A DNA stretch of 64,000 nt from Amycolatopsis aidingensis. GTDB taxonomy: Bacteria > Actinomycetota > Actinomycetes > Mycobacteriales > Pseudonocardiaceae. The stretch lies in NCBI RefSeq assembly GCF_018885265.1, contig NZ_CP076538.1, positions 5,182,001 to 5,246,000 of the forward strand, in the 5' to 3' direction. The notes below the pieces were generated by a model that searched no databases, was not told the DNA's origin, and saw only the letters and a list, made by a program, of their open reading frames with translations. The position numbers were made by a program, and so were the translations under genes. Positions 1-64,000 of this stretch are shown here, piece by piece (the stretch's first letter is position 1; every line of letters begins with the position of its first letter).

Positions 1-889
1 GCTCGGGGTCAGCGAGATCGGGGCGCACGACGACTTCTTCGCCCTCGGCGGGCACTCGCTGCTGGTGGTGCGGCTGCTGCGCACCCTGCGCGCGAACCTG
101 CCGGAGGGGATGCGCTGCGATGTCCCGCAGATCCTCAAGGCGCCCACGGTCGCCGGGCTGGCCGAACAGCTGCTCGGTCCGGTCGCGGGCTCCGGCTCCC
201 GGCATATCCACACCCTGAACCCGGACGCCCCCGGCGAGGCGTTGTTCCTGGTGCACCCCGGCGAGGGCCTGGCGCTGCCATACCAGGGGCTTGCTCCGCT
301 GCTGCCCGAGTGGCGGATGCACGCCCTTTCCAATCCCCGCTTCGGGCAGCGGGAGCATCGCTTCGGCAGCCTCGCCGAGATGGCCGCCCGCTACGTGGAG
401 TGGACGCGCACCCTCCAGCCCGAGGGCCCGTACTGCCTCGGCGGCTGGTCCTTCGGCGGGGTCGTGGCGCTGGAGATGGCCCGGCAGATGCACGCGCACG
501 GCGACATCGTGTCCGATGTGCTGCTCATCGACAGCCACAACCTGAACGCCTCCGCGCAGACCGGCGACCCCAGGGCCGGTATCCGGCAACGGCTGGCCGA
601 ACTGGGCGTTGCGGTGGACTCCCCCGAGGGCGCCGATATCGCGGAGGAGCTGCTGCACAACGGATCCCTCGCCGCCAGGCATGTGCCCGCAGGCTATCCG
701 GGCCGGGTATGGCTGCTGGCAGCCGATCCCGATGCCGACCGGGCCGCGCGGCCGCGCGGCTGGGACCGCGCCCTGCTGCCAGGGCTGGCCGTGCAGCCCG
801 TTCCTGGCACCCACGAGCGGCTGTTCGACCCCGAGCACCTGCCCAGCACGGCGGCTGCCATCCGGCGCGCGCTCGGTGATGCCCGATGA
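1..889 (+). CDS. NRPS C-terminal end: PCP-thioesterase (5' partial)
   Basis: The reading frame is open from base 2, so this is the end of a larger NRPS gene. The first residues are a carrier-protein core with DDFFALGGHSL, whose Ser carries phosphopantetheine. After a short linker comes a type I thioesterase domain: GGWSFGG with nucleophile Ser codon at 449-451, Asp in LLIDSH (codon 530-532) and His in GTHERL (codon 812-814). All three catalytic residues are present, so the domain should release a finished peptide by hydrolysis or cyclisation. The stop overlaps the next start (ATGA). It lies 27 kb from the second NRPS-PKS operon and most likely belongs to a separate cluster to the left. Substrate cannot be told from this fragment. 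Confidence 0.93.
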   Translation, partial: LGVSEIGAHDDFFALGGHSLLVVRLLRTLRANLPEGMRCDVPQILKAPTVAGLAEQLLGPVAGSGSRHIHTLNPDAPGEALFLVHPGEGLALPYQGLAPLLPEWRMHALSNPRFGQREHRFGSLAEMAARYVEWTRTLQPEGPYCLGGWSFGGVVALEMARQMHAHGDIVSDVLLIDSHNLNASAQTGDPRAGIRQRLAELGVAVDSPEGADIAEELLHNGSLAARHVPAGYPGRVWLLAADPDADRAARPRGWDRALLPGLAVQPVPGTHERLFDPEHLPSTAAAIRRALGDAR

Positions 890-1803
890 CCGCCCCGGCA
901 CGCACCGAACGGCGCTCGCTGGAGCGGGCGGTGGAGACCTTCGCCGAGGGCAAGCCGTACGACCTGTTCTTCCTCTCCGTGCGCGGGATGCGGCTGCTCG
1001 GCCGCAAGACCGAGGCCGCCTTCCCCGGCCCGGACCGCCCCGGCCTGCCTGCCGAGCGGTTGAAGTGCGGCCTGGTCGAGGCGCATATGCTGCTGGGGGT
1101 CGCGGAGCGGGAGCAGGTCGCCGAGGACCACGTTGCCGTGTTCTACCGGCCACTGGCCGAGTCCGAGAAGGCCGAACTGTTCGCCGAGGCCGTCGCCGAC
1201 CCGATGGCCGACCTCTACCATCCCTACGCCCAGCTCGGCGACCGCATCCGTGCGGCGGCCGAGACCGAGGCGGGTGGCTGGGAGGTCACCGAGGAGCTGG
1301 TCCGCGAGCTCGACCATGCCGAGTCGGTGCTGCGCGAGTACGTTCCGGAGCGGCTCGCGCGGCTCGGCTTCGACGGTGGCGGCCGCGCCTATGACGCGGC
1401 GTGTTCCACCGGGGCGTTCCTGGCCGCCGTCGGCAGCCGGTTTCCCGCGATCCGCACCATCGGGCAGGACCTGAGCGCCGAGATGGTGGCCCACGCCCGG
1501 TCCAGGGTGGACGAGGTGCACTGCGGCGACAGCATCAGCCCGGCCATCCCTGAGGGCGAGGCCGATCTGGTGATCTGCAGGCACCTCAACGCCTTCGTGG
1601 TCGGCACCCGCCAGGCGCACGAGCTGTTCGCCGCCGCGGCGAGCCGCTGCCGTCCCGGCGGCTATCTCGTGCTGCTCGGGCACACCCCGATCCTGATCAG
1701 CAGCCAGTGGTGCGAGATGTCCGGCCTGCGGGTGCTCCAGCGTTCGGCCGCCACACCATCGGGGCACGCGTTGTTCCAGTGCTACATCCTGCGCAGGGAC
1801 TGA
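886..1803 (+). CDS. SAM-dependent transferase (methyltransferase fold)
   Basis: A 305-aa protein starting inside the stop of the upstream NRPS gene, so the two are translationally coupled and probably serve one pathway. The C-terminal half is a class I SAM-binding fold: the glycine motif is atypical (YDAACSTGAFL around residue 165), followed by an acidic strand-2 motif (IGQDLSAEM) and a motif-IV-like segment (ADLVICRHLN). The N-terminal ~150 residues are helical without a recognised domain. Length and overall layout recall the isonocardicin synthase type, which transfers the 3-amino-3-carboxypropyl group of SAM rather than methyl; this comparison is from memory and unproven. Safest call: SAM-dependent tailoring enzyme of the leftward NRPS cluster. 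Confidence 0.75.
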   Translation: MTAPARTERRSLERAVETFAEGKPYDLFFLSVRGMRLLGRKTEAAFPGPDRPGLPAERLKCGLVEAHMLLGVAEREQVAEDHVAVFYRPLAESEKAELFAEAVADPMADLYHPYAQLGDRIRAAAETEAGGWEVTEELVRELDHAESVLREYVPERLARLGFDGGGRAYDAACSTGAFLAAVGSRFPAIRTIGQDLSAEMVAHARSRVDEVHCGDSISPAIPEGEADLVICRHLNAFVVGTRQAHELFAAAASRCRPGGYLVLLGHTPILISSQWCEMSGLRVLQRSAATPSGHALFQCYILRRD

Positions 1804-1805
1804 CC

Positions 1806-2014
1806 ACGCCACTACCCCAGCAGGTCTGGAACATCCAGAAGAAGTTGCTGCTGACATGCGGCACGAACAGCGCGCCGGAACCGGCTGCCAGCGCGATCAG
1901 CACCGGGTCCACCCCGAGCCCTCCGGCCAGCGGAGCAAGGATGCCTGCGGCGGTGATCGCGGCGACCGAGATCGAGCCCAGCGCGATGTGCAGGACCGCG
2001 GCGACCAAATCGAA
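1806..2014 (-). pseudogene. Remnant of a GntP-family permease
   Basis: Read on the minus strand, this stretch gives about 65 residues typical of the C-terminal part of GntP (gluconate/organic acid:H+ symporter) proteins: VLHIALGSISVAAITAAG, then GSGALFVPHVSSNFFWMFQ. The match stops at both ends. At the 3' side a single-base frame change after FQT would continue LLG and then a stop; upstream of 2014 the frame loses similarity. No start codon or complete gene is present. I read it as a decayed leftover between the left cluster and the sugar locus. The rest of 1804-2162 holds only the regulator's operator region. Confidence 0.6.
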
Positions 2015-2068
2015 CTGACCTCGGCGGCTCCCGCGGGCACCGAGGAGTTCACCCGCGCCGTGCTCGAT

Positions 2069-2159
2069 ACCTTGCAATAGTGCCCTACCGTAACCGGCAC
2101 CACCACGTACGCTGCGACGAAAATGCTCGATACTTGCACCGCTTTGTTCCATACTTGCA
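2069..2159 (+). promoter_or_regulatory. Operator/promoter of the LacI gene (CTTGC boxes)
   Basis: The repeat atacttgca occurs at 2130-2138 and 2151-2159, exactly 21 bp apart (two helical turns). The second copy ends four bases before the start codon. A third related half-site, ccttgcaat, lies at 2070-2078; both it and the 2130 box are preceded by gctcgat. CTTGCA-type half-sites are typical of MalR-like LacI operators in actinobacteria, so autoregulation is likely. The same spacing recurs before the ABC transporter operon at 10418-10444. Confidence 0.6.
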
Positions 2160-2162
2160 GTC

Positions 2163-3173
2163 ATGGTGCGTAGAATTGCCGAAGTCGCGGCGAAAGTGGG
2201 AGTCAGCGAGGCGACGGTCAGCCGGGTGCTGAACGGGCGGTCGGGGGTCTCCGAGAACACCAGGACCGCCGTGCTGACGGCGCTGGACGTGCTCGGGTAC
2301 GAGCGCCCGACCCAGCTGCGCGGCGAGCGGGCCCGGCTGGTCGGCCTGGTGCTGCCCGAGTTACAGAACCCGATCTTCCCTGCCTCCGTGGAGGTGATGG
2401 GCAACGCCCTGGCCCAGCAGGGTTTCACCCCGGTGCTGTGCACCCGCACGGCGGGCGGCGTCTCCGAGGCCGACTACGTCGAGTTGCTGCTACAGCAGCA
2501 CGTCTCCGGGGTGGTGTTCTCCGGCGGGCTGTACGCGCAGGCCGATGCCGTGCACGACCACTACCATCGGCTGCACGACCGTGGGTTGCCCACCGTGCTG
2601 ATCAACGCGGCGGTGGAGCACCTCGGGTTCCCGCAGGTGTCCTGCGATGACGCGCTCGCCGTCGAGCAGGCGATGGCGCACCTGCGCTCGCTGGGGCACG
2701 AGCGGATCGGGCTGCTGCTCGGGCCAGCCGACCACGTCCCGTCCCGGCGCAAGCTGGAGGCATTCCGGTCCCAGCTCGCCAGGGCGGACGGCGATGCGGC
2801 GACGGCCGTGGTCGAGCACGGCATGTTCTCGGTGGAGGGCGGGCAGGCGGCCGCTGGCAGGCTGCTGCGCCGCGGAGTGACCGCGATCCTGTGCGCCAGC
2901 GACCCGCTCGCGCTCGGCGCGATCAGGGCTGCGCGCAGGCAGGGGCTTTCGGTGCCGGAGGACGTCTCCATCGTGGGCTACGACGACTCGGCGCTGATGC
3001 AGAGCGTCGATCCGCCGCTGACCACCATCCGGCAGCCCATCGAGTCGATGGGTCAGGCGGCGGTCGCCATGCTGGTCAAGCAGATCAGCGGCGCGGAGCT
3101 GCCCGCCGAGGAACTGCTGTTCGCGCCGGAACTGGTGGTCCGCTCCTCCACCACCCGGGCGCCCAAGGGCTGA
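2163..3173 (+). CDS. LacI-family transcriptional regulator
   Basis: A 336-aa protein of normal LacI length. Residues 3-50 form the DNA-binding domain: helix-turn-helix with VGVSEATVSRVLNG, followed by the hinge helix. The rest is a periplasmic-binding-protein-like sugar sensor ending with the family signature VSIVGYDDS and LTTIRQP. ATG at 2163 directly follows the second operator box and is the only sensible start. Convergent with the GH87-like gene, from which it is separated by a strong hairpin. By position and shared operator boxes it probably represses the minus-strand ABC transporter/glycosidase operon until a malto- or glucan-oligosaccharide binds; effector identity is inferred from the neighbours only. 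Confidence 0.92.
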   Translation: MVRRIAEVAAKVGVSEATVSRVLNGRSGVSENTRTAVLTALDVLGYERPTQLRGERARLVGLVLPELQNPIFPASVEVMGNALAQQGFTPVLCTRTAGGVSEADYVELLLQQHVSGVVFSGGLYAQADAVHDHYHRLHDRGLPTVLINAAVEHLGFPQVSCDDALAVEQAMAHLRSLGHERIGLLLGPADHVPSRRKLEAFRSQLARADGDAATAVVEHGMFSVEGGQAAAGRLLRRGVTAILCASDPLALGAIRAARRQGLSVPEDVSIVGYDDSALMQSVDPPLTTIRQPIESMGQAAVAMLVKQISGAELPAEELLFAPELVVRSSTTRAPKG

Positions 3174-3177
3174 GGCG

Positions 3178-3216
3178 GGGTGGTGCGGGCCGCAGCAGGG
3201 CCGGCCCGCACCACCC
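3178..3216. terminator. Bidirectional hairpin terminator
   Basis: A perfect 15-bp stem: gggtggtgcgggccg (3178-3192) pairs with cggcccgcaccaccc (3202-3216) around a 9-base loop. It sits between the convergent LacI gene (stop at 3173) and the GH87-like gene (stop at 3224), so it can serve both strands. There is no U-tract, as is common in actinobacteria. Confidence 0.8.
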
Positions 3217-3223
3217 GTTCCCC

Positions 3224-5443
3224 TCACTCGCGGTAGACCTCGAACTCCGCCACCTGCGCGGCAGGCCACTCGGTGTTGGCGGTGACCCGCAACCGCAGGT
3301 AGCGCTGCTCACTCGCCGGCACCTGGATGGTTGCCGTGTTCCCGGTCGCCGGGTCGAACCGGTATCCCCGCGAATCTGCCAGCGTGGTGTACTGCTGCCC
3401 GTCCGCGCTGCCCAGTACCGACAACGTCTGGGTGCGCGCGGGCCAGGCCGACGATGGCGGCAGGGCGAGCACGATCCGGCCAACCTCGGTCACCCGGCCG
3501 AGATCCACCGTGATCGTCCCTGGGAAGGCGCCATTGATGCTTTCCCAGTAGCTGTCGGCATTGCCGTCCACCGCGGCGGATGGTGGGTAGCCGCCGACGT
3601 TGCCACTGGCAGTCACCGGCCTGCGCAGCGCCAGGTTCTCCTCCGGCCCCGGCTCCGGTGGCGGTCCGGAGCCCGGCTCGGGCCAGCTGGAGCAGTCGGT
3701 CCAGGTGCCGTCCCAGCCGGTGTTGCCGCTGCCGTTGATCGTCAACGGTTGCCGGTCGCTGGGATAGGGGCAGTTGTACGACCCGGTGACCCCGATGCCG
3801 GTGGCGGTGAGGTTGTTGATGGTGACGGTGCCGCCGGTCTGCGCCTGCACCGCGAAGGTGCCCGCGCCCTCGATGCTGCCGCCCTCGATCCGCACGCCGC
3901 CCATCGGCTTGCCCTGCCCGCTGCCGTCGATGAACTGGATCGCCTCGTACGGGCTGTCGATCAACCGGTTGTCCCGAACCACGATGTCCACGCCGGAGAA
4001 CGCGCTGTCCCGGCCGTCGAACCACAGCGCCCCGACGCCGAACTGCCAGTTCGGGTCCAGCGCGCCTGCGCGCACGGTGGTGTTGTCCTCGACCAGGATG
4101 GTCCCGGTCAGCGGGGTGGCGTTGAACCGGTTGCCGATGTGGATCCCGCCGCCGAGTGCGTTGGTGTCCCGCACCAGGTTGCCGACCACCGAGTTGTTCT
4201 CCCCGCCGTAGACCGCGATCCCGTTCGCCAGGTTCGGCTGGACGACGGTGTTGCGCACGATGCTGTCCCCGGAGTCGGAAACCCCGTTGGACCACAGCGC
4301 GATCGCGTCGTCTCCGGTGTTGCGGAAGAAGTTGTTGCGGATGGTGGAGTTCTTCACGTTGCCGTCGAAGTTGATCCCGTCCGCCTGCAGGTCGATGAAC
4401 CTGCTGTTCTCCACGGTGAGGTCCCTGGTGGCGCCGTTCATCAGCCACAGCCCGCATTTGGTGTGCTGGATCCACAGGTTGGACAGCGTCGATCCGGTGC
4501 CGAGCACGCCGTGGAAGCCGTTCGCGGGCCGGGAATCGACCCGCTCGGTCACCTCGCCGAAGATGGCGAAGTCACGCAGCTCGATCCCGCCGGTGGCATG
4601 GTTGTTGTTGAACACGTTGTCGCCGTGCAACACCGAGTACCACGGCCCGGCACCACGGATGGTGACCTGGTCGACCTGGAGCGCACTGCCGATCTCGAAC
4701 CGGCCCGGCGGGATCCACAGTGGCCTTCCGGAGGAACGTGCCTGCTGGATGCCCGTGCGGAAGGCGGCGGTGTCGTCGCCACCGTCATCGGGAGTGGCGC
4801 CGAAACCGGTCACCGGGAGCGCGTCCCCCGGGGCCGGAAGCGGTTCCCGCACCTGTTCGAAGTCCGCGAGGTCCACGGTGTACGGTCCGGCGTTGTCCCC
4901 GGGGTCGACCTGTACCCGGACCCGGTCGCCTGCGACCAGCTCCCGCCCGAGCAGCATCCGGCTCTCGTCGTAGAAATGGTGGATCTTGCTGCCGTAGATG
5001 AACGGGGTCTCCAGGTGCGAGTACTTCGCGGTGACCGCGAGCCGCTCGCCGAGCTTGTCCCCGTTGACGTACACCGAAAGGGTGCCGGAGTGACCATCCG
5101 GCACGCTGTAGCGCAGGTTCAACGAGTTCGCGGGCTCGGTGAGGGTGAACTCGACATGGTCCCCGGTGCCGGACAGCCGGACGGCCTGCCTGCCGGATGC
5201 CTCGGATGGCAGGCTCGCCTGGGTGAGGTCGGGACCGATCACCGTGCCCTGGTACCGCGCGCACTCGGCCTCGATCTCGAAGAACGGCACCTCGGCGCCC
5301 GCGTCCACATTGGCACAGTCCGGTGCGGCCGGGCGGGGTGCCGCGGGTTCGGCCCCGGCCGGTACCGCGAAGAGGAGTCCGGCGGCCAGCGCCGCGCAGG
5401 CGGCTCCGGCAGTCAACTTTCCGTTCTTGGGTATCGTCAACAC
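3224..5443 (-). CDS. Secreted beta-helix glycosidase, GH87-like, with two sugar-binding modules
   Basis: A 739-aa exported enzyme. Residues 1-31 are a signal peptide (LTAGAACAALAAGLLFAVPAGA). Residues ~50-205 look like a CBM35/CBM6 module (FEIEAE start). Residues ~215-570 are a right-handed parallel beta-helix with repeated short N/I-rich turns and the segment RNTGDDAIALWS, whose paired Asp fits the catalytic acids of GH87 alpha-1,3-glucanases (mycodextranases). A Pro/Gly linker (about 600-610) leads to a C-terminal F5/8-type C (discoidin/CBM32) module. GTG at 5443 follows ggaagg. It lies 88 bp after the GH13 gene, so it may be the last gene of the transporter operon and supply alpha-glucan oligosaccharides. 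A pectate-lyase-like activity is an alternative; the beta-helix call is firm, the GH family less so. Confidence 0.75.
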   Translation of the reverse strand: MLTIPKNGKLTAGAACAALAAGLLFAVPAGAEPAAPRPAAPDCANVDAGAEVPFFEIEAECARYQGTVIGPDLTQASLPSEASGRQAVRLSGTGDHVEFTLTEPANSLNLRYSVPDGHSGTLSVYVNGDKLGERLAVTAKYSHLETPFIYGSKIHHFYDESRMLLGRELVAGDRVRVQVDPGDNAGPYTVDLADFEQVREPLPAPGDALPVTGFGATPDDGGDDTAAFRTGIQQARSSGRPLWIPPGRFEIGSALQVDQVTIRGAGPWYSVLHGDNVFNNNHATGGIELRDFAIFGEVTERVDSRPANGFHGVLGTGSTLSNLWIQHTKCGLWLMNGATRDLTVENSRFIDLQADGINFDGNVKNSTIRNNFFRNTGDDAIALWSNGVSDSGDSIVRNTVVQPNLANGIAVYGGENNSVVGNLVRDTNALGGGIHIGNRFNATPLTGTILVEDNTTVRAGALDPNWQFGVGALWFDGRDSAFSGVDIVVRDNRLIDSPYEAIQFIDGSGQGKPMGGVRIEGGSIEGAGTFAVQAQTGGTVTINNLTATGIGVTGSYNCPYPSDRQPLTINGSGNTGWDGTWTDCSSWPEPGSGPPPEPGPEENLALRRPVTASGNVGGYPPSAAVDGNADSYWESINGAFPGTITVDLGRVTEVGRIVLALPPSSAWPARTQTLSVLGSADGQQYTTLADSRGYRFDPATGNTATIQVPASEQRYLRLRVTANTEWPAAQVAEFEVYRE

Positions 5444-5531
5444 TTCGCTGTGTCACCTTCCTTGCAGGGTGGGGATGGTGTGAGGGGCAGCGGCCGGTGT
5501 GGCACCTCCTTTCGCCGTATCTGCGGCCGGC

Positions 5532-7145
5532 TCAGGGGGTGTGCAACCAGGCGGCGGTGTCCGGCGGCAGCAGGTCACCCACCGGCGGCCCGCTGGACAG
5601 CAGCACCGACTCGTGCGGCGGCAGCGGCACCGCCTCCCCGGACAGGTTGACCACGCAGGCGAACCCGGGGTCCCTGGCGAAGGCGAGCACCCCCGGCGGG
5701 GACTCCAGCCAGCGCAGCGGACCGCCGGTGGCCACCCGCTCGGCCCGGATGCGCAGGGCGGAGCGGTACAGCTCCAGGGTCGAGCCGCGCTCGGCGAGCT
5801 GCGCCTCGACGGTGTGCGCCGCCCAGACCCGTGGCTGCGGCAGCCAGGGCTCCTTGTGCGCGCCCTCGGGGCTGAAACCGAACGGGGGCGCGGTACCCGC
5901 CCACGGCAGCGGGACCCGGCACCCGTCCCGGCCCGGATCGGCGTGCCCGGTCCGCTCGAACACCGGGTCCTGCCGCAGCTGGTCGGGGATGTCCTCGATC
6001 TCCCACAGGCCGAGCTCCTCGCCCTGGTAGAGGTACATCGCGCCGGGCAGTGCCATGGTGAGCAGCGCGGCGGCCCTGGCCCTCCGGGTGCCGAGGCGGA
6101 GATCCACCGGGGTTCCGTGCAACCGGTCGGCGAAGTCGAAACCGGTGTCGCCTGCCCGCCCGTACCGGGTGACCGGCCTGGTGACGTCGTGGTTGGACAG
6201 TACCCAGGTGGGCGGCGCGCCGACGGTGCCGTGCGACTCGACGGTGTCCTCGATGATCCGGCGGAACCGATCGGGATCCCACGGGCAGACCAGGTAGTCG
6301 AAGTTGAACGCCGAGTGCAGCTCGTCGGGACGCAGGTAGCGCACCGTCCGGCCGAGATCGCCGAGCCACATCTCGCCGACCAGCACCCGCTCACCGGGAT
6401 AGCCGTCCGCGATCCGCCGCCACTCGCGGTAGATCTCGTGCAGCCCCTCCTGGTCGGAGTACGGCAGCGGGCCGTCCGGGTCGGTGACATCGGGCAGGGC
6501 AGGGTCCTTCACCATCCCGTCGGCGACGTCGATACGCAGGCCGTCCACGCCGCGGTCGAACCAGAACCGCAGGATGTCGGCGAACTCGGCGCGGACCTCC
6601 TCGTTCTCCCAGTTCAGATCCGGCTGCCGGGAGCTGTAGAGATGCAGGTACCACTCCCCCGGCGTGCCGTCCGGTTCGGTGATCCTGGTCCAGGCGGGGC
6701 CGCCGAACCGCGACTGCCAGTTGTTCGGCGGCTGCGACCCGTCCGGGCCGCGTCCTGGCCGGAACCAGAACCGGGACCGCTCCGGCGATCCGGGGCCGGC
6801 GTCCCGGGCAGCGAGGAACCAGCGATGTACGTCCGAGCAGTGGTTCGGGACGATGTCGATGATCACCCGGATGCCTCTGGTATGCGCCTCGGCGATCAGG
6901 GCCTCGGCTTCGGGCAGGGTGCCGAAGGTCGGTTCGATGTCCCGGAAGTCCGCGACATCGTAGCCACCGTCGTCCATCGGCGACGGGTACCACGGGGTGA
7001 ACCAGACCGCGTCCACCCCGAGTTGTTCCAGATAGGACAGCTGGGACCGCACCCCGGCGAGGTCGCCGATCCCGTCCCCGTTCCCGTCCCGGAAGCTGCG
7101 AATGTAGATCTGGTAGATGCTGGCGGTTCGCCACCATTCACGCAC
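5532..7145 (-). CDS. GH13 alpha-glucosidase (oligo-1,6-glucosidase type)
   Basis: A 537-aa cytoplasmic enzyme (no signal peptide) with the (beta/alpha)8 GH13 fold. Visible landmarks: YQIYIRSFRDGNGDGIGDL near the N-terminus, DIVPNH, nucleophile Asp206 in GLRIDVADG, acid/base Glu258 in LVGEMW, and Asp320 in LSNHD. The length matches alpha-glucosidase/oligo-glucosidase/trehalose-hydrolase subfamilies. GTG at 7145 follows agggagg. It lies 29 bp downstream of the permease gene in the same operon, so it most likely cleaves the imported alpha-gluco-oligosaccharide to glucose. The exact linkage (1,4, 1,6, 1,3) cannot be read from sequence. Confidence 0.9.
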   Translation of the reverse strand: MREWWRTASIYQIYIRSFRDGNGDGIGDLAGVRSQLSYLEQLGVDAVWFTPWYPSPMDDGGYDVADFRDIEPTFGTLPEAEALIAEAHTRGIRVIIDIVPNHCSDVHRWFLAARDAGPGSPERSRFWFRPGRGPDGSQPPNNWQSRFGGPAWTRITEPDGTPGEWYLHLYSSRQPDLNWENEEVRAEFADILRFWFDRGVDGLRIDVADGMVKDPALPDVTDPDGPLPYSDQEGLHEIYREWRRIADGYPGERVLVGEMWLGDLGRTVRYLRPDELHSAFNFDYLVCPWDPDRFRRIIEDTVESHGTVGAPPTWVLSNHDVTRPVTRYGRAGDTGFDFADRLHGTPVDLRLGTRRARAAALLTMALPGAMYLYQGEELGLWEIEDIPDQLRQDPVFERTGHADPGRDGCRVPLPWAGTAPPFGFSPEGAHKEPWLPQPRVWAAHTVEAQLAERGSTLELYRSALRIRAERVATGGPLRWLESPPGVLAFARDPGFACVVNLSGEAVPLPPHESVLLSSGPPVGDLLPPDTAAWLHTP

Positions 7146-7174
7146 TGTGGAGTCCTCCCTGAGTCATGGGCCGG

Positions 7175-8053
7175 TCAGCCCTTGATGCTTCCCGCGCTCA
7201 GTCCGGCGAGAATCTGTTTCTGGAACACGAGATAGACCGCGATCATCGGCAGGCTGGTCAGCACGAGCCCGGCGACCAGCAGGTTGAGCGGCATATCCGG
7301 GGCGATGCGCTGCAGCAGCACGCTCAACGTCTGGGTGGCGGGGTCCTGCAGCACCAGCAGCGGCCAGATGAAGTCCTTCCACGCGGTCACCACGGCGAAG
7401 ATGGACACCACCGCGAGGATGGGCCGGGAGATCGGCAGCACGATCGTCCACAGGGTACGGACCGGCCCCGCACCGTCGATGGTCGCCGCCTCCAGCAACT
7501 CGTCCGGGATCTGGTCAAAGAAACGTTTCAGCACGAAGATGTTGAAGGCGTTCGCGGCCGCGGGCAGCCAGATTGCCGCGGGAGTGTTCAGCAGGTTGAC
7601 CCCGAACAGCGGCACGTCGGACACCGTGAGGTAGGTCGGCACCAGCAGCGCCGTGGCCGGCAACATCAGTGTGCTGAGCATCATGCCGAGCACGAGATTC
7701 CCGAACCTCGGGCGGAGTTTGGACAGCGCGTAGGCCGCGGGCACGTCCACCGCCAGCTGGATCGCCCAGGCACCGCCTGCCACGATCACGGTGTTCAGCA
7801 GGTACTTGCCGAGGTCGATCTCCCGCCATGCGGTGGCGAAGGTCTCCGGGTGCCACTCGTTCGGAACCAGGGTCGGCGGCACCTGCGCCAGCTCCTCCGA
7901 GGACTTCATCGCCCCGGTTACCGCCCAGTAGAACGGGAAAAGGAAGGCGAACACGAAGGCGAGCAGGGTCAGCAGCAACACCGTCCAGTACACGGTCCGG
8001 CCGGTCCGGCTGCGCAGCTGCGTTGGCGAGACGAGGGTGCGTGCCGCGGTCAT
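7175..8053 (-). CDS. Sugar ABC transporter permease (MalG type)
   Basis: A 292-aa inner-membrane protein with six predicted hydrophobic segments and the EAA loop that contacts the ATPase (EAATIDGAGPVRTLWTIVLP). It belongs to the CUT1 family of oligosaccharide importers. Its start overlaps the stop of the MalF-type permease by 4 bp (tcatga on the plus strand), showing translational coupling. No ATPase gene is present; CUT1 systems in actinobacteria commonly share a remote MsiK-type ATPase. Confidence 0.93.
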   Translation of the reverse strand: MTAARTLVSPTQLRSRTGRTVYWTVLLLTLLAFVFAFLFPFYWAVTGAMKSSEELAQVPPTLVPNEWHPETFATAWREIDLGKYLLNTVIVAGGAWAIQLAVDVPAAYALSKLRPRFGNLVLGMMLSTLMLPATALLVPTYLTVSDVPLFGVNLLNTPAAIWLPAAANAFNIFVLKRFFDQIPDELLEAATIDGAGPVRTLWTIVLPISRPILAVVSIFAVVTAWKDFIWPLLVLQDPATQTLSVLLQRIAPDMPLNLLVAGLVLTSLPMIAVYLVFQKQILAGLSAGSIKG

Positions 8054-9012
8054 GACTCCCTCCTCGTGGTCAGTCGCAGGTACGCCGCGGAGAACACCCC
8101 GAGCGCGACGAACAGCAGCAGGCTCATCGCACTGGCCGAGCCGAAGTCGTTGTAGACGAAGGCGTAGCGGTACAGCAGCAGCAGAACCGTCACGGTCGAG
8201 TTGTCCGGGCCACCACCGGTCATCACGAAGGGCTCGGTGAAGACCTGCATGGTCGCTACGATCTGCAACAGCAACAACACCAGCAGGACGAAACGGGTCT
8301 GCGGAATGGTCACGTGCCGCAGCCGTTTCCAGATCCCGGCGCCGTCCAGCTCGGCGGCCTCGTACAGCTCACCGGGGATGGTCTGCAACGCGGCCAGGTA
8401 GATCAACGTCGTGGTGCCCATATTCGCCCAGGTCGCCACCAGCACCAGGGAAAGCATCGCGGTGTCACTGGAGTCCAGCCAGGACAGTGCGGGCAGACCG
8501 AGGGTGCCGAGCACCTCGTTGAACAGGCCGGGTCCGGGATCGTAGAACCACCGCCACAGCAACGCGGTGACCACCGGCGGCAGCATCACCGGCAGGTACA
8601 CCACCAGCCGGAAGAAGGTCCTGGCGTGCCGCAGCTCGTTCAGCAGCACGGCGGTGAGGAACGGGATCGCGAAGCCGAGCAACAGGGCCAGGCCGGTGAA
8701 CATCAGGGTGTTTCGCCAGGCCACGCCGAACAGCGGGTCGGAGAACAGCCGCTGGAAGTTCTCCAGCCCCACCCACTCCGGCGCGTCCACGAAGTTGACC
8801 TGCTGAAAACTCAGCAGCACGCCGCGCACGATCGGATACCAGGAGAACAGTGCGAAGCAGACCAGTGCCGCGCTGAGCAGGCCGTAGGCGGTGACGGTCC
8901 GTGGCAACGCCCGGCGCGGGCCCCGGTTACGCCTGCGTCCGGTGGACCGGCCGCGTGCGCCCTCCGGGGCCGCGCTGGGCTTAGCGGACCTGAGCAAGAA
9001 TCGTGTTGACAT
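8050..9012 (-). CDS. Sugar ABC transporter permease (MalF type)
   Basis: A CUT1-family permease with six hydrophobic segments, a basic cytoplasmic N-terminus (STGRRRNRGPRRALPRT) and the EAA loop EAAELDGAGIWKRLRHVTIP. The start is uncertain: I chose ATG 9012 (MSTRFLLRS), but ATG 9024 and TTG 9042 are in frame, none with a good Shine-Dalgarno. All starts overlap the end of the binding-protein gene by 32-62 bp, so translation is probably coupled. It forms the membrane channel with the MalG-type partner. Confidence 0.9.
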   Translation of the reverse strand: MSTRFLLRSAKPSAAPEGARGRSTGRRRNRGPRRALPRTVTAYGLLSAALVCFALFSWYPIVRGVLLSFQQVNFVDAPEWVGLENFQRLFSDPLFGVAWRNTLMFTGLALLLGFAIPFLTAVLLNELRHARTFFRLVVYLPVMLPPVVTALLWRWFYDPGPGLFNEVLGTLGLPALSWLDSSDTAMLSLVLVATWANMGTTTLIYLAALQTIPGELYEAAELDGAGIWKRLRHVTIPQTRFVLLVLLLLQIVATMQVFTEPFVMTGGGPDNSTVTVLLLLYRYAFVYNDFGSASAMSLLLFVALGVFSAAYLRLTTRRES

Positions 9013-10345
9013 CGGCTTCGGCATCGGCGAGGAGCTGGTCAAGGTCGGCTTGCTCGTCGGTGAGACAGGCCTGCATCACCGTGTCGAGCCGGGCATAGAT
9101 CTGTTGCGCCTGCGGGGGTTCCAGGTACCCCTCGATCTCCTCCGATGCCGCCATGAAAGCCCGGTAGTTCTCGGCGGGGACGTTGGCGTGCTGCTCCTTG
9201 ACCGCTTCCATCCGCTCCCTGACCTCGCCCCGCCAGATGTCCGGGGTGGGCGGGGTCGGCAGGCCGACCGGCTTGTCGGCCTCGGCGAACTCCTTGGCCT
9301 TGACCTCGAAGCGTTCCGGGTTCAGATACTTCCACTGGATCCACTTCAGCCCGGCCTCGATCTTCTCCGGCGAGGCCTTGGGATTGAACATGTAGCCCTC
9401 GCCGCCGATCAGGGTGCCCTTACCCTCCGGCATCGGCGCCAGGCCGTAGTCCGCGTAGTTCCCGTTGAACTGCTTGACCAGCGTGGGGATGTTGTCCGGG
9501 GCGGCAAGGTACATCCCGAGTTGTCCCGCGCCCATCATCCGTTGCACATCGGCGGCCTCGAGCAACTGCTTGCTGCCCATCGAGCCGTCGGTCCACCGCA
9601 TGTCGTGCAGGTGCCGCAGGGCCGTGCGGCCGAGTTCGTTGTTGAAGCTCGCCTTCCAGGAACCGTCCTGCTCGCTGGCGAGCGAACCGCCGAGCGAGTT
9701 CATCCAGGCGCCAAAATGCCACCCGCCCTGGTTGTTCTTGCTGAGCTCGGCGAAACCGACGATCTCCTGGTCCAGCGCGGAGATCTTCCGCGCCGCCGTG
9801 CGCACCTCCGCCCAGGTCCGCGGTGGGTCGTCCGGGTCGAGCCCGGCCTGCTCGAACAGCGGCCGGTTGTAGAGCAGCCCCATCGAGTAGTTCGCCGTGG
9901 GCAGCCCGTACAGTTTGCCCTCCTCATCGCGGAAGACGTCCAGCAACTGCGGCTGGAGCGCATCCAGCTGCGGCAGGTCCTGCACGGCTTGGGTGATGTC
10001 GGCCGCCTGCCTCCGCGCGATAATCGTGGCCGGATCGGTGAAGTAGACGTAGAAGACGTCTTCGAGCTGCCCGCCGGCCAGCTTCGCCGAGAACTGCTCG
10101 ACCTCCATGAACCCTTCCTTGGGCTGGATGTCGATATCCGGATGTGCTTCCTCGAACGCGGCCACGTCGGCGTCGAACAGCTTCCGCTCGAATGCCTGGG
10201 TCTGGGGCGGCTGCCCGTTGACCGTCACGATGATCTTGCCGTCCGGGCCCCGGCTGTCCGTCGAGCCGCCGCACGCGGCCGCCGTCAGGAACAGGCTGCC
10301 CACGAACAGGGCACCGAGCACCCGTCGGGCGTGGGGATTCGCCAT
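8981..10345 (-). CDS. Sugar ABC transporter substrate-binding lipoprotein
   Basis: A 454-aa extracellular solute-binding protein (family 1). The N-terminus is a lipoprotein signal: basic NPHARR, hydrophobic core, lipobox TAAAC, so it is anchored outside the membrane. The body has the two-lobed binding fold with an Asp/aromatic-rich sugar pocket (GLLYNRPLFEQAGLD; GEGYMFNPKASPEKIEAGLKW). ATG at 10345 follows aaagaggtgac. First gene of the minus-strand operon binding protein - MalF - MalG - GH13 - GH87-like. The operator pair upstream at 10418-10444 links it to the LacI regulator. Confidence 0.93.
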   Translation of the reverse strand: MANPHARRVLGALFVGSLFLTAAACGGSTDSRGPDGKIIVTVNGQPPQTQAFERKLFDADVAAFEEAHPDIDIQPKEGFMEVEQFSAKLAGGQLEDVFYVYFTDPATIIARRQAADITQAVQDLPQLDALQPQLLDVFRDEEGKLYGLPTANYSMGLLYNRPLFEQAGLDPDDPPRTWAEVRTAARKISALDQEIVGFAELSKNNQGGWHFGAWMNSLGGSLASEQDGSWKASFNNELGRTALRHLHDMRWTDGSMGSKQLLEAADVQRMMGAGQLGMYLAAPDNIPTLVKQFNGNYADYGLAPMPEGKGTLIGGEGYMFNPKASPEKIEAGLKWIQWKYLNPERFEVKAKEFAEADKPVGLPTPPTPDIWRGEVRERMEAVKEQHANVPAENYRAFMAASEEIEGYLEPPQAQQIYARLDTVMQACLTDEQADLDQLLADAEADVNTILAQVR

Positions 10346-10417
10346 CGGTCACCTCTTTCGCCGTCACGTGGCGTCGTTGCTGTGATGGCAGTCACCCTAA
10401 AGTGTCATACAGATCTC

Positions 10418-10444
10418 CGCAAGGTTTAGACGTAACTTTGCAAG
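10418..10444 (-). promoter_or_regulatory. Operator pair of the ABC transporter operon
   Basis: On the minus strand cttgca (10444-10439) and cttgcg (10423-10418) are exactly 21 bp apart, the same direct-repeat spacing as the boxes before the LacI gene at 2130-2159. The site lies 73-99 bp upstream of the binding-protein start, and also within 75-100 bp of the divergent HNH gene. Inferred LacI binding site. Confidence 0.6.
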
Positions 10445-10517
10445 AACGAGACAGACCCGACGGCTTCCACTCGATCGTGTATCGAACACATGAGCGACTA
10501 CGCGGTACTGTGGGGTT

Positions 10518-11573
10518 GTGACCAGGACCTTCGGCATCGACACCTCCCGCATGAGCGAGGAGGAACTCCTGACCGCGCTGGGCGACCTCGAACAGCAGCG
10601 GCGGGCTCTGTATGCCCGGGAGCTGGCGGTCCTGGCCGAACTCGACGGCCGCGACACGGCCAGCCAGCAGGGCTACCGCGGCCTGCCGACCTTGACCCGG
10701 GAGATCCTGCGGATCAACGCCTACGACGCCCGCCAGCGCGTGGCGCACGCCCGGGCGGTCGTGCGGCGGCACGGCCCGGGCGGCATACCTTTGGAACCCG
10801 ACCTGCCCGAGGTCGGTGCGGCGGCGGCCGAAGGAGCCATCGGGCCGGAACACATCGAGACCATCCGCGCCACCATCACCCGCTTCCCGCAGCCGATCAG
10901 CCTGCCCGACCGGGAACACGCCGAAGCGTTGTTGACCAAGGCGGCGCGGGAGTACGAACCCCACACCGTGTCCGCGCTGGGTAAAGAGATTCTGGCGCGG
11001 CTGGACCAGGACGGCACCCCACCCACGGAGGAGGAACTGGCCCGGCCGGAACGGTCCCTGGACTGGCGGGAGACCCGGGGTGGGCGGTTACGCGGCAGCT
11101 TCGACCTGGACGCGGAGACCGCGGCGGTGCTGACCGGGCTGATCGAACCGAGAGCGAAACCCTCCGGCACGAAAGAGGAGCCGGACCGTCGGAGCAGGTT
11201 CCAGCGCCAGGGGGACGCGTTCGCCGACGTGCTGCGCGTGGCAGCCGGATGCCCCGAAGAAGGACCCACCGAGGCCGGGGAACCCTTCACCGTCATGGTG
11301 ACCATCACCCTCGACGACCTCAAGCACGGCACCGGATACGGGCTCCTGCACGGGCAGGAGTCCTACTCCGCCGCCCAAATCCGCCGGATGGCCTGCGACT
11401 CCTACCTCGTGCCCGCCGTCCTGGGCAGCAAGGGCGAGACCCTCGACATCGGACAACGCACCCGCACCGTACCCCTGGCCATCCGCAGAGCCTTGATCCT
11501 GCGCGACCGCGGATGCACCTTCCCCGGCTGCCGCAGAAAACCCAAACAATGCCAAGCCCACCACGTCATCCCC
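10518..11573 (+). CDS. 13E12/DUF222-type HNH protein, exon 1 (split by group II intron)
   Basis: GTG at 10518 opens a protein with an N-terminal helical DUF222 region (residues ~5-300) and the start of a C-terminal HNH nuclease fold: zinc ligands in CTFPGC and CQAHHVIP. The frame then runs into intron sequence. The exon ends after codon 352 (Pro, ccc at 11571-11573). Joining it to 13733 gives HHVIP-WAHGGATALYNL, the expected HNH continuation. The spliced protein is 415 aa. Members of this family occur in many copies in actinobacteria; their role is unclear. Without splicing the product would end at 11666 with 30 intron-coded residues and lack the last zinc ligands and catalytic part. Confidence 0.88.
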
Positions 11574-12120
11574 GTGCGCCATGAGGCGCGTGTTTGTCCG
11601 ATCGGAGGTGAGAGACCTCCGGCGCTGGACCGTCACAGTGGTTCGGTGAAGCTGAGGGCAGCCTGATTCACGGGAATGGGTGGATTGAGGTGGCAAGCGG
11701 CCCTGACAAAGTCGAGTCGTGCCAGCACTGCCAGATGGTGCGGGCTCGGTGAGCGAGACGAGAAGGTATACGAATAGGAATCAGTGTCTGAGGCCTCGTT
11801 ATGTGGAGCCGACTCGAAACCTGGCGGATCTGAGTCGGTATCGCAGTGCGCGTGAACCAAGTGAAGGGTGTAGCGCCCGCCTGGGATTGTATTCCTGGGT
11901 AGTCTGTGGAGAAAGTCTGTGGCGTATTCACAGGGGCTGCCGGGGTAAAGCTGAGTGCCTCACTCGTCGATCGGGAACACGTGAACATGGGAACCACCGC
12001 GAGCTTTCCATGCCTGGGCGCAATCCGGTGTCCCAGATGTGGATAGGTGCATTGCCCGCCGAGGGGCTCTGTGGTGGGGCGGAGTCGCCGTAGTACTCCG
12101 AGGGCGGGAAAACCGTCCGC

Positions 12121-13620
12121 ATGGGGAAGGGCGACAGCGAATCGAGCAGGGAAGTTGGGGTAATGCCAGAAGAGGCCTCACCGGTGAACATCGGTGATCT
12201 GCTGCTGGTGCCGTTCACGGCAGGGCAGCGGGTACTGGGAATGCAGACGAAACTGCACCGTTGGGCGGCGGCCGATCCCGGTCGCCGGTTTGATGATCTC
12301 TACAACCTCGTGGCCGACCCCGCGTTCCTCGCCGTGGCGTGGGAGCGGGTGTCAGGGAACACCGGAGCACGCAGCGCGGGCGTCGATCGCCGAACGGTGC
12401 GGTCGATCACCGACTCGGCGCTGGGTGTGGTCGGGTTGTTGGAGGAAATCCGCGCCGATCTGAAAGCGCGGACGTTCCGTCCGCTCCCGGTCCGGGAACG
12501 ACACATCCCCAAAGCCGGTGGGAAGACCCGTCGGCTGGGGATACCGACCGTGACCGATCGGGTCGTTCAAGCCTCGCTGAAGCTGGTCCTGGAACCGATC
12601 TTCGAGGCCGGGTTCCAGTCCTCCAGCTATGGTTTCCGGCCCAGGCGCCGGGCCCAGGATGCCATCGAAGAAATCCGCAAACATGCCCGTGAGGGCTACG
12701 AATGGGTCTTCGAGGGCGACATCACCGCCTGCTTCGACGAGATCGACCACACCGCCCTGATGGGTTTGGTGCGGCGACGCGTCAAGGACAAGCGGATTCT
12801 GGAACTCATCAAGGCGTTCCTGCACGCCGGAATCCTCAGCGAGGATGGTCCTGACCGGGACACCCATACCGGAACCCCGCAGGGCGGCATCCTGTCGCCT
12901 CTGCTGGCCAACATCGCCCTCTCCGAGCTGGACGACTATTTCCACCAGTTGTGGGAGAACCACAAGAACGCCACCAACCGGCAACGGCACCGTGAACGCG
13001 GCGGTGCGACGTTCCGCCTGACCCGATACGCCGACGACTTCGTCGTCATGGTCAACGGAACCCGGGAACACACGGAATCCTTGTGGGGCGAGATCGAGGC
13101 GATCCTGGCCGGGATCGGGCTACGGCTCGCACCCGAGAAAACCGGAATCGCCCACATCGACGAGGGGTTCGACTTCCTCGGGTTCCGCATCCAGCGGTAT
13201 CGCCAATATGGAAGCGATCGGCGACTGATCTACACCCTCCCCTCGAAGAAGTCGATGACTTCGATCAAGCGGAAGATCAAGACAGTTACCAAACGGATCA
13301 CCCATCAGGACGCGGACCAACTGTTCCGGCAACTCGGAACGATGACCCGCGGATGGGCCCAGTACTTCCGGCACGGCTCTTCCAGCAAGGCCTACCACCA
13401 CCTGCAAGACTACCTGTGGTGGCGGGTCTGGGAATGGCTGAAGAACAAACACCCCCGTACCAGTAAACGGGACATCATAAACCGTTACTACAACCGGTGG
13501 TGGCCGGAATATAACGGTGTCGAACTATGGAGACCCACAACGATGACCATCCAACGTTATCGCTACCGAGGAAACCAAATCTCGACACCCTGGGACAAAC
13601 CAGCCATAACGGCAACCTAA
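12121..13620 (+). CDS. ltrA: Group II intron reverse transcriptase/maturase
   Basis: A 499-aa intron-encoded protein. Reverse transcriptase blocks lie at residues ~55-345: RHIPKAGGKTRRLGIPT, GFRPRRRAQDA, GDITACFDEIDH (first catalytic Asp), GTPQGGILSPLLANI and RYADDFVVM with the catalytic Asp pair. A maturase X domain follows at ~375-450 (GTMTRGWAQYFRHG). There is no C-terminal CxxC-type HNH endonuclease, so it is an En-minus protein that would prime from nicked or replication-fork DNA. Start at 12121 or ATG 12163 (MPEEASP, behind ggaagttggggta); the second has the better ribosome site. It assists splicing and mobility of its host intron. Confidence 0.93.
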   Translation: MGKGDSESSREVGVMPEEASPVNIGDLLLVPFTAGQRVLGMQTKLHRWAAADPGRRFDDLYNLVADPAFLAVAWERVSGNTGARSAGVDRRTVRSITDSALGVVGLLEEIRADLKARTFRPLPVRERHIPKAGGKTRRLGIPTVTDRVVQASLKLVLEPIFEAGFQSSSYGFRPRRRAQDAIEEIRKHAREGYEWVFEGDITACFDEIDHTALMGLVRRRVKDKRILELIKAFLHAGILSEDGPDRDTHTGTPQGGILSPLLANIALSELDDYFHQLWENHKNATNRQRHRERGGATFRLTRYADDFVVMVNGTREHTESLWGEIEAILAGIGLRLAPEKTGIAHIDEGFDFLGFRIQRYRQYGSDRRLIYTLPSKKSMTSIKRKIKTVTKRITHQDADQLFRQLGTMTRGWAQYFRHGSSSKAYHHLQDYLWWRVWEWLKNKHPRTSKRDIINRYYNRWWPEYNGVELWRPTTMTIQRYRYRGNQISTPWDKPAITAT

Positions 13621-13634
13621 CGGCGACTCGTGGA

Positions 13635-13668
13635 GAGCCGGATGCGGTGAAAGCCGCACGTCCGGTTC
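13635..13668 (+). ncRNA. Group II intron domain V (catalytic hairpin)
   Basis: A 34-nt hairpin beginning gagccg and ending cggttc, with gaaa tetraloop in the middle (ggtgaaagcc) and the 2-nt cg bulge on the 3' arm. This is the catalytic core of group II introns, 64 nt before the predicted 3' splice site. Confidence 0.9.
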
Positions 13669-13732
13669 GGGGGAGCGGCATGGGGAAACGGCCCGGCGAA
13701 ATCCGGACACCGCGCCCCATGCCGACTCCCAC

Positions 13733-13924
13733 TGGGCTCACGGAGGGGCCACAGCGCTATACAACCTCACCCTGCTGTGCTGGTACCACCACAACCTCAT
13801 CCACCACACCGACTGGTCAATGCGCATACGCAACGGACTACCCGAATTCATCCCACCAGCCTTTGTGGATCCGGAGCGAAGACCCAGACGCAACCTCCTC
13901 CACCACCAAGGAAAGGACGCATGA
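13733..13924 (+). CDS. 13E12-type HNH protein, exon 2
   Basis: Sixty-three codons plus TGA that complete the HNH nuclease fold after intron removal. Read from tgg at 13733 it gives WAHGGATALYNLTLLCWYHH followed by LIHHTDWSMRI and NGLPEFIPP, matching the C-terminal half of HNH domains in this family, including the CxxHH zinc/catalytic motif. Stop at 13922-13924. There is no start codon of its own, so it is expressed only through splicing of the precursor. Confidence 0.85.
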   Translation, partial: WAHGGATALYNLTLLCWYHHNLIHHTDWSMRIRNGLPEFIPPAFVDPERRPRRNLLHHQGKDA

Positions 13925-14029
13925 AGCACACCTACCTGGCGCCACGCCGAGTCAGTCATGAATGACGTTCCGCAAGGTCCTGGCTGATAACATTCCGCCG
14001 CGATGCGCCGGGGAGGGAGGACCCGAGTC

Positions 14030-15898
14030 ATGAACGCCGCCATACCGGCTCGCCGATGGCCGCACCGCGCCGCCGTTCTGCTGCTCACGCTGCTGACCGG
14101 CACCGCCGTGCTCACCGCCTGTTCCGATGCGGATGAGGAGGCCGCCACGCGGTCGCTGGAATCCTTCCTCTCCGCGTGGCGGGAGGGCACGATTCCCGGG
14201 CACGAGGACGAGTACCAGCAACTCACCTCGGGGCTCGGCACCCGCACACCGGAGCTGCGGGCAGGTGAGGTCACCGTAGAAGGGGATACGGCGACCGCGC
14301 GGGTCGATGTCGCCTGGCCCCTCGCCCGAGAGGTGCGCTGGGAGTACCCCGTCACGGTGCAGCTGCGCCGGGCGGGCGAGGCCTGGCAGGTGGAGTGGTC
14401 ACCGGCCACCGTGCAACCCGACCTCACCGCGGGCGACCGGCTGGTCAGCAGCCGCGGGGAGAGCACCCGCGCCCCGATCCTGGACGGCGCGGGAGAACCG
14501 ATCACGGAGTCCCGGCCCGTTGTCGTCGTGGGGGTGCAGCCAAGCAAGGTCACCTCCGCCGAGCAGCTGGCCCGTGACCTCGGCTCCGCGCTCGCGGCCG
14601 ATGGGGTGGACACCGGTGAACTGCCCGCCAGGATCGCCGAGGCCGCACCCGATGCGTTCGTCCCCGTCGTCACCCTCCGCAGGGAGCGCTACCTCGAGGT
14701 GAAGCCGGACATCCACCAGCTGCCCGGAACGGTGTTCCGGGAGGAGAGTCAGGTACTGGCCCCGACCAGGGACTTCGCCCGCGCCGCGCTCGGCACCGTC
14801 GACCCGGTCACCAAGGCGGACCTCGAAGCCGCCCCGGGCAAGTTCACCGTGGGCGGCCAGAAGGGGCACGGTGGCCTGCAGGAACACTACGACGAGCGGC
14901 TGCGCGGGGTGCGTGCGGTGACCGTGAGCCTGGCGAGTTCGGGCAAGGAACTGTTCCGCTCCCAGCCGAAGCCCGGTACCCCCGTGCACACCACTCTCGA
15001 CCGGGCGGTGCAGAACGCGGCGGACGCCGCCATCGCGGACAGCACGAAGAAGGCCGCGATCGTCGCCATCCGGATCTCCGACGGGTCCGTGCTCGCTCTC
15101 GCCAACTCCCCGAGCGCGGGCGCGCAGAACCTCGCGCTGAACGCGCAGGTGCCACCCGGCTCCACCTTCAAGGTCGTCAGCGCGCTGACCCTGCTGGAAT
15201 CGGGCGCGGTCGGGCTCGACTCCGCGGTCGACTGCCCGGCGACCGTGAACATCGAGGGCAGGGTGTTCAAAAACGCGTGGAACGGCGGTATCCCGGACGC
15301 GACCTTCCGCGAGGCCATCGCCGAGTCCTGCAACACGGCCTTCGCCCTGCTCGCGCCGAAACTCGGCCCGGAAGGGCTGGCAAACACCGCGAAGGCACTC
15401 GGTATCGGCAAACAATGGGATCTCGGCATCCCGGTCTACACCGGTTCGGTAGCCACGGACGGCAACGCCGTGCAACGGGCCGCGGCGGCCTTCGGCCAGG
15501 GCAGGACCGTGGTGAGCCCGATGTCGATGGCCGCGGCCACCGCGGGGGTGGCAAGCGGCCGGTGGCGGCAGCCCAGACTGATCACCGACCCGGCACCCGG
15601 CAAACCCGCACCGGACGGCCCGGAGCTGAACAAGGACGCCGTGACGAAGCTGCGCACCGGGCTACGTGAGGTGATCACCGGCGGCTCGGGCCGGGAGCTG
15701 AACTCGGTACCCGGCGAGCCGGTTTACGGCAAGACCGGAACCGCCGAGTACGGCACCGAAACACCCCCGCGCAGCCACAGCTGGTTCGTCGGCTGGCAGG
15801 GCGACCTGGCCGTCGCCACTCTGGTCGCGGACGGCGGCAACGATGTCAGCCTCGCGCTGACCGCGACCAAACGTTTCCTGGAACGCATGCCGGGGTAG
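14030..15898 (+). CDS. Penicillin-binding protein (lipoprotein transpeptidase, MecA_N-like)
   Basis: A 622-aa cell-wall DD-transpeptidase. The N-terminal signal ends in a lipobox (LTAC), so it is a lipoprotein outside the membrane. Residues ~30-130 resemble the NTF2-like MecA N-terminal domain, then a dimerisation region, then the transpeptidase with Ser378 in STFK, SxN at Ser433-Cys-Asn435 and KTG at Lys568. All catalytic motifs are intact. ATG at 14030 follows gggaggagg; the in-frame ATG 27 bp upstream lacks a ribosome site. It makes peptide cross-links in peptidoglycan. MecA_N-type PBPs can have low beta-lactam affinity; whether it is protective here cannot be told. It stands alone between the HNH gene and the PPOX gene. 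Confidence 0.9.
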   Translation: MNAAIPARRWPHRAAVLLLTLLTGTAVLTACSDADEEAATRSLESFLSAWREGTIPGHEDEYQQLTSGLGTRTPELRAGEVTVEGDTATARVDVAWPLAREVRWEYPVTVQLRRAGEAWQVEWSPATVQPDLTAGDRLVSSRGESTRAPILDGAGEPITESRPVVVVGVQPSKVTSAEQLARDLGSALAADGVDTGELPARIAEAAPDAFVPVVTLRRERYLEVKPDIHQLPGTVFREESQVLAPTRDFARAALGTVDPVTKADLEAAPGKFTVGGQKGHGGLQEHYDERLRGVRAVTVSLASSGKELFRSQPKPGTPVHTTLDRAVQNAADAAIADSTKKAAIVAIRISDGSVLALANSPSAGAQNLALNAQVPPGSTFKVVSALTLLESGAVGLDSAVDCPATVNIEGRVFKNAWNGGIPDATFREAIAESCNTAFALLAPKLGPEGLANTAKALGIGKQWDLGIPVYTGSVATDGNAVQRAAAAFGQGRTVVSPMSMAAATAGVASGRWRQPRLITDPAPGKPAPDGPELNKDAVTKLRTGLREVITGGSGRELNSVPGEPVYGKTGTAEYGTETPPRSHSWFVGWQGDLAVATLVADGGNDVSLALTATKRFLERMPG

Positions 15899-15940
15899 GA
15901 CAGACGGCCTGCCCTCGATCGTCGCAGGGCTCCCGGAATG

Positions 15941-16321
15941 TCAGCCCGCGGCGGGGACGCTGCGGGCGGACCGGCCGGAACCGAGCCCCCAGCTGATGAT
16001 CCGCTCGGGATGGATCCGGATCACCGCGCGCGGCTGCTCGATGGCCTCGGCCCGGCCCCGGACCTCGACCCCACGCGGCCGCCACGGGTCCACACTCGCC
16101 AGGTCGTCCACCACGATCGCCGCCCGCCCGGTACGTGCCACATCCCGGAACTTCTTGGTGGCGGGCAGGTCGATCCCGCCGACCTCGAGCACGCCGTGCT
16201 CTTCGTCCACAGTCCAACCGACCGGGGCGACATGCGGCGAGCCGCCCGGCCCGACGGTGGCGATCCGGCCGAGGCGCTGACCGCGCAGGTAAGTGAGTTC
16301 CTCGCTGGTGAAGACGGACAT
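15941..16321 (-). CDS. PPOX-class F420-dependent oxidoreductase
   Basis: A 126-aa split-barrel protein of the pyridoxamine-5'-phosphate-oxidase-like family: LRGQRLGRIATVGPGGSPHVAPVGW at the N-terminus (cofactor site), then KKFRDVARTGRAAIVVDD and RGRAEA. Small members like this in actinobacteria usually use F420 or FMN. ATG 16321 (MSVFTSEEL) is preceded by ctggag; the ATG 18 bp upstream is less likely. Divergent from the TetR gene, with a perfect palindrome between them, so it is probably the regulated target. Confidence 0.85.
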   Translation of the reverse strand: MSVFTSEELTYLRGQRLGRIATVGPGGSPHVAPVGWTVDEEHGVLEVGGIDLPATKKFRDVARTGRAAIVVDDLASVDPWRPRGVEVRGRAEAIEQPRAVIRIHPERIISWGLGSGRSARSVPAAG

Positions 16322-16362
16322 GATCACTCCAGCTCGCATCGTGATCTTCTACGGTAGCGGAT

Positions 16363-16383
16363 AACTACACATGGCGTGTAGTT
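16363..16383. promoter_or_regulatory. Palindromic operator between PPOX and TetR genes
   Basis: aactacac (16363-16370) and gtgtagtt (16376-16383) form a perfect 8-bp inverted repeat with a 5-bp spacer, in the 114-bp divergent promoter region. Size and location are typical for a TetR-family dimer site. It could repress both genes. Confidence 0.7.
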
Positions 16384-16435
16384 TTTAAAGTACACACACT
16401 GAGAACTTCCAAGCAAGCCAGGGTGGGAGACGGAC

Positions 16436-17080
16436 ATGGCAAGAACCATCGAGGACCCGCGGAACGCACGCAGCAAACGCACCCGGGACGCGCTGCTCGA
16501 TGCCACCAGGACGATCCTGGAAACCGAGGGCTTCGAGGCGCTGACCATGACCGCGGTGGCCGAACGGGCCCGCGTCACCCGGCGCGCCGTCTACCTGCAT
16601 TTCAACTCGCGCAGCGAGCTGGTCAGCGCCCTGTTCGACTACCTGGCCGAACGGGAGGGGCTGGCGGAGTCGACCGACCCGATCCGGGACGCGCCCGACG
16701 CGGTGGCCGCGCTACGGGCCTGGGTCCGGCACCTCACCACCTACCACCCGCGGCTGATGACCGTGGACCGCGCGATCGAGCGCGTCCGGCACACCGACGC
16801 CGACGCGGCCCGGCACCGGGAGACCGTCACCGAGGCGCAGCTGGCCAACTGCCGGTTGCTGGCCGAACGGCTGGCTGCCGAGCACCGGCTCGCTCCGCCG
16901 TGGACCGTGCGCAGCGCCACCGACATGCTGTGGGGGCTCATCTCCACCGACCTGTTCGAGCGCATGCTGAGCGGTCGAGGGTGGTCGCAGCGCCGATTGG
17001 AAACACACTTGCTGGAGCTGTACCTGAGCACCTTCGTGCAGGATCCGCCGTCGATCGAGCGATCGCCCTCCGGCGAGTAG
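16436..17080 (+). CDS. TetR-family transcriptional regulator
   Basis: A 214-aa protein with the TetR DNA-binding domain at residues ~15-60 (RDALLDATRTILETEGFEAL, then the recognition helix VTRRAVYLHF). The C-terminal ligand domain is variable, as usual. ATG follows gggtgggagacggac. The palindrome at 16363-16383 is its probable operator, giving control of itself and of the divergent PPOX gene. The FAD dehydrogenase starts 40 bp downstream and may be cotranscribed. Confidence 0.9.
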   Translation: MARTIEDPRNARSKRTRDALLDATRTILETEGFEALTMTAVAERARVTRRAVYLHFNSRSELVSALFDYLAEREGLAESTDPIRDAPDAVAALRAWVRHLTTYHPRLMTVDRAIERVRHTDADAARHRETVTEAQLANCRLLAERLAAEHRLAPPWTVRSATDMLWGLISTDLFERMLSGRGWSQRRLETHLLELYLSTFVQDPPSIERSPSGE

Positions 17081-17120
17081 GCTGCCCGCACCGGAACGGG
17101 CACCGAGCGCGGGAGGCACA

Positions 17121-18782
17121 GTGGCCGAGGACGCCGACGTCATCGTGGTGGGAGCGGGCCTTGCCGGGCTGGTCGCGACCTACGAGCTCGCCAGGGCGGG
17201 GCGCAGGGTGCTGGTGGTCGACCAGGAGAACGAGGCCAATCTCGGCGCGCAGGCGTTCTGGTCGCTCGGCGGGCTGTTCCTGGTCGACAGCCCCGAGCAG
17301 CGCCGGATGGGCATCCGGGACTCGGCCGAGCTCGCACTCGCCGACTGGTTCGCCTCGGCCGGTTTCGACCGGGAGCGTGCGGACCACTGGCCCCGGCAAT
17401 GGGCGCGGGCCTATGTGCACTTCGCCGCCGGGGAGAAGCGCCGCTACCTGCACGACCTCGGGCTGCGGCTGACGCCGACGGTGGGCTGGGCCGAGCGCGG
17501 CGCGGGTACCGCGACCGGGCACGGCAACTCCGTCCCCCGCTTCCACCTCACCTGGGGTACCGGCCCCGAGGTGGTGCGGGTTTTCCGCGAGCCGGTACTG
17601 GGTGCCGCCGAGCGCGGCCTGGTGGAGTTCCGGCACCGGCATCGGGTGGACGAACTGGTCATCGAGCAGGGCACGGTGGTGGGGGTGCGCGGCACCGTGC
17701 TCGCGCCCTGCACGCAGCCGCGCGGGGTGGCCTCCACCAGGGAGACCGCGGGCGAGTTCGAACTGCGGGCCCAGGCGGTGGTGCTGACCACCGGCGGCAT
17801 CGGCGGCAACCACGAGCTGGTCCGGAAGAACTGGCCCACCGACCGGCTCGGCCCAGCGCCGGAGTCGATGACCACCGGGGTGCCCGCCCATGTGGACGGC
17901 CGGATGCTGGAGATCGCCGGCGCCGCGGGTGCCTCGGTGGTGAACTCCGACCGCATGTGGCATTACACCGAGGGCATCCGGAACTGGGACCCGGTCTGGC
18001 CGGACCACGCCATCCGGATCATCCCCGGCCCCTCCTCGCTGTGGCTGGACGCGACCGGGCGGCGGCTGCCCGCCCCGCTGTTCCCCGGGCACGACACTCT
18101 CGCCACGATGCGGCACATCCTGCACACCGGCTACGACTACAGCTGGTTCGTCCTCACCCGCGCGATCGTGGAGAAGGAGTTCGCCCTCTCCGGTTCGGAG
18201 CAGAACCCCGACCTCACCGGCAAGGACCTCAAGCTGGTGCTGTCCAGGGTGCGCAAGGGCGCGCCCGCGCCGATCCAGGCCTTCCTCGATCAGGGCGCGG
18301 ACTTCGTGGTGCGCTCCAACCTGCGCGAGCTGGTCGAGGGAATGAATGCGATAGCCCCCGGCCCAACCATCGAGTACGAGCAGGTGGAACGGGAGATCCT
18401 GGCGCGGGACCGGGAGACCGGCAACGGCTACTCCAAGGACCTGCAGCTGATGGCCGTCAACAATGCCCGCGCCTACTGGCCGGACCGGATCACCAGGGTC
18501 GCCAAGCCGCACCGGCTGCTGGATCCGGCGCACGGGCCGCTGATCGCCGTGCGCCTGCACCTGCTCACCCGCAAGACGCTCGGCGGGCTGGAGACCGACC
18601 TCGAATCCCGGGTGATCCGTCCCGACGGGACTCCCTTCCCCGGCCTGTACGCGGCCGGGGAGGTCGCCGGGTTCGGCGGCGGCGGGGTACACGGGTACAA
18701 CGCACTGGAGGGCACCTTCCTCGGCGGGTGCATCTTCTCCGGCCGCGCCGCGGGCCGTGCCCTTGACCGGCAGCTGAGCTGA
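17121..18782 (+). CDS. FAD-dependent dehydrogenase (KstD/fumarate reductase-like)
   Basis: A 553-aa flavoprotein. The N-terminus has the Rossmann FAD motif VIVVGAGLAGLVATYELARAG; a second FAD contact is near the C-terminus (GLYAAGEVAGFGGGGVHG, GTFLGGCIFSGRAAG). This matches the FAD_binding_2 family, whose members include 3-ketosteroid dehydrogenases and predicted oxidoreductases of similar length. GTG start behind gcgggaggcac. Substrate unknown; the soluble protein lies between a TetR gene and a small membrane protein. Confidence 0.85.
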   Translation: MAEDADVIVVGAGLAGLVATYELARAGRRVLVVDQENEANLGAQAFWSLGGLFLVDSPEQRRMGIRDSAELALADWFASAGFDRERADHWPRQWARAYVHFAAGEKRRYLHDLGLRLTPTVGWAERGAGTATGHGNSVPRFHLTWGTGPEVVRVFREPVLGAAERGLVEFRHRHRVDELVIEQGTVVGVRGTVLAPCTQPRGVASTRETAGEFELRAQAVVLTTGGIGGNHELVRKNWPTDRLGPAPESMTTGVPAHVDGRMLEIAGAAGASVVNSDRMWHYTEGIRNWDPVWPDHAIRIIPGPSSLWLDATGRRLPAPLFPGHDTLATMRHILHTGYDYSWFVLTRAIVEKEFALSGSEQNPDLTGKDLKLVLSRVRKGAPAPIQAFLDQGADFVVRSNLRELVEGMNAIAPGPTIEYEQVEREILARDRETGNGYSKDLQLMAVNNARAYWPDRITRVAKPHRLLDPAHGPLIAVRLHLLTRKTLGGLETDLESRVIRPDGTPFPGLYAAGEVAGFGGGGVHGYNALEGTFLGGCIFSGRAAGRALDRQLS

Positions 18783-18803
18783 GTCGATCACGAAGGGATC
18801 ACC

Positions 18804-19211
18804 ATGTCCGCTCGCCCGAACCCCGGCCGCAACTCCACCCTGGCCAACATCATCCTGTGGGTCCTGCAGGTGCTGCTGGCCGCCGAGTTCCTCTACAGCG
18901 GGTACCTGCTGTTCTCCGGCGGCGACACCGTGGACACCTTCGAGCAGCTCGGGCTCGGCCAGTGGCTGCGCTACCTGACCGGCGTACTGGAGGTGGCCGG
19001 GGCGATCGGCCTGCTCATCCCCCGCCTGGCCGGGCTGGCCGCGCTCGGACTGGCCGGGGTGATGGTGGGCGCCACCGCCACCGAGATCTTCGTGCTCGCG
19101 GACGGCAACCCGGTGCTGCCGCTGTTGCTGCTCGTCCTCTCCGCGGCCGTGGCCTGGTTCCGCCGTGCGAGCATCCTGGCGCTGCTCGGGCGCGGCGGAA
19201 CCACGGCCTGA
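18804..19211 (+). CDS. DoxX-family membrane protein
   Basis: A 135-aa protein with four hydrophobic helices (first at ~12-33, then ~50-68, ~72-95, ~100-118) and the DoxX-like pattern of a short loop after helix 1 (YSGYLLFSGG). It starts 22 bp after the FAD dehydrogenase behind gaagggatcacc, so it is likely the same transcript. Family role: poorly known, linked to redox and membrane homeostasis. Confidence 0.8.
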   Translation: MSARPNPGRNSTLANIILWVLQVLLAAEFLYSGYLLFSGGDTVDTFEQLGLGQWLRYLTGVLEVAGAIGLLIPRLAGLAALGLAGVMVGATATEIFVLADGNPVLPLLLLVLSAAVAWFRRASILALLGRGGTTA

Positions 19212-19221
19212 ACACAGCGGT

Positions 19222-19812
19222 TCAGCGCCGTACGCGGTAGCGAAGGTGGGTCACCCCGGTGCCCTCGACGACCGCCGGGTCATCCAGCTGGATCGGCGCT
19301 GAGGCCAGGTTCGGGAAGAACGGTACCCCCGAGCCGAGCACGGCCGGGATCAGATCGACCGAGATCTCGTCGAGCAGCCCCTGGTCCAGGCACTGCCGGG
19401 TGATGTCCGGGCTGGCGACGGCGACCCACTTGCCCGGCGCGGCCGCCCGCGCCCGCTCCACCGCCTTCGCCACCCCGTCGGTGACGAAGGTGATGTGCTC
19501 ACCCTCCTCCGGCCAGTCCTCCGGCACCTTGTGGGTGACCACGAAGACCGGCACGCCCATCGGGTGCCTGCCGCCCCAGCCGCCAGCCAGGTCGAAGCTC
19601 CGCCTGCCGGACACCAGCGCGCCCAGGTTGCCGAACACCTCGCGCAGCAGCTCCGCGCTGGCGGCCGAGGTACGGAAGGAGGCATCCGCCCCGGGCAGCG
19701 GAACCTCCACGTCCCCGTTGCCGAACCAGCCGAAGAGCTGCTGGATGCCGTCCGAGCGGTCGGCGACGAACCCGTCCAGCGACATGGACATATTGGCGAT
19801 GACCTTACTCAT
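19222..19812 (-). CDS. Dihydrofolate reductase-like (RibD C-terminal) protein
   Basis: A 196-aa cytoplasmic reductase-fold protein: MSMSLDGFVADRSDGIQQL at the N-terminus, GALVSGRRSFD, VVTHKVPEDWPE and DEISVDLIPAVLGSGVPFF are typical of the RibD_C/DHFR-like family of NAD(P)H-binding proteins. ATG 19812 has a ribosome site (cggaggaacacc); the frame extends upstream but without support. Upstream, at 19877-19904, lies a sequence element shared with the carboxylesterase gene promoter. Divergent from the large LuxR-type regulator, which may control it. Confidence 0.88.
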   Translation of the reverse strand: MSKVIANMSMSLDGFVADRSDGIQQLFGWFGNGDVEVPLPGADASFRTSAASAELLREVFGNLGALVSGRRSFDLAGGWGGRHPMGVPVFVVTHKVPEDWPEEGEHITFVTDGVAKAVERARAAAPGKWVAVASPDITRQCLDQGLLDEISVDLIPAVLGSGVPFFPNLASAPIQLDDPAVVEGTGVTHLRYRVRR

Positions 19813-19876
19813 GGTGTTCCTCCGTTTGCCGGTAGTGCGTCTGCTCCTTCCGAGCCTCGCGGTCCACGGCCGAAAC

Positions 19877-19904
19877 AACATCGGCCAGGTGGCAGAGGTG
19901 TCAG
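19877..19904 (-). promoter_or_regulatory. Conserved upstream element, copy 1
   Basis: Contains aacatcggccaggtggc followed by agaggtgtcag. The 17-bp core is repeated identically at 24812-24828 upstream of the carboxylesterase gene. Both copies have the same orientation and begin about 61-65 bp upstream of a minus-strand start codon. They flank the LuxR-type regulator gene, so they may be its binding site or a shared promoter. Confidence 0.45.
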
Positions 19905-19916
19905 ACTGTGCTGGCC

Positions 19917-22900
19917 ATGAACGAGCCGAACCCCATGACCAGGGCTGTGACCTTCCTGGTCGCCGACCTCGACCCCACCGCGGACTGGGTGGCCGCGGTC
20001 CTCACCGTGCACGGCTGCCACCGGTCGTGGCGGCAGCCCGCGGGCGGCGCGGTCGCCGTATTCGCCGAGCCCGGCCGCGCCCTGGCCGCGGCCGGGCAGC
20101 TGCGCGCCACCGCCGGACACGATCCGGCGCTGCGTTCCCGGTTACGGATCGCCCTGCATCTCGGTACCGAGGACGGTCCGGGGGCACGCCGCTGCGCGGG
20201 GCTGTGGGCGCTGGCCAACGGCGGCCAGACGCTGCTGTCCGCCGCCGCGGCCGACGCCATCGAGCCGGACCTTCCGGAGGGGACCGCGCTGCACGACCTC
20301 GGCAGCCACCGGTTGCACGACCTGTCCGCACCGGAGCGGGTCTTCGAACTACGCGCAGCAGGCGGCGCCGGATCGCTGCCGCTGCGCTCCATCGACCGGG
20401 TACCGAACAACCTCCCCGTTCAGCTGACCGGTTTCGTCGGCAGGGACGTCGAACTCGGTGCGGTGCGGACCCGGCTCGCCGGTGAGCGCCTGCTGACCCT
20501 GACCGGACCCGGTGGCTGCGGCAAGACCAGGCTGGCCGCACGCGCCGCCGCGGAGTCGGCCGACCGGTGGCCGGACGGGGTGTGGTGGGTCGAACTGGGC
20601 ACCCTGACCGATCCGGCGCTGGTGGCCGAGACGATCGCCACCGCCACCGGCGTCCTGGCCGAACCAGGGCAGGGCGCGGCCCGGTCACTGGCCCGGCAGC
20701 TGCGGGACCGCCGGATGCTGCTGTGCCTCGACAACTGCGAGCACCTGCTGGAGGGCGCCGCGGACACGACGGACGAGCTGCTGCGCAGCTGCCCGGAGGT
20801 CGCGGTGCTGGCCACCAGCAGGGAACCACTCGGCGTGCAGGGGGAGGCGGTATGGCCGGTGCCGCCGATGGCCGAGAAGGAGGCTCGTTCGCTGTTCGTG
20901 GAGCGGGCCAGGCTGGTGCTGCCCTCCTTCACTCCGGATGCCGATGCCGCGGCCGCGGTGGACACGATCTGCCTGCGCCTGGACGGCATCCCGCTGGCCA
21001 TCGAGCTGGCGGCGGCCTGGCTGCGCACGCTCAGCCCGCGGCAGATCGCCGAAGGGCTGGACGACCGCTTCGCCCTGCTGGTCCGCGGGCCGCGCGGCGC
21101 CGTACCACGGCAGCAGACCCTCGCCACCTCGATCGCCTGGAGCCACGAGCTGCTGACCGAGCAGGAACGGCTGGTGTTCCGGCGGCTGGCGGTGTTCCCC
21201 TCCGGCTGCACCCTGGCCGCGGCCCGCGCGGTCTGCGCCTGCCCTGAGCTCGAACCCGGCGCGGTGCTTGGCGTCCTCGCCCGGCTGGTGGACAAATCGC
21301 TGGTGCTCACCGAGACGATGCGGGACCGGGCGCGCTACCGGATGCTGGAGACCATCCGCGAGTACGCCGCCGAGCGGCTGCGTGAGGCAGGCGAAGTCGA
21401 GTCCACACGGGACCGCCACCTGGACCACTACCTCGCCGCGGCCGAGGAGGCCGAGCCGGAACGGGACCAGGACAAGGAGGCCTGGCGGCAGCGGATGGAG
21501 GCCGAGTACGGGAACCTGCGTGCCGCGCTGGAATGGGGCCTGGCCGCGGCGGATCCCGAGCGCGGCCGCAGGCTCGCCGCGCAGCTACCGTGGTTGTGGC
21601 ATGTGCACCGGCACGGCCACGAGGGGATCCGGTTCCTGCAGCACGCGGTCGGGCGCGCGCCAGCGGACCGCTCGCCGCTACAGGCCCGGCTGCTGACCGG
21701 CATCGCGCTGGTCGCGGACACCGCGAGCCCGCTGGACCTGGAGTTCGACGCCGCCCAGCGGGCGCTGGAGATCGCCACCGAACTCGGCGAGGAGCGGCTG
21801 CGCTGCCTCCCGCTCGCGCTCTCGGCGGTCGGCCAGTTCTACACCGACTTCGCGGCCGGCCTCGCGCTGAACGAGGAAGCCCTGCGCTCGGCCACCGCCG
21901 CGGGCGACGCCTTCGGCCGGAACTCCTACCTCGCGCTCCGCGGCATCATCCTGCACCTGCGCGACCAGCACGAGGAGGCGCAGGAACTGATGCGGCAGGC
22001 CGTCACCGGCCTGCTGCCGCGGGGTGATCGCGGAGTGGCGGCCACCGTGCTCGGGTTCCGGGCCGTCGGGGCGCTGTGCACGGGCAGCCCGAAACAGGCA
22101 CGGGAACTGGCCGAAGAGGGGGTGGCGGTGGCCGAACCGCTGGCCGACTATCACCGGGTCGGCTCCTCGCGCAGCGTGCTCGCGCTGGTGCACGGGCTGA
22201 CCGGGGATGCCGCGGGCGGGCTGCGGCTGCTCGACCCGGTGCTCCGGCTGGTCGAGGGAGCGCGCAGCGAGGTGTTCGTGCCCGGGATGGCCAGGGTGCT
22301 GGGCATCCTGCACCACCGGCAGGGCGAGCACGCCGAGGCGGTGCGGTGGCTGGAGCAGGAGGCATGGTCCACCGACCGGGGCGCGGCCACCTACCTCGCG
22401 GCGCAGGCCCGGCCCGCGCTGGGCGAGGCGTTGCGGCAGCTCGGCCGGGCCGAGCAGGCACGGCGGGTGCTCGACGAGGCCGTAGCGCTGGCCAGGACGC
22501 TGGGGATGCCACGAGCGCTGGCCGACGCGCTGGACCAGCAGGGGCACCTCGCCGCGGCCGAGGATCCGGACCGGGCGCTGGAACTGCACCACGAAGCCCT
22601 CGGGCTGCGCGTCGAGCATGGGCTGAGTACGCAGTACACCGAGAGCCTCGACGCGCTCGCCGTACTGGCTGCCCGCCGCGGGGAGGCGGCGGAGGCGGCG
22701 CGGGTGCTGGCCGCGAGCTCGCGGGCGCGGGCCGATCTCGGCTTCCCGCGCTCCCCCACCGAGGACCGGGCGCACGAGCGGGTGGCCACCACGCTGCGGC
22801 AGACGCTGGGCGAGCGTGCGTTCGCCGAGGCCGGGGCCCGCGGTGCCGAGCTCGATCTCGCCGAGGCCGTGACCTATGTCCGGCGGGCCCGTGGGCCGAG

Positions 22901-23117
22901 GGACCGACCGTCCGCGGGGTGGGCGAGCCTGACGCCCACCGAGCTGGAGGTGGTCCGGCTCGCCGTGGACGGCCTGAACAACCCGGAGATCGGCAGCAGG
23001 CTGTTCATGAGCCGGGGCACGGTCAAGACGCATCTGTCCCACGTGTACGCCAAGCTGGGCGTGACCAACCGCACCGAGCTGGCCACGCTGGCTTCCAAGG
23101 AGAACCTTCCGGGGTGA
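19917..23117 (+). CDS. Large LuxR-type ATPase regulator
   Basis: A 1066-aa regulator. Residues 1-140 resemble a nucleotide-cyclase-like sensor domain that lacks the catalytic metal residues. At ~165-420 there is an NB-ARC/AAA-type ATPase with Walker A GPGGCGKTRLA, Walker B MLLCLDNCEH and the sensor ATSREPL. A long helical TPR region follows (~480-970). The C-terminus is a LuxR helix-turn-helix (LTPTELEVVRLAVDGLNNPE ... GTVKTHLSHVYAKL). ATG 19917 or GTG 19908 are both possible. It is divergent from the DHFR-like gene and convergent with the esterase gene; both of those carry the same upstream element, so they are the best candidate targets. Confidence 0.9.
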   Translation: MNEPNPMTRAVTFLVADLDPTADWVAAVLTVHGCHRSWRQPAGGAVAVFAEPGRALAAAGQLRATAGHDPALRSRLRIALHLGTEDGPGARRCAGLWALANGGQTLLSAAAADAIEPDLPEGTALHDLGSHRLHDLSAPERVFELRAAGGAGSLPLRSIDRVPNNLPVQLTGFVGRDVELGAVRTRLAGERLLTLTGPGGCGKTRLAARAAAESADRWPDGVWWVELGTLTDPALVAETIATATGVLAEPGQGAARSLARQLRDRRMLLCLDNCEHLLEGAADTTDELLRSCPEVAVLATSREPLGVQGEAVWPVPPMAEKEARSLFVERARLVLPSFTPDADAAAAVDTICLRLDGIPLAIELAAAWLRTLSPRQIAEGLDDRFALLVRGPRGAVPRQQTLATSIAWSHELLTEQERLVFRRLAVFPSGCTLAAARAVCACPELEPGAVLGVLARLVDKSLVLTETMRDRARYRMLETIREYAAERLREAGEVESTRDRHLDHYLAAAEEAEPERDQDKEAWRQRMEAEYGNLRAALEWGLAAADPERGRRLAAQLPWLWHVHRHGHEGIRFLQHAVGRAPADRSPLQARLLTGIALVADTASPLDLEFDAAQRALEIATELGEERLRCLPLALSAVGQFYTDFAAGLALNEEALRSATAAGDAFGRNSYLALRGIILHLRDQHEEAQELMRQAVTGLLPRGDRGVAATVLGFRAVGALCTGSPKQARELAEEGVAVAEPLADYHRVGSSRSVLALVHGLTGDAAGGLRLLDPVLRLVEGARSEVFVPGMARVLGILHHRQGEHAEAVRWLEQEAWSTDRGAATYLAAQARPALGEALRQLGRAEQARRVLDEAVALARTLGMPRALADALDQQGHLAAAEDPDRALELHHEALGLRVEHGLSTQYTESLDALAVLAARRGEAAEAARVLAASSRARADLGFPRSPTEDRAHERVATTLRQTLGERAFAEAGARGAELDLAEAVTYVRRARGPRDRPSAGWASLTPTELEVVRLAVDGLNNPEIGSRLFMSRGTVKTHLSHVYAKLGVTNRTELATLASKENLPG

Positions 23118-23142
23118 GCGCGGGCACCCCACCCCGGAAGGT
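23104..23142. terminator. Bidirectional hairpin terminator
   Basis: accttccggggtg (23104-23116) pairs with caccccggaaggt (23130-23142), a perfect 13-bp stem with a 13-base loop. It overlaps the regulator's stop codon and lies just before the end of the convergent esterase gene. Confidence 0.75.
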
Positions 23143-23146
23143 CGAT

Positions 23147-24751
23147 TCAGGACAGTCCGGCCCAGAAGCCGCAGTGGTGCTCATCGGTGAGGGTCACCGG
23201 CCGGATACCGCCCGCACCAGGCGCGAGGGACAACACCGTGGCGGCACGCGCCTTCGGCCAGTGCGGCAGGCCCGGTGCGTTCGGGTCACCCCGCCAGGCG
23301 AAGCCGGCCCAGTAGTCGACCATCGTCGCGGCCAGCTCCCGCTGCGCCGGGGTGAAGCTCACCGGCTCGATATCGAACAGGTACGGCAGCTCGGCGGCAT
23401 GGAAGGCGCCTGCCGGGAAGTCCGCCGGGATCGGATAGTTGCCGTGCGGGGCGTTCCGGTCGGCGAACTCGTAGGCATAGACCGGTACCCGTGCGGCGAG
23501 CATCCGCTCGTCGGTCAGCTGCGGGCAGGAGTACACCCGGTCGGTGGTGACCGCGGCCAGCGCCAGGGCGGGTGAGCCGAAGTCGCTCGCCGGGTACCGC
23601 GCCGCCACCGTATCCGCCCGGTCGCCGAAGGCCTCGCCGAGCAGCTGCCGGTACTGTGCCCGGTCGAAGGAGGATGGCAGGAAGGCGGCGCTCAGCCTGC
23701 CCTCATCCCTGGTCCGGCCGGACAGCACCGGCATACGGTGGAACCAGCCCGCCGCCAGCGCGCGGTCCGGGCGCCAGGGCAGGGTCCGGTTGCCGTAGGT
23801 CACCGGGGTGAGCACGGGGCCGGTCTCCTCCTGCCGCACCCGTTCCGCGGGCAGCCTGCGCAGGCAGTCCGCCGCGCTCGCCGGGTCCGTGCAACCGAGT
23901 TCCGCCGCCAGCTCCCGCCCGCGTGCCTCCGCCTGTTCCCTCGGTATCCAGGGCGAGCCCGCGGTAACGCCGGGCGCGATACCGTGCCGTGGCCAGGTGG
24001 ATGAACAGGATCCACTCTGGATGATGGCGCGGTGGAACAGCCCGCGGGCGCGTGGCGAGACCAGCTGGGCGCACACGTCGTGCCCGCCGCCGGACTCACC
24101 GAACAGGGTGACGTTACCGGGATCCCCGCCGAAGGCCGCGGCGTTGCGCCGGACCCAGCGCAGGGCCGCCTGCTGGTCCTGCAACCCGTAGCTGCCCGAG
24201 TCGCGCAGCGCGGGATGCCCCAGGAATCCGAACACACCAAGCCGGTAGCTCACCGTGACCACCACGACGTCCCCACCGACCGCGAGCCGGTGCGGGTCGA
24301 ACTCGCTCGCTTTCCCGTAGCTGTTGCCGCCGCCGTGCAGCCACACCATGACCGGCTTGCGCTGCCCGCGCTGCGCCGGGCGCGGAGTGGTCACGTTCAG
24401 GTACAGGCAGTCCTCGTTCAGGCTGGGCCGCTGGCCACCCGCTCCCTGCGCGCAGCGCTCGGCAGGCCGGGTCGCATCCCGCGGCGGCCAGCTCCACCGG
24501 CGCGGCGGCCGGGGCGCCCGCCAGCGCAGCTCCCCCACCGGCGGGGCGGCGAACGGGATGCCCTGGAAGGTCCGGTACTCCGGGTGCACGGTGCCGCGAA
24601 CCGGGCCGGAGCCGGTCCACACCACCGCGCCGCTGGCCTGCGCCGGGGCGGCCTCGGCCACTCCGGCCGAGCCGAGCCCCACCGTGGCGACCACGGCGGC
24701 CACCATCACCCGCCCGAGCAGCCTCGGCCTGCTGCTGATCGATCTCGACAT
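23147..24751 (-). CDS. Secreted type-B carboxylesterase/lipase
   Basis: A 534-aa alpha/beta-hydrolase. Residues 1-35 are a signal peptide (basic start, hydrophobic core, AEAAPA). The carboxylesterase signatures EDCLYLNV and the nucleophile elbow GESGGG (Ser220) are clear; GGGNSYG forms the oxyanion hole; RTRDEG and APHGNY hold likely acid and base residues. ATG 24751 follows gaggagagcacc. It would hydrolyse esters outside the cell. The element at 24812-24840 lies upstream and is shared with the DHFR-like gene. Confidence 0.9.
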   Translation of the reverse strand: MSRSISSRPRLLGRVMVAAVVATVGLGSAGVAEAAPAQASGAVVWTGSGPVRGTVHPEYRTFQGIPFAAPPVGELRWRAPRPPRRWSWPPRDATRPAERCAQGAGGQRPSLNEDCLYLNVTTPRPAQRGQRKPVMVWLHGGGNSYGKASEFDPHRLAVGGDVVVVTVSYRLGVFGFLGHPALRDSGSYGLQDQQAALRWVRRNAAAFGGDPGNVTLFGESGGGHDVCAQLVSPRARGLFHRAIIQSGSCSSTWPRHGIAPGVTAGSPWIPREQAEARGRELAAELGCTDPASAADCLRRLPAERVRQEETGPVLTPVTYGNRTLPWRPDRALAAGWFHRMPVLSGRTRDEGRLSAAFLPSSFDRAQYRQLLGEAFGDRADTVAARYPASDFGSPALALAAVTTDRVYSCPQLTDERMLAARVPVYAYEFADRNAPHGNYPIPADFPAGAFHAAELPYLFDIEPVSFTPAQRELAATMVDYWAGFAWRGDPNAPGLPHWPKARAATVLSLAPGAGGIRPVTLTDEHHCGFWAGLS

Positions 24752-24811
24752 GGTGCTCTCCTCGACACGTGGAAGTGACCGCGGATGAGCATTGACGCAC
24801 CGGATGCCGGG

Positions 24812-24840
24812 AACATCGGCCAGGTGGCCGAGGCTGCCAG
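24812..24840 (-). promoter_or_regulatory. Conserved upstream element, copy 2
   Basis: aacatcggccaggtggc then cgaggctgccag; differs from copy 1 at 19877-19904 only after the 17-bp core. Lies 61-89 bp upstream of the carboxylesterase start, in the same orientation as copy 1 relative to its gene. Confidence 0.45.
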
Positions 24841-24842
24841 GC

Positions 24843-25538
24843 TCAGCCGTGCGCGATGTCGACCACCACGTTGCGCACCTGGCTCCGCTCGTCGACGAGT
24901 GTGAAGGCCCGCATCGGCCGCTCGGAGCGGGCGCCGATGGCGAAGGTGGACTGGCCCTCGAAGGAACCCGCGAACCGCACCGCACTCAGCGCGGACCATT
25001 CGGAAAGCTGGTCGGCGGTGTAGAAGTACTCCCCGGTGGTGGCCAGCACCTCGCCCTGGCCGCGGAAGCCCTCCGCCGGAGCCCGCACGATCACCTTCAG
25101 CGCGGCCCCACCGGCGACCGGGAGCGGCTTGCCGGAGCCCTCCGCGTGCACCGTCGGCACGTACCGCACGTCGAAGCCGACCCGCTGGGTACCGTCCACA
25201 TCGAACACCACCCGGTCGAAGCATTCATGCCTGCCGATCCGGACCTGGAAAACTTCCTGGCTCGACCTGCCCTCCAGCACATCGGGCCGGGTGTTCCACC
25301 CCTCGGTCACCGCGCAGCCCGGTTGCCCCTGCGGCAGTTGCCCTTGTGGCGGGGTGCTCGTGGTGGCCCGTGTGGTGTCCGGTGCCGCTGAAGTTGTCGT
25401 GGTGGTTGTGGTTGCCGTTGTGGTCGGGGGCGGAGTAGTGGTCGATTCCTGCCCGCCAGCACCCTGCGGACTGTCCTGGCCGCAGGACGTGGTCAGCGCG
25501 AACGCGGCGACCACGGCCAGCACGCCAGCCGTACGCAT
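24843..25538 (-). CDS. AMIN-like domain lipoprotein
   Basis: A 231-aa exported lipoprotein: signal peptide with lipobox TTSC, then a ~50-residue Thr/Pro/Gln-rich spacer that would cross the cell wall, then a folded domain from ~residue 80 (RIGRHECFDRVVFDVDG ... VRYVPTV ... FEGQSTFAIGARSERPMRAF) that resembles the AMIN-like domain of small actinobacterial lipoproteins. ATG 25538 has a strong ribosome site (cgagaggaggttacgc); the open frame further upstream runs through the repeat array and is not coding. It may bind cell-wall glycans; this is inference. Confidence 0.75.
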   Translation of the reverse strand: MRTAGVLAVVAAFALTTSCGQDSPQGAGGQESTTTPPPTTTATTTTTTTSAAPDTTRATTSTPPQGQLPQGQPGCAVTEGWNTRPDVLEGRSSQEVFQVRIGRHECFDRVVFDVDGTQRVGFDVRYVPTVHAEGSGKPLPVAGGAALKVIVRAPAEGFRGQGEVLATTGEYFYTADQLSEWSALSAVRFAGSFEGQSTFAIGARSERPMRAFTLVDERSQVRNVVVDIAHG

Positions 25539-25600
25539 GCGTAACCTCCTCTCGCCTGAGTTCGCCCACCCCGAATACCCACCACCCCCGAACCCCACAC

Positions 25601-25722
25601 CGTGTTTGCTCTCCACGCGCACGTGTTTGCCGTTCCCGCGCACGCTTTGGCCGCCCACGCGCATGCTTTGGCCGTTCCCGCGCATCGTGTTGGCCGCTCA
25701 GGTAACCGTGTTGGCCGGTGAC
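25601..25722. repeat. 21-bp tandem repeat array A
   Basis: Four consecutive 21-bp units at 25601, 25622, 25643 and 25664, then two degenerate units from 25685 (gtgttggccg). Core: gtttgccgttcccgcgca / ctttggccgcccacgcgca. The same unit occurs at 47566-47703. Located in the 400-bp gap between the lipoprotein gene and the second HNH gene. Apart from this array the gap shows only promoter-type sequence. Confidence 0.85.
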
Positions 25723-25945
25723 GAGCCTGTGGCTGGGTTTCAAGCACGCCTCCGGCGCGCCGCGGGGCACTGGCGCTCCACACATCACCACTAGCAGGGC
25801 TGGTTGCTAGCGCCAGCACCCCACGGGACGAGCACCGTCCCCCGACCCGACAGGCATTCAGTGTCGAACACGCATTCGAGTGAATACCAGCGGGTAGTCA
25901 TTCACGCGGGGAATTCTTGTCGGTCCCGTCGATACAATTATGGGT

Positions 25946-27274
25946 ATGGACAGACACAGTTCTGATCCGCACACGGATCCCCCAGAAGACGCACTCACCA
26001 CACTCGACGCCTTGGAGGCCAACGAACGCGCCATCGCCCGGCTGGAAGCGCGGCGGGTGCTGCTGGTGGCCGACCTCGCCCACGACGGGGACGAACGGGT
26101 CTCGCTGGTGACCGAGATCGCCGGACGGCTGTACTGGACCCGGCACCGAGTCGAGGAAGCCCTGGCGCTGGGGCAGCACCTTACCCGGTTGCCGAACACC
26201 CTGGCCGCGTTCCGCGAGGGCCGGATTGATCAGGAGAAGGTGAAAGCGGTGGTGGAACCCACCGCGGTCCTCACCGACCACCAGGCCCGCGAGGTGGATG
26301 AGCGGATGGGCGACAAACTGGAGCGCAAGGACCGGACGAGTTTGCGGCGGTCGGTGCGCTACCAGGTGCTGGCCGTGGACCCGGACGGGGCGGCGCGGCG
26401 CACCCGGGCCCGGCGGGCACAACGATCCCTGGAACTCATCCATCAGGAGGATGGGGTGTCCAGCCTCATGGCCGATCTGCCCACCGAGGTCGCCACGGCG
26501 ATCTACGCACGCTGCGACCGGGCCGCCCGACGGATGCGGAAAGAAGGCGACAGCCGCACCCTGGAACAACTACGGGCAGACGTGTTCGCCGACCTCGCCC
26601 TGCGGGAACAGGGTGAGATCCGGGCGCCGCGGACGGAGGTGTACCTGTACTTCGCCGCCAGCTCCCTACTCGGACTGGACGAGCAGCCGGGATACCTGGC
26701 CGGGCACGGGCACATCCCGGCATCACTAGCGCGGGAGCTGGCCACCCACCCCGACAGCGTCTGGCGACGGTTGCTGACCGACCCGGCCACCGGACACCCC
26801 ACCGACCTCGGACGCACCCGGTACCGGCCCCCGGCGGCACTGGATGAGTTCGTACGGGTACGAGACCGGGAATGCCAGGGCATCGGGTGCCACCGGCCCT
26901 CCCAGCAATGCCAGAACGACCACACCACCGACTGGGCCCAGGGCGGAGGCACCAACGAAGAAGAGCTGGTCGGGTACTGCGAACGCGACCACCACCTCAA
27001 GGACCTGCCGGGATGGAAATACGAGGTGATCGACGGCATACCCACCATCACCACACCCCACGGAGACATCCACCAAAGCCCCGCGAACCACTCCACGAAC
27101 CCCTCACCCCAGACAACGACAAACCACCCTTCTGAAGACCTTCTAGCCGGCAGAATCCGCGCCGGCCGGACGACGGAATGGCACCTTACGACTCTCGAGG
27201 CGGACTTGTGGTCCGCATCACCTAGCAGGCCACCTGATGTCCACAGTGGCCAGACAGTCGCACGAAAGAATTGA
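25946..27274 (+). CDS. 13E12/DUF222-type HNH protein (second copy)
   Basis: A 442-aa member of the same broad family as the intron-split gene at 10518, but only distantly similar. Helical DUF222-like region (~15-300) followed by an HNH fold with CQGIGC, CQNDHTTDWAQGG and YCERDHHLKDLPGW; the first His of the classic HH is Asn, the zinc and metal-binding residues remain. ATG 25946 or 25940. The C-terminal ~70 residues after GDIHQSP are low-complexity. Not interrupted by an intron. No neighbours suggest a system. Confidence 0.85.
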   Translation: MDRHSSDPHTDPPEDALTTLDALEANERAIARLEARRVLLVADLAHDGDERVSLVTEIAGRLYWTRHRVEEALALGQHLTRLPNTLAAFREGRIDQEKVKAVVEPTAVLTDHQAREVDERMGDKLERKDRTSLRRSVRYQVLAVDPDGAARRTRARRAQRSLELIHQEDGVSSLMADLPTEVATAIYARCDRAARRMRKEGDSRTLEQLRADVFADLALREQGEIRAPRTEVYLYFAASSLLGLDEQPGYLAGHGHIPASLARELATHPDSVWRRLLTDPATGHPTDLGRTRYRPPAALDEFVRVRDRECQGIGCHRPSQQCQNDHTTDWAQGGGTNEEELVGYCERDHHLKDLPGWKYEVIDGIPTITTPHGDIHQSPANHSTNPSPQTTTNHPSEDLLAGRIRAGRTTEWHLTTLEADLWSASPSRPPDVHSGQTVARKN

Positions 27275-27775
27275 TCAGAGCGACGATGGATGAGTTATCT
27301 ATGCAACCATCTCGACAGATCGATGGACACGAGAAAAGTGATTAAATCACTGTCACCGGTCATCAGGTTGAGATTTTACGAACAAAAATACATCCCCGTC
27401 GCCCGTTCACGAACGCAGCTCGCAGGAGCCCCTGGTAACGAATCCGAAAAGGTGTCACGAGCCGCGACAGCACGTGCGCGATCCGTGAAAACGGACACGG
27501 ATAACACCCGGACTAGGCCGTTCGACGCATTATCGCTAATCCGATTGACGCATCTATACCAAGTTGTAAACGTTGACCGATCAAGTATACCGGCTAGCTG
27601 ACCAGGGATTCTAACGTGGTGTGACGCACCCATATATCGAGCGAAGCCGGGGGCTCGGAAAAGAATTCCGGAAACACGAGACAAGATCGTGGGCTTTGGG
27701 TACATTGCGTCAGATGCAGGGGTCACTGGGGTTGGTCCACATAGGCGTGGGCGCTCGTGCCGAAGAAAGGCACGT
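27275..27775. other. 500-bp AT-richer intergenic region before the NRPS-PKS operon
   Basis: Clearly lower GC than its surroundings. I find no convincing gene: the 103-codon frame at 27290-27601 lacks a ribosome site and family features. Two -35-like hexamers, ttgacg (27545-27550) and ttgacc (27573-27578), lie about 200-230 bp upstream of the first operon gene; -10 boxes are poor. This is the only place from which the 36-kb operon can be started within the window, so its main promoter is expected here. Confidence 0.4.
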
Positions 27776-28957
27776 ATGACGGCATCTCTTGTTGTCCTCG
27801 GTACGGGTTCGCTGGCGAACGCAACCTGCGATGCGCTCGCCACCGTGGCGGACGAGCCGACCGAGGTCCATGTGCTCGGCCGCGCGCCGCACAAGGTCCA
27901 GCAGCTCAGCTACCTCGCGGGCACGCGGGCACGGCTCGCGGGCAGGCCAGTGACCTTCCACCCCGTACCGGTGGGTACGGAGCCGGTCGAGAACAACCTC
28001 ACCGAACTGCTCGGCGAACTGCGCCCGCACGGCGTGTTCGTCTGCGCCTCCCCGCAGAGTCCATGGGAACGCCTCACCGCCCCTTCGGCCTGGACAGAAC
28101 TGCTGGAACGCGCCGGATTCGGGATCACGCTGCCACTGCACGCGGACCTCGCGGCACGCGCGGGGCGGGCCATCCGCGCCACCAGCCCGGGCACCTGGCT
28201 GGTGAACGCCTGCTTCCCGGACGCCGTCAATCCCGTGCTGACCGCGCTGGACATCCCCGTCCTGTGCGGTATCGGCAACGTCGGGACCCTGGCCGCCTCG
28301 CTCCAGGCCGCCTGGCACCTACCGGACCAGACGAGGATGCAGCTGCTCGCCCACCACGCGCACCTGCATCCCCCACCCGGACCGGAGCAGGAGGCAATGG
28401 CCTGGGTGGACGGTCACCGCACCCCCGGACTCACCGAACTGCTGGCCACCCAGCGCGCCACGAACCGCGAAGCGCTCAACCGGATCACCGGCTACACCGC
28501 GGCGGTCCTGCTGAACGCCTTGCTCACCGGAGCCGAACTCGCCACCCATGTACCCGGGCCCCTTGGCCATCCCGGTGGTTATCCGGTGCGCGTGCGCGAG
28601 GGCATAGTTTCCCTGCGGCTACCGCCGGGCCTCACCGAGGCCGAGGCGATCGCGGTCAACCAGCGCGCCGCCCGGCGGGACGGCGTGCGGATTCTCGGGG
28701 ACGAGATCCACTTCGAACCCGATTGCAGGGCCGCGCTGGCAGGCCCACTTCCCGAACTGGCCGACGGATTCGGCGTCACCACGCTGAACCACGCCGGCGC
28801 GGCTTTGCTCGAGCTACGCACCGAACTGCGCAGCCGACCTCATCCCCACCACCGAAGGGACGCTGATGACCTCAGAGCCCGCAACGATCGAAGCAGCCGA
28901 GATGAACACGCTCGCCCCACCGGCGATGTCCGGGAACCTGCTGACCGACTTCACTGA
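27776..28957 (+). CDS. NAD(P)-binding Rossmann-fold protein (operon gene 1)
   Basis: A 393-aa protein starting with a dinucleotide-binding motif (VVLGTGSLANATCDAL, GxGxxA) followed by VHVLGRAPHK. Size and layout (N-terminal Rossmann domain, helical C-terminal domain) fit opine/octopine-dehydrogenase-like or related amino-acid dehydrogenases, but I do not recognise the precise family. ATG 27776 chosen over upstream GTG/ATG codons because similarity to a Rossmann start begins there. The last ~38 residues (from PHPHHRRDADD) look non-coding and overlap the next gene by 92 bp; the original stop may have been lost by a small indel. Probably makes or modifies a building block together with the next gene. 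Confidence 0.7.
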   Translation: MTASLVVLGTGSLANATCDALATVADEPTEVHVLGRAPHKVQQLSYLAGTRARLAGRPVTFHPVPVGTEPVENNLTELLGELRPHGVFVCASPQSPWERLTAPSAWTELLERAGFGITLPLHADLAARAGRAIRATSPGTWLVNACFPDAVNPVLTALDIPVLCGIGNVGTLAASLQAAWHLPDQTRMQLLAHHAHLHPPPGPEQEAMAWVDGHRTPGLTELLATQRATNREALNRITGYTAAVLLNALLTGAELATHVPGPLGHPGGYPVRVREGIVSLRLPPGLTEAEAIAVNQRAARRDGVRILGDEIHFEPDCRAALAGPLPELADGFGVTTLNHAGAALLELRTELRSRPHPHHRRDADDLRARNDRSSRDEHARPTGDVREPADRLH

Positions 28958-30281
28958 ACTCCTGCCGCGGGCGATCGCCGAATGCGTGGCCGACCCGGCC
29001 CCGGTCACCGGTGACCCGGCCAGGTTCTCCCCCGGGTTCGAGCTACCGCCACCGGACGCGGGCATCCAGCGCCTCTACGCCGCCGCCACCGCGCGATGGT
29101 GGCCGCTCGGTGAGTACGCGGGCCACCGGCTGACCCTGCTCGACCTGGCAGGCAACCCGGGAACCCACACCACCAAGACCTTCGCCTCACTGCTCATCGT
29201 GGCACGCGCGATCGGGTACATCCGCCGCACCGGCGAACCGATCACCATCTTCTCCCCCACCTCGGCGAACAAGGGCACGGCGCTGCGGGACGCGGTGCTG
29301 CGGGCGATCGAGGCCGAGCTGGTGACGCCGGAACAGCTGCGGGTGGTGATCCTGGCGCCGGAATCCTCCCGGGACAAACTGCGGGCAGGCCGGATGTGCA
29401 CCGACCCCACCTTGCGCGAGCTCAACCCGCTGCTGCTGCACCGGGGCATACCCCCGGAGTCGGTGAAGCAGCTCGGCAGGCAGTTCGCCGACACCTACGC
29501 CCCCAGGCTCAAGCAAGGCGGCCGGAATCTCTGGTACTCCCTCGACCTGGCGAACTACCTGGTCGCCGACACCGCCCGCGCGTTCTTCGAGCACGCGGTG
29601 GATCCCACCGATCCCGCAAGCGCACCGCGCTGGCACGCGCACGCGGTGTCCAGCGCGTTCGGCATGCTCGGCTATCACCACGGCCGTGCTGTGCTGGAGG
29701 GCGCGGGGCTCGCCACCCCGGCCAGCAGGCCCGCCACGCTGCTGGTGCAGCACCTTGCCACCGCGGACATGGTGCTCTCCCTGTGCACCGGCGGCTTCGA
29801 ACGGGAAGGGCTGCCCCGCTACTCCGCCGAGGCCGGGACCGGCCTGCACCGGCAGGACGGCAAGACCGACCCGCATTTCCCTGCCACCACCTGCGATCCG
29901 GACGAGGTACTCGACCCGACCTTCTACACCAGGCGGCCCGCGACCTCACCCGCGATGAACGAGCTGATCGGCCGGTTCGGCGGGGACGGGATCGTGGTGT
30001 CCCTGCACGAATGCCTGCACCGGTACCCGGAAATCCGGGCCAGGCTGGCCGGGCACGAGCGCGAACTCCCCGCCGACGTACGCAAGCTCCGCGAGTGGTC
30101 CCTCGTGATGGCCATGACCGGGGTGCTGAACGCCGTGGACCGCGGACTGGTCACCCCCGGCGCGGACATCGTGGTGCACGGATCGGGCTGGTACTCCACC
30201 GACGAGTACCGGCCGCCGGGGGAATCCGAGACCACCACGGTGGACAATGTGGACGATATCGCGGCAGCGGTCATCGGCTGA
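28866..30281 (+). CDS. Unrecognised protein, possible PLP fold-type-II-like enzyme
   Basis: A 471-aa soluble protein. Residues ~95-180 (LAGNPGTHTTKTFASLLIVA ... IFSPTSANKGTALRDAV ... RVVILAPE) resemble the substrate/PLP-binding layout of threonine-synthase/cysteine-synthase-type enzymes: an NPxxxxxTK segment with Lys in the place of the PLP lysine, then a Ser/Thr-Ser-x-Asn loop. The C-terminal part (GDGIVVSLHECLHRYPEI) is unique. Start ATG 28866 follows accgaaggga; ATG 28902 and 28926 are alternatives. The pairing of a PLP-like protein with a Rossmann dehydrogenase resembles the SbnA/SbnB logic for 2,3-diaminopropionate, but neither protein is a clear homologue. Confidence 0.5.
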   Translation: MTSEPATIEAAEMNTLAPPAMSGNLLTDFTELLPRAIAECVADPAPVTGDPARFSPGFELPPPDAGIQRLYAAATARWWPLGEYAGHRLTLLDLAGNPGTHTTKTFASLLIVARAIGYIRRTGEPITIFSPTSANKGTALRDAVLRAIEAELVTPEQLRVVILAPESSRDKLRAGRMCTDPTLRELNPLLLHRGIPPESVKQLGRQFADTYAPRLKQGGRNLWYSLDLANYLVADTARAFFEHAVDPTDPASAPRWHAHAVSSAFGMLGYHHGRAVLEGAGLATPASRPATLLVQHLATADMVLSLCTGGFEREGLPRYSAEAGTGLHRQDGKTDPHFPATTCDPDEVLDPTFYTRRPATSPAMNELIGRFGGDGIVVSLHECLHRYPEIRARLAGHERELPADVRKLREWSLVMAMTGVLNAVDRGLVTPGADIVVHGSGWYSTDEYRPPGESETTTVDNVDDIAAAVIG

Positions 30282-30307
30282 GCACGAGCACGGAGCTGAT
30301 CGGCACC

Positions 30308-32164
30308 ATGACCGCGATCCGTCAGGACACCACCACCATCATCACCGCGTTCGCCGCCAAGGCGGCCGAGTCGCCGGACGCCCCCGCGGTGATCGCCGAC
30401 GACGGCGAGCTCAGCTACCGGCGGCTGGCCGCGGGTGCCGCCGCCGTCGCCGAGCACATCCGGCGGCAGCGGCCGGACGGCCCGGTGGCACTGCTGTGCA
30501 GGCACGGAGCCACCACCATCGGCGCGCTGCTCGGCACCCTGCTGGCCGGCTGCCCCTACGTCCCGCTGGACCCCACCTTCCCGCGCGACCGCCTCGGCTA
30601 CCAGCTGGCCGACTCCGGGGCCGGGTTGCTGCTCACCGACGAGGGCAACCGTTCCTTCGCCGAGCGGGTGGCGAGCGAGGCGCCGCAGCAACCCCCGGTC
30701 GCCGATATCGACCCACTGCTGGCAACGGAGTCCACAGTAGACCCAAGTGAACTGGTGTCGCCCGCGGAGCCGGAGGACCCCGCCTACCTGCTGTACACCT
30801 CGGGCTCGACCGGGCAACCGAAGGGCGTGTGGCAAAGCCATCGCAATGTGGTCTTCGGCGCCCGCAACCACATCCGCCAGTTCACCATCACCCCCGCGGA
30901 CCGCACCAGCGTGCTGACCTCGTTCGGTTTCGACATGGCGGTCACCGACACCTTCTCCGCCCTGCTGTCCGGGGCCGCCGCGGTACCCATCGACATCCGC
31001 AGCACCGGGCTGGCCCGGCTCGCCGCCCTGCTCGCCGAGCGCGGGGTGACGATCTACCACTCCACCCCCACCGTCTACCGCTACCTGATGGCCGGCCTGG
31101 AAGGGACGGGCACGCTCGCCGACCTCCGGGTCGTACTGCTCGGCGGTGAGGAGGTGACCGCGCGGGACGTCCGGTCGTGCCGGGAGCACATCGGGCCGGG
31201 GTGCGTGTTCGTCAACGGGTACGGCACGACCGAGGTCAGCTTCATCGCGCAGCACCACCTACCCGCCTCGGCGCCCCTGCCGGACGGCATCGTCCCCATC
31301 GGGCGCCCGCTGGACGGCATCGAGGTACTCCTGCTGGACGGCGATGGCAAGCCCGGTACCGAGGGCGAGATCCTGGTGCGCAGCCCGCATGTCGCGCTCG
31401 GCTACCACGGCGAGGCGAGCGGCGCGGGCAGCCGGTTCGGCACCAGGGAGGGCGAACGCACCTACCGCACCGGCGACCTTGCCCGCAGGCTGCCGGACGG
31501 CACGCTCACCTTCCTCGGCCGGGCCGACCGCCAGGTGAAGATCCGCGGCCACCGGGTGGAGCTCGGCGAGGTGGAGACCCGGCTGGCCGACCTGCCGCAG
31601 GTGGCGCAGGCCGCCGTGCTGGCAAGGCGCGGTGCCGCGGGCGACGACACCGAACTGGTCGGCTACGCCGTGCCGAGCGAGGACGGTGCGTTCGACCCCG
31701 CTGCGGCCAGGGACGCGCTGGCAGCCCGGCTACCGGCCTACATGCTGCCCAGAGTGATCGTCGAGCTGGCCGAGCTGCCGCTCACCGTCACCGGGAAGCT
31801 GGACGAGCGCGCGCTGCCCGCACCGCCGCCACCCGCACCGGCCGCCGAGCAGGCGGCCCGGACCGAGCTGGAGAGCGTGATCGCGCGGGCCTGGTGCGAG
31901 ACGCTGGGCCTGGACGCGGTGGGCAGGGACGAGCACTTCTTCGACCTCGGCGGCCATTCCCTGCTGATGGCGCTGGTCCAGCTCCGCCTTGCCGACGCGC
32001 TCGGCAGCAAACCGCCGATGGCAACACTGTTCGCGCACCCGACGGTCGGCGCGCTGGCGGAACACCTCGCCGGGACCGCCACCGCGGAACCGGAGGCCGG
32101 GGCGGCCGCCGCGGACCGGGCCGCACGGCGCAGGCAGGCACGCACGAAACGGGCACGGCGATGA
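30308..32164 (+). CDS. NRPS loading module A-PCP
   Basis: A 618-aa didomain. Adenylation domain at ~15-510 with YTSGSTGQPKG (A3), FGFDMAVTD (A4), NGYGTTEVSF (A5), YRTGD (A7) and TGKLDERALP (Lys of A10). Carrier protein at ~520-590 with DEHFFDLGGHSL. There is no condensation domain, so it starts a chain. By eye against GrsA the pocket reads D-M-T-H-L-G-G-F-I, which fits no code I know; A8/A9 are normal. The C-terminal tail DRAARRRQARTKRARR is strongly basic and recurs in the protein at 38610; both precede KS proteins. ATG 30308 is 26 bp after the preceding stop; its stop overlaps the next start. Confidence 0.92.
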   Translation: MTAIRQDTTTIITAFAAKAAESPDAPAVIADDGELSYRRLAAGAAAVAEHIRRQRPDGPVALLCRHGATTIGALLGTLLAGCPYVPLDPTFPRDRLGYQLADSGAGLLLTDEGNRSFAERVASEAPQQPPVADIDPLLATESTVDPSELVSPAEPEDPAYLLYTSGSTGQPKGVWQSHRNVVFGARNHIRQFTITPADRTSVLTSFGFDMAVTDTFSALLSGAAAVPIDIRSTGLARLAALLAERGVTIYHSTPTVYRYLMAGLEGTGTLADLRVVLLGGEEVTARDVRSCREHIGPGCVFVNGYGTTEVSFIAQHHLPASAPLPDGIVPIGRPLDGIEVLLLDGDGKPGTEGEILVRSPHVALGYHGEASGAGSRFGTREGERTYRTGDLARRLPDGTLTFLGRADRQVKIRGHRVELGEVETRLADLPQVAQAAVLARRGAAGDDTELVGYAVPSEDGAFDPAAARDALAARLPAYMLPRVIVELAELPLTVTGKLDERALPAPPPPAPAAEQAARTELESVIARAWCETLGLDAVGRDEHFFDLGGHSLLMALVQLRLADALGSKPPMATLFAHPTVGALAEHLAGTATAEPEAGAAAADRAARRRQARTKRARR

Positions 32165-33552
32165 CGGCCGCGGCTGAGGACTCGATCGCGGTGATCGGCA
32201 TGGCCTGCCGGGTGCCGGGCGCCGCGGACGTGGACACCTTCTGGCACAACCAGCTCGCCGGGGTGGACGCGGTGCGCCGGTACACCGCGGCCGAGCTGCG
32301 CGCATCCGGCCTGGACGAGGAGACCAGCACCGACCCGCACTACGTCGCAGCCTACGGCCACCTGGACGGGCTCGCCGAGTTCGACGCCGGGTTCTTCGGC
32401 TACACCGCGGAGGAGGCCGCCCGCATCGACCCGCAGCAGCGGCTGTTCCTCGAGGTGGCGACCACCGCGCTGGCCGACGCCGGGCACGACCCCGCGGCCC
32501 GGCGGGAAACCGTCGGGGTGTACGCCGGTGCCGCTGCCAGCCGGTACTTCCTGTTCCACGTGCTGCCCAGCCTGCCGCCCACGGAATGGGAGGACGCGAT
32601 TCCCGGCAATCCGCCGGACTTCGTGCCCGCGCGAGTGGCCTACAAGCTCGGCCTCACCGGGCCCGCGGTGGCGGTGCAGACGGCCTGCTCCTCCTCCCTG
32701 GTCGCGATCTGCCAGGCCGCGCAGGGCCTGCTGGACTACCGGTGCGACCTGGCGATCGCGGGCGGGGCCGCGGTGATCTCCACTCAGCAGAACGGCTACC
32801 GGTACCGGCAGGGTGGTCCGCTGTCCCCGGACGGGGTCTGCCGTGCGTTCGACGCCAAGGCGTCCGGGATGGTGTTCGGCAACGGGGCGGGGGCTGTGGT
32901 GCTCAAGCGACTGCCCGACGCCCTCGCCGATGGCGACCATGTGGACGCCGTGCTGCCGGGCTGGGCGGTGAACAACGACGGCGCGGCGCGCGCCGGCTTC
33001 ACCGCGCCCGGGATGGACGGCCAGTCCGCTGTGGTCACCGAGGCACTGGCCTGCGCGCAGGCCGATCCGGACAGCATCGGGCTGGTCGAGGCACACGGCA
33101 GTGCCACCGCGGTCGGCGACGCCATCGAGTTCGGCGCGCTGTGCCAGGCTTTCCGCACCGACGCGCGCCGGTTCTGCGCGCTGGGCTCGGCCAAGACGGC
33201 CATCGGGAACCTGGACGCCGCGGCCGGGGTGGTCGGCCTGATCAAGGCGGTCTGCGCGGTGCGGGAAGGGCGGATCCCGCCGCTGCTGCACTTCGCGAGC
33301 CCCAACCCGGAGATCGACCTGGAAACCGGTCCGTTCTACGTCAACCAGGACGCCCTCCCCTGGCCGGAGCGCCACCCGGTGCGCCGGGCCGGGGTCAGCT
33401 CCTTCGGTCTCGGCGGCACCAACGCGCATGTCCTGGTGGAGCACCGGGCTGGGGAGCACAGTCCGCGCCCGCGCCGCCCGCTGCCGAGGTTCCGGCGCGA
33501 GCGGCACTGGATCGAACCCATGGACCCGCGTGCGAAGCGGGAGGCAGGATGA
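32161..33552 (+). CDS. Stand-alone ketosynthase with Cys-His-Asn triad
   Basis: A 463-aa protein with a single modular-PKS-type ketosynthase: VIGMACRVPGAADVDTFW at the start, active Cys176 in TACSSS, His312 in EAHGSAT. The second histidine (GHxxxAAG) is replaced by Asn350 in AIGNLDAAAG. A C-H-N set is normal in FabH/chalcone-synthase-type enzymes but rare in modular KSs. No acyltransferase or carrier is attached; only ~45 residues follow the KS (RPLPRFRRERHWI, a post-AT-linker-like remnant). It starts inside the stop of the A-PCP gene and probably accepts its aminoacyl or peptidyl thioester. It may extend, transfer or merely gatekeep. Confidence 0.85.
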   Translation: MTAAAEDSIAVIGMACRVPGAADVDTFWHNQLAGVDAVRRYTAAELRASGLDEETSTDPHYVAAYGHLDGLAEFDAGFFGYTAEEAARIDPQQRLFLEVATTALADAGHDPAARRETVGVYAGAAASRYFLFHVLPSLPPTEWEDAIPGNPPDFVPARVAYKLGLTGPAVAVQTACSSSLVAICQAAQGLLDYRCDLAIAGGAAVISTQQNGYRYRQGGPLSPDGVCRAFDAKASGMVFGNGAGAVVLKRLPDALADGDHVDAVLPGWAVNNDGAARAGFTAPGMDGQSAVVTEALACAQADPDSIGLVEAHGSATAVGDAIEFGALCQAFRTDARRFCALGSAKTAIGNLDAAAGVVGLIKAVCAVREGRIPPLLHFASPNPEIDLETGPFYVNQDALPWPERHPVRRAGVSSFGLGGTNAHVLVEHRAGEHSPRPRRPLPRFRRERHWIEPMDPRAKREAG

Positions 33553-35876
33553 ACCACGAACACCTGACCGAACTGCCCGGTACCCCGTGGCGGGTCTGGC
33601 GGGACGGGCTGCTGCGCTCGGCCGGTTTCCCGGTGGACGTGCTGGAGTCCTTCGCGGCGCCGGAATGCGCCGAGGTGGCCGATGCGCACCTGGAAGGGTC
33701 GGCTGCGGATACCGAGTTCACCGCGGCCTTCGACGCCGCAACGGTCGCGCTCGGCAGGGCCGTGTACGCGGTGTCCGCCGACCCGCGTTTCCGCGAGGCC
33801 ATCACCTGGCAGAACCCCGGCGCGCTGAACGGTCCCGCGGGCGTACTGCGAGACGGCCCGGACGCTCCGCGCAACGAACGGCGCCGCAGGCGGGAGGAGG
33901 TGGTGGCCAAGTACGCCCAGCGTTACAGCGGGAAGAACGACACCATCGGCTTCTTCGGTCCGATGTGCTGGGTGGAGGTGGACGCGGCCGCGCCGCCGCT
34001 GACCGGCGGCCACGGCCCCGGGCTGACCGGGGTACGCCGGGTGTTCTTCGAATGGTGGGCGCTGGTCGCGGTGGCCGAGAGCATCGCGGCGGACGACGCG
34101 GTCCGGCCGTGGCTGCCGGTGGCACTGCAACCCCAGCTCACCGTCGAGGGGCGCAGGCTACTGGCCCCCGGCAGGAAGCCGGTGGAACTCTCCCCCGCAC
34201 AGGCGGCCGTGCTGTCCCGCTGCGACGGCCGGAGCACCGCACACGAGGTCGCCCGCGCGTGCGTGGCCGACCAGGAATCCGGCATCCGCCGGGAGTCCGA
34301 TGTGGACGCATTGCTGGAGCTGTTCGCCCGGCAGGAGACCATCCGGTGGGAGTTCGTGCTGCCGATGAACCTCGCCGCGGAGGACGAGCTGCACCGCCAG
34401 GTGACCGCCATCGGCGACGAACGAGCCAGGAAGCGGGCCGCCGCGACGCTGGCCAGGATGCGCGCGGCGCGGGACGCACTGGCCGCGGCCGCGGGCCCGG
34501 AGGCGGTCGCCGCGGCCATGGCGACGCTGGAGTCGGAGTTCACCGAGATCACCGGCCGGACCGCGCAGCACCGCGCGGGCCAGACCTACGCCGGGCGCAC
34601 CCTGTGCCATCTCGAGACCGCAAGGGACGCGGAGTTCTCCTTCGGCGGCAAGGTGCTCGCCGCGCTCGCGCCGCTCGATCCGCTGCTGCGGTCCACCCGC
34701 TGGCTGACCAGCACCCTGGCCGGTACCTACCGGGCGGAGCTGACCGGGCTGCACGCGGAGCTGGCCGCCGAGCTCGGCAGCACCGAGGTGCCCTTCGCCC
34801 AGCTGTGGTTCCTCGGTCTCGGCTCCCTGTTCGGCGCGCAGCGGCCCGCCGACGCGGTGATCGAGGAGTTCGGCAGGCGCTGGACCAAGGTGCTCGGGCT
34901 GGACAACCTCGAACCGGGCACCGACCGGCTCGACCTGAGCACGGCCGCGCTGGCCGAGGCGGTGGCCGCGGAGTTCGGGGAGGCCGGACCTGGCTGGGCC
35001 ACCTCCCGGCTGCACGCCCCGGACGTGCACCTGTGCGCGCCCAGCACCGAGGCACTCGCCCGCGGCGAGTTCGACGTGGTGCTCGGCGAGCTGCACATCG
35101 GGATGCCCGCGCTGGACACCGACTTCTTCCGGCTCGGGCATCCGGACCCCGGGCGGCTGCTCGCGGCGATGCGCTCCGAGCTGCCAGCGGGCAGGGCGCA
35201 TCCGCTGCTGCCACCGGACTGGCCGAAGCAGTGCGCCCGCAACGCCGACTGGATGTACGGGCCGGAGGACGTGCAGCTCGGCTTCACCGCGGCGCCGGGC
35301 GCCGACCCGGATCGGCTGCTGCCGATCACCGCGCTCACCGTCGTCCCCGGCGCGGACGGCACGCTGCTGGCCCGCGCGCCGGACGGCAGGCAGTGGCCGC
35401 TGCTGGAGATGTTCGCCAGCTTCGTCGGCACCCATGCCTTCGACACCTGGAAACTGGCCGGTTCCGACGGGCACACCCCGCGGGTCACCGTGGACGGCCT
35501 GGTGCTGGTCCGCCGGACCTGGCGCTGCACGGTGGCCGGAACCGGACTCACCGAGGTGAGCGGGGAGCGGGACCGCTACCTCGCGGTACGCCGCTGGGCC
35601 AGGGACCTCGGCCTGCCACAGCGGGTGTTCGTCCGGGTCGGTACCGAGATCAAGCCCTGCTTCGCCGACCTGACCAGCCCGGTGTTCACCCGCATCCTGT
35701 GCACCCTGTTGCGTTCGGCGCGGCGCGCGGGCGGTCCGGACACCGAGGTCGCCGTGACCGAGATGCTGCCCACTCCGGACCAGGCGTGGCTCACCGACGC
35801 CGAGGGCAGGCGGTACTGCTCCGAACTGCGCCTGCACGTGTCCGACCCGGCGGGGAGGGAGGACGGCAATGCCTGA
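33549..35876 (+). CDS. LanB-like protein (lantibiotic dehydratase N-domain), copy 1
   Basis: A 775-aa protein. The segment KYAQRYSGKNDTIGFFGP (~residues 118-135) and the regions around LFARQETIRWEFVLPMN, AGQTYAGRTLCHLE and the C-terminal RVFVRVGTEIKPCFADLTSP match the large N-terminal (glutamylation) domain of class I lanthipeptide dehydratases. In that family the domain takes an amino acid from aminoacyl-tRNA. The small elimination domain is absent, as in split LanB proteins and PEARL ligases. No precursor peptide was found nearby. ATG 33549 overlaps the KS stop. It is a paralogue of the next gene over its full length. Role in the NRPS pathway unknown; tRNA-dependent amino-acid transfer is inferred. 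Confidence 0.72.
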   Translation: MNHEHLTELPGTPWRVWRDGLLRSAGFPVDVLESFAAPECAEVADAHLEGSAADTEFTAAFDAATVALGRAVYAVSADPRFREAITWQNPGALNGPAGVLRDGPDAPRNERRRRREEVVAKYAQRYSGKNDTIGFFGPMCWVEVDAAAPPLTGGHGPGLTGVRRVFFEWWALVAVAESIAADDAVRPWLPVALQPQLTVEGRRLLAPGRKPVELSPAQAAVLSRCDGRSTAHEVARACVADQESGIRRESDVDALLELFARQETIRWEFVLPMNLAAEDELHRQVTAIGDERARKRAAATLARMRAARDALAAAAGPEAVAAAMATLESEFTEITGRTAQHRAGQTYAGRTLCHLETARDAEFSFGGKVLAALAPLDPLLRSTRWLTSTLAGTYRAELTGLHAELAAELGSTEVPFAQLWFLGLGSLFGAQRPADAVIEEFGRRWTKVLGLDNLEPGTDRLDLSTAALAEAVAAEFGEAGPGWATSRLHAPDVHLCAPSTEALARGEFDVVLGELHIGMPALDTDFFRLGHPDPGRLLAAMRSELPAGRAHPLLPPDWPKQCARNADWMYGPEDVQLGFTAAPGADPDRLLPITALTVVPGADGTLLARAPDGRQWPLLEMFASFVGTHAFDTWKLAGSDGHTPRVTVDGLVLVRRTWRCTVAGTGLTEVSGERDRYLAVRRWARDLGLPQRVFVRVGTEIKPCFADLTSPVFTRILCTLLRSARRAGGPDTEVAVTEMLPTPDQAWLTDAEGRRYCSELRLHVSDPAGREDGNA

Positions 35877-38613
35877 GGTTTTCAGGGGTACCCGGATGCC
35901 CTCCGCGAGCGCCGTGCTGTTCTGCTTCCCTCCCGCCGGGTCCGGACCGGAGCCGTTCCAGGACTGGCTGCCACGCCTTCCATCCACTGTGGACATCAGG
36001 GTGCTCGCCGTCCCGGCGGACGCGGAGATGATCGCCGAGGCCGTGCTGGCCGAGGCGGACCGGCCCTATGCCTGCTACGGCCACGGCGACGGTGGCCTGC
36101 TCGCCCTCGACGTGCTCGGGTTACTGCGCGACCGGGGCGGCCCGTCGCCGCTGCGCTGCTACCTCGGTGGTCCCCGCCCGCCGGAGCGGCCCGAGCCGCC
36201 ACCGGCCCCGCTGGTCGACCTCACCGGCGCCGCGGACCTCACCGGCTCCCTCGCCACCGACCTGGACCAGGCCCTCGCCCCCGGGGTGCGGCTGGTGCCG
36301 CTGCCGGGGACCCATTGGCAGGTCTGGTCGGCCGGGATGCTGCGCACAGCCGGATTCCCCGCCCAAGGGCTGGACCTGCTCGGCGCGCCGGACTGCGCGG
36401 CCGTCGCGGACGCGCACCTGGACGGACACACCGGCCGGGAGGACTTCCTCTCCGCCTTCGGCACGGCGGCCCGCGCGGTCGGCACCCGCCTCGCCGGGGT
36501 GGCGGCCGACCCGCTGTTCCGGGAGGCGGTGAGCTGGCAGAACCCCGGCGCGGTGACGGCGCTGGACAAGCTCGCCGCGGCCGACCCGAGCGGCCCGAGC
36601 ACCAGCAAGCGGCGGGAGCGGGAGAAGATCGTCGCGCGTTACTGGTCCCGGTACTGCGGCAAGAACGACAGCATCGGGTTCTTCGGGCCGGTCTGCTGGG
36701 CCGAGGTGGCCGATGGCGCGGAGGCAGTGCGTGCCGAACCGGGCCCGGAACTGCTACGCAGGCGCATGGTGCGGCTGGAATGGTGGGCGCTGACCGCCTT
36801 CGCCGACTCCTACGGCACCGATCCGCGGGTCCGCGCCTGGTACCCACTCGGCTTACAGCCGCACCACGCGCTGCGGGAGGGGACCCTGCTGCGTCCTGCC
36901 GACCCTCCGCTGCGGCTGCGCCCCGCCGAGGCCACCGTACTGGCGCTGTGCGATGGGAGCAGGCCGGCATGCGAGATAGCCCGGCTCGCCATCGCCGACC
37001 CGGACTCGGGGCTGCGCAAGGAAAGCGACGTCTACCTGCTGGCGGACCGGCTACGCAGGCAGGGCCTGCTGCGCTGGCGGCTCGACCTGCCCTATGACCT
37101 CACCGCGGAGGAGTTCCTGCGCTCCTGGATCGACCGGATCGGCGACCAGGCCGTACGGGAACGGGTCGCCACTGACTTCCGGCGGATCGGTGCGGCCAGG
37201 GACCGCCTGGCCGCCGCGGCCGGCGATGCCGACCTGGTCCGGGCAGCCATGACCGGGCTGGACACGGAGTTCCGCGCGATCACCGGGATGCCGCCGCGGC
37301 AGCGGGCAGGCGAGACCTACGCGGGCCGCGCGCTGTGCTACGAGGACACCGAACGGGACCTGGAGCTGACCGTCGGCGAGCCGGTGCTGGCGGCGCTGGC
37401 CGGGCCGCTGGACCTGCTGCTGCGGGCGGCGCGCTGGCTCACCGTTGCCGTCGCCGATGCCTACCGGGACGCCTTCCGCGTGCTGTACAAGGAACTCGCC
37501 GAGGAACTCGGTACCGGCAGCGTGCCGCTTGGCGAGCTGTGGTTTCTTGCCAACGGCCTGGTCTACGGCGTCGGCGAGCGGCCGGTGGACGCGGTGATGG
37601 CCGAGTTCGTCCGGCGCTGGTCCGGCCTGCTCGGCCTCGACTCCGGCACGGATGGTGCCCGCCGGATCCAGCTCAGCTCAGCCGAGCTGGACGGGCCCGC
37701 CGCGCGGGCCTTCCCCGCCGAGGGACCGGGCTGGTCCGGGGGGCGGCTGCACAGCCCGGACCTGAACCTGTGCGCGGCGAGTGTGGACGAGCTGCGGCGC
37801 GGCGAGTTCACCGCCGTGCTCGGCGAGCTGCACGCCGCATGGCTGACCTGCTCGTCCGGGTTCTTCGTGGACTTCCACCCCGACCGCGCGGCGCTGGTCG
37901 ATGCCGTGCACCGGGATCTCGGGCACCGCACCGTACCGCTGTATCCCACCGACTTCCCGATGCTCACCGCCCGCCTTGCCGACCTGCTGGTCGGACCGGA
38001 GGACCGGCGGGTAGGGCACGCACCGGCCCCGGTATGGGACCCGGAACGGGTGCTCCCGGTCAGCGGGCTCACCGTGACCGAACGGGAGGGTGAGCTGCTG
38101 GCCAGCGATGAGCACGGGAACTCCTGGCCGCTGGTCGAGCTGTTCGGCGAGTTCCTCGGCACCTTCACCGCGGACGCCTACAAGCTGGTCGGCTCCGCAG
38201 CGCACACGCCGCGGATCAGCATCGACCGGCTGGTGGTGGCGCGCGAGACCTGGCGCACCACCATCGAAGCCACCGGACTGTCCGATGTAGACGACTACGC
38301 CGGGCGCTACCTCGCGGCCCGCAGGCTCCGCCGCGGGCTGGGCCTGCCGGAACGGGTGTTCGTCAAGATCGGCACCGAGACCAAGCCGTGCTACCTGGAT
38401 CTCACCAGCCCGGTGTCGGTCTCCGCACTGTGCACCATGCTGCGTACCGCGCGCGGGACGCACGGGCCGGAGGTGCCGGTCACGATCACCGAGCTGCTGC
38501 CAACCCCCGAACAGGCATGGGTCACCGACGCCGAAGGGCGCCGCTACTACTCGGAGCTGCGGCTGCACGTGCGGGACCCGCGCACCGCAGCCCGGCAGGG
38601 GAGCCACCGATGA
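35869..38613 (+). CDS. Degenerate thioesterase fused to LanB-like protein, copy 2
   Basis: A 914-aa fusion. Residues ~10-150 are a shortened type II thioesterase-like domain: VLFCFPPAGSGPEPFQDW is the usual start, but the nucleophile motif GHSxG reads GHGDG, with Gly73 in place of Ser, so it cannot act as a normal hydrolase. The rest, from LPGTHWQVWSAGMLRTAGF, is collinear with the LanB-like protein at 33549 (RYCGKNDSIGFFGP; AGETYAGRALCYED; RVFVKIGTETKPCYLDLTSP). The thioesterase domain may now only bind a carrier protein or acyl chain and hold the LanB part at the assembly line. ATG 35869 overlaps the upstream stop by 8 bp; its own stop overlaps the next start. Confidence 0.72.
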   Translation: MPEVFRGTRMPSASAVLFCFPPAGSGPEPFQDWLPRLPSTVDIRVLAVPADAEMIAEAVLAEADRPYACYGHGDGGLLALDVLGLLRDRGGPSPLRCYLGGPRPPERPEPPPAPLVDLTGAADLTGSLATDLDQALAPGVRLVPLPGTHWQVWSAGMLRTAGFPAQGLDLLGAPDCAAVADAHLDGHTGREDFLSAFGTAARAVGTRLAGVAADPLFREAVSWQNPGAVTALDKLAAADPSGPSTSKRREREKIVARYWSRYCGKNDSIGFFGPVCWAEVADGAEAVRAEPGPELLRRRMVRLEWWALTAFADSYGTDPRVRAWYPLGLQPHHALREGTLLRPADPPLRLRPAEATVLALCDGSRPACEIARLAIADPDSGLRKESDVYLLADRLRRQGLLRWRLDLPYDLTAEEFLRSWIDRIGDQAVRERVATDFRRIGAARDRLAAAAGDADLVRAAMTGLDTEFRAITGMPPRQRAGETYAGRALCYEDTERDLELTVGEPVLAALAGPLDLLLRAARWLTVAVADAYRDAFRVLYKELAEELGTGSVPLGELWFLANGLVYGVGERPVDAVMAEFVRRWSGLLGLDSGTDGARRIQLSSAELDGPAARAFPAEGPGWSGGRLHSPDLNLCAASVDELRRGEFTAVLGELHAAWLTCSSGFFVDFHPDRAALVDAVHRDLGHRTVPLYPTDFPMLTARLADLLVGPEDRRVGHAPAPVWDPERVLPVSGLTVTEREGELLASDEHGNSWPLVELFGEFLGTFTADAYKLVGSAAHTPRISIDRLVVARETWRTTIEATGLSDVDDYAGRYLAARRLRRGLGLPERVFVKIGTETKPCYLDLTSPVSVSALCTMLRTARGTHGPEVPVTITELLPTPEQAWVTDAEGRRYYSELRLHVRDPRTAARQGSHR

Positions 38614-41600
38614 CGGCCGTGCGGACACCGGAGACCGGACCGGCGCGCTGGGGCCGCGGCGCCGAGGTGGAGTACCCGGAGTCCACCATCGGCGAGCTGG
38701 TGCGGGCGTGGATCGAGCACACCCCGGACGCCGTGGCCGTGCGGCAGTGGGAAACCCGGCTCAGCTACGCCGAGCTCGGCAGGGCCGCGAACGCACTGGC
38801 CGTCCGGCTGGCCGAACTCGGCGTCGGGCCGGAAACGCGGGTCGGCATCGCGCACGGTCGCGGCCCGGGCCTGGTCACCGCCGTGCTCGGGGTCCTGCTC
38901 GCCGGTGGCGCCTACCTGCCACTCGACCCCACCCTGCCCCGCCGCAGGCTGCTGGACATGCTCGCCGACGCCGGTGCGGAGCTGGTGCTCGCCGACGCGG
39001 CGGGCGAGGCCGCGCTGGAAGGTGCAGGCCGCCGCCTGCTGCGCGTACCGGAACCGCCGCGGGAGCCGGTGGCACCGCACCCCTGCCCCGCCCTGCCGGG
39101 CAACGCCGCGTACGTGCTGTACACCTCGGGCTCGACCGGGCGGCCCAAGGGGGTCGTGGTCGGGCACCGCTCGGTGGTGTCCCTTGCCAGCGCGTTCGGC
39201 CCGGCCACCGCTGCCGGACCGGGCAGTGTCACCCTCGCCTTCGCCGCGATCTCCTTCGACGTCTCGGTCAGCGATCTGCTCGTTCCCCTTGCCTGCGGCG
39301 GGACCGTGGCGCTGGCAGGCGAGCCGGAACGCGCCGATGTGGCCAGCCTGCAACGGTTCGCCGAGGCGCATGCGCCGACCAGGGGCAGCATCCCGGTGGC
39401 CCTGCTGCCGCTGCTCGACCCGGAACGGCTGCCCAGCCTGCGCACCCTGCTCACCGGATCGGAGGCCCCCGGCCCGGAACAGGTGCTGCGCTGGACCGGC
39501 TCCGCCGACCAGCCGCGGCGGACGTTCACCAACCTCTACGGTCCGACGGAGACCTGCGTGCAGGTCACCGCGTTCCGCGCCGAGGGCAGCTGGGACCGGC
39601 CACTGCCGATCGGGCGCCCGCTGCCCAACCACCGGGTGTACGTGGTGGACGAGCGGCTGCGGCCGGTACCTGCGGGCGGCGAGGGCGAGCTGCTCGTCGG
39701 CGGCGCCGGGCTCGCCCGCGGCTATCTCGGGCAGCCGGGGCTGACCGCGAGCCGGTTCGTGCCCGATCCGGTCGGCGGTGCGCCGGGCGAGCGGGTGTAC
39801 CGGACCGGCGACCTGGTGCGCTGGCAGCCGGACGGCACCCTGCTGTTCCTCGGCCGGGCCGACCGGCAGGTGAAGATCCGCGGGCAGCGGGTGGAGATCG
39901 GCGAGATCGAGGCCGTGCTGCGGGCGCACGAGTCGGTCGGGCACTGCGTGGTGGACGCGGCGCCCGGCCCGCGGGGACCGGAACTGGTTGCCTTCGTCGT
40001 CCCGGCACCGGAGGCTACCGCGCCCGGCCCGGACGCGCTGCGCGAGCACTGCCGACTGCGGCTGCCCGGCGCCATGGTGCCCCGGATCCGGGTCCTGGAC
40101 GCCCTGCCGCTGAACGCATCCGGCAAGGTGGACCTGGCGCGGCTGCACCGGATGACCGCCCGGCCCGCTTCCCGGCAGGGGCCCGCGGCGGCAACACCGG
40201 TCGAGCGGGCGGTGGCCGCGCACTGGCGTGCCCTGCTCGGCGGGGACGGTGAGCCGGGCCTCGCGGACGACTTCTTCGCAGGCGGCGGCCATTCGGTCAC
40301 CGCCATGCGCCTGGTCGCGGCGCTGCGTACCGAGCTGCGCAGGGACATCGCCGTTGAGGACGTGCTCGCCGGGCGCACCCTGGCCGGGATCGCGGGGCGG
40401 GTGGCCGCCGCGGCCGAACTCACCGGGCCGGACGGCTGGTACGGCACCCCGCCACGGCTGTCTCCAGCCCAGCGCCGGTTGTGGCTGCTGGACCGGTACG
40501 CGCCGGACACCGCCGCCTACAACATCGCGATGGCCGAACGGCTGCACGGACCGCTGGATCCCGCGGCGCTGCGGGCGGCGTTGCGCGCGGTCGCCACCCG
40601 CCAGGAGGTGCTGCGCTGGCGCATCCCGGCCGCGGCGGGTGTGCCGTACGCCGCGGTGGACCCGCCGGGCGAGCCGCCGCTGGCCGTGACCGACCTCACC
40701 GGACTGCCCGAGCCGGCCAGGGAAACGGCGCTGGCCGACCGGCTGGCCGCCGCCGCGCGGGTCCCGTTCGACCTCGCTGGTGGTCCACTGTGGAGGGTCC
40801 AGCTGTACGTGCTCGGCGAACGGGAGCACGTACTCGCGATCACCGCGCACCACACGGTGTTCGACGGGTGGTCGCAGGACCTGGTCTACCGCGACCTTGC
40901 CGCCGCCTACGCGCAGGCATGCGAGCGCGGGACGGCCGCCCTCGACCCGCTGCCTGCGGGTTTCGCCGACTACGTCGCCTGGCGCGAGCAACGCAGGCAG
41001 CGCAGGGCCGAGGAGGACCTGGCCTGGTGGGTGCGGCACCTGCGGGACGTGCCTGCCACCCTGAACCTCCCTGCCGACCGGCCGCGCCCCGCCGAGCAGA
41101 CCTTCCGCGGTGCCGCCGCGCACCGGCGGCTCGACCGGCGGACCAGCGCCGCGGTCAACGCACTCGGCGCCCGGCTCGGGGCCACCGCATCTGCGGTACT
41201 GATGGCCGCGCTCGGGCTGGTGCTGCGGCGGATCACCGGGCAGCGCGAGTTCGTGGTCGGCACCCCGGCCGTGGACCGCAGGCATGCCGATTTCCAGGAC
41301 ATGGTCGGATTCTTCGTCGAGATCATCCCGCTGCGGGTCGAGGTGACCGAGGAGACGCCGTTCACCGAGCAGGTGACCGCCATGCGGGACGAGCTGCTTA
41401 CCGCGCTCGCGCATCCGGAGATCTCGCTGGAGGAACTCGTCGGCGCGCTGGGCGCGGGCGGGGCGGCCGACCGCAACCCGGTCGCACAGGTCATGTTCAA
41501 CATGTTCAACTTCACCGCACCCCAGCTGCGGCTGCCCGGTCTGCGGGCCGAGCCGGTGCCGGTCGGGGTACCCGGATCACCCTTCGACCTGACCGTGTAC

Positions 41601-42194
41601 GGGCAGGAACGGGACGGCCGGATCGGCATCGACCTGGTCTACAACCCCGATCTGTTCACGGCCGACCGGATGGAAGCGCTGCTGGCGGGCTACCTCGCGG
41701 TGCTGCGTGCCCTGGTGTCCACACCGGACGCCGCCATCGGCTCGGTGGAGCTGCCTGGCGAGCGGCGGCTGGCCACCCCGGCGGCCACGGCGAGCCCCGC
41801 GCCACCCGCGGCCGCGGTGTCCCGCACCGCCGCCTCGTCCCCCGCACCCGGCGGTGCCGGCCCGGAGACCGCGACCGAGCGGGCGATCGCGGAGGTGTGG
41901 TGCGCGGTGCTGGGGCTTCCTGAGGTCGGTGCGACCGAAAGTTTTTTCGAGGTCGGTGGCAGCTCGATGGCGGCCGCCGAGGTACAGGACCGGCTGCGGG
42001 ACCGGCTCGGCGTGGCCGTGCGGCTGGTGGAGTTGTTCCGGTTCCCCACAGTGCGCACGCTGGCGGCGCATGTGGACGGTGCGGGCAGCACAACCGGTGC
42101 CGCCGCGCTGGACCGGGCGGCCCGGCGGAGCGCGGCCCGGCGAACCCGGGCGCGGCACCGGCCGCAGGCGAGTGATCAGGGAGGCATCCAGTGA
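38610..42194 (+). CDS. NRPS A-PCP-C-PCP
   Basis: A 1194-aa protein. Adenylation domain ~25-520 (YTSGSTGRPKG, ISFDVSVSD, NLYGPTETCV, YRTGD, NASGKVD), PCP1 ~530-600 (FFAGGGHSV), condensation domain ~615-1040 with intact AHHTVFDGWS, PCP2 ~1095-1165 (FFEVGGSSM). The second carrier has no A domain in this protein, so it must be loaded in trans. By-eye pocket code D-V-S-S-L-G-L-V-Q, no confident substrate. The tail LDRAARRSAARRTRAR resembles that of the A-PCP protein at 30308 and precedes a KS protein again. ATG 38610 lies within the stop of the LanB-like gene. Confidence 0.92.
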   Translation: MTAVRTPETGPARWGRGAEVEYPESTIGELVRAWIEHTPDAVAVRQWETRLSYAELGRAANALAVRLAELGVGPETRVGIAHGRGPGLVTAVLGVLLAGGAYLPLDPTLPRRRLLDMLADAGAELVLADAAGEAALEGAGRRLLRVPEPPREPVAPHPCPALPGNAAYVLYTSGSTGRPKGVVVGHRSVVSLASAFGPATAAGPGSVTLAFAAISFDVSVSDLLVPLACGGTVALAGEPERADVASLQRFAEAHAPTRGSIPVALLPLLDPERLPSLRTLLTGSEAPGPEQVLRWTGSADQPRRTFTNLYGPTETCVQVTAFRAEGSWDRPLPIGRPLPNHRVYVVDERLRPVPAGGEGELLVGGAGLARGYLGQPGLTASRFVPDPVGGAPGERVYRTGDLVRWQPDGTLLFLGRADRQVKIRGQRVEIGEIEAVLRAHESVGHCVVDAAPGPRGPELVAFVVPAPEATAPGPDALREHCRLRLPGAMVPRIRVLDALPLNASGKVDLARLHRMTARPASRQGPAAATPVERAVAAHWRALLGGDGEPGLADDFFAGGGHSVTAMRLVAALRTELRRDIAVEDVLAGRTLAGIAGRVAAAAELTGPDGWYGTPPRLSPAQRRLWLLDRYAPDTAAYNIAMAERLHGPLDPAALRAALRAVATRQEVLRWRIPAAAGVPYAAVDPPGEPPLAVTDLTGLPEPARETALADRLAAAARVPFDLAGGPLWRVQLYVLGEREHVLAITAHHTVFDGWSQDLVYRDLAAAYAQACERGTAALDPLPAGFADYVAWREQRRQRRAEEDLAWWVRHLRDVPATLNLPADRPRPAEQTFRGAAAHRRLDRRTSAAVNALGARLGATASAVLMAALGLVLRRITGQREFVVGTPAVDRRHADFQDMVGFFVEIIPLRVEVTEETPFTEQVTAMRDELLTALAHPEISLEELVGALGAGGAADRNPVAQVMFNMFNFTAPQLRLPGLRAEPVPVGVPGSPFDLTVYGQERDGRIGIDLVYNPDLFTADRMEALLAGYLAVLRALVSTPDAAIGSVELPGERRLATPAATASPAPPAAAVSRTAASSPAPGGAGPETATERAIAEVWCAVLGLPEVGATESFFEVGGSSMAAAEVQDRLRDRLGVAVRLVELFRFPTVRTLAAHVDGAGSTTGAAALDRAARRSAARRTRARHRPQASDQGGIQ

Positions 42195-45100
42195 ACGAGT
42201 CAGTACAGCCGGAACCAGGCGCCGAGCCGGTGGCGATCATCGGCATGGCCTGCCGCGTGCCCGGCGCGGGCGACGTGGCGCGGTTCTGGGACAACCTGGT
42301 CGAGGGTGTCGAGTCGCTGACCCCGCTGAGCCGGGAGCGGATGGCCGCGGCAGGCGCGACCGAGGCGGAGCTTGCCGATCCGAACCTGGTGGCCTCGGCC
42401 TTCGTGCTGGAGGACGCGGACCTTTTCGACGCCGGGCTGTTCGGGATGACCCCGAGGGAGGCCGAGGTCACCGACCCGCAGCACCGGGTGTTCCTCGAGC
42501 TGTGCCACGGCGCGCTGGAGGACGCGGGTTACGACCCGGCCCGCTACCCGGGAGACATCGGCCTCTACGCGGGCCGCGGCACCGAGCGCTACCGCTGGGA
42601 ACATGTGCACCGCAACCGGGAACTGCTGGCCACCACCCCCTCGATGGCCATCGGTATCGGCAATCTCTCGGACAACGTCACCACGCTGGTCTCCTACAAG
42701 CTCGACCTGCGCGGGCCCAGCGTCGGGCTGTTCACCGCCTGCTCCACCTCACTGGTCGCAGTGCACCTCGCCACCGAGGCGGTACGCGCAGGCGAATGCG
42801 ATATGGCGCTGGCAGGTGGGATGAACATCGAGTTCCCGCAGGACCGGGGTCAGGTGCACCAGGAGGGCGGGGTCACCTCCGCCGACGGGCATGTGCGTTC
42901 CTTCGACGCGGGCGCGACCGGCACCATGTGGGGCTCCGGCGGCGGCGCGGTGCTGGTCAAGCGGCTGGCCGACGCGCGCCGCGACGGTGACCACGTGCAT
43001 GCCGTGCTGCTCGGCAACTCGATCAACAACGACGGCGCGGGCAAGGTCGGGTTCGCCGCGCCCAGCGTGGACGGGCAGGCCGCCGCCATCGCCGACGCGC
43101 TCGCCGTGGCCGGGGTCGACCCGCGCACGATCGGCTACGTCGAGGCACACGGCACCGCGACCCCGCTGGGCGACCCGATCGAACTGACCGCGCTGACCAG
43201 CGTCTACGGGCACGGCACCGAGGAGCGCGGGTGGTGCGGGATCGGCTCGGTGAAGTCCAACATCGGCCATCTCAGCCAGGGAGCCGGGGTGGTCGGGCTG
43301 ATCAAGACGGCGCTGGCGCTGGAACACGGCCTGATCCCGCCGAGCCTGCACTACGAGCGGCCGAACCCGGGCATCGACTTCGCGGCGAGCCCGTTCTACG
43401 TCAACGCCACGCTGTCCAAATGGGAACGTAACGGCCACCCGCGCCGGGCCGCGGTGTCCTCCTTCGGCATCGGCGGTACCAACGCGCACGTCATCCTGGA
43501 GGAGGCACCCGAGCGCGATCCCGCCGCGGAGACCGCGGGACCGCAACTGCTGCGCCTTTCGGCGCGGGACGAGGCCGCGCTGTCCGCGGCCGCGGACCGG
43601 CTGGCCGGGCATATCGAGGGCCACCCCGAGCTGCGCCTTGCCGATGTCGCGCACACCCTGCGGGTGGGCAGGGCCGAGTACGGGCACCGCGCGTTCGTGG
43701 TCGCCGACACCCCGGCCGCTGCCGCGGCCGCGCTGCGGGATCCCAAGCGCCGCGACGCCTCCGCCGCCACGGCAGGTACCCCGGTACTCGCCTGGCTGCT
43801 GACCGGGCAGGGGGCACAGTTCGGCGGCATGGGTGCCACCCTGTACCAGCGGGAGCCGGTGTTCACCGAGGCCGTCGACGAGTGCGCCGCCGTGCTCGCC
43901 GGGGAGCTGGGCGAGGACATCCGGCCGGTGCTGTTCACCCCGGAGGCCGGGCAGCGGCCGCGGCTCTCCGGCACCGAGCTGGCCCAGCCCGCGCTGTTCA
44001 CCGTGGAGTACGCGCTGGCCCGGCTGTGGCAGTCCTGGCAGGTCCAGCCGGACACCATGATCGGCCACTCCGTCGGCGAGTACGTCGCGGCCACCCTGGC
44101 CGGGGTGTTCGAACTGCCGGACGCGCTCCGGCTGGTGGCGACAAGGGGCAGGCTGATGGGTGCCATGCCACCGGGGGTGATGGCCGCGGTGTCCCTCGCC
44201 GAGTCCGAAGTCGCCCCGCTGCTGCCGGATGGGCTCGCGATCGCCACGGTGAACGGGCCGGGCACCTGTGTGGTCTCCGGGGAGGCGGAGCTGGTGGAGG
44301 AGTTCACCGCGGGGCTGGCCGAGAAGTTCGGCAAGAAGGCAGGGGTGAAGCGGCTGCGGACCTCGCATGCCTTCCATTCCCCGATGATGGAGCCGATGCT
44401 GGCGGAGTTCGCCGACGCGGTGGCCGCGGTGCCCCGGCACGCTCCCCGGCTGCCCTTCTTCTCGGGGGTTTCCGGGGAACCGATCACCGCGGACCAGGCG
44501 GTCGATCCCGGCTACTGGGCCGCGCAGGTACGCCGGACCGTGCGGTTCGGGGACTGCGTGGCGCGGCTGCTCGCCGACGGTCCTGCCCTGTTCCTGGAAT
44601 GTGGCCCGGGAAGGCAGCTGGCCGGGCTGGTGCGGATGCAGACCCGCGGCCAGGGCCTGCCCGCGGTGCCCAGCCTGCCGGGTCCCGCCGACAAGCTGGG
44701 CGAGATCGAGACCCTTTGCACCGCGGCAGGAAAACTCTGGGCGGCGGGGATCGCGGTGCAGCCACCGGCGCGGGGACGGCGGGTGCCGCTGCCCGGCTAC
44801 CCCTACCAGCGCAGCCGGTACTGGGTAGATCCCGACCCCGGCGGCGAACCCGAGCGGGCGCGACCCGCTCCCAGCGATGCGCGGCTGCCATTGGAGCGCT
44901 GGTTCACCGTGCCGAGCTGGCGCCAGCTGCCCCCGGCCACCACCGGGCCAGCACCCTCATCCTGCGTGGTGTTCACCGCCGATCCGCTCGGTTCCGCCGT
45001 CGCCGAGCGGCTGCGGGCGGCGGGTACGACGGTGACCGAGGTCAGCCAGGGTACCGAGTTCGCGCGCACCGGAACCGGGTACACGATCCGGCCGGAGGAA

Positions 45101-47560
45101 GCCGCGGACTATGCCGCGCTGCTGGCGGAGCTGGAAGGGCCACCGGAGCGGATCGTGCACGCCTGGGCGCTGGCGGGCGAGCCAGCCGGACCGGACCTCG
45201 GGGCCACCATGGCCGCCCAGACCACCGGCCTGTTCAGCCTGGTGCTGCTGGTGCGGGCGCTGGCCGAGGCCGGTCTGACCGGGGCGCTCGACGTGGTCAC
45301 CACGGGCACCCAGCAGGTCGTCGGCGCGGACCTGACCAGGCCGGAGCACGCGACCGTGGCCGGGGTGGTCCGCTCGGCCGGGTTCGACGTGCCCGGCCTG
45401 GTGCCGCGGCAGCTCGACTGCGCCGCGGACACCGGCGCGGGCGAGGTGGTCACCGCGCTCGGCTCTACCGGGGAAGAGAATCTGCTCGCACTGCGCAACG
45501 GTCGTTTGTGGACGGTCGGCTTCGACCAGGCCGTCCTGCCCGATCCCGGTCCCAGTGCCGGGCCGCTGCCGAGGGAAGGCGGCGTGTACCTGATCACCGG
45601 CGGACTCGGCGGACTCGGCCTGACCATAGCCGAGCGGCTGGCGGCGCAGGGGGCGGTGCGGCTGGTGCTCACCTCCCGCTCCGGCCTGCCGGCACGTTCG
45701 CGCTGGGAGGAGACGCTGCGCGCGGAGGGGCCACGCGGTCGTGCGGGCCGGGCCATCCTGGCCGTCCGCCGGATGGAGGCCGCGGGCGCCGAGGTGCTGC
45801 CCGCCGCCGTGAACGTCTCCGATGTGGATGGGCTGCGCGGGCTGCGTGCCGAGGTGCTGGACACCTTCGGCAGGCTGGACGGCATCGTGCACGCGGCCGG
45901 CATCGCGGGCGGCGGGCTGATCGAGACCAGGCAGCTCGCGGATATGCGTGCCGTGCTCGCCCCCAAGGTGGCGGGCACGCTGGCGCTGCGCACGGTGTTC
46001 GGCGCCGAGGAACTGGATTTCGTCGCGCTGTTCTCCTCGGTGACCGGCACCGCCGGCGGGCTGGGCGAAACCGACTACTGCGCGGCGAACGCCTTCCTGG
46101 ACGCCTACGCGCAGAGCACGCACGGCTGGCCGGCGCCGGTGCGCTCGCTCGGCTGGGCCGGCTGGCTGGAAGTCGGGATGCTCGCCGACCTGCTCGGCGC
46201 AGGGACCCCGGCCGGAGCGGGTGGTGAACCGATCGAGCATCCACTGCTCACCGAGGTGGGGGTGGCCGCGGACGGCACCGCGTCCGGCCGCGGCACCCTC
46301 AGCCCGGGCACCCACTGGGCCCTGGACGAGCACCGCATCGACGGGATGCCGGTGCTGCCGGGAACCGCCCAGCTGGAGGCGATCCGGGCCACCGCGGAAG
46401 CCACGCTGCCCCGGCCCGGCGAGACACGGGTGCTGGAGCTGTCCGAGGTGCTGTTCCTCGAGCCCTTCGGTGTCCCGGAAGGGAGCGTGGCCGAGTTCGA
46501 GGTGACCCTGCGGCCGGGCACCGGCGGTTCGGCGGAGGCCGCCCTGCGCGGTGGCGGCACCACCTACTGCCGGGCCACGGTGTCCTGGGTGGCCGCGCCG
46601 CCGGGCGAGCGGGTGGACCTTGCGGCCGTGCGCGCCCGCTGCCCGGCCCGGCCCGACCTGGTGGCAGGCAGCGGGCAACCGGAGGGCGCGCTGGTGCGCT
46701 ACGGGGCACGCTGGGACAACATCCGCGAGGTGTGGCGCTCGGAGACCGAGCAGCTGACCCTGCTCGAGGTCCCGGCGGAGCTGCGCGAGGACGCCGCATG
46801 GGGCCTCTCCCCCGCGGTGCTGGACCAGGCGACCTACGTGTTCGACGGTTCGGGCGGCGGCGCGCTGCCGATGGGGTACGGCCGGGTGCTGGTCCGGGAC
46901 CGGATGCCGGACCGGGTATGGGTGTACCGGCGGCTGGAGCCGCGCGAGGCGGGACAGGACATCCGCACCGACAGCTTCACCGTGCTCGCCGAGGACGGGA
47001 CGGAACTGGTCGCGGTGACCGAGTTCATGCTGCGCCGGATGGAAGGCGCCCCGCGGCCGCCGGGGCCGGGACCCGTCGATGCCGGGCAGCGGTGGATCGA
47101 GCCGACCGAGGGGGCCGAAGCTTTCCTGCGCGCGATGACCGCCGGGATCGGCGGGCACGTGGTGATCACCCCGAGATCGCTGGACTGGGTGCTGGACCAG
47201 GTGTGCAAGGACGCCGAGCAGGCCACCGGCGGAACCGGCACCGGCGCTGTCCCCGGCGGGGACGGGCAGGTGAGCGCGGGCGAGGACGTGGTCGCCGGGA
47301 TCTGGCGATCCGTGCTCGGGGTGCCGCGGGTAAGTCCGGAGGACGACTTCTTCGAGCTGGGCGGGAACTCGCTGGTCGCCGTACAGCTCATCGCGCAGAT
47401 CCGGGAGGCGACCGGGGTCCGACTCCCCCTGCGGTCGGTGTTCGACACCCCCACCGTCGCCGAGATGGCCGCGACCGTCGCCGAGCTCAAGGCGCGCCAG
47501 GAACCCGAGCCGGAGCCGGAGCAGCCCACGATCCCCCGGCTGGCAAGGCGCACGGACTGA
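42191..47560 (+). CDS. Type I PKS, KS-AT-KR-DH-ACP
   Basis: A 1789-aa one-module PKS. KS ~12-440: Cys184 in TACSTS, His in EAHGTAT, His in SNIGHLS. AT ~530-830: GHSVGEY and HAFH, pointing to malonyl-CoA. A KR structural part and KR core ~1130-1310 (YLITGGLGGLG; Tyr in DYCAAN); the LDD fingerprint of B-type KRs is absent. A DH-like double hotdog follows at ~1350-1610 with HRIDGMPVLP (catalytic His), so DH lies after KR, the reverse of the usual order. ACP ~1695-1765 (FFELGGNSL), then TIPRLARR. One ketide unit would be added and reduced, probably to an alkene. Starts inside the upstream stop. Confidence 0.9.
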   Translation: MNESVQPEPGAEPVAIIGMACRVPGAGDVARFWDNLVEGVESLTPLSRERMAAAGATEAELADPNLVASAFVLEDADLFDAGLFGMTPREAEVTDPQHRVFLELCHGALEDAGYDPARYPGDIGLYAGRGTERYRWEHVHRNRELLATTPSMAIGIGNLSDNVTTLVSYKLDLRGPSVGLFTACSTSLVAVHLATEAVRAGECDMALAGGMNIEFPQDRGQVHQEGGVTSADGHVRSFDAGATGTMWGSGGGAVLVKRLADARRDGDHVHAVLLGNSINNDGAGKVGFAAPSVDGQAAAIADALAVAGVDPRTIGYVEAHGTATPLGDPIELTALTSVYGHGTEERGWCGIGSVKSNIGHLSQGAGVVGLIKTALALEHGLIPPSLHYERPNPGIDFAASPFYVNATLSKWERNGHPRRAAVSSFGIGGTNAHVILEEAPERDPAAETAGPQLLRLSARDEAALSAAADRLAGHIEGHPELRLADVAHTLRVGRAEYGHRAFVVADTPAAAAAALRDPKRRDASAATAGTPVLAWLLTGQGAQFGGMGATLYQREPVFTEAVDECAAVLAGELGEDIRPVLFTPEAGQRPRLSGTELAQPALFTVEYALARLWQSWQVQPDTMIGHSVGEYVAATLAGVFELPDALRLVATRGRLMGAMPPGVMAAVSLAESEVAPLLPDGLAIATVNGPGTCVVSGEAELVEEFTAGLAEKFGKKAGVKRLRTSHAFHSPMMEPMLAEFADAVAAVPRHAPRLPFFSGVSGEPITADQAVDPGYWAAQVRRTVRFGDCVARLLADGPALFLECGPGRQLAGLVRMQTRGQGLPAVPSLPGPADKLGEIETLCTAAGKLWAAGIAVQPPARGRRVPLPGYPYQRSRYWVDPDPGGEPERARPAPSDARLPLERWFTVPSWRQLPPATTGPAPSSCVVFTADPLGSAVAERLRAAGTTVTEVSQGTEFARTGTGYTIRPEEAADYAALLAELEGPPERIVHAWALAGEPAGPDLGATMAAQTTGLFSLVLLVRALAEAGLTGALDVVTTGTQQVVGADLTRPEHATVAGVVRSAGFDVPGLVPRQLDCAADTGAGEVVTALGSTGEENLLALRNGRLWTVGFDQAVLPDPGPSAGPLPREGGVYLITGGLGGLGLTIAERLAAQGAVRLVLTSRSGLPARSRWEETLRAEGPRGRAGRAILAVRRMEAAGAEVLPAAVNVSDVDGLRGLRAEVLDTFGRLDGIVHAAGIAGGGLIETRQLADMRAVLAPKVAGTLALRTVFGAEELDFVALFSSVTGTAGGLGETDYCAANAFLDAYAQSTHGWPAPVRSLGWAGWLEVGMLADLLGAGTPAGAGGEPIEHPLLTEVGVAADGTASGRGTLSPGTHWALDEHRIDGMPVLPGTAQLEAIRATAEATLPRPGETRVLELSEVLFLEPFGVPEGSVAEFEVTLRPGTGGSAEAALRGGGTTYCRATVSWVAAPPGERVDLAAVRARCPARPDLVAGSGQPEGALVRYGARWDNIREVWRSETEQLTLLEVPAELREDAAWGLSPAVLDQATYVFDGSGGGALPMGYGRVLVRDRMPDRVWVYRRLEPREAGQDIRTDSFTVLAEDGTELVAVTEFMLRRMEGAPRPPGPGPVDAGQRWIEPTEGAEAFLRAMTAGIGGHVVITPRSLDWVLDQVCKDAEQATGGTGTGAVPGGDGQVSAGEDVVAGIWRSVLGVPRVSPEDDFFELGGNSLVAVQLIAQIREATGVRLPLRSVFDTPTVAEMAATVAELKARQEPEPEPEQPTIPRLARRTD

Positions 47561-47565
47561 TGCGG

Positions 47566-47703
47566 CCGTCCGGGAACAGCCAACGCGTGCATGTAGCGGG
47601 CAAACGCGTGCATGCAGGCGGCAAACACACCGGCCCGCGCGCGTTTGCCGCCCACGCGCATGCGTTTGCCGCCCACGCGCATGCGTTTGCCGTTCGCGTA
47701 CGG
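47566..47703. repeat. 21-bp repeat array B in inverted arrangement
   Basis: Three 21-bp units in minus orientation (47566, 47587, 47608) and three in plus orientation (47641, 47662, 47683), around a 12-bp GC-rich centre (47629-47640). The units at 47641 and 47662 are identical; core gtttgccgcccacgcgca. The whole forms a large imperfect palindrome of ~138 bp filling the only sizeable gap inside the NRPS-PKS operon, right after the PKS stop. Same unit as array A at 25601-25722. Confidence 0.88.
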
Positions 47704-47716
47704 GATGGGAGGAACC

Positions 47717-49024
47717 GTGACGATCACTGAGGCGTTCGAGGCGTCCTTCGCGGGCGCCGTGGACGAACTCGCGTTCGCCTACCGGGAGGTGCCGTTCTAC
47801 GGGCCGCACCTGGATGCGGCGGGGGTGCGGCCCGCGCAGGTGCGCAGCCCGGCCGACTTCCGCCGGGTTCCGGCGACCACCAAGGCCGACTACCGGCGCA
47901 ACTTCCCCGCCGGGGTACTGGTGCGCGGTACGAAGCTGGCCGACGAGTTCGTCTTCCGTAGCCGTAGCTCGGGGACCACCGGGGAACGCCTGGTCACCCT
48001 GGCACACACCTTCACCCTCGCCGAGCGGCAGCTGCGCACGACGGCGGTGCATCCGGGGATGCTGGCGGTGTTCGCCGGGGCACGCGAGCAGCGGGTGTGC
48101 CGCTACGCCCCGCCTGCCTGCTCCGATGTAGAGTGCGCGACCCCGTTCACCACCCCGGAGACCAGGACCCTGCCGGACGGCACACTGGTGCTCCCGGTCG
48201 CGCACGACCTGCTGGCCACCGGGCCGGAGCTGGTGGGGCAGGCCATCCGCGAGCTGACCGAGCACCGCCCGCACTGGTTGTACGCCGATCCGGCGCACCT
48301 GGCCTTCCTGCTGGACGCGATGCGCGAGCGTGGCCTGCCGCCACCGGAGGCCGCCGGGGTGGTGCTGGCCTACAACCTGGCCACCGGTGCGGCGCTGCGC
48401 CGGATCCGGGACCACCTGCCGGCCGGCACGGTAGTCGTCGAGGTCGCCTCCATGTCCGAGCTGGGCTGGCTCGGCATGACCTGCCCGGACGGCTTCCTGC
48501 ACCTGAACACCGAGAGCTTCTACCTCGAGTTGCTGCGGTACGGCACGGACCACCCCGCGGGTCCCGGCGAGCTGGCCGAGCTGTACGCGACCAGCATCGG
48601 CGACCAGCTCAGCCCGCACATCCGTTACCGCACCGGGGACGGCTACGTGCTGCTGGAAGGCACCTGCCGGTGCGGGAACGCAGCGCCGCGGGTGGTCCAT
48701 CACGGCCGGTGCGCGGACTACCTCGAGGTGGCCGGCGAGGTCGTGCTGACCCCGCGCATCCTGGACGAGCTGGTCGGTCCAGCCGAGTGGCTCACCTTCT
48801 ACAAGCTGACCCACCGGGAGTCCGGCCCGCTGCTGCTGCGGTACGTCCCGGTTCCGGGCACCGCGCACCGCGAGCACGCCGCGACGCTGGCCGCGGCGAT
48901 CGGCGACCGGACCGGCAGGGAGGTCGCCGTCAGCGCGGTCGACTACATCGAGTCCGAACGCTCCGGCAAGCTGTTCGGCTGCGTCCGTGCCGTGCACAGC
49001 GGCGAATCGGGGGTTCCAGTATGA
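47717..49024 (+). CDS. PaaK-like acyl-CoA ligase/adenylating enzyme
   Basis: A 435-aa member of the phenylacetate-CoA ligase family of the ANL superfamily: phosphate-binding loop SRSSGTTGERL, a YRTGD-like motif (IRYRTGDGYVLL) and the CRCGNAAPRV segment. The family activates aryl acids as acyl adenylates and transfers them to CoA or a carrier protein. GTG 47717 sits behind gggaggaacc; the open frame upstream is repeat sequence. Its neighbours (kynurenine monooxygenase, PCP2 at 38610 without A domain) make an aromatic acid a plausible substrate; this is inference. The stop overlaps the next start. Confidence 0.82.
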   Translation: MTITEAFEASFAGAVDELAFAYREVPFYGPHLDAAGVRPAQVRSPADFRRVPATTKADYRRNFPAGVLVRGTKLADEFVFRSRSSGTTGERLVTLAHTFTLAERQLRTTAVHPGMLAVFAGAREQRVCRYAPPACSDVECATPFTTPETRTLPDGTLVLPVAHDLLATGPELVGQAIRELTEHRPHWLYADPAHLAFLLDAMRERGLPPPEAAGVVLAYNLATGAALRRIRDHLPAGTVVVEVASMSELGWLGMTCPDGFLHLNTESFYLELLRYGTDHPAGPGELAELYATSIGDQLSPHIRYRTGDGYVLLEGTCRCGNAAPRVVHHGRCADYLEVAGEVVLTPRILDELVGPAEWLTFYKLTHRESGPLLLRYVPVPGTAHREHAATLAAAIGDRTGREVAVSAVDYIESERSGKLFGCVRAVHSGESGVPV

Positions 49025-50223
49025 CAATCCGTGATGTCCGTCCCGACTTCCCGGTTCTGGCAAGGGAAATGGACGGAAACAAGCTGACCTATCTGGACAG
49101 TGCGGCCACCACGCTGAAACCGCGCCAGGTGATCGAGGCGACGACCCGCTACTACACCGAGGTGAGCGCGAACATCCACCGTGGCAAGCACATGCTGTCG
49201 GAGGAGGCGTCCGACGCCTACGAGCTGTGCCGCACCAGGGTTGCGGCCTTCCTCGGCATCAGGGCCGCGGAGGTGGTGTTCACCGCGAACACCACGCAAG
49301 CGCTGAACCTGGTGGCGACCGGGCTGGACCTCGATCCGGGGGACCTGGTGCTGGTCAGCCGGGACGCGCACCACTCGCTGCAACTACCGCTGCGCGCGCG
49401 GGCCACGGTGGACTGGATCCCGACCGATGTCACCGGGGCCGTCGATCTCGAGGCATACGCCAGGAAGCTGGAACGGCGGCCCGCGCTGGTGGCGATCACG
49501 CACTGCTCGAACGTGACCGGCCGGTACGCTCCTGCCGCGGAGATGGCCGCGCTCGCAAGGGAACACGGTGCGCTCACCCTGCTGGATGCCGCCCAGTCGG
49601 TGCCGCACCGGCCGGTGCGCGTGCCCGAGCTCGGGGTGGACGCGATCGCCTTCTCCGCGCACAAGATGCTCGGCCCCACCGGGATCGGCGTGCTCACCGT
49701 CGGCCCGGCACTCGCCGACCGGCTGCGGCCCGCGCTGCTCGGCGGTGGCGTTGTGGACTGGGTGGACACCAGTGGCTGGGTGCTGCGCCGCCCGCCGCAC
49801 CGGTTCGAGGCGGGCACCCCGCATATCGCGGGGGCCTACGGCCTGCGGGCCGCGGTGGACTACCTCGACGACCTCGGCATGCCCGCGGTGGCCGAGCACG
49901 ATGCCTGGCTGGCCGGGGTGCTGCACACCGAGGCGACCAAGCGGGACTACCTCAGCGTGCTCGCCCCCGGTCCGGGCGAACGCAGCGCCACCCTGTCGGT
50001 GGCCGTTCGGGACATCCCCGACCTCACCGAGGTGGCTCGGTCCCTTTCGGACGGTTACGGGGTGATGTGCCGCAGCGGGCACCTCTGCGCGCAACCGCTG
50101 GTGGCCGAGGCGGCCGGATCGGCCGTGCTACGGCTCTCCGCCCAGGTCTACAACACCGCCGAGGACATCCGCACCGCCTTCACCGCGCTAGACGAGCTGC
50201 AACCACTGCTGGCGGGTGCGTGA
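49021..50223 (+). CDS. SufS-like cysteine desulfurase (class V aminotransferase fold)
   Basis: A 400-aa PLP enzyme. PLP Lys215 in FSAHKMLGPTGIG, LDAAQSVPH (PLP Asp/Gln), and Cys356 in CRSGHLCAQPL, the persulfide-forming cysteine of SufS/CsdA enzymes. ANIHRGKHMLSEEA near the N-terminus also fits SufS. All key residues are present, so it should take sulfur from cysteine. Inside a biosynthetic operon it may supply sulfur to the product, or act as C-S or C-N lyase on another substrate. No SufE/SufU partner or sulfur carrier was seen in the window. Overlaps both neighbours (4 bp upstream; 1 bp downstream). Confidence 0.9.
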   Translation: MTIRDVRPDFPVLAREMDGNKLTYLDSAATTLKPRQVIEATTRYYTEVSANIHRGKHMLSEEASDAYELCRTRVAAFLGIRAAEVVFTANTTQALNLVATGLDLDPGDLVLVSRDAHHSLQLPLRARATVDWIPTDVTGAVDLEAYARKLERRPALVAITHCSNVTGRYAPAAEMAALAREHGALTLLDAAQSVPHRPVRVPELGVDAIAFSAHKMLGPTGIGVLTVGPALADRLRPALLGGGVVDWVDTSGWVLRRPPHRFEAGTPHIAGAYGLRAAVDYLDDLGMPAVAEHDAWLAGVLHTEATKRDYLSVLAPGPGERSATLSVAVRDIPDLTEVARSLSDGYGVMCRSGHLCAQPLVAEAAGSAVLRLSAQVYNTAEDIRTAFTALDELQPLLAGA

Positions 50224-51560
50224 TGGCGGCGAACCGACCTGCACTCACCATCATCGGAGCCGGGCTGGCCGGCTCGCTGATGTCCGTTTACGCAGCGCGC
50301 AGAGGTTTCCCGGTCGTGGTGTACGAACGGCGCGGCGACCCGCGGGAGCCCGGGGCGGCGGATACCGGACGGTCCATCAACCTCGGGCTCTCCCAGCGCG
50401 GACTGCGGGCACTGGAGCAGGCCGGGCTGCTGGAGACCATCCGGCCCGCCGCCGCGCCCATGCGTGGCCGGGTCGTGCACCACCACGACGGCAGGCTGTC
50501 CTTCCAGCCCTACGGAACCTCGGCCGAGCAGATCCTGCACTCCGTGCTGCGGCACGACCTGAACGCCGCGCTGATCAACCGGGCCGAGCAGCTCGGCGTC
50601 ACATTCCACTTCGGACAGAAATTGCGAGCACTCGACCTGGAGACCGGCACCGCGCTGGTGGGTGACACCGAGGTGGCCGCCGAGGTGGTCATCGGCGCGG
50701 ACGGGGTGCACTCCGCCGTGCGCGACCAGATCCCGCACTCCAGGACCGGGCGCAAGACACTGGAATGGGGCTACAAGGAGCTGCACATCCCGGCGGGTCC
50801 AGCCGGCGAGCGCCGTACCGACCCGGAAGCGCTGCACGTCTGGCCGGGCGAACGGGGCCTCATCGTCGCACACCCCAATGTGGACACGACGCTCACCGGA
50901 ACGGTGTTCCTCCCGCACGAGGGCCAGGGGAGCTTCGCCACCCTCACCTCCCCGGCCGCGGTACGCGAGTTCTTCGCCGGCCGGTTCCCGGACGCGCTCA
51001 CCCTGATGCCGGACCTGGTCGAGGAGTTCCTCGCCCACCCGGTCGGCAGCCTGCACACCATCCGCACCGCGCCATGGCACGCGGGCGGCAGGGCGGTGCT
51101 GCTCGGCGATGCCGCGCACGCCGTGTACCCGTTCTACGGCCAGGGTATGAACTCATCCTTCGAGGACTGCTCGGTGCTGGACGCCTGCCTCGCCGAGCAC
51201 GGGGCGGACCTGCGCACCGCCTTCGCCGAGTTCCAGCGCCGCCGCAAGCGGCATACCGACGTGCTGGCCGAACTGTCCGAGCGCAACTTCGTCGAGCTGC
51301 GCGACCGGGTCGCCTCCCCGCTGTACGCGCTGCGCAAGAAGGCCGACCTGGTGCTGAACACACTGCTCGGCGAGCGCTGGATGCCGCTCTACACCATGGT
51401 TTCGCACACCACCGTCCCCTACGCCGACGCCCTCGCCACCGCCCGCAGGCAGGACAGGGTGCTCGGCGCGCTCGGTGCCGCCGCGCTACTCGGCGCCGGC
51501 GCGGGCATCCGGGCGGCAAGATCCCGTTCCTTCGTTCGTCGTCGAGGTGCGCAGTGCTGA
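50223..51560 (+). CDS. Kynurenine 3-monooxygenase-type flavoprotein
   Basis: A 445-aa FAD monooxygenase. FAD motif IIGAGLAGSLMSVYAARRG, then GRSINLGLSQRG, the signature of kynurenine 3-monooxygenases, GADGVHSAVR and LLGDAAHAVYPFYGQGMN. The C-terminus carries a hydrophobic stretch (LGALGAAALLGAGAGI) like the membrane tail of the family. It should hydroxylate kynurenine or a related aryl amine ortho to the amine. 3-Hydroxykynurenine leads to 3-hydroxyanthranilate building blocks known from pyrrolobenzodiazepine and actinomycin pathways. No tryptophan dioxygenase or kynureninase is in the window. Start ATG 50223 shares a base with the upstream stop. Confidence 0.88.
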   Translation: MAANRPALTIIGAGLAGSLMSVYAARRGFPVVVYERRGDPREPGAADTGRSINLGLSQRGLRALEQAGLLETIRPAAAPMRGRVVHHHDGRLSFQPYGTSAEQILHSVLRHDLNAALINRAEQLGVTFHFGQKLRALDLETGTALVGDTEVAAEVVIGADGVHSAVRDQIPHSRTGRKTLEWGYKELHIPAGPAGERRTDPEALHVWPGERGLIVAHPNVDTTLTGTVFLPHEGQGSFATLTSPAAVREFFAGRFPDALTLMPDLVEEFLAHPVGSLHTIRTAPWHAGGRAVLLGDAAHAVYPFYGQGMNSSFEDCSVLDACLAEHGADLRTAFAEFQRRRKRHTDVLAELSERNFVELRDRVASPLYALRKKADLVLNTLLGERWMPLYTMVSHTTVPYADALATARRQDRVLGALGAAALLGAGAGIRAARSRSFVRRRGAQC

Positions 51561-54500
51561 CCCATCCCACCGATCCCGGCCTGATCCTGATCGAGCCAGC
51601 CGACCTCGACGGGGAGCCGCCGCCCCCGCCGGCAGACGCCTACCGGGACACCCTGCGCGAGGTACTCGGGTGGGCCCGCGACTACCTGTGCGACACCCAC
51701 CCGGAACTCGGCAGGCGTGGTCACGTGTGCCCGTTCGCCAAGGCGGCACTGGACGGCGGCACCAGCTACCTCGCCGTGTTCCCCGGACGGCCGGATCGCG
51801 TGGAGGAGGTGGCGGCCGCGCTGCTCGGCTACCGGGAATGGTTCGAACAGCTGTGCTTCGCGGACCCCGCGCGGGCGCAGTACCACACCATCATGATCAC
51901 CTTCCCCGACCTGGAGGGCACGGATGTGCGCAGGGTGATCGACGGCACCCAGCGCCTGCTCAAGCCGGACTACGTCGGCAGAGGCCTGATGATCGGCGAG
52001 TTCCACGACGGTCCGCCCGAATCGGGTGGGCTGTGGAACCCGGACTTCCGGCCGTTGCGCAGCCCGGTGCCGATGCTGGCGATCCGGAACATGGTGCCCA
52101 CCGATTTCCCGTTCCTGCGCGACGATCCGGAGTTCCTCGCAGGCTATCTCGGTAGGTTCGGCGACCAGGTGCCGCCGCACCTGCGCCAGCAGGTCGCCGA
52201 CGCGGTCGAGGAGTTCGGGCTCACCCCCGCGCTGTCCGCGGTCGGCACCGAGGTGCCGCTGTCCGCGGCGCAACGCAGGCTGTGGTTCCTGAGCAGGCTC
52301 GACCCCGGCAACGCCGTGCATCACGTGGCGCGCGCGGTGCGGCTGCGGGGCGAACTGGACCCCGCCGCGCTCGGCCTCGCCCTGGCCGGGGTGGTGCGCA
52401 GGCATCCCGCACTGCGCACCAGGCTGGCCGAGCGGGACGGGCAGCCGGTGGCCACCATCGCACCGGCCACCGGAGCCGGCAGCTGCCCGGTCTCCCTTCC
52501 CGTCACCACGGTGGACGGCGAGCCCGAGGCCGCCCGCCGGGCCAGGGCGCTGGCCCGGCGGCCGTTCAACCTGCGGCGGGGCCCGCTGCTGCGCGGTGCG
52601 CTGCTCCGGCTGGCCGAGGACGACCATGTGCTGGTGCTCGCCGCGCACCGGATCGCGGCGGACGAGCCGGCACTGGACCTGGTGTGCGCCGAACTCGGCG
52701 GCACAGACGGGGATACTGCGGGCGACTCCGGTGTCGCCGAGCCCGTGGGCACAGCCGAGGAGGACCTGGCCTACTGGGTGCGCAGGCTCGCCGGCGCGCC
52801 CACCCTGGACCTGCCGGCCGACCGGCGCCGCCCGGCCGCGCAGACCTACCGTGGCGCCACCCACCGGTTCCACCTCCCCGCCGCAGTGGTGGCCGGGTTG
52901 CGTGACCTGCATCCGGAGACCGGCTCACCACGGATCCCGCTGCTGGCGGCCTTCGACGTGGTACTGGCGAGACACAGCGGGCAACGGGACCTGCTGGTCG
53001 GCGTCCCCGCCGAGGCGGAGCGGGTGGCGGTCGGCCCGCTGGACACCGTGGCGGTGCTGCGCGCCGACCTGTCCGGGGACCCGGGTTTCGCCGAGCTGGT
53101 ACGGCAGTGCACGGCCGAGGCCGAGCAGGCGCGGCGGCACCGGCTGGCGGCCTTCGAGGACGTGGTGGCCGCGCTGGACGTGCGGCGGAGTCTCGGTGTC
53201 CCGCCGGTGTTCCAGGCGAGCTTCGCGGTGCGGGACACCCCGCCGCGACTGCCGGAGCTCCCCGGGGTGGCCGCAAGGGAGTATCCCTTCGAACTCGGTG
53301 CCACCGAGGTGGATCTCACCCTGCACGGCGCCCCGGCCGAGGACGGCGGCCTCGACCTGGCCATCGGGTACAGCACCGACCTTTTCGACGCCCCGACCGT
53401 GCGCAGGCTGGCCGAGCACCTCACGCTGGTGGCCGCGGCGGTGATCAGCGATCCCACGCTCCCGGTCGGGCGCATCCCGCTGCTCACCCCGCGGCAGCGG
53501 GCCGAGCTGCTGGCGCGGCGGCAGGGACCGGCCGTCGAACTGCCCGATCCGGCTACCCCGCTGACCCTGCTCGGTGCCGGCGCGGCCGCGGACCCGGAGG
53601 CCGGCGCGGTGCGCGGGCCGGACGGCGAGCTGAGCTACCGGGAGCTGCACCGCAGGGCCGCGCAGCTGGCGCATGTGCTGCGGGACTGGGGCGCAGGCCA
53701 GGACACACCCGTCGGAGTGTGCCTTGACCGCTCGGCCGCGATGGTCGTGGCGCTGCTGGGGGTGTGGCTGGCCGGGGCGGCATATGTGCCGCTGGATCCG
53801 GCGTTCCCGCCCGAGCGACTGCGGCACATGCTCGCCGACGCCGGGGTCGAGGTGGTCATCACCCACCAGGCCACCCAGGAGCGGCTGGGCGAACTGCTCG
53901 ACCAGGTGGCGGGCCAGGTCTGCCTGGACACCGACGCGGACGTGCTGGCCGCCCTGCCCGGCACTCCCCCTGACGGCGGGCCTGGCCCGGACGACCTCGC
54001 CTACCTGATCTACACCTCCGGCTCGACCGGAACCCCGAAGGGCGTGGAGATCCCGCACCGCGCGGTGGCCAACCTGCTGACTGCCTTCGCTCGGATCGTC
54101 CCGCTCACCAGGGCGGATCGCTGGCTCGCGGTCACCACCCTGTCCTTCGACATCGCCGCGCTCGAGCTGTTCCACCCCCTCGCCAGCGGCGCCGGGCTGA
54201 TCGTGGCGAGCGAGGCGGAGACCGGTGACGGGGCGGCGCTGCGGCACCGGGCGATCGAGTCCGGAGCCACCGTGCTGCAGGCCACCCCGGCCACCTGGCG
54301 GATGCTGCTGGCAGGCGGTGGGGTGCCTGCCGGGATCCGGTGGCGGCTGTGCGGCGGCGAGGCGGTCCCCCGCGACCTCGCCGACCAGCTCGCCGGGGAC
54401 GGCGCCGCGGTGTGGAACGTCTACGGGCCCACCGAGACCACGGTGTGGTCCGCGGCGGGCCCGATCGCTCCCGCCCCGGCGCCGGTGGAGATCGGGCCAC

Positions 54501-55381
54501 CCATCGCCAACACCAGCATCCACGTGCTGGACGCCGCCGGGGAGCCGGCTCCCACCGGCGTGGTGGGCGAGGTGCACATCGGCGGGCTCGGGCTGGCCCG
54601 CGGCTACCGGAACCTGCCCGAGCTGACCGCCGAGCGGTTCGTGCCCGATCCGTTCCACCCCGGCTCGAGCCTGTACGCCACCGGCGACCTCGCCCGTTAC
54701 CGGCCCGGTGGCGGGCTGGAGTTCCTCGGCCGGGCCGACCACCAGGTCAAGGTGCGTGGGTTCCGGATCGAGCTCGGCGAGATCGAGGCCGCGCTGCTGG
54801 CGCACGAGGGGGTGCACGCGGCCGCCGTCACCAGCTGGCGCAGCGCGGGGGGTGACCACCGGCTGGTCGGCTACGTGGCCGGTGCCGAGGTCACCTGGCC
54901 ACAGCTGCGGGACTGGCTGCGCCGCACCCTGCCGGAGTACATGGTCCCGAGCACGGTGCTGCGGCTGGCGGAACTGCCACTGACCCCGAACGGGAAGGTG
55001 GACCGGGCCGCGCTGCCGGAACCGGAGTGGGACGAGCTTGGCGGCACCCGGCGACCCCCTGGCAACCCGGTGGAGCGGGCGCTGGCCGGGCTGTGGTGCG
55101 AGGTACTCGGCCGCACCGAGATCGGGGTGGACGACGACTTCTTCGCCCTCGGCGGGCATTCCCTGCTCGGCGCGCAGCTGCTGGCCAGGGTGCGCGGTTA
55201 CTTCGACACCGAGGTGCCGATGCGCAGCCTGTTCGAGGCGCCGACCGTGGCGGGCCTTGCCGAGGTGCTGGTGCGGCTGGAGGCGGCGCCAGGGCAGGCA
55301 ACCGCGATCGCCGAGCTGCGCCAGCGGATCGAGGAGATGCCCGACGACGAGGTCGCCGCCCTGCTGGAGCGGTCCCGATGA
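51554..55381 (+). CDS. NRPS with N-terminal DUF, degenerate C, A (Gly), PCP
   Basis: A 1275-aa protein. Residues ~1-225 form a stand-alone-type domain (HVCPFAKAALDGGTSYLAVF ... YHTIMITFPDLEG), which I believe is the database domain DUF6875; function unknown. A condensation-like domain (~230-640) has lost the catalytic motif: HHxxxDG reads AHRIAADE, with Arg366 in place of the catalytic His. An adenylation domain (~660-1160) has the by-eye pocket D-I-L-Q-L-G-V-V-W, which fits the glycine code. PCP ~1185-1250 (FFALGGHSL). GTG 51554 overlaps the monooxygenase stop by 7 bp and follows gagg. Amide formation must be carried out by another enzyme or by an unusual mechanism. Confidence 0.9.
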   Translation: MLTHPTDPGLILIEPADLDGEPPPPPADAYRDTLREVLGWARDYLCDTHPELGRRGHVCPFAKAALDGGTSYLAVFPGRPDRVEEVAAALLGYREWFEQLCFADPARAQYHTIMITFPDLEGTDVRRVIDGTQRLLKPDYVGRGLMIGEFHDGPPESGGLWNPDFRPLRSPVPMLAIRNMVPTDFPFLRDDPEFLAGYLGRFGDQVPPHLRQQVADAVEEFGLTPALSAVGTEVPLSAAQRRLWFLSRLDPGNAVHHVARAVRLRGELDPAALGLALAGVVRRHPALRTRLAERDGQPVATIAPATGAGSCPVSLPVTTVDGEPEAARRARALARRPFNLRRGPLLRGALLRLAEDDHVLVLAAHRIAADEPALDLVCAELGGTDGDTAGDSGVAEPVGTAEEDLAYWVRRLAGAPTLDLPADRRRPAAQTYRGATHRFHLPAAVVAGLRDLHPETGSPRIPLLAAFDVVLARHSGQRDLLVGVPAEAERVAVGPLDTVAVLRADLSGDPGFAELVRQCTAEAEQARRHRLAAFEDVVAALDVRRSLGVPPVFQASFAVRDTPPRLPELPGVAAREYPFELGATEVDLTLHGAPAEDGGLDLAIGYSTDLFDAPTVRRLAEHLTLVAAAVISDPTLPVGRIPLLTPRQRAELLARRQGPAVELPDPATPLTLLGAGAAADPEAGAVRGPDGELSYRELHRRAAQLAHVLRDWGAGQDTPVGVCLDRSAAMVVALLGVWLAGAAYVPLDPAFPPERLRHMLADAGVEVVITHQATQERLGELLDQVAGQVCLDTDADVLAALPGTPPDGGPGPDDLAYLIYTSGSTGTPKGVEIPHRAVANLLTAFARIVPLTRADRWLAVTTLSFDIAALELFHPLASGAGLIVASEAETGDGAALRHRAIESGATVLQATPATWRMLLAGGGVPAGIRWRLCGGEAVPRDLADQLAGDGAAVWNVYGPTETTVWSAAGPIAPAPAPVEIGPPIANTSIHVLDAAGEPAPTGVVGEVHIGGLGLARGYRNLPELTAERFVPDPFHPGSSLYATGDLARYRPGGGLEFLGRADHQVKVRGFRIELGEIEAALLAHEGVHAAAVTSWRSAGGDHRLVGYVAGAEVTWPQLRDWLRRTLPEYMVPSTVLRLAELPLTPNGKVDRAALPEPEWDELGGTRRPPGNPVERALAGLWCEVLGRTEIGVDDDFFALGGHSLLGAQLLARVRGYFDTEVPMRSLFEAPTVAGLAEVLVRLEAAPGQATAIAELRQRIEEMPDDEVAALLERSR

Positions 55382-55403
55382 AGGCGGCAGGAGGAGGAAC
55401 GCG

Positions 55404-58400
55404 ATGACAGCCGAATCCACGGCCGCGCGGGAGGCATTGCTGGCCCGCTTGCTCGCCAGGGACGGGTTCCGGCTCTCCGGCCAGAGCACGGTGCCGCGCC
55501 GCGCGCCAGGAGCCGAGGTACCCCTGTCCTCCGCCCAGCACCGGTTGTGGTTCCTGGACGAGCTGGCGCGCGGCGGCACCGATATGGCGGCGTACCTGAT
55601 GCCAGCGGCCTACCGGCTCACCGGGCCGGTGGACGTGGCCGCGCTGACCGGTGCGCTGGATGCCGTGGTGCGCAGGCACGAGGCGTTGCGGGCGGCGATC
55701 AGGGCCGACGACTCGGGCCGGCCGGTACACGTGATCACCGAACCGGCCGATGCCACCCCGGTGCGGCTGGCGCAGTACGACCTCTCCGGACTGTCCACCA
55801 AGGACGCGGAAGACCGGACGCGGGAACTGGCGGCTGAGGAGACCGGGCGGCCGATGCGGCTGGACCGGCCCCCGCTACTGCGGGCAGCGCTGATCCGCCG
55901 CGGCGAAACCGAGCACGTGCTGGTGCTGTGCGCGCACCACATCGTGTGCGATGACCTCTCCCTCGGCATCCTCACCCACGACCTGCTGACCGCATATCAG
56001 AACATTGTGGACGGTCAGGACGCGCAGGAGGCGGAACCCGAGGTTCGGTTCGGCGACTACCTGGTGTGGCGGAACCGGCGCGGGGGCGGCGACCTGGAGT
56101 ACTGGGCACGGCACCTGGCCGGGGCGCCGCTGCTGCTGGAGCTGCCTACCGAGCGCGGACGCCCGCAGGTCCGCCGGTTCCGTGGGGACAGCGTCACCGT
56201 GCCCATCCCGGCCGAGCTGTCCACGGCCGTGCACGAGCTGGCCCGGCGTACCGAGGCCACCCCGTTCATGGTGCTGCTGGCCGCGTTCTCGGTACTGCTC
56301 GGCCGCTACAGCGACGGAACCGACGTCGTGGTCGGATCCCCGGTCGCCAACCGCAGCCTGCCCGAGCTGAACGACATCGTCGGCATGTTCGTCAACACGC
56401 TCGCGCTGCGGATGGACCTTTCCGGTGAGCCGACCCTGGCGGAGGTGCTGGACCGGGCGCGGCAGGTGGCGGTGTCCGGGCTCAGCCACGCGGACGTACC
56501 GCTGGAGGAGGTGATCGAGCGGGTCAACCCGGTCCGCGATCTCGGCTACAACCCGCTGTTCCAGGTGATGCTGGTGGTGAACCCGGCCCCGCCCGGACGG
56601 GAGGAACGCGGGCTGCGGGTGCGGCCTGCCGGGCTCGGCGCCACCCCGGCGCGGTTCGACCTGACCCTGGTGGTCACCGACGCGCCGGAGGGCCTGCGCG
56701 GGCACCTGGACTTCGACGCGGACCTGTTCGACCCGGCCACCGTGTCCGGGATGGCTGCCGGTCTGGTGCGGGTGCTGCGCGCCATGGTGGACGAGCCCGG
56801 CAGGCCCGCCCGCACCGTGGATCTGGTCGGGCAGGCCGAGCTGGAACGGGTGGCCGCGGGCCCGCCTGCCCCGACGCCGGTGCCGGTGACCGAGCTGATC
56901 ACCGCCCGCGCCGCGCGGTCGCCGGAGGCCACCGCGGTGATCGGACCGGATGAGGAGATCAGCTACGCCGAGCTGCTGCGCCGGGCGCGCGAGGTGGCCA
57001 GGCGGCTGCCAGCCGCAGGCGCCGGGCCGGACGTCCCGATCGGCCTGTGCGCCCCGGCCGGGGTGGACGCGATCGCCGGGCTGCTTGGCATCCTGCTGTC
57101 CGGAAGTGCCTACGTCCCGCTCGATCCAGGGCACCCGGTGTCCCGGCTGTCCTTCCTGCTCGCCGACACCGGCGCACCGGCCGTGGTCACGACCTCCGCG
57201 CACCGGGGGTTGTTCGCGGACTTCCCCGGCACCGTCGTCGTACCGGACGAAGCGGCCGGGCAGGGCGGGCCGATGCCACCGCTGCCCGCGATCCGGCCGG
57301 AGCAGCTCGCGTACGTGATCCACACCTCCGGGTCCACCGGCGAGCCGAAGGGCGTCATGGTGCGGCACGGTGCACTGGCGAACCTGGCCACGGCGTTCCG
57401 GGACGCGCACGGGATCGGCGAGGGGACCCGGCTGCTGATGGTCCCGCCGCTGAGCTTCGATGCCTCGGCAGGCGACATCTTCCCCGCGCTGATCAGTGGC
57501 GCCGCCCTGATGCCGGTCGCCGAGCCTTCCGCACTGAGCGCGCGGGTGCTGCGCGAGCTGTGCGCCCGGCACCGGATCACCGCCGTGGACACGGCCGCCG
57601 CGATCTGGCGGCAGTGGGTGAGCGACCTCGCCGGGGAAGGGCGGATCGACCAGGGGCCGCTGGAACTGCTGATGGTCGGCGGTGAGCAGGTGCCGAGGGA
57701 CACGCTGCGGACCTGGGCCGGGCTCACCGGTGGCGCCGTGCCGCTGTACAACCACTACGGCCCCACCGAGGCCACGGTGTGCGCGCTGACCTACCGGACG
57801 GTGGACGGCGCGGAGCTCGGCGAAACGAATGTCCCCTGTGGACGGCCACTGCCCGGGGTACGGGCCTACGTGCTCGACCGCGCCCTGCGGCCGGTGCCCA
57901 CCGGTGTGCCGGGCGAGCTCTACCTCGGCGGATCCGGCCTGGCCAGGGGTTATCTCCACGATGCGGCCCGTACCGCGGCCGCGTTCCCCGCCGATCCGTT
58001 CTCGCCGGTGGCAGGCGCCAGGATGTACCGCACCGGCGACCTGGCCAGGGTGCGGGCCGACGGCAACCTGGAGTTCCTCGGCCGCGCCGATCGCCAGGTG
58101 AAGATCCGCGGCAACCGGATCGAGCCCGGCGAGGTGGAGGCCGCCCTCAAGCGTCATCCCCAGGTGCGGGAGGCCGCGGTGGTCGCGCACGGGGAACCGG
58201 CGCGACTGGTCGCCTACCTGGTCGCGGACGGGGCGGTGGAGCCCGCGCGGCTACGCGCCGACCTGACCGCGACCCTGCCGGACCACCTGGTGCCCAGCGG
58301 GTTCGTCCCGGTCGGCGCCCTGCCGCTGACCCCGAACGGCAAGGTGGACCACGCCGCGCTGCCTGCGCCCGGCCAGGAGGCGCTGGCCCGGCCCGCGTAC

Positions 58401-59843
58401 GTGCCGCCGGACGGCGGCACCGAGCGGGCGCTGGCGGACATCTGGGCCCGCACCCTCGGTGTGCCCGACATCGGCACCGGGGACAACTTCTTCGACCTCG
58501 GGGGCCATTCCCTGCAAGCCGCCGGGGTGCTGGCCGAGGTGCAGTCGGACCTGGGGGTACGGCTGCCGGTGCGTGCCCTGTTCGAGGCGCCCGACCTGGC
58601 CGCCTTCGCCGCCGCCGTGCGCGGGGCCCGGCCCGGCACGGCGCAACCCGCGCGCCGGGAACCGGGGACCGACCTGCACGGCGAGACCGTGCTACCAGAC
58701 GACGTCTGCGCCGATCTGTCCACAACCGACCATTCCGGCACGGAAACCACCGCACCGGAGGAAATCCTGGTTACCGGCGCGACCGGCCTGATCGGTGCGC
58801 GGCTGGTGCTCCAGCTGCTGCGGGACACCACCGCCAGGGTCCACTGCCTCGTCCGCGCCCCCTCGGCGGATGCGGCCGCGGCCCGGCTGCACGAGGTGCT
58901 GGGCCGCTGTCCCGGCTGGGAACCCGGCTACACCGGCCGGATCGTGGCCCTGCCAGGCGACGTGTCCCGGCCACGGCTCGGCCTGCCCGCGGCGGACTAC
59001 GACCGGCTGTGCACGGCGCTCGACACCGTGTACCACTCGGCCTCGCTGGTCAACGTGGTGCTGCCCTACCAACGGCTGCGGCCGGACAACGTGACCGGGA
59101 CGGTCGAGGTGCTCCGGCTCGCCGGGCGCCGCAGGCGGAAGATCACCCACGTGATCTCCACCCTCGGGGTGTTCTTCGGCTCGGCCTACGCGGGTGCGGT
59201 GATCACCGAAGCCGACCAGCCTGCCCACCCGGAGGGGATGGGTTCCCCCTACGCGCAGAGCAAATGGGTCGCCGACGCCCTGGCCCGCGCCGCCCGCGAG
59301 CGAGGGCTGCCGGTCTCGGTGTACCGGCCGGCACGGGTCACCGGGGACAGCCGCACCGGGGAGAGCAAACCCGGGGACGTGCTGGCCCGCATGCTCGCCA
59401 CCTTCGTCCGGCTCGGCTGCGCCCCCACCTCGGGCACCCCGTTCGACATGGCGCCCGCCGACTTCCTGGCCACCGCGATCGCCCGGCTCTCCCGAGCCCC
59501 GCGCGGCCGCGGTGGCGAGTTCCACTTCTACAACCCGCACACCACCACCGGGGAACAGCTCGGCGCGAGCCTGCGCGAGCTCGGGTTCCCGGTTTCCCCG
59601 GTACACCCCGAGGAATGGCACCGCCGCACCGGCGAGGCACTGGATGCCGGCGAGGAGCTGCCGATCGGGGTGTTCACCGGATACGACATGCCGGAGCGGC
59701 TGCCGGTCTTCGACTGCACGGCGACCGAAGCCGAGCTGGCCGCGGCCGGCCTCGCCTACCCCGCCGTGGACGCCGCGCTGCTGCGCACCTACCTGCGGCA
59801 TCTGATCGACCGCGGGGTGCTGCCCCGCCCGACGGAGAGGTGA
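55404..59843 (+). CDS. NRPS C-A-PCP-terminal reductase
   Basis: A 1479-aa releasing module. C domain ~38-470 with CAHHIVCDD (the DG glycine is Asp, catalytic His kept). A domain ~500-1000 with HTSGSTGEPKG, LSFDASAGD, NHYGPTEATVC, YRTGD, TPNGKVD; by-eye pocket D-A-G-D-M-G-H-V-C suggests an aromatic-type pocket without clear code. PCP ~1015-1085 (FFDLGGHSL). Reductase (thioester reductase, SDR fold) from ~1120 with VTGATGLIG and catalytic Tyr1283/Lys1287 in YAQSK. It releases the chain as aldehyde or alcohol using NADPH. ATG 55404 behind gaggaggaac. Confidence 0.93.
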   Translation: MTAESTAAREALLARLLARDGFRLSGQSTVPRRAPGAEVPLSSAQHRLWFLDELARGGTDMAAYLMPAAYRLTGPVDVAALTGALDAVVRRHEALRAAIRADDSGRPVHVITEPADATPVRLAQYDLSGLSTKDAEDRTRELAAEETGRPMRLDRPPLLRAALIRRGETEHVLVLCAHHIVCDDLSLGILTHDLLTAYQNIVDGQDAQEAEPEVRFGDYLVWRNRRGGGDLEYWARHLAGAPLLLELPTERGRPQVRRFRGDSVTVPIPAELSTAVHELARRTEATPFMVLLAAFSVLLGRYSDGTDVVVGSPVANRSLPELNDIVGMFVNTLALRMDLSGEPTLAEVLDRARQVAVSGLSHADVPLEEVIERVNPVRDLGYNPLFQVMLVVNPAPPGREERGLRVRPAGLGATPARFDLTLVVTDAPEGLRGHLDFDADLFDPATVSGMAAGLVRVLRAMVDEPGRPARTVDLVGQAELERVAAGPPAPTPVPVTELITARAARSPEATAVIGPDEEISYAELLRRAREVARRLPAAGAGPDVPIGLCAPAGVDAIAGLLGILLSGSAYVPLDPGHPVSRLSFLLADTGAPAVVTTSAHRGLFADFPGTVVVPDEAAGQGGPMPPLPAIRPEQLAYVIHTSGSTGEPKGVMVRHGALANLATAFRDAHGIGEGTRLLMVPPLSFDASAGDIFPALISGAALMPVAEPSALSARVLRELCARHRITAVDTAAAIWRQWVSDLAGEGRIDQGPLELLMVGGEQVPRDTLRTWAGLTGGAVPLYNHYGPTEATVCALTYRTVDGAELGETNVPCGRPLPGVRAYVLDRALRPVPTGVPGELYLGGSGLARGYLHDAARTAAAFPADPFSPVAGARMYRTGDLARVRADGNLEFLGRADRQVKIRGNRIEPGEVEAALKRHPQVREAAVVAHGEPARLVAYLVADGAVEPARLRADLTATLPDHLVPSGFVPVGALPLTPNGKVDHAALPAPGQEALARPAYVPPDGGTERALADIWARTLGVPDIGTGDNFFDLGGHSLQAAGVLAEVQSDLGVRLPVRALFEAPDLAAFAAAVRGARPGTAQPARREPGTDLHGETVLPDDVCADLSTTDHSGTETTAPEEILVTGATGLIGARLVLQLLRDTTARVHCLVRAPSADAAAARLHEVLGRCPGWEPGYTGRIVALPGDVSRPRLGLPAADYDRLCTALDTVYHSASLVNVVLPYQRLRPDNVTGTVEVLRLAGRRRRKITHVISTLGVFFGSAYAGAVITEADQPAHPEGMGSPYAQSKWVADALARAARERGLPVSVYRPARVTGDSRTGESKPGDVLARMLATFVRLGCAPTSGTPFDMAPADFLATAIARLSRAPRGRGGEFHFYNPHTTTGEQLGASLRELGFPVSPVHPEEWHRRTGEALDAGEELPIGVFTGYDMPERLPVFDCTATEAELAAAGLAYPAVDAALLRTYLRHLIDRGVLPRPTER

Positions 59844-59848
59844 GGCGG

Positions 59849-61165
59849 ATGCGCCCGTTCGCGCTCGTCTGGGGCGGCCAGCTGGTCTCGGTGGTGGGTT
59901 CCGCGCTGACCGGCTTCGTGCTCGCCGTCTGGGTCTACCAGGTGACCGGATCGGTGACCCAGCTGGCGCTGGTCACCGCCGCCAACACCGTGCCGGGGAT
60001 CCTGCTCGCCCCGGTGGCAGGCGTGGTGGCCGACCGCTGGGACCGCAAGAAAATCATGATCATCGCCGACTTCGCGGCCGCGGTGCCCACGGCGGTGGTC
60101 GCGGTGCTGTACTGGGCGGACCAGTTGCAGGTGTGGCAGCTGTACCTGACCACGTCGTGCACCGCGGCCGCGGGCGTCTTCCACAGCTCGGCCTACTTCA
60201 CCCTGGTGCCGAAGCTGGTGCCCAAGCGGCATCTCGGCCGGATCAACGGCCTGTTCCAGGTCAACTTCGCGATGGCGGCCGCGGCACCGGTGCTCGGCGG
60301 CATCCTGCTGTCCACACTGGACGTCGACGGGGTGCTGCTGCTCGACCTCGGCACCTTCGTCCTCGCGGCCACCGCGCTGCTGGTGACCCGCCTGCCCGAG
60401 GGCGCGACGAAGGCCACCGAGGGCAAGGCAGGGCCACGGTCGATGCTCGGCGATCTCGGCTACGCCTTCCGCTACCTGGCCGGGCGGCCAGGACTGCTGT
60501 GGCTGATCGGCTTCTCGGCCCTGTTCGACCTGCTGTTCGCCTTCGCCGAGGTGCTCATCCGCCCGCTGATCCTCGCCTTCGGCTCGCCCGCGACCCTCGG
60601 GCTGCTGATGTTCGTCGGCGGCGCGGGGTTGTTCGCGGGCACCCTGGTGATGACGGCATGGGGCGGTCCGCGCCGCAAGGTGCACGGCAGCCTGCTGTTC
60701 ACCGGGATCGGCGGGCTGGCGCTGGCCCTGCACAGCCTGGCCCCCTCCGCCCTGCTGATCGCCATCGTCGCGCCGGTGTTCCTGTTCACCCTGCCGATCG
60801 TGAACGGCTGCGTGATGACCGTCTTCCAGACCAAAGTGGACTCCGACGCGCTCGGCAGGGTCACCGGGCTGGCGCGGGTGCTGTGGCAGGCGGCCACCCC
60901 GCTGGGCGCGCTGATCGCGGGCCCGCTCGCCGACCTGGTGTTCGAACCCGCCATGCGGGCGGGCGGAACACTGGCAGGCAGCGTCGGCTCACTGCTCGGC
61001 ACCGGACCCGGCCGCGGGATCGCGCTGCTGTACGCGGTGATCGGGCTGCTGCTGGTGCTGCTCGCCATCGCCGGTTCCCGGCTGCGGCGGCTGCGCCTGC
61101 TGGAGGACGAGCTGCCGGACGCCGTCACCGACGACGAGCCGACCGAACCCGCACCCGCACGCTAG
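59849..61165 (+). CDS. MFS exporter (EntS-like)
   Basis: A 438-aa membrane protein with about 12 hydrophobic helices and the MFS loop motif after helix 2 (GVVADRWDRKKIMI). The layout resembles the EntS/MFS_3 group that exports siderophores and antibiotics. It starts 6 bp after the reductase-containing NRPS gene (ATG 59849 behind gaggcgg). Probable exporter and self-resistance gene of the cluster product. Confidence 0.9.
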   Translation: MRPFALVWGGQLVSVVGSALTGFVLAVWVYQVTGSVTQLALVTAANTVPGILLAPVAGVVADRWDRKKIMIIADFAAAVPTAVVAVLYWADQLQVWQLYLTTSCTAAAGVFHSSAYFTLVPKLVPKRHLGRINGLFQVNFAMAAAAPVLGGILLSTLDVDGVLLLDLGTFVLAATALLVTRLPEGATKATEGKAGPRSMLGDLGYAFRYLAGRPGLLWLIGFSALFDLLFAFAEVLIRPLILAFGSPATLGLLMFVGGAGLFAGTLVMTAWGGPRRKVHGSLLFTGIGGLALALHSLAPSALLIAIVAPVFLFTLPIVNGCVMTVFQTKVDSDALGRVTGLARVLWQAATPLGALIAGPLADLVFEPAMRAGGTLAGSVGSLLGTGPGRGIALLYAVIGLLLVLLAIAGSRLRRLRLLEDELPDAVTDDEPTEPAPAR

Positions 61166-61172
61166 GAGCACC

Positions 61173-62249
61173 ATGCCGTTCTCGCTCGGCCCCGAGGAAA
61201 CCAGGGCCTACATGTCTACATTGGATGCCCCGGCGGCACAGCTGGACCTGCTGGCGGCGGTGGCCTTCCGCGCGGTGGGCGCGGCGGCCCGGCTGGGCGT
61301 GTTCACCGAGCTCGGCGAACGGGAGCGTACCGCGGGCGAACTCGCCGCCGGGATCGGCGCGGACGAGCACGCCCTGCGGCTGCTGCTGGAGGTCCTGGTG
61401 AGCTCGGGCTACCTTACCCGCACCGACGGGCGGTACGCCTGCGCGCCCAGCACCAGGAAATGGCTGCGCGAGGGGGTCGCGGGCAGCTTCCTGCCCACCG
61501 TGTCACTGTGGCAGCACCTGCTGTTCGAGCTCTGGGACGACCTGGAGGACACCGTGCGCGCGGGACGTCCCGCCGCCGACTTCTACGGCTGGCTGGAGGA
61601 CCACCCGGGCCCGGCGGCGCAGTTCCAGCGGATGCTGGGCACGCTGGCCTCCTGGCTGTCCGGGGAAGTGACCGAGCTGGTCCCTGTTCCGGAGCGGGGT
61701 GGCAGGCTGCTCGACGTCGGTGGTGGGCACGCCAGGTACAGCATCGCCTTCTGCGAGCGGCACCCGGGGCTGCGGGCGCGCGTACTCGACCTGCCTGCCG
61801 CGCTGGCCGCAGGCAAGGAAGCGGTCGAGGCGGCCGGGCTCGGCGAGCGAGTCTGCCTGCACGCACACGACATCCTCGCCGATGACCTCGGCTCCGGCTA
61901 CGATGTCGCGCTGCTGTTCAACATCGTGCACGGCAACCGGCCCGAGCAGAACGCCGCGCTGCTGGCCGCGGTCCACCGGGCGCTGCGCCCCGGCGGGGTG
62001 GTCGCCGTGCTGGAACAGCTCACCGACGCCGGATCCAGCACCGATCCCGACGCGGTCGCGGATGAGGCGATGATCCGGGCGTTCAGCCTGAACCTGTTCC
62101 ACACCCAGGGCGGCCGGATCCACGACCGCGCGGGCATCGACGCCATGCTCACCGGAGCCGGGTTCCGGCAGCCGGAGTGGAGCACCCTGCGCAAGCTGCC
62201 CACCGACCACCTCGCGGTGGCCAGGAAACCCGCGGGGGACGCGCCGTGA
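61173..62249 (+). CDS. SAM-dependent O-methyltransferase (family 2)
   Basis: A 358-aa protein of the plant-COMT/acetylserotonin-OMT-like family: N-terminal winged-helix dimerisation domain (LGVFTELGERERTAGELA), SAM-binding motif LLDVGGGHARYSIA near residue 183, and LRPGGVVAVLEQL. The usual catalytic HxxH position reads VHGNRPEQN. Such enzymes methylate phenolic hydroxyls, which would fit the hydroxyl added by the neighbouring kynurenine-monooxygenase-type enzyme. ATG behind taggagcacc; the stop overlaps the next start. Confidence 0.88.
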   Translation: MPFSLGPEETRAYMSTLDAPAAQLDLLAAVAFRAVGAAARLGVFTELGERERTAGELAAGIGADEHALRLLLEVLVSSGYLTRTDGRYACAPSTRKWLREGVAGSFLPTVSLWQHLLFELWDDLEDTVRAGRPAADFYGWLEDHPGPAAQFQRMLGTLASWLSGEVTELVPVPERGGRLLDVGGGHARYSIAFCERHPGLRARVLDLPAALAAGKEAVEAAGLGERVCLHAHDILADDLGSGYDVALLFNIVHGNRPEQNAALLAAVHRALRPGGVVAVLEQLTDAGSSTDPDAVADEAMIRAFSLNLFHTQGGRIHDRAGIDAMLTGAGFRQPEWSTLRKLPTDHLAVARKPAGDAP

Positions 62250-64000
62250 CCGCGGCGCAGGGGCAGGCCTTCCCCGCGTCCTACGCCCAGCAGGGGATGT
62301 GGCTGTCCAGCAGCCTCGTCCCGGACACCCCGCTGTACCTGCTGGGCGTGGACTACCGGCTGCCCTACCGGGTGACCGCCGAGCAGCTCACCGCGGCCCT
62401 CGCGGAGATCGTGCGCAGGCACGAGACCCTGCGTACCGCGCTGTGCCTGCGGGAAGGCACCTTGGTGCAGGTGGTGTACCCGCCCGCGTCCCCGGAACTG
62501 CCGGTGGAGGACCGCACCGAGCTGCCGCCACCGGAACGCGCACGGGAGGTGCGCAGGCTGCTGGCGGCCGAGGCCGGTACCCCGCTGGAGCTGGACCGGC
62601 CCCCGCTGTGGCGGGCTCGGCTGGTGCGCTGCGCCGCCACCGAATGGCACCTGATCTTCGTCGCGCATCACGCGGTACTGGACGCGACCTCGATCTTCAA
62701 CCTGCGCCGCGAGCTGCACGAGCTGTGCCGCGCGGCCGCGGAGGGAACCCGGCCGCTCCTTCCGGACCTGCCGATCCAGTACGCGGATTTCAGTGCCTGG
62801 CAACGGGATCAGGTCACCGGCCCGGCGGCGGAGGGGCAGCTGCGGTTCTGGCGTACCCGGCTGGCAGGCCTGCCGGAGACACACTCCCTGCCCACCGACC
62901 ACCCGCGCCCGCCACGGGCCACCCACCGGGGCGCCCAGGTCCGGTTCAGCGTCCCTGCCGAGCTCGCCGCCGCGGTGCGAGCCTACGGGGGCCAGCACGG
63001 GGCAAGCCCGTTCATGGTGCTGCTCGCCGCGTTCCAGGCCGTGCTGGCCCGGCTGTCCGGAGAACCGGACACGGTGGTCGGCACCCCGGTCGCCGGGCGC
63101 GACCTGCCCGAGCTCGGGCCGCTGATCGGCATGTTCGTGAACACGCTGGTGCTGCGCACGGATCTTTCCGGCGACCCGAGCTTCGCGGAGATTGTCCGGC
63201 GGGCGCGGGAGACGGCGCTGTCGGCATGGGAACACCAGCGGACTCCGTTCGATCTGCTGGTGGAGTCCCTGGCACCGCGGCGCGATCCCGGTCGCCACCC
63301 ACTGTTCCAGCTCGGGTTCAACTTCCTGCCCGACCGCGGCTACGCCGGGGGCGGAAACGAGGTGGCCTCGATGGGGATGGACGACGAGGACACCCCGGCC
63401 ACCACCGCCCGCTTCGACCTGCACCTCGACCTGTTCGAGCAGGACGGCGGGCTGGTGGGCGTGCTGGAGTACGCCACCGACCTGTTCGAAGCCGCCTCCG
63501 TTCGGGCGATCGCGGGGCATTACACCCGGGTGCTGGCCGCCGGGGTAGCCGGGCCGGACACCCCGCTGTCCCGGCTGCCGATGCTTGGCGAGGCGCAGCA
63601 GCGGCGGCTGGTCGCGGCCGCCCGCCCCGAGGGTGCCGTCCCTGAGCAGCCGGTGTGGTCCCGGTTCGCGGCCGTGGCGCGGCAGCGTGCCGCCGAACCG
63701 GCCGTTTCCGGCGGCCACGGATCCGGGCTGAGCTACGCGGAACTCGCGGGCGCCGCCGCCGCGCTGGGCGAGCGGCTCGCCGCGGGCGGCACCGCGCCGG
63801 TGGCGCTGTTGCCCGGCGCCGGGGCCGCGCCGCTGGCCACCGGCGTGCTCGCCGCGCTGTACGCGGGCAGGCCGTTCCTGCTGCTCGCCGCGGACCTGCC
63901 CGCGGCGCGGCTGGGCTTCCTGGTGCGCAACACCGGGATCGGCACCCTGGTCGCCGCCGCGGGCCTGGCACTGCCACCGGTCGAGGTGCCGGTGCTCGCG
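62246..64000 (+). CDS. NRPS C-A... (3' partial)
   Basis: GTG 62246 (overlapping the methyltransferase stop) opens a frame that remains open to the window edge (585 codons). Residues ~10-440 are a condensation domain: SYAQQGMWLSSSL at the start, intact AHHAVLDATS, GMFVNTLVLRTDLSGDPSF. From ~465 an adenylation domain begins (WSRFAAVARQRAAEPAVSGG, LSYAELAGAAAALGERLA) and is cut off. The cluster therefore continues to the right, and this module sits downstream of the reductase-release gene, so gene order and biosynthetic order differ. Confidence 0.92.
   Translation, partial: MTAAQGQAFPASYAQQGMWLSSSLVPDTPLYLLGVDYRLPYRVTAEQLTAALAEIVRRHETLRTALCLREGTLVQVVYPPASPELPVEDRTELPPPERAREVRRLLAAEAGTPLELDRPPLWRARLVRCAATEWHLIFVAHHAVLDATSIFNLRRELHELCRAAAEGTRPLLPDLPIQYADFSAWQRDQVTGPAAEGQLRFWRTRLAGLPETHSLPTDHPRPPRATHRGAQVRFSVPAELAAAVRAYGGQHGASPFMVLLAAFQAVLARLSGEPDTVVGTPVAGRDLPELGPLIGMFVNTLVLRTDLSGDPSFAEIVRRARETALSAWEHQRTPFDLLVESLAPRRDPGRHPLFQLGFNFLPDRGYAGGGNEVASMGMDDEDTPATTARFDLHLDLFEQDGGLVGVLEYATDLFEAASVRAIAGHYTRVLAAGVAGPDTPLSRLPMLGEAQQRRLVAAARPEGAVPEQPVWSRFAAVARQRAAEPAVSGGHGSGLSYAELAGAAAALGERLAAGGTAPVALLPGAGAAPLATGVLAALYAGRPFLLLAADLPAARLGFLVRNTGIGTLVAAAGLALPPVEVPVLA

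Follow-up and report, generated by a model that had tools for sequence, protein, structure and literature searches.

Gene content of the locus

The window, a 64,000-nucleotide stretch of DNA from Amycolatopsis aidingensis, holds an NRPS-PKS operon in which two LanB-like genes stand between a stand-alone ketosynthase gene and an NRPS gene (Table 1). LanB1 overlaps the KS1 gene upstream and LanB2 downstream, LanB2 in turn overlaps the A-T-C-T NRPS gene, and the latter overlaps the PKS gene, which bears out the coupling to the KS and NRPS genes claimed in a preliminary description of this DNA. KS1 reads Cys-His-Asn, with IGN replacing NIGH. The C domain of the A-T-C-T protein has the motif AHHTVFDG, which is not of the ureido type, and its second carrier comes without an A domain; the C motif of the DUF6875-C-A-T protein is degenerate (AHRIAADE). 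The first gene of the table gave no Pfam or NCBIfam match, and the DUF6002 protein may perhaps serve building-block supply.

Table 1. Features of the operon, in window coordinates.
Feature	Position	Strand	Basis or size
Gene travelling with DUF6002; dehydrogenase-like by eye only	27776..28957 (start uncertain)	+	co-occurrence
DUF6002, predicted fold-type II PLP enzyme (threonine-synthase-like)	28866..30281	+	
NRPS A-T didomain	30308..32164 (start chosen)	+	Pfam
KS1, stand-alone ketosynthase	32161..33552	+	Pfam, sequence
LanB1, LanB-fold, predicted PEARL-like aminoacyl-tRNA ligase	33549..35876	+	775 aa
LanB2, second PEARL-like protein with N-terminal thioesterase remnant	35869..38613	+	914 aa
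Vestigial thioesterase part of LanB2	35869..36303 (end approximate)	+	alignment with relatives
NRPS A-T-C-T	38610..42194	+	Pfam, motifs
PKS module KS-AT-KR-DH-ACP	42191..47560	+	Pfam
AMP-forming ligase-like protein, PaaK-like below curated cut-offs	47612..49024 (start uncertain)	+	without Pfam match
SufS-like class V aminotransferase-fold enzyme, below SufS cut-off	49021..50223	+	
FAD monooxygenase; best NCBIfam match VioC, below cut-off	50223..51560	+	
DUF6875-C-A-T protein	51653..55381 (from start of DUF6875 match, not of gene)	+	Pfam
NRPS C-A-T with terminal reductase domain	55404..59843	+	Pfam
MFS transporter	59840..61165 (start approximate)	+	Pfam
O-methyltransferase	61173..62249	+	Pfam

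Two LanB-like proteins and no recognised precursor

Both tandem LanB-like reading frames of the preliminary description are present, and their LanB portions share 50% identity in the alignment; both genes carry the label "lantibiotic dehydratase". The motif (K)NDxIGFFGP attributed to them occurs as KNDTIGFFGP and KNDSIGFFGP, and the C-terminal segment RVFVxxGTExKPC as RVFVRVGTEIKPC and RVFVKIGTETKPC. PF04738 is the sole LanB domain matched in either protein (E = 1.5e-34 in LanB1 and 1.1e-32 in LanB2). The PF14028 elimination domain is absent from both, and none was found within 250 kb. The observation is not due to chance, because the candidates scored include 263 and 321 homologues of the two proteins (listed: 120 for each one), and named genomes contribute 72 loci, these being drawn from the best 80 matches of a larger set.

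The first ~145 residues of LanB2 are a thioesterase remnant (PF00975 at residues 17-105, E 6.8e-10). It reads GHGDGG where relatives read GHS-x-GG, and its C-terminal half is deleted in the alignment; an identical decay is seen in Amycolatopsis cihanbeyliensis P0122. Judged by these residues, the thioesterase of the window's LanB2 is dead.

With the gene starts as chosen, the widest intergenic gap in the interval 27776-62249 measures 51 bp, and therefore the operon itself cannot accommodate a separate precursor gene. Eight small ORFs lie in the 501 bp upstream of it, and none of them gave a tblastn match at E 0.01 across the 92 loci tested; the two longest had no Pfam or NCBIfam match either. 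The earlier statement that a precursor is lacking thus stands for this region: neither a lanthipeptide precursor nor a gene for a ribosomal scaffold peptide was recognised in the operon or its 501 bp upstream. A dedicated tRNA gene was considered and rejected, as ARAGORN made a single odd call in the window, at 15683-15772, outside the cluster; it made one call apiece in 6 of the 60 related loci scanned, which we take as chance. No aminoacyl-tRNA synthetase was present among the genes scanned with Pfam.

Fold and active site

In the comparison with LanB structures proposed in the preliminary description, the predicted model of LanB1 has the TbtB/NisB/MibB fold. The ATP-site residues found only in PEARLs are conserved among the aligned LanBs: D492 in 124 of 124 rows and R761 in 123 of 124, with one gap, matched by motif order and spacing to D542 and R803 of TglB. 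None of 25 canonical LanBs carries the PEARL-only Asp or Arg; this control takes a single sequence from each of the loci L123-L145, together with two from the window's genome, and leaves out other PF04738 matches. The residues of the CCA site, a Tyr/Arg pair and a loop Arg matched in the same way to Y205, R208 and R429 of BhaBC-Trp, are Y122 (123/124), R125 (124/124) and R350 (124/124). Among the 124 rows, other positions vary: 114 have Tyr at Y347, 34 have Tyr at F694 and 8 have Arg at K702. LanB1 and LanB2 each retain the full active-site set. The 124 rows include the window's two; domains below 90% coverage or 450 bits were left out, as were L103, L104, L105, L107 and L108 (duplicates of L010, L017, L030, L066 and L024), L062, L079 and L080. 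Against our main reading given below stand the variation at Y347, F694 and K702, the reliance of the BhaBC-Trp match on motifs, and the lack, at position 118 of the 124 aligned rows, of a conserved residue answering to Gln201 of that enzyme.

The two proteins thus combine a glutamylation-like PF04738 domain with the lack of PF14028, as PEARLs do, and share ATP-site and CCA-site residues with the PEARLs TglB, BhaB and AmmB. The bha and amm clusters contain several PEARL copies, each adding one residue, and several LanBs are found here too. PEARLs, however, lengthen a scaffold peptide made ribosomally from a neighbouring gene, and since none was recognised in the operon or its 501 bp upstream, we do not class the locus as a pearlin system. 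The window's proteins share the fold and PF04738 with NisB, MibB and TbtB, of the class I lantibiotic dehydratases and split LanBs, but differ from them in lacking the elimination domain and in carrying the PEARL-only Asp and Arg. It is very unlikely that the LanBs glutamylate Ser/Thr hydroxyls of a carrier-bound peptide to give Dha/Dhb, as family membership and fold might suggest, given that the elimination domain is missing from both proteins and their 250 kb surroundings, the PEARL-only residues are absent from the 25 canonical LanBs, and no precursor peptide was recognised in the operon or its 501 bp upstream. A RiPP hybrid was rejected for want of the elimination domain and of a precursor recognised in that region.

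Proposed role

The LanB fold, the PEARL-type active site, the NRPS-PKS setting and the lack of a recognised precursor are the part of the preliminary interpretation that held up, and together they point to a tRNA-dependent amide-forming role that supplements the NRPS. We consider it probable that the NRPS-PKS pathway has incorporated LanB1 and LanB2 as amide synthetases of the PEARL type, each adding one tRNA-derived residue. Their use of ATP and tRNA and the addition of one residue per enzyme are inferred. Each enzyme would accommodate ATP together with the CCA terminus of a charged tRNA in its LanB core and phosphorylate a carboxylate on an intermediate of the pathway; the aminoacyl-tRNA would then attack the phosphorylated carboxylate through its amine, after which the tRNA would be released. 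Each LanB would thereby contribute a single amino acid, bypassing A and C domains, so that two copies would give two tRNA-derived residues, and the three copies of Streptosporangium minutum, three. In relatives, some LanBs are preceded by an intact thioesterase domain, as in Micromonospora, and this domain may release the chain from its carrier by hydrolysis. The thioesterase of LanB2 is dead, and in the window its part would have to fall to another activity or be made unnecessary by a free carboxylate of a side chain, a starter or an end product. Against this reading, the dead thioesterase gives no account of where the carboxylate comes from; moreover, known PEARLs use a free carboxylate as substrate and assembly-line thioesters are pre-activated, so the use of ATP is not obviously needed.

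A quite unlikely variant is that one copy has lost catalysis and now acts as a scaffold or partner, with a single residue added. The retention of LanB2's dead thioesterase in two species would fit, and of the 71 loci that have a complete LanB, 39 show a single one (among the matches listed; some of the 39 are cut by contig ends), but the full active-site set is intact in both window proteins.

Conservation of the block

The block is found in dozens of actinobacteria. Among the matches listed, the same block occurs in 50 of the 72 loci, in several actinobacterial families, with one to three LanBs per block. A tree of 74 of the 124 rows, kept after removal of near-duplicates at 80%, indicates that tandem copies have arisen more than once; the two collinear paralogues of the preliminary description are therefore confirmed in the window, but not as a unique pair.

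The A-T-C-T match is missing in 16 of the 72 LanB loci (among the matches listed; a number of these 16 are short contigs), and other NRPS/PKS domains occur in L012-L016 and L020 among them. That some homologues sit in loci without the block speaks against our main reading, and it would also suit LanBs that serve a separate product of a neighbouring pathway and merely share the operon. We regard the latter as very unlikely in view of the overlap of the LanB reading frames with the KS and NRPS genes and the recurrence of the block across families.

All 55 A-T-C blocks that precede a PKS contain a second carrier motif, and only one of them, L027, has an A-domain match after the C domain (L080 is possibly counted twice; L017 and L069, where no PKS follows on the same strand, fall outside the 55). 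The LanBs might accordingly feed this carrier in line, an aminoacyl or acyl-aminoacyl group moving from tRNA to the carrier thiol and aminoacyl-tRNA replacing the A domain. LanB2 lies directly upstream of the A-T-C-T gene, and LanB domains fused to A-T proteins occur elsewhere. We nevertheless find such loading rather unlikely: no PEARL known to us has a thiol as its end point, charging of the carrier in trans by the separate A-T protein is conceivable, L027 carries the A domain and a LanB together, and two to three LanBs exceed the need of one carrier. That the carrier is charged from aminoacyl-tRNA via the LanBs and that LanB gene number also sets the number of tRNA-derived residues is unlikely too; if true, charged tRNAs of the ribosome would substitute for an NRPS adenylation domain, making this a hybrid assembly line. 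A precedent for a tRNA-using enzyme in place of an NRPS domain is livipeptin, where an L/F-transferase is reported to work with a C-minus NRPS (PMC10548850). The likeness lies in the cooperation of a tRNA-using enzyme, predicted in our case, with an incomplete NRPS; unlike in that account, the enzyme here has the unrelated LanB fold rather than being an L/F-transferase, C domains are present in the window, and the missing domain is A instead of C.

Comparison with threopeptin

The claim that no pathway with this arrangement had been described does not hold. The threopeptin pathway of Stackebrandtia nassauensis includes SnaE, a LanB-annotated protein whose NRPS-PKS cluster has no precursor peptide; amide formation by SnaE is proposed to depend on ATP and aminoacyl-tRNA (PMC11212132, 2024). 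SnaE acts with the ureido-forming C domain (EHHXXHDG) of an A-T-C-A-T protein, as a remedy for the carboxylate stranded by ureido formation (PMC11212132); amidation of this type joins Thr to the ureido carboxylate. The window's genes likewise sit in an NRPS-PKS operon with no recognised precursor peptide, but the C domain of their NRPS partner is of the xHHxVxDG type, and the partner lacks the second A domain. Further differences are the stand-alone KS, the frequent pairing of LanBs and the thioesterase fusions.

The ureido motif is absent from the window's C domains (AHHTVFDG, AHRIAADE and AHHIVCDD; the scan leaves out that of the NRPS gene crossing the window end) and was found in 0 of 56 block C domains of relatives (59 entries minus low-identity domains in L030 and L065 and a fragment in L080). 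The scan does detect EHHLVHDG in L119, the only Curea-linked LanB found, which groups in the other part of the tree with modest support (SH-aLRT 80). A threopeptin-like ureido pathway was rejected on these motifs, and under our main reading the carboxylate would, unlike in threopeptin, not come from a ureido-forming C domain.

One such LanB-type enzyme, SnaE, is already known; the block arrangement lacks the ureido step that explains SnaE, and we found no description of the A-T-C-T/LanB block in the open literature searched. This widespread block of one to three LanBs and an A-less carrier without a ureido signature suggests at least one further rationale, besides that of SnaE, for tRNA-dependent formation of amides in NRPS-PKS pathways. 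"Lantibiotic dehydratase" labels in NRPS-PKS clusters should hence not be taken as RiPP chemistry. The degenerate thioesterase of LanB2, the neighbouring A-less carrier and the missing ureido-forming C domain go beyond what the preliminary description had recorded.

LanB1 and LanB2 lie in a conserved NRPS-PKS block

LanB1 and LanB2, two adjacent genes annotated as lantibiotic dehydratases, each match the lantibiotic dehydratase N-domain in Pfam (PF04738), and neither matches the elimination domain PF14028. Their products are 50% identical in alignment and have the KND-x-IGFFGP and RVFV-x-x-GTE-x-KPC motifs in common. Overlaps of 4 to 8 bases join adjoining genes from the end of the A-T gene (32164) through the ketosynthase gene KS1, LanB1, LanB2 and the A-T-C-T gene to the start of the PKS gene (42191), and with the gene starts chosen in this analysis genes from 27776 to 62249 are separated by 51 bp at most. 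The 501 bp upstream contain eight small ORFs, which gave zero tblastn matches across 92 loci; the two longest were without a family match.

Features of the cluster and of related loci
Feature	Position	Length	Remark
tRNA-like fold	15683-15772, minus strand		four-base anticodon (ARAGORN), inside a likely coding region
Unnamed gene and DUF6002			upstream in cluster
KS1	32161-33552		stand-alone ketosynthase
LanB1	33549-35876	775 aa	real gene, overlaps LanB2
LanB2	35869-38613	914 aa	real gene, overlaps LanB1
NRPS	38610-42194		A-T-C-T
PKS	42191-47560		
AMP-ligase-like protein, SufS-like enzyme, FAD monooxygenase, DUF6875-C-A-T, C-A-T-reductase, MFS, O-methyltransferase			downstream genes
C domain motif of DUF6875-C-A-T	52643-52666		AHRIAADE instead of HHxxxDG
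C-A NRPS, then protein with TPP-enzyme domain			cross the window's end
TPP-enzyme N-terminal domain protein (PF02776)	L122:3741-4247		own genome just past the window, after last NRPS gene
A-T-LanB	L118:4626-10379		single polypeptide; own genome, near 3.53 Mb of C1

The named genomes were searched with a 20-sequence profile. Among the best 72 loci of a larger set, a LanB is accompanied by homologues of KS1 and of the A-T-C-T protein and by the PKS in 50, and in 43 of the 55 that have full flanks. The preliminary description stated that no pathway of such an arrangement was known, a claim that fails because SnaE, itself annotated as a lantibiotic dehydratase, is reported to be required for Thr addition in the threopeptin NRPS-PKS pathway (PMC11212132). 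Its authors count about 2,000 NRPS/PKS clusters with SnaE-like genes and note fusions of these to thioesterase and thiolation domains (PMC11212132). The block is real and well conserved, a variant of a type whose first characterisation dates from 2024, and is not categorically new.

Active-site residues

The published PEARL active-site residues (taken from PMC11962472 and PMC12945691) have counterparts in the LanBs here, mapped by eye, with the order kept and the spacing exact within five pairs. Y205/R208, Y426/R429, E575/H577, F755/K763 and E813/R815 correspond to Y122/R125, Y347/R350, E514/H516, F694/K702 and E759/R761, respectively, and R34, D558 and R715 to R23, D492 and R655. Across 124 LanB domains R23, R125, R350, D492, E514, H516 and R655 are invariant; E759 and R761 are each found in 123, with a single gap, Y122 in 123, K702 in 116 (Arg in the other 8), Y347 in 114 and F694 in 90 (Tyr in 34). 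Position 118 (Gln201 in BhaBC-Trp) shows no conservation.

According to a published comparison (PMC11117183), the Asp and Arg are confined to PEARLs and the Glu is common with split LanBs. As a control we profile-aligned 25 canonical LanBs, two from the same genome and 23 from its bacterial family: Asp at 492 and Arg at 761 occur in 0/25 each and Glu at 759 in 22/25, a residue pattern that agrees with the published one.

Proposed reaction

We consider it likely that each LanB is a ligase for one amino acid. ATP would activate the carboxylate of a pathway intermediate, and the LanB would join to it a single residue from an aminoacyl-tRNA; an intact thioesterase, where present, could free the chain as an acid, which the LanB would then extend. 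True dehydratase chemistry is very improbable, since no elimination domain was found within 250 kb.

Charging of the A-less second carrier by the LanBs was also considered. This carrier's motif is present in all 55 A-T-C blocks that precede a PKS; only one (L027) has an A-domain match after the C domain, and 52 of the 55 gaps span 411-592 bp, which fits a carrier and is too short for an A domain. The carrier must get its supply in trans, and the LanBs are an unlikely source.

The ligation proposed here differs in setting from that of SnaE, whose published rationale is a carboxylate left stranded once the ureido has formed; EHHXXHDG is given as the signature of the C domain (PMC11212132). In the block, by contrast, all 56 scored C domains have xHHxVxDG and none has EHHxxHDG, so that, as far as the signature tells, this rationale does not apply and the published logic leaves the block unaccounted for. 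Among 20 further regions, the ureido signature (EHHLVHDG) is present beside the LanB of L119. The LanB block is open to direct testing.

Copy number, origins and fusions

At least two complete LanBs are encoded in 32 of the best 72 loci of the larger set (three in one of these), some copies being hidden by contig ends. In a tree of 74 LanB domains built by a quick method with SH-aLRT support only, LanB1 groups with the LanB that comes first in A. taiwanensis (99), and LanB2 with a thioesterase-LanB that occurs singly in Actinophytocola (100). In the Micromonospora pairs, first LanBs and second LanBs fall into two distinct clades (100 each). The Actinocrispum pair are sisters (98), and all three Streptosporangium minutum LanBs cluster with one of Microtetraspora (100). 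Tandem copies thus have more than one origin. As each PEARL is reported to add one residue only (PMC11962472), LanB copy number may equal the number of tRNA-derived residues.

A thioesterase motif, GHS-x-G, shares the open frame of the LanB in 36 of these best 72 loci. The N-terminus of LanB2 consists of about 145 thioesterase residues (PF00975); here the motif is GHGDGG, and a deletion has removed the C-terminal half of the domain. The same change and deletion in A. cihanbeyliensis rule out an assembly fault and mark the loss as shared decay. LanBs are also fused to A-T domains (L116, L117 and the second locus of the same genome) and to an MbtH domain (P0152), and three Streptomyces proteins of 1007-1013 aa (P0301, P0302, P0305) combine a LanB domain with PF15891.

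Other observations

In KS1 the second catalytic His is replaced by Asn. Among 50 KS1 matches in relatives, 32 have His, five Asn (L017, L021, L025, L036, L048) and 13 were unread by the pattern; the KS of fungal TAS1 is reported to have a Cys-His-Asn triad (PMC4640141). Eight genomes of the same genus (G205, G231, G124, G054, G107, G085, G183, G015), where a LanB match is absent, or absent close by, encode KS1-like domains with 58-60% identity within open frames of roughly 1,170 aa; they are an unexplained related system.

The tRNA-like call is probably due to chance. DUF6875 proteins are reported to be heme proteins oxidising tryptophan (PMC13307353), and the altered C domain of the DUF6875-C-A-T protein may be condensation-incompetent. 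By eye, the TPP-enzyme protein past the window resembles one half of a split decarboxylase of phosphonopyruvate or sulfopyruvate. The A-T-LanB gene of the second LanB system (L118) is followed by C-A-T, FAD monooxygenase, DUF6875, C-A and MFS genes, an arrangement common to L116 and L117 (genomes G110 and G172), and the second half of this system resembles that of the window cluster.
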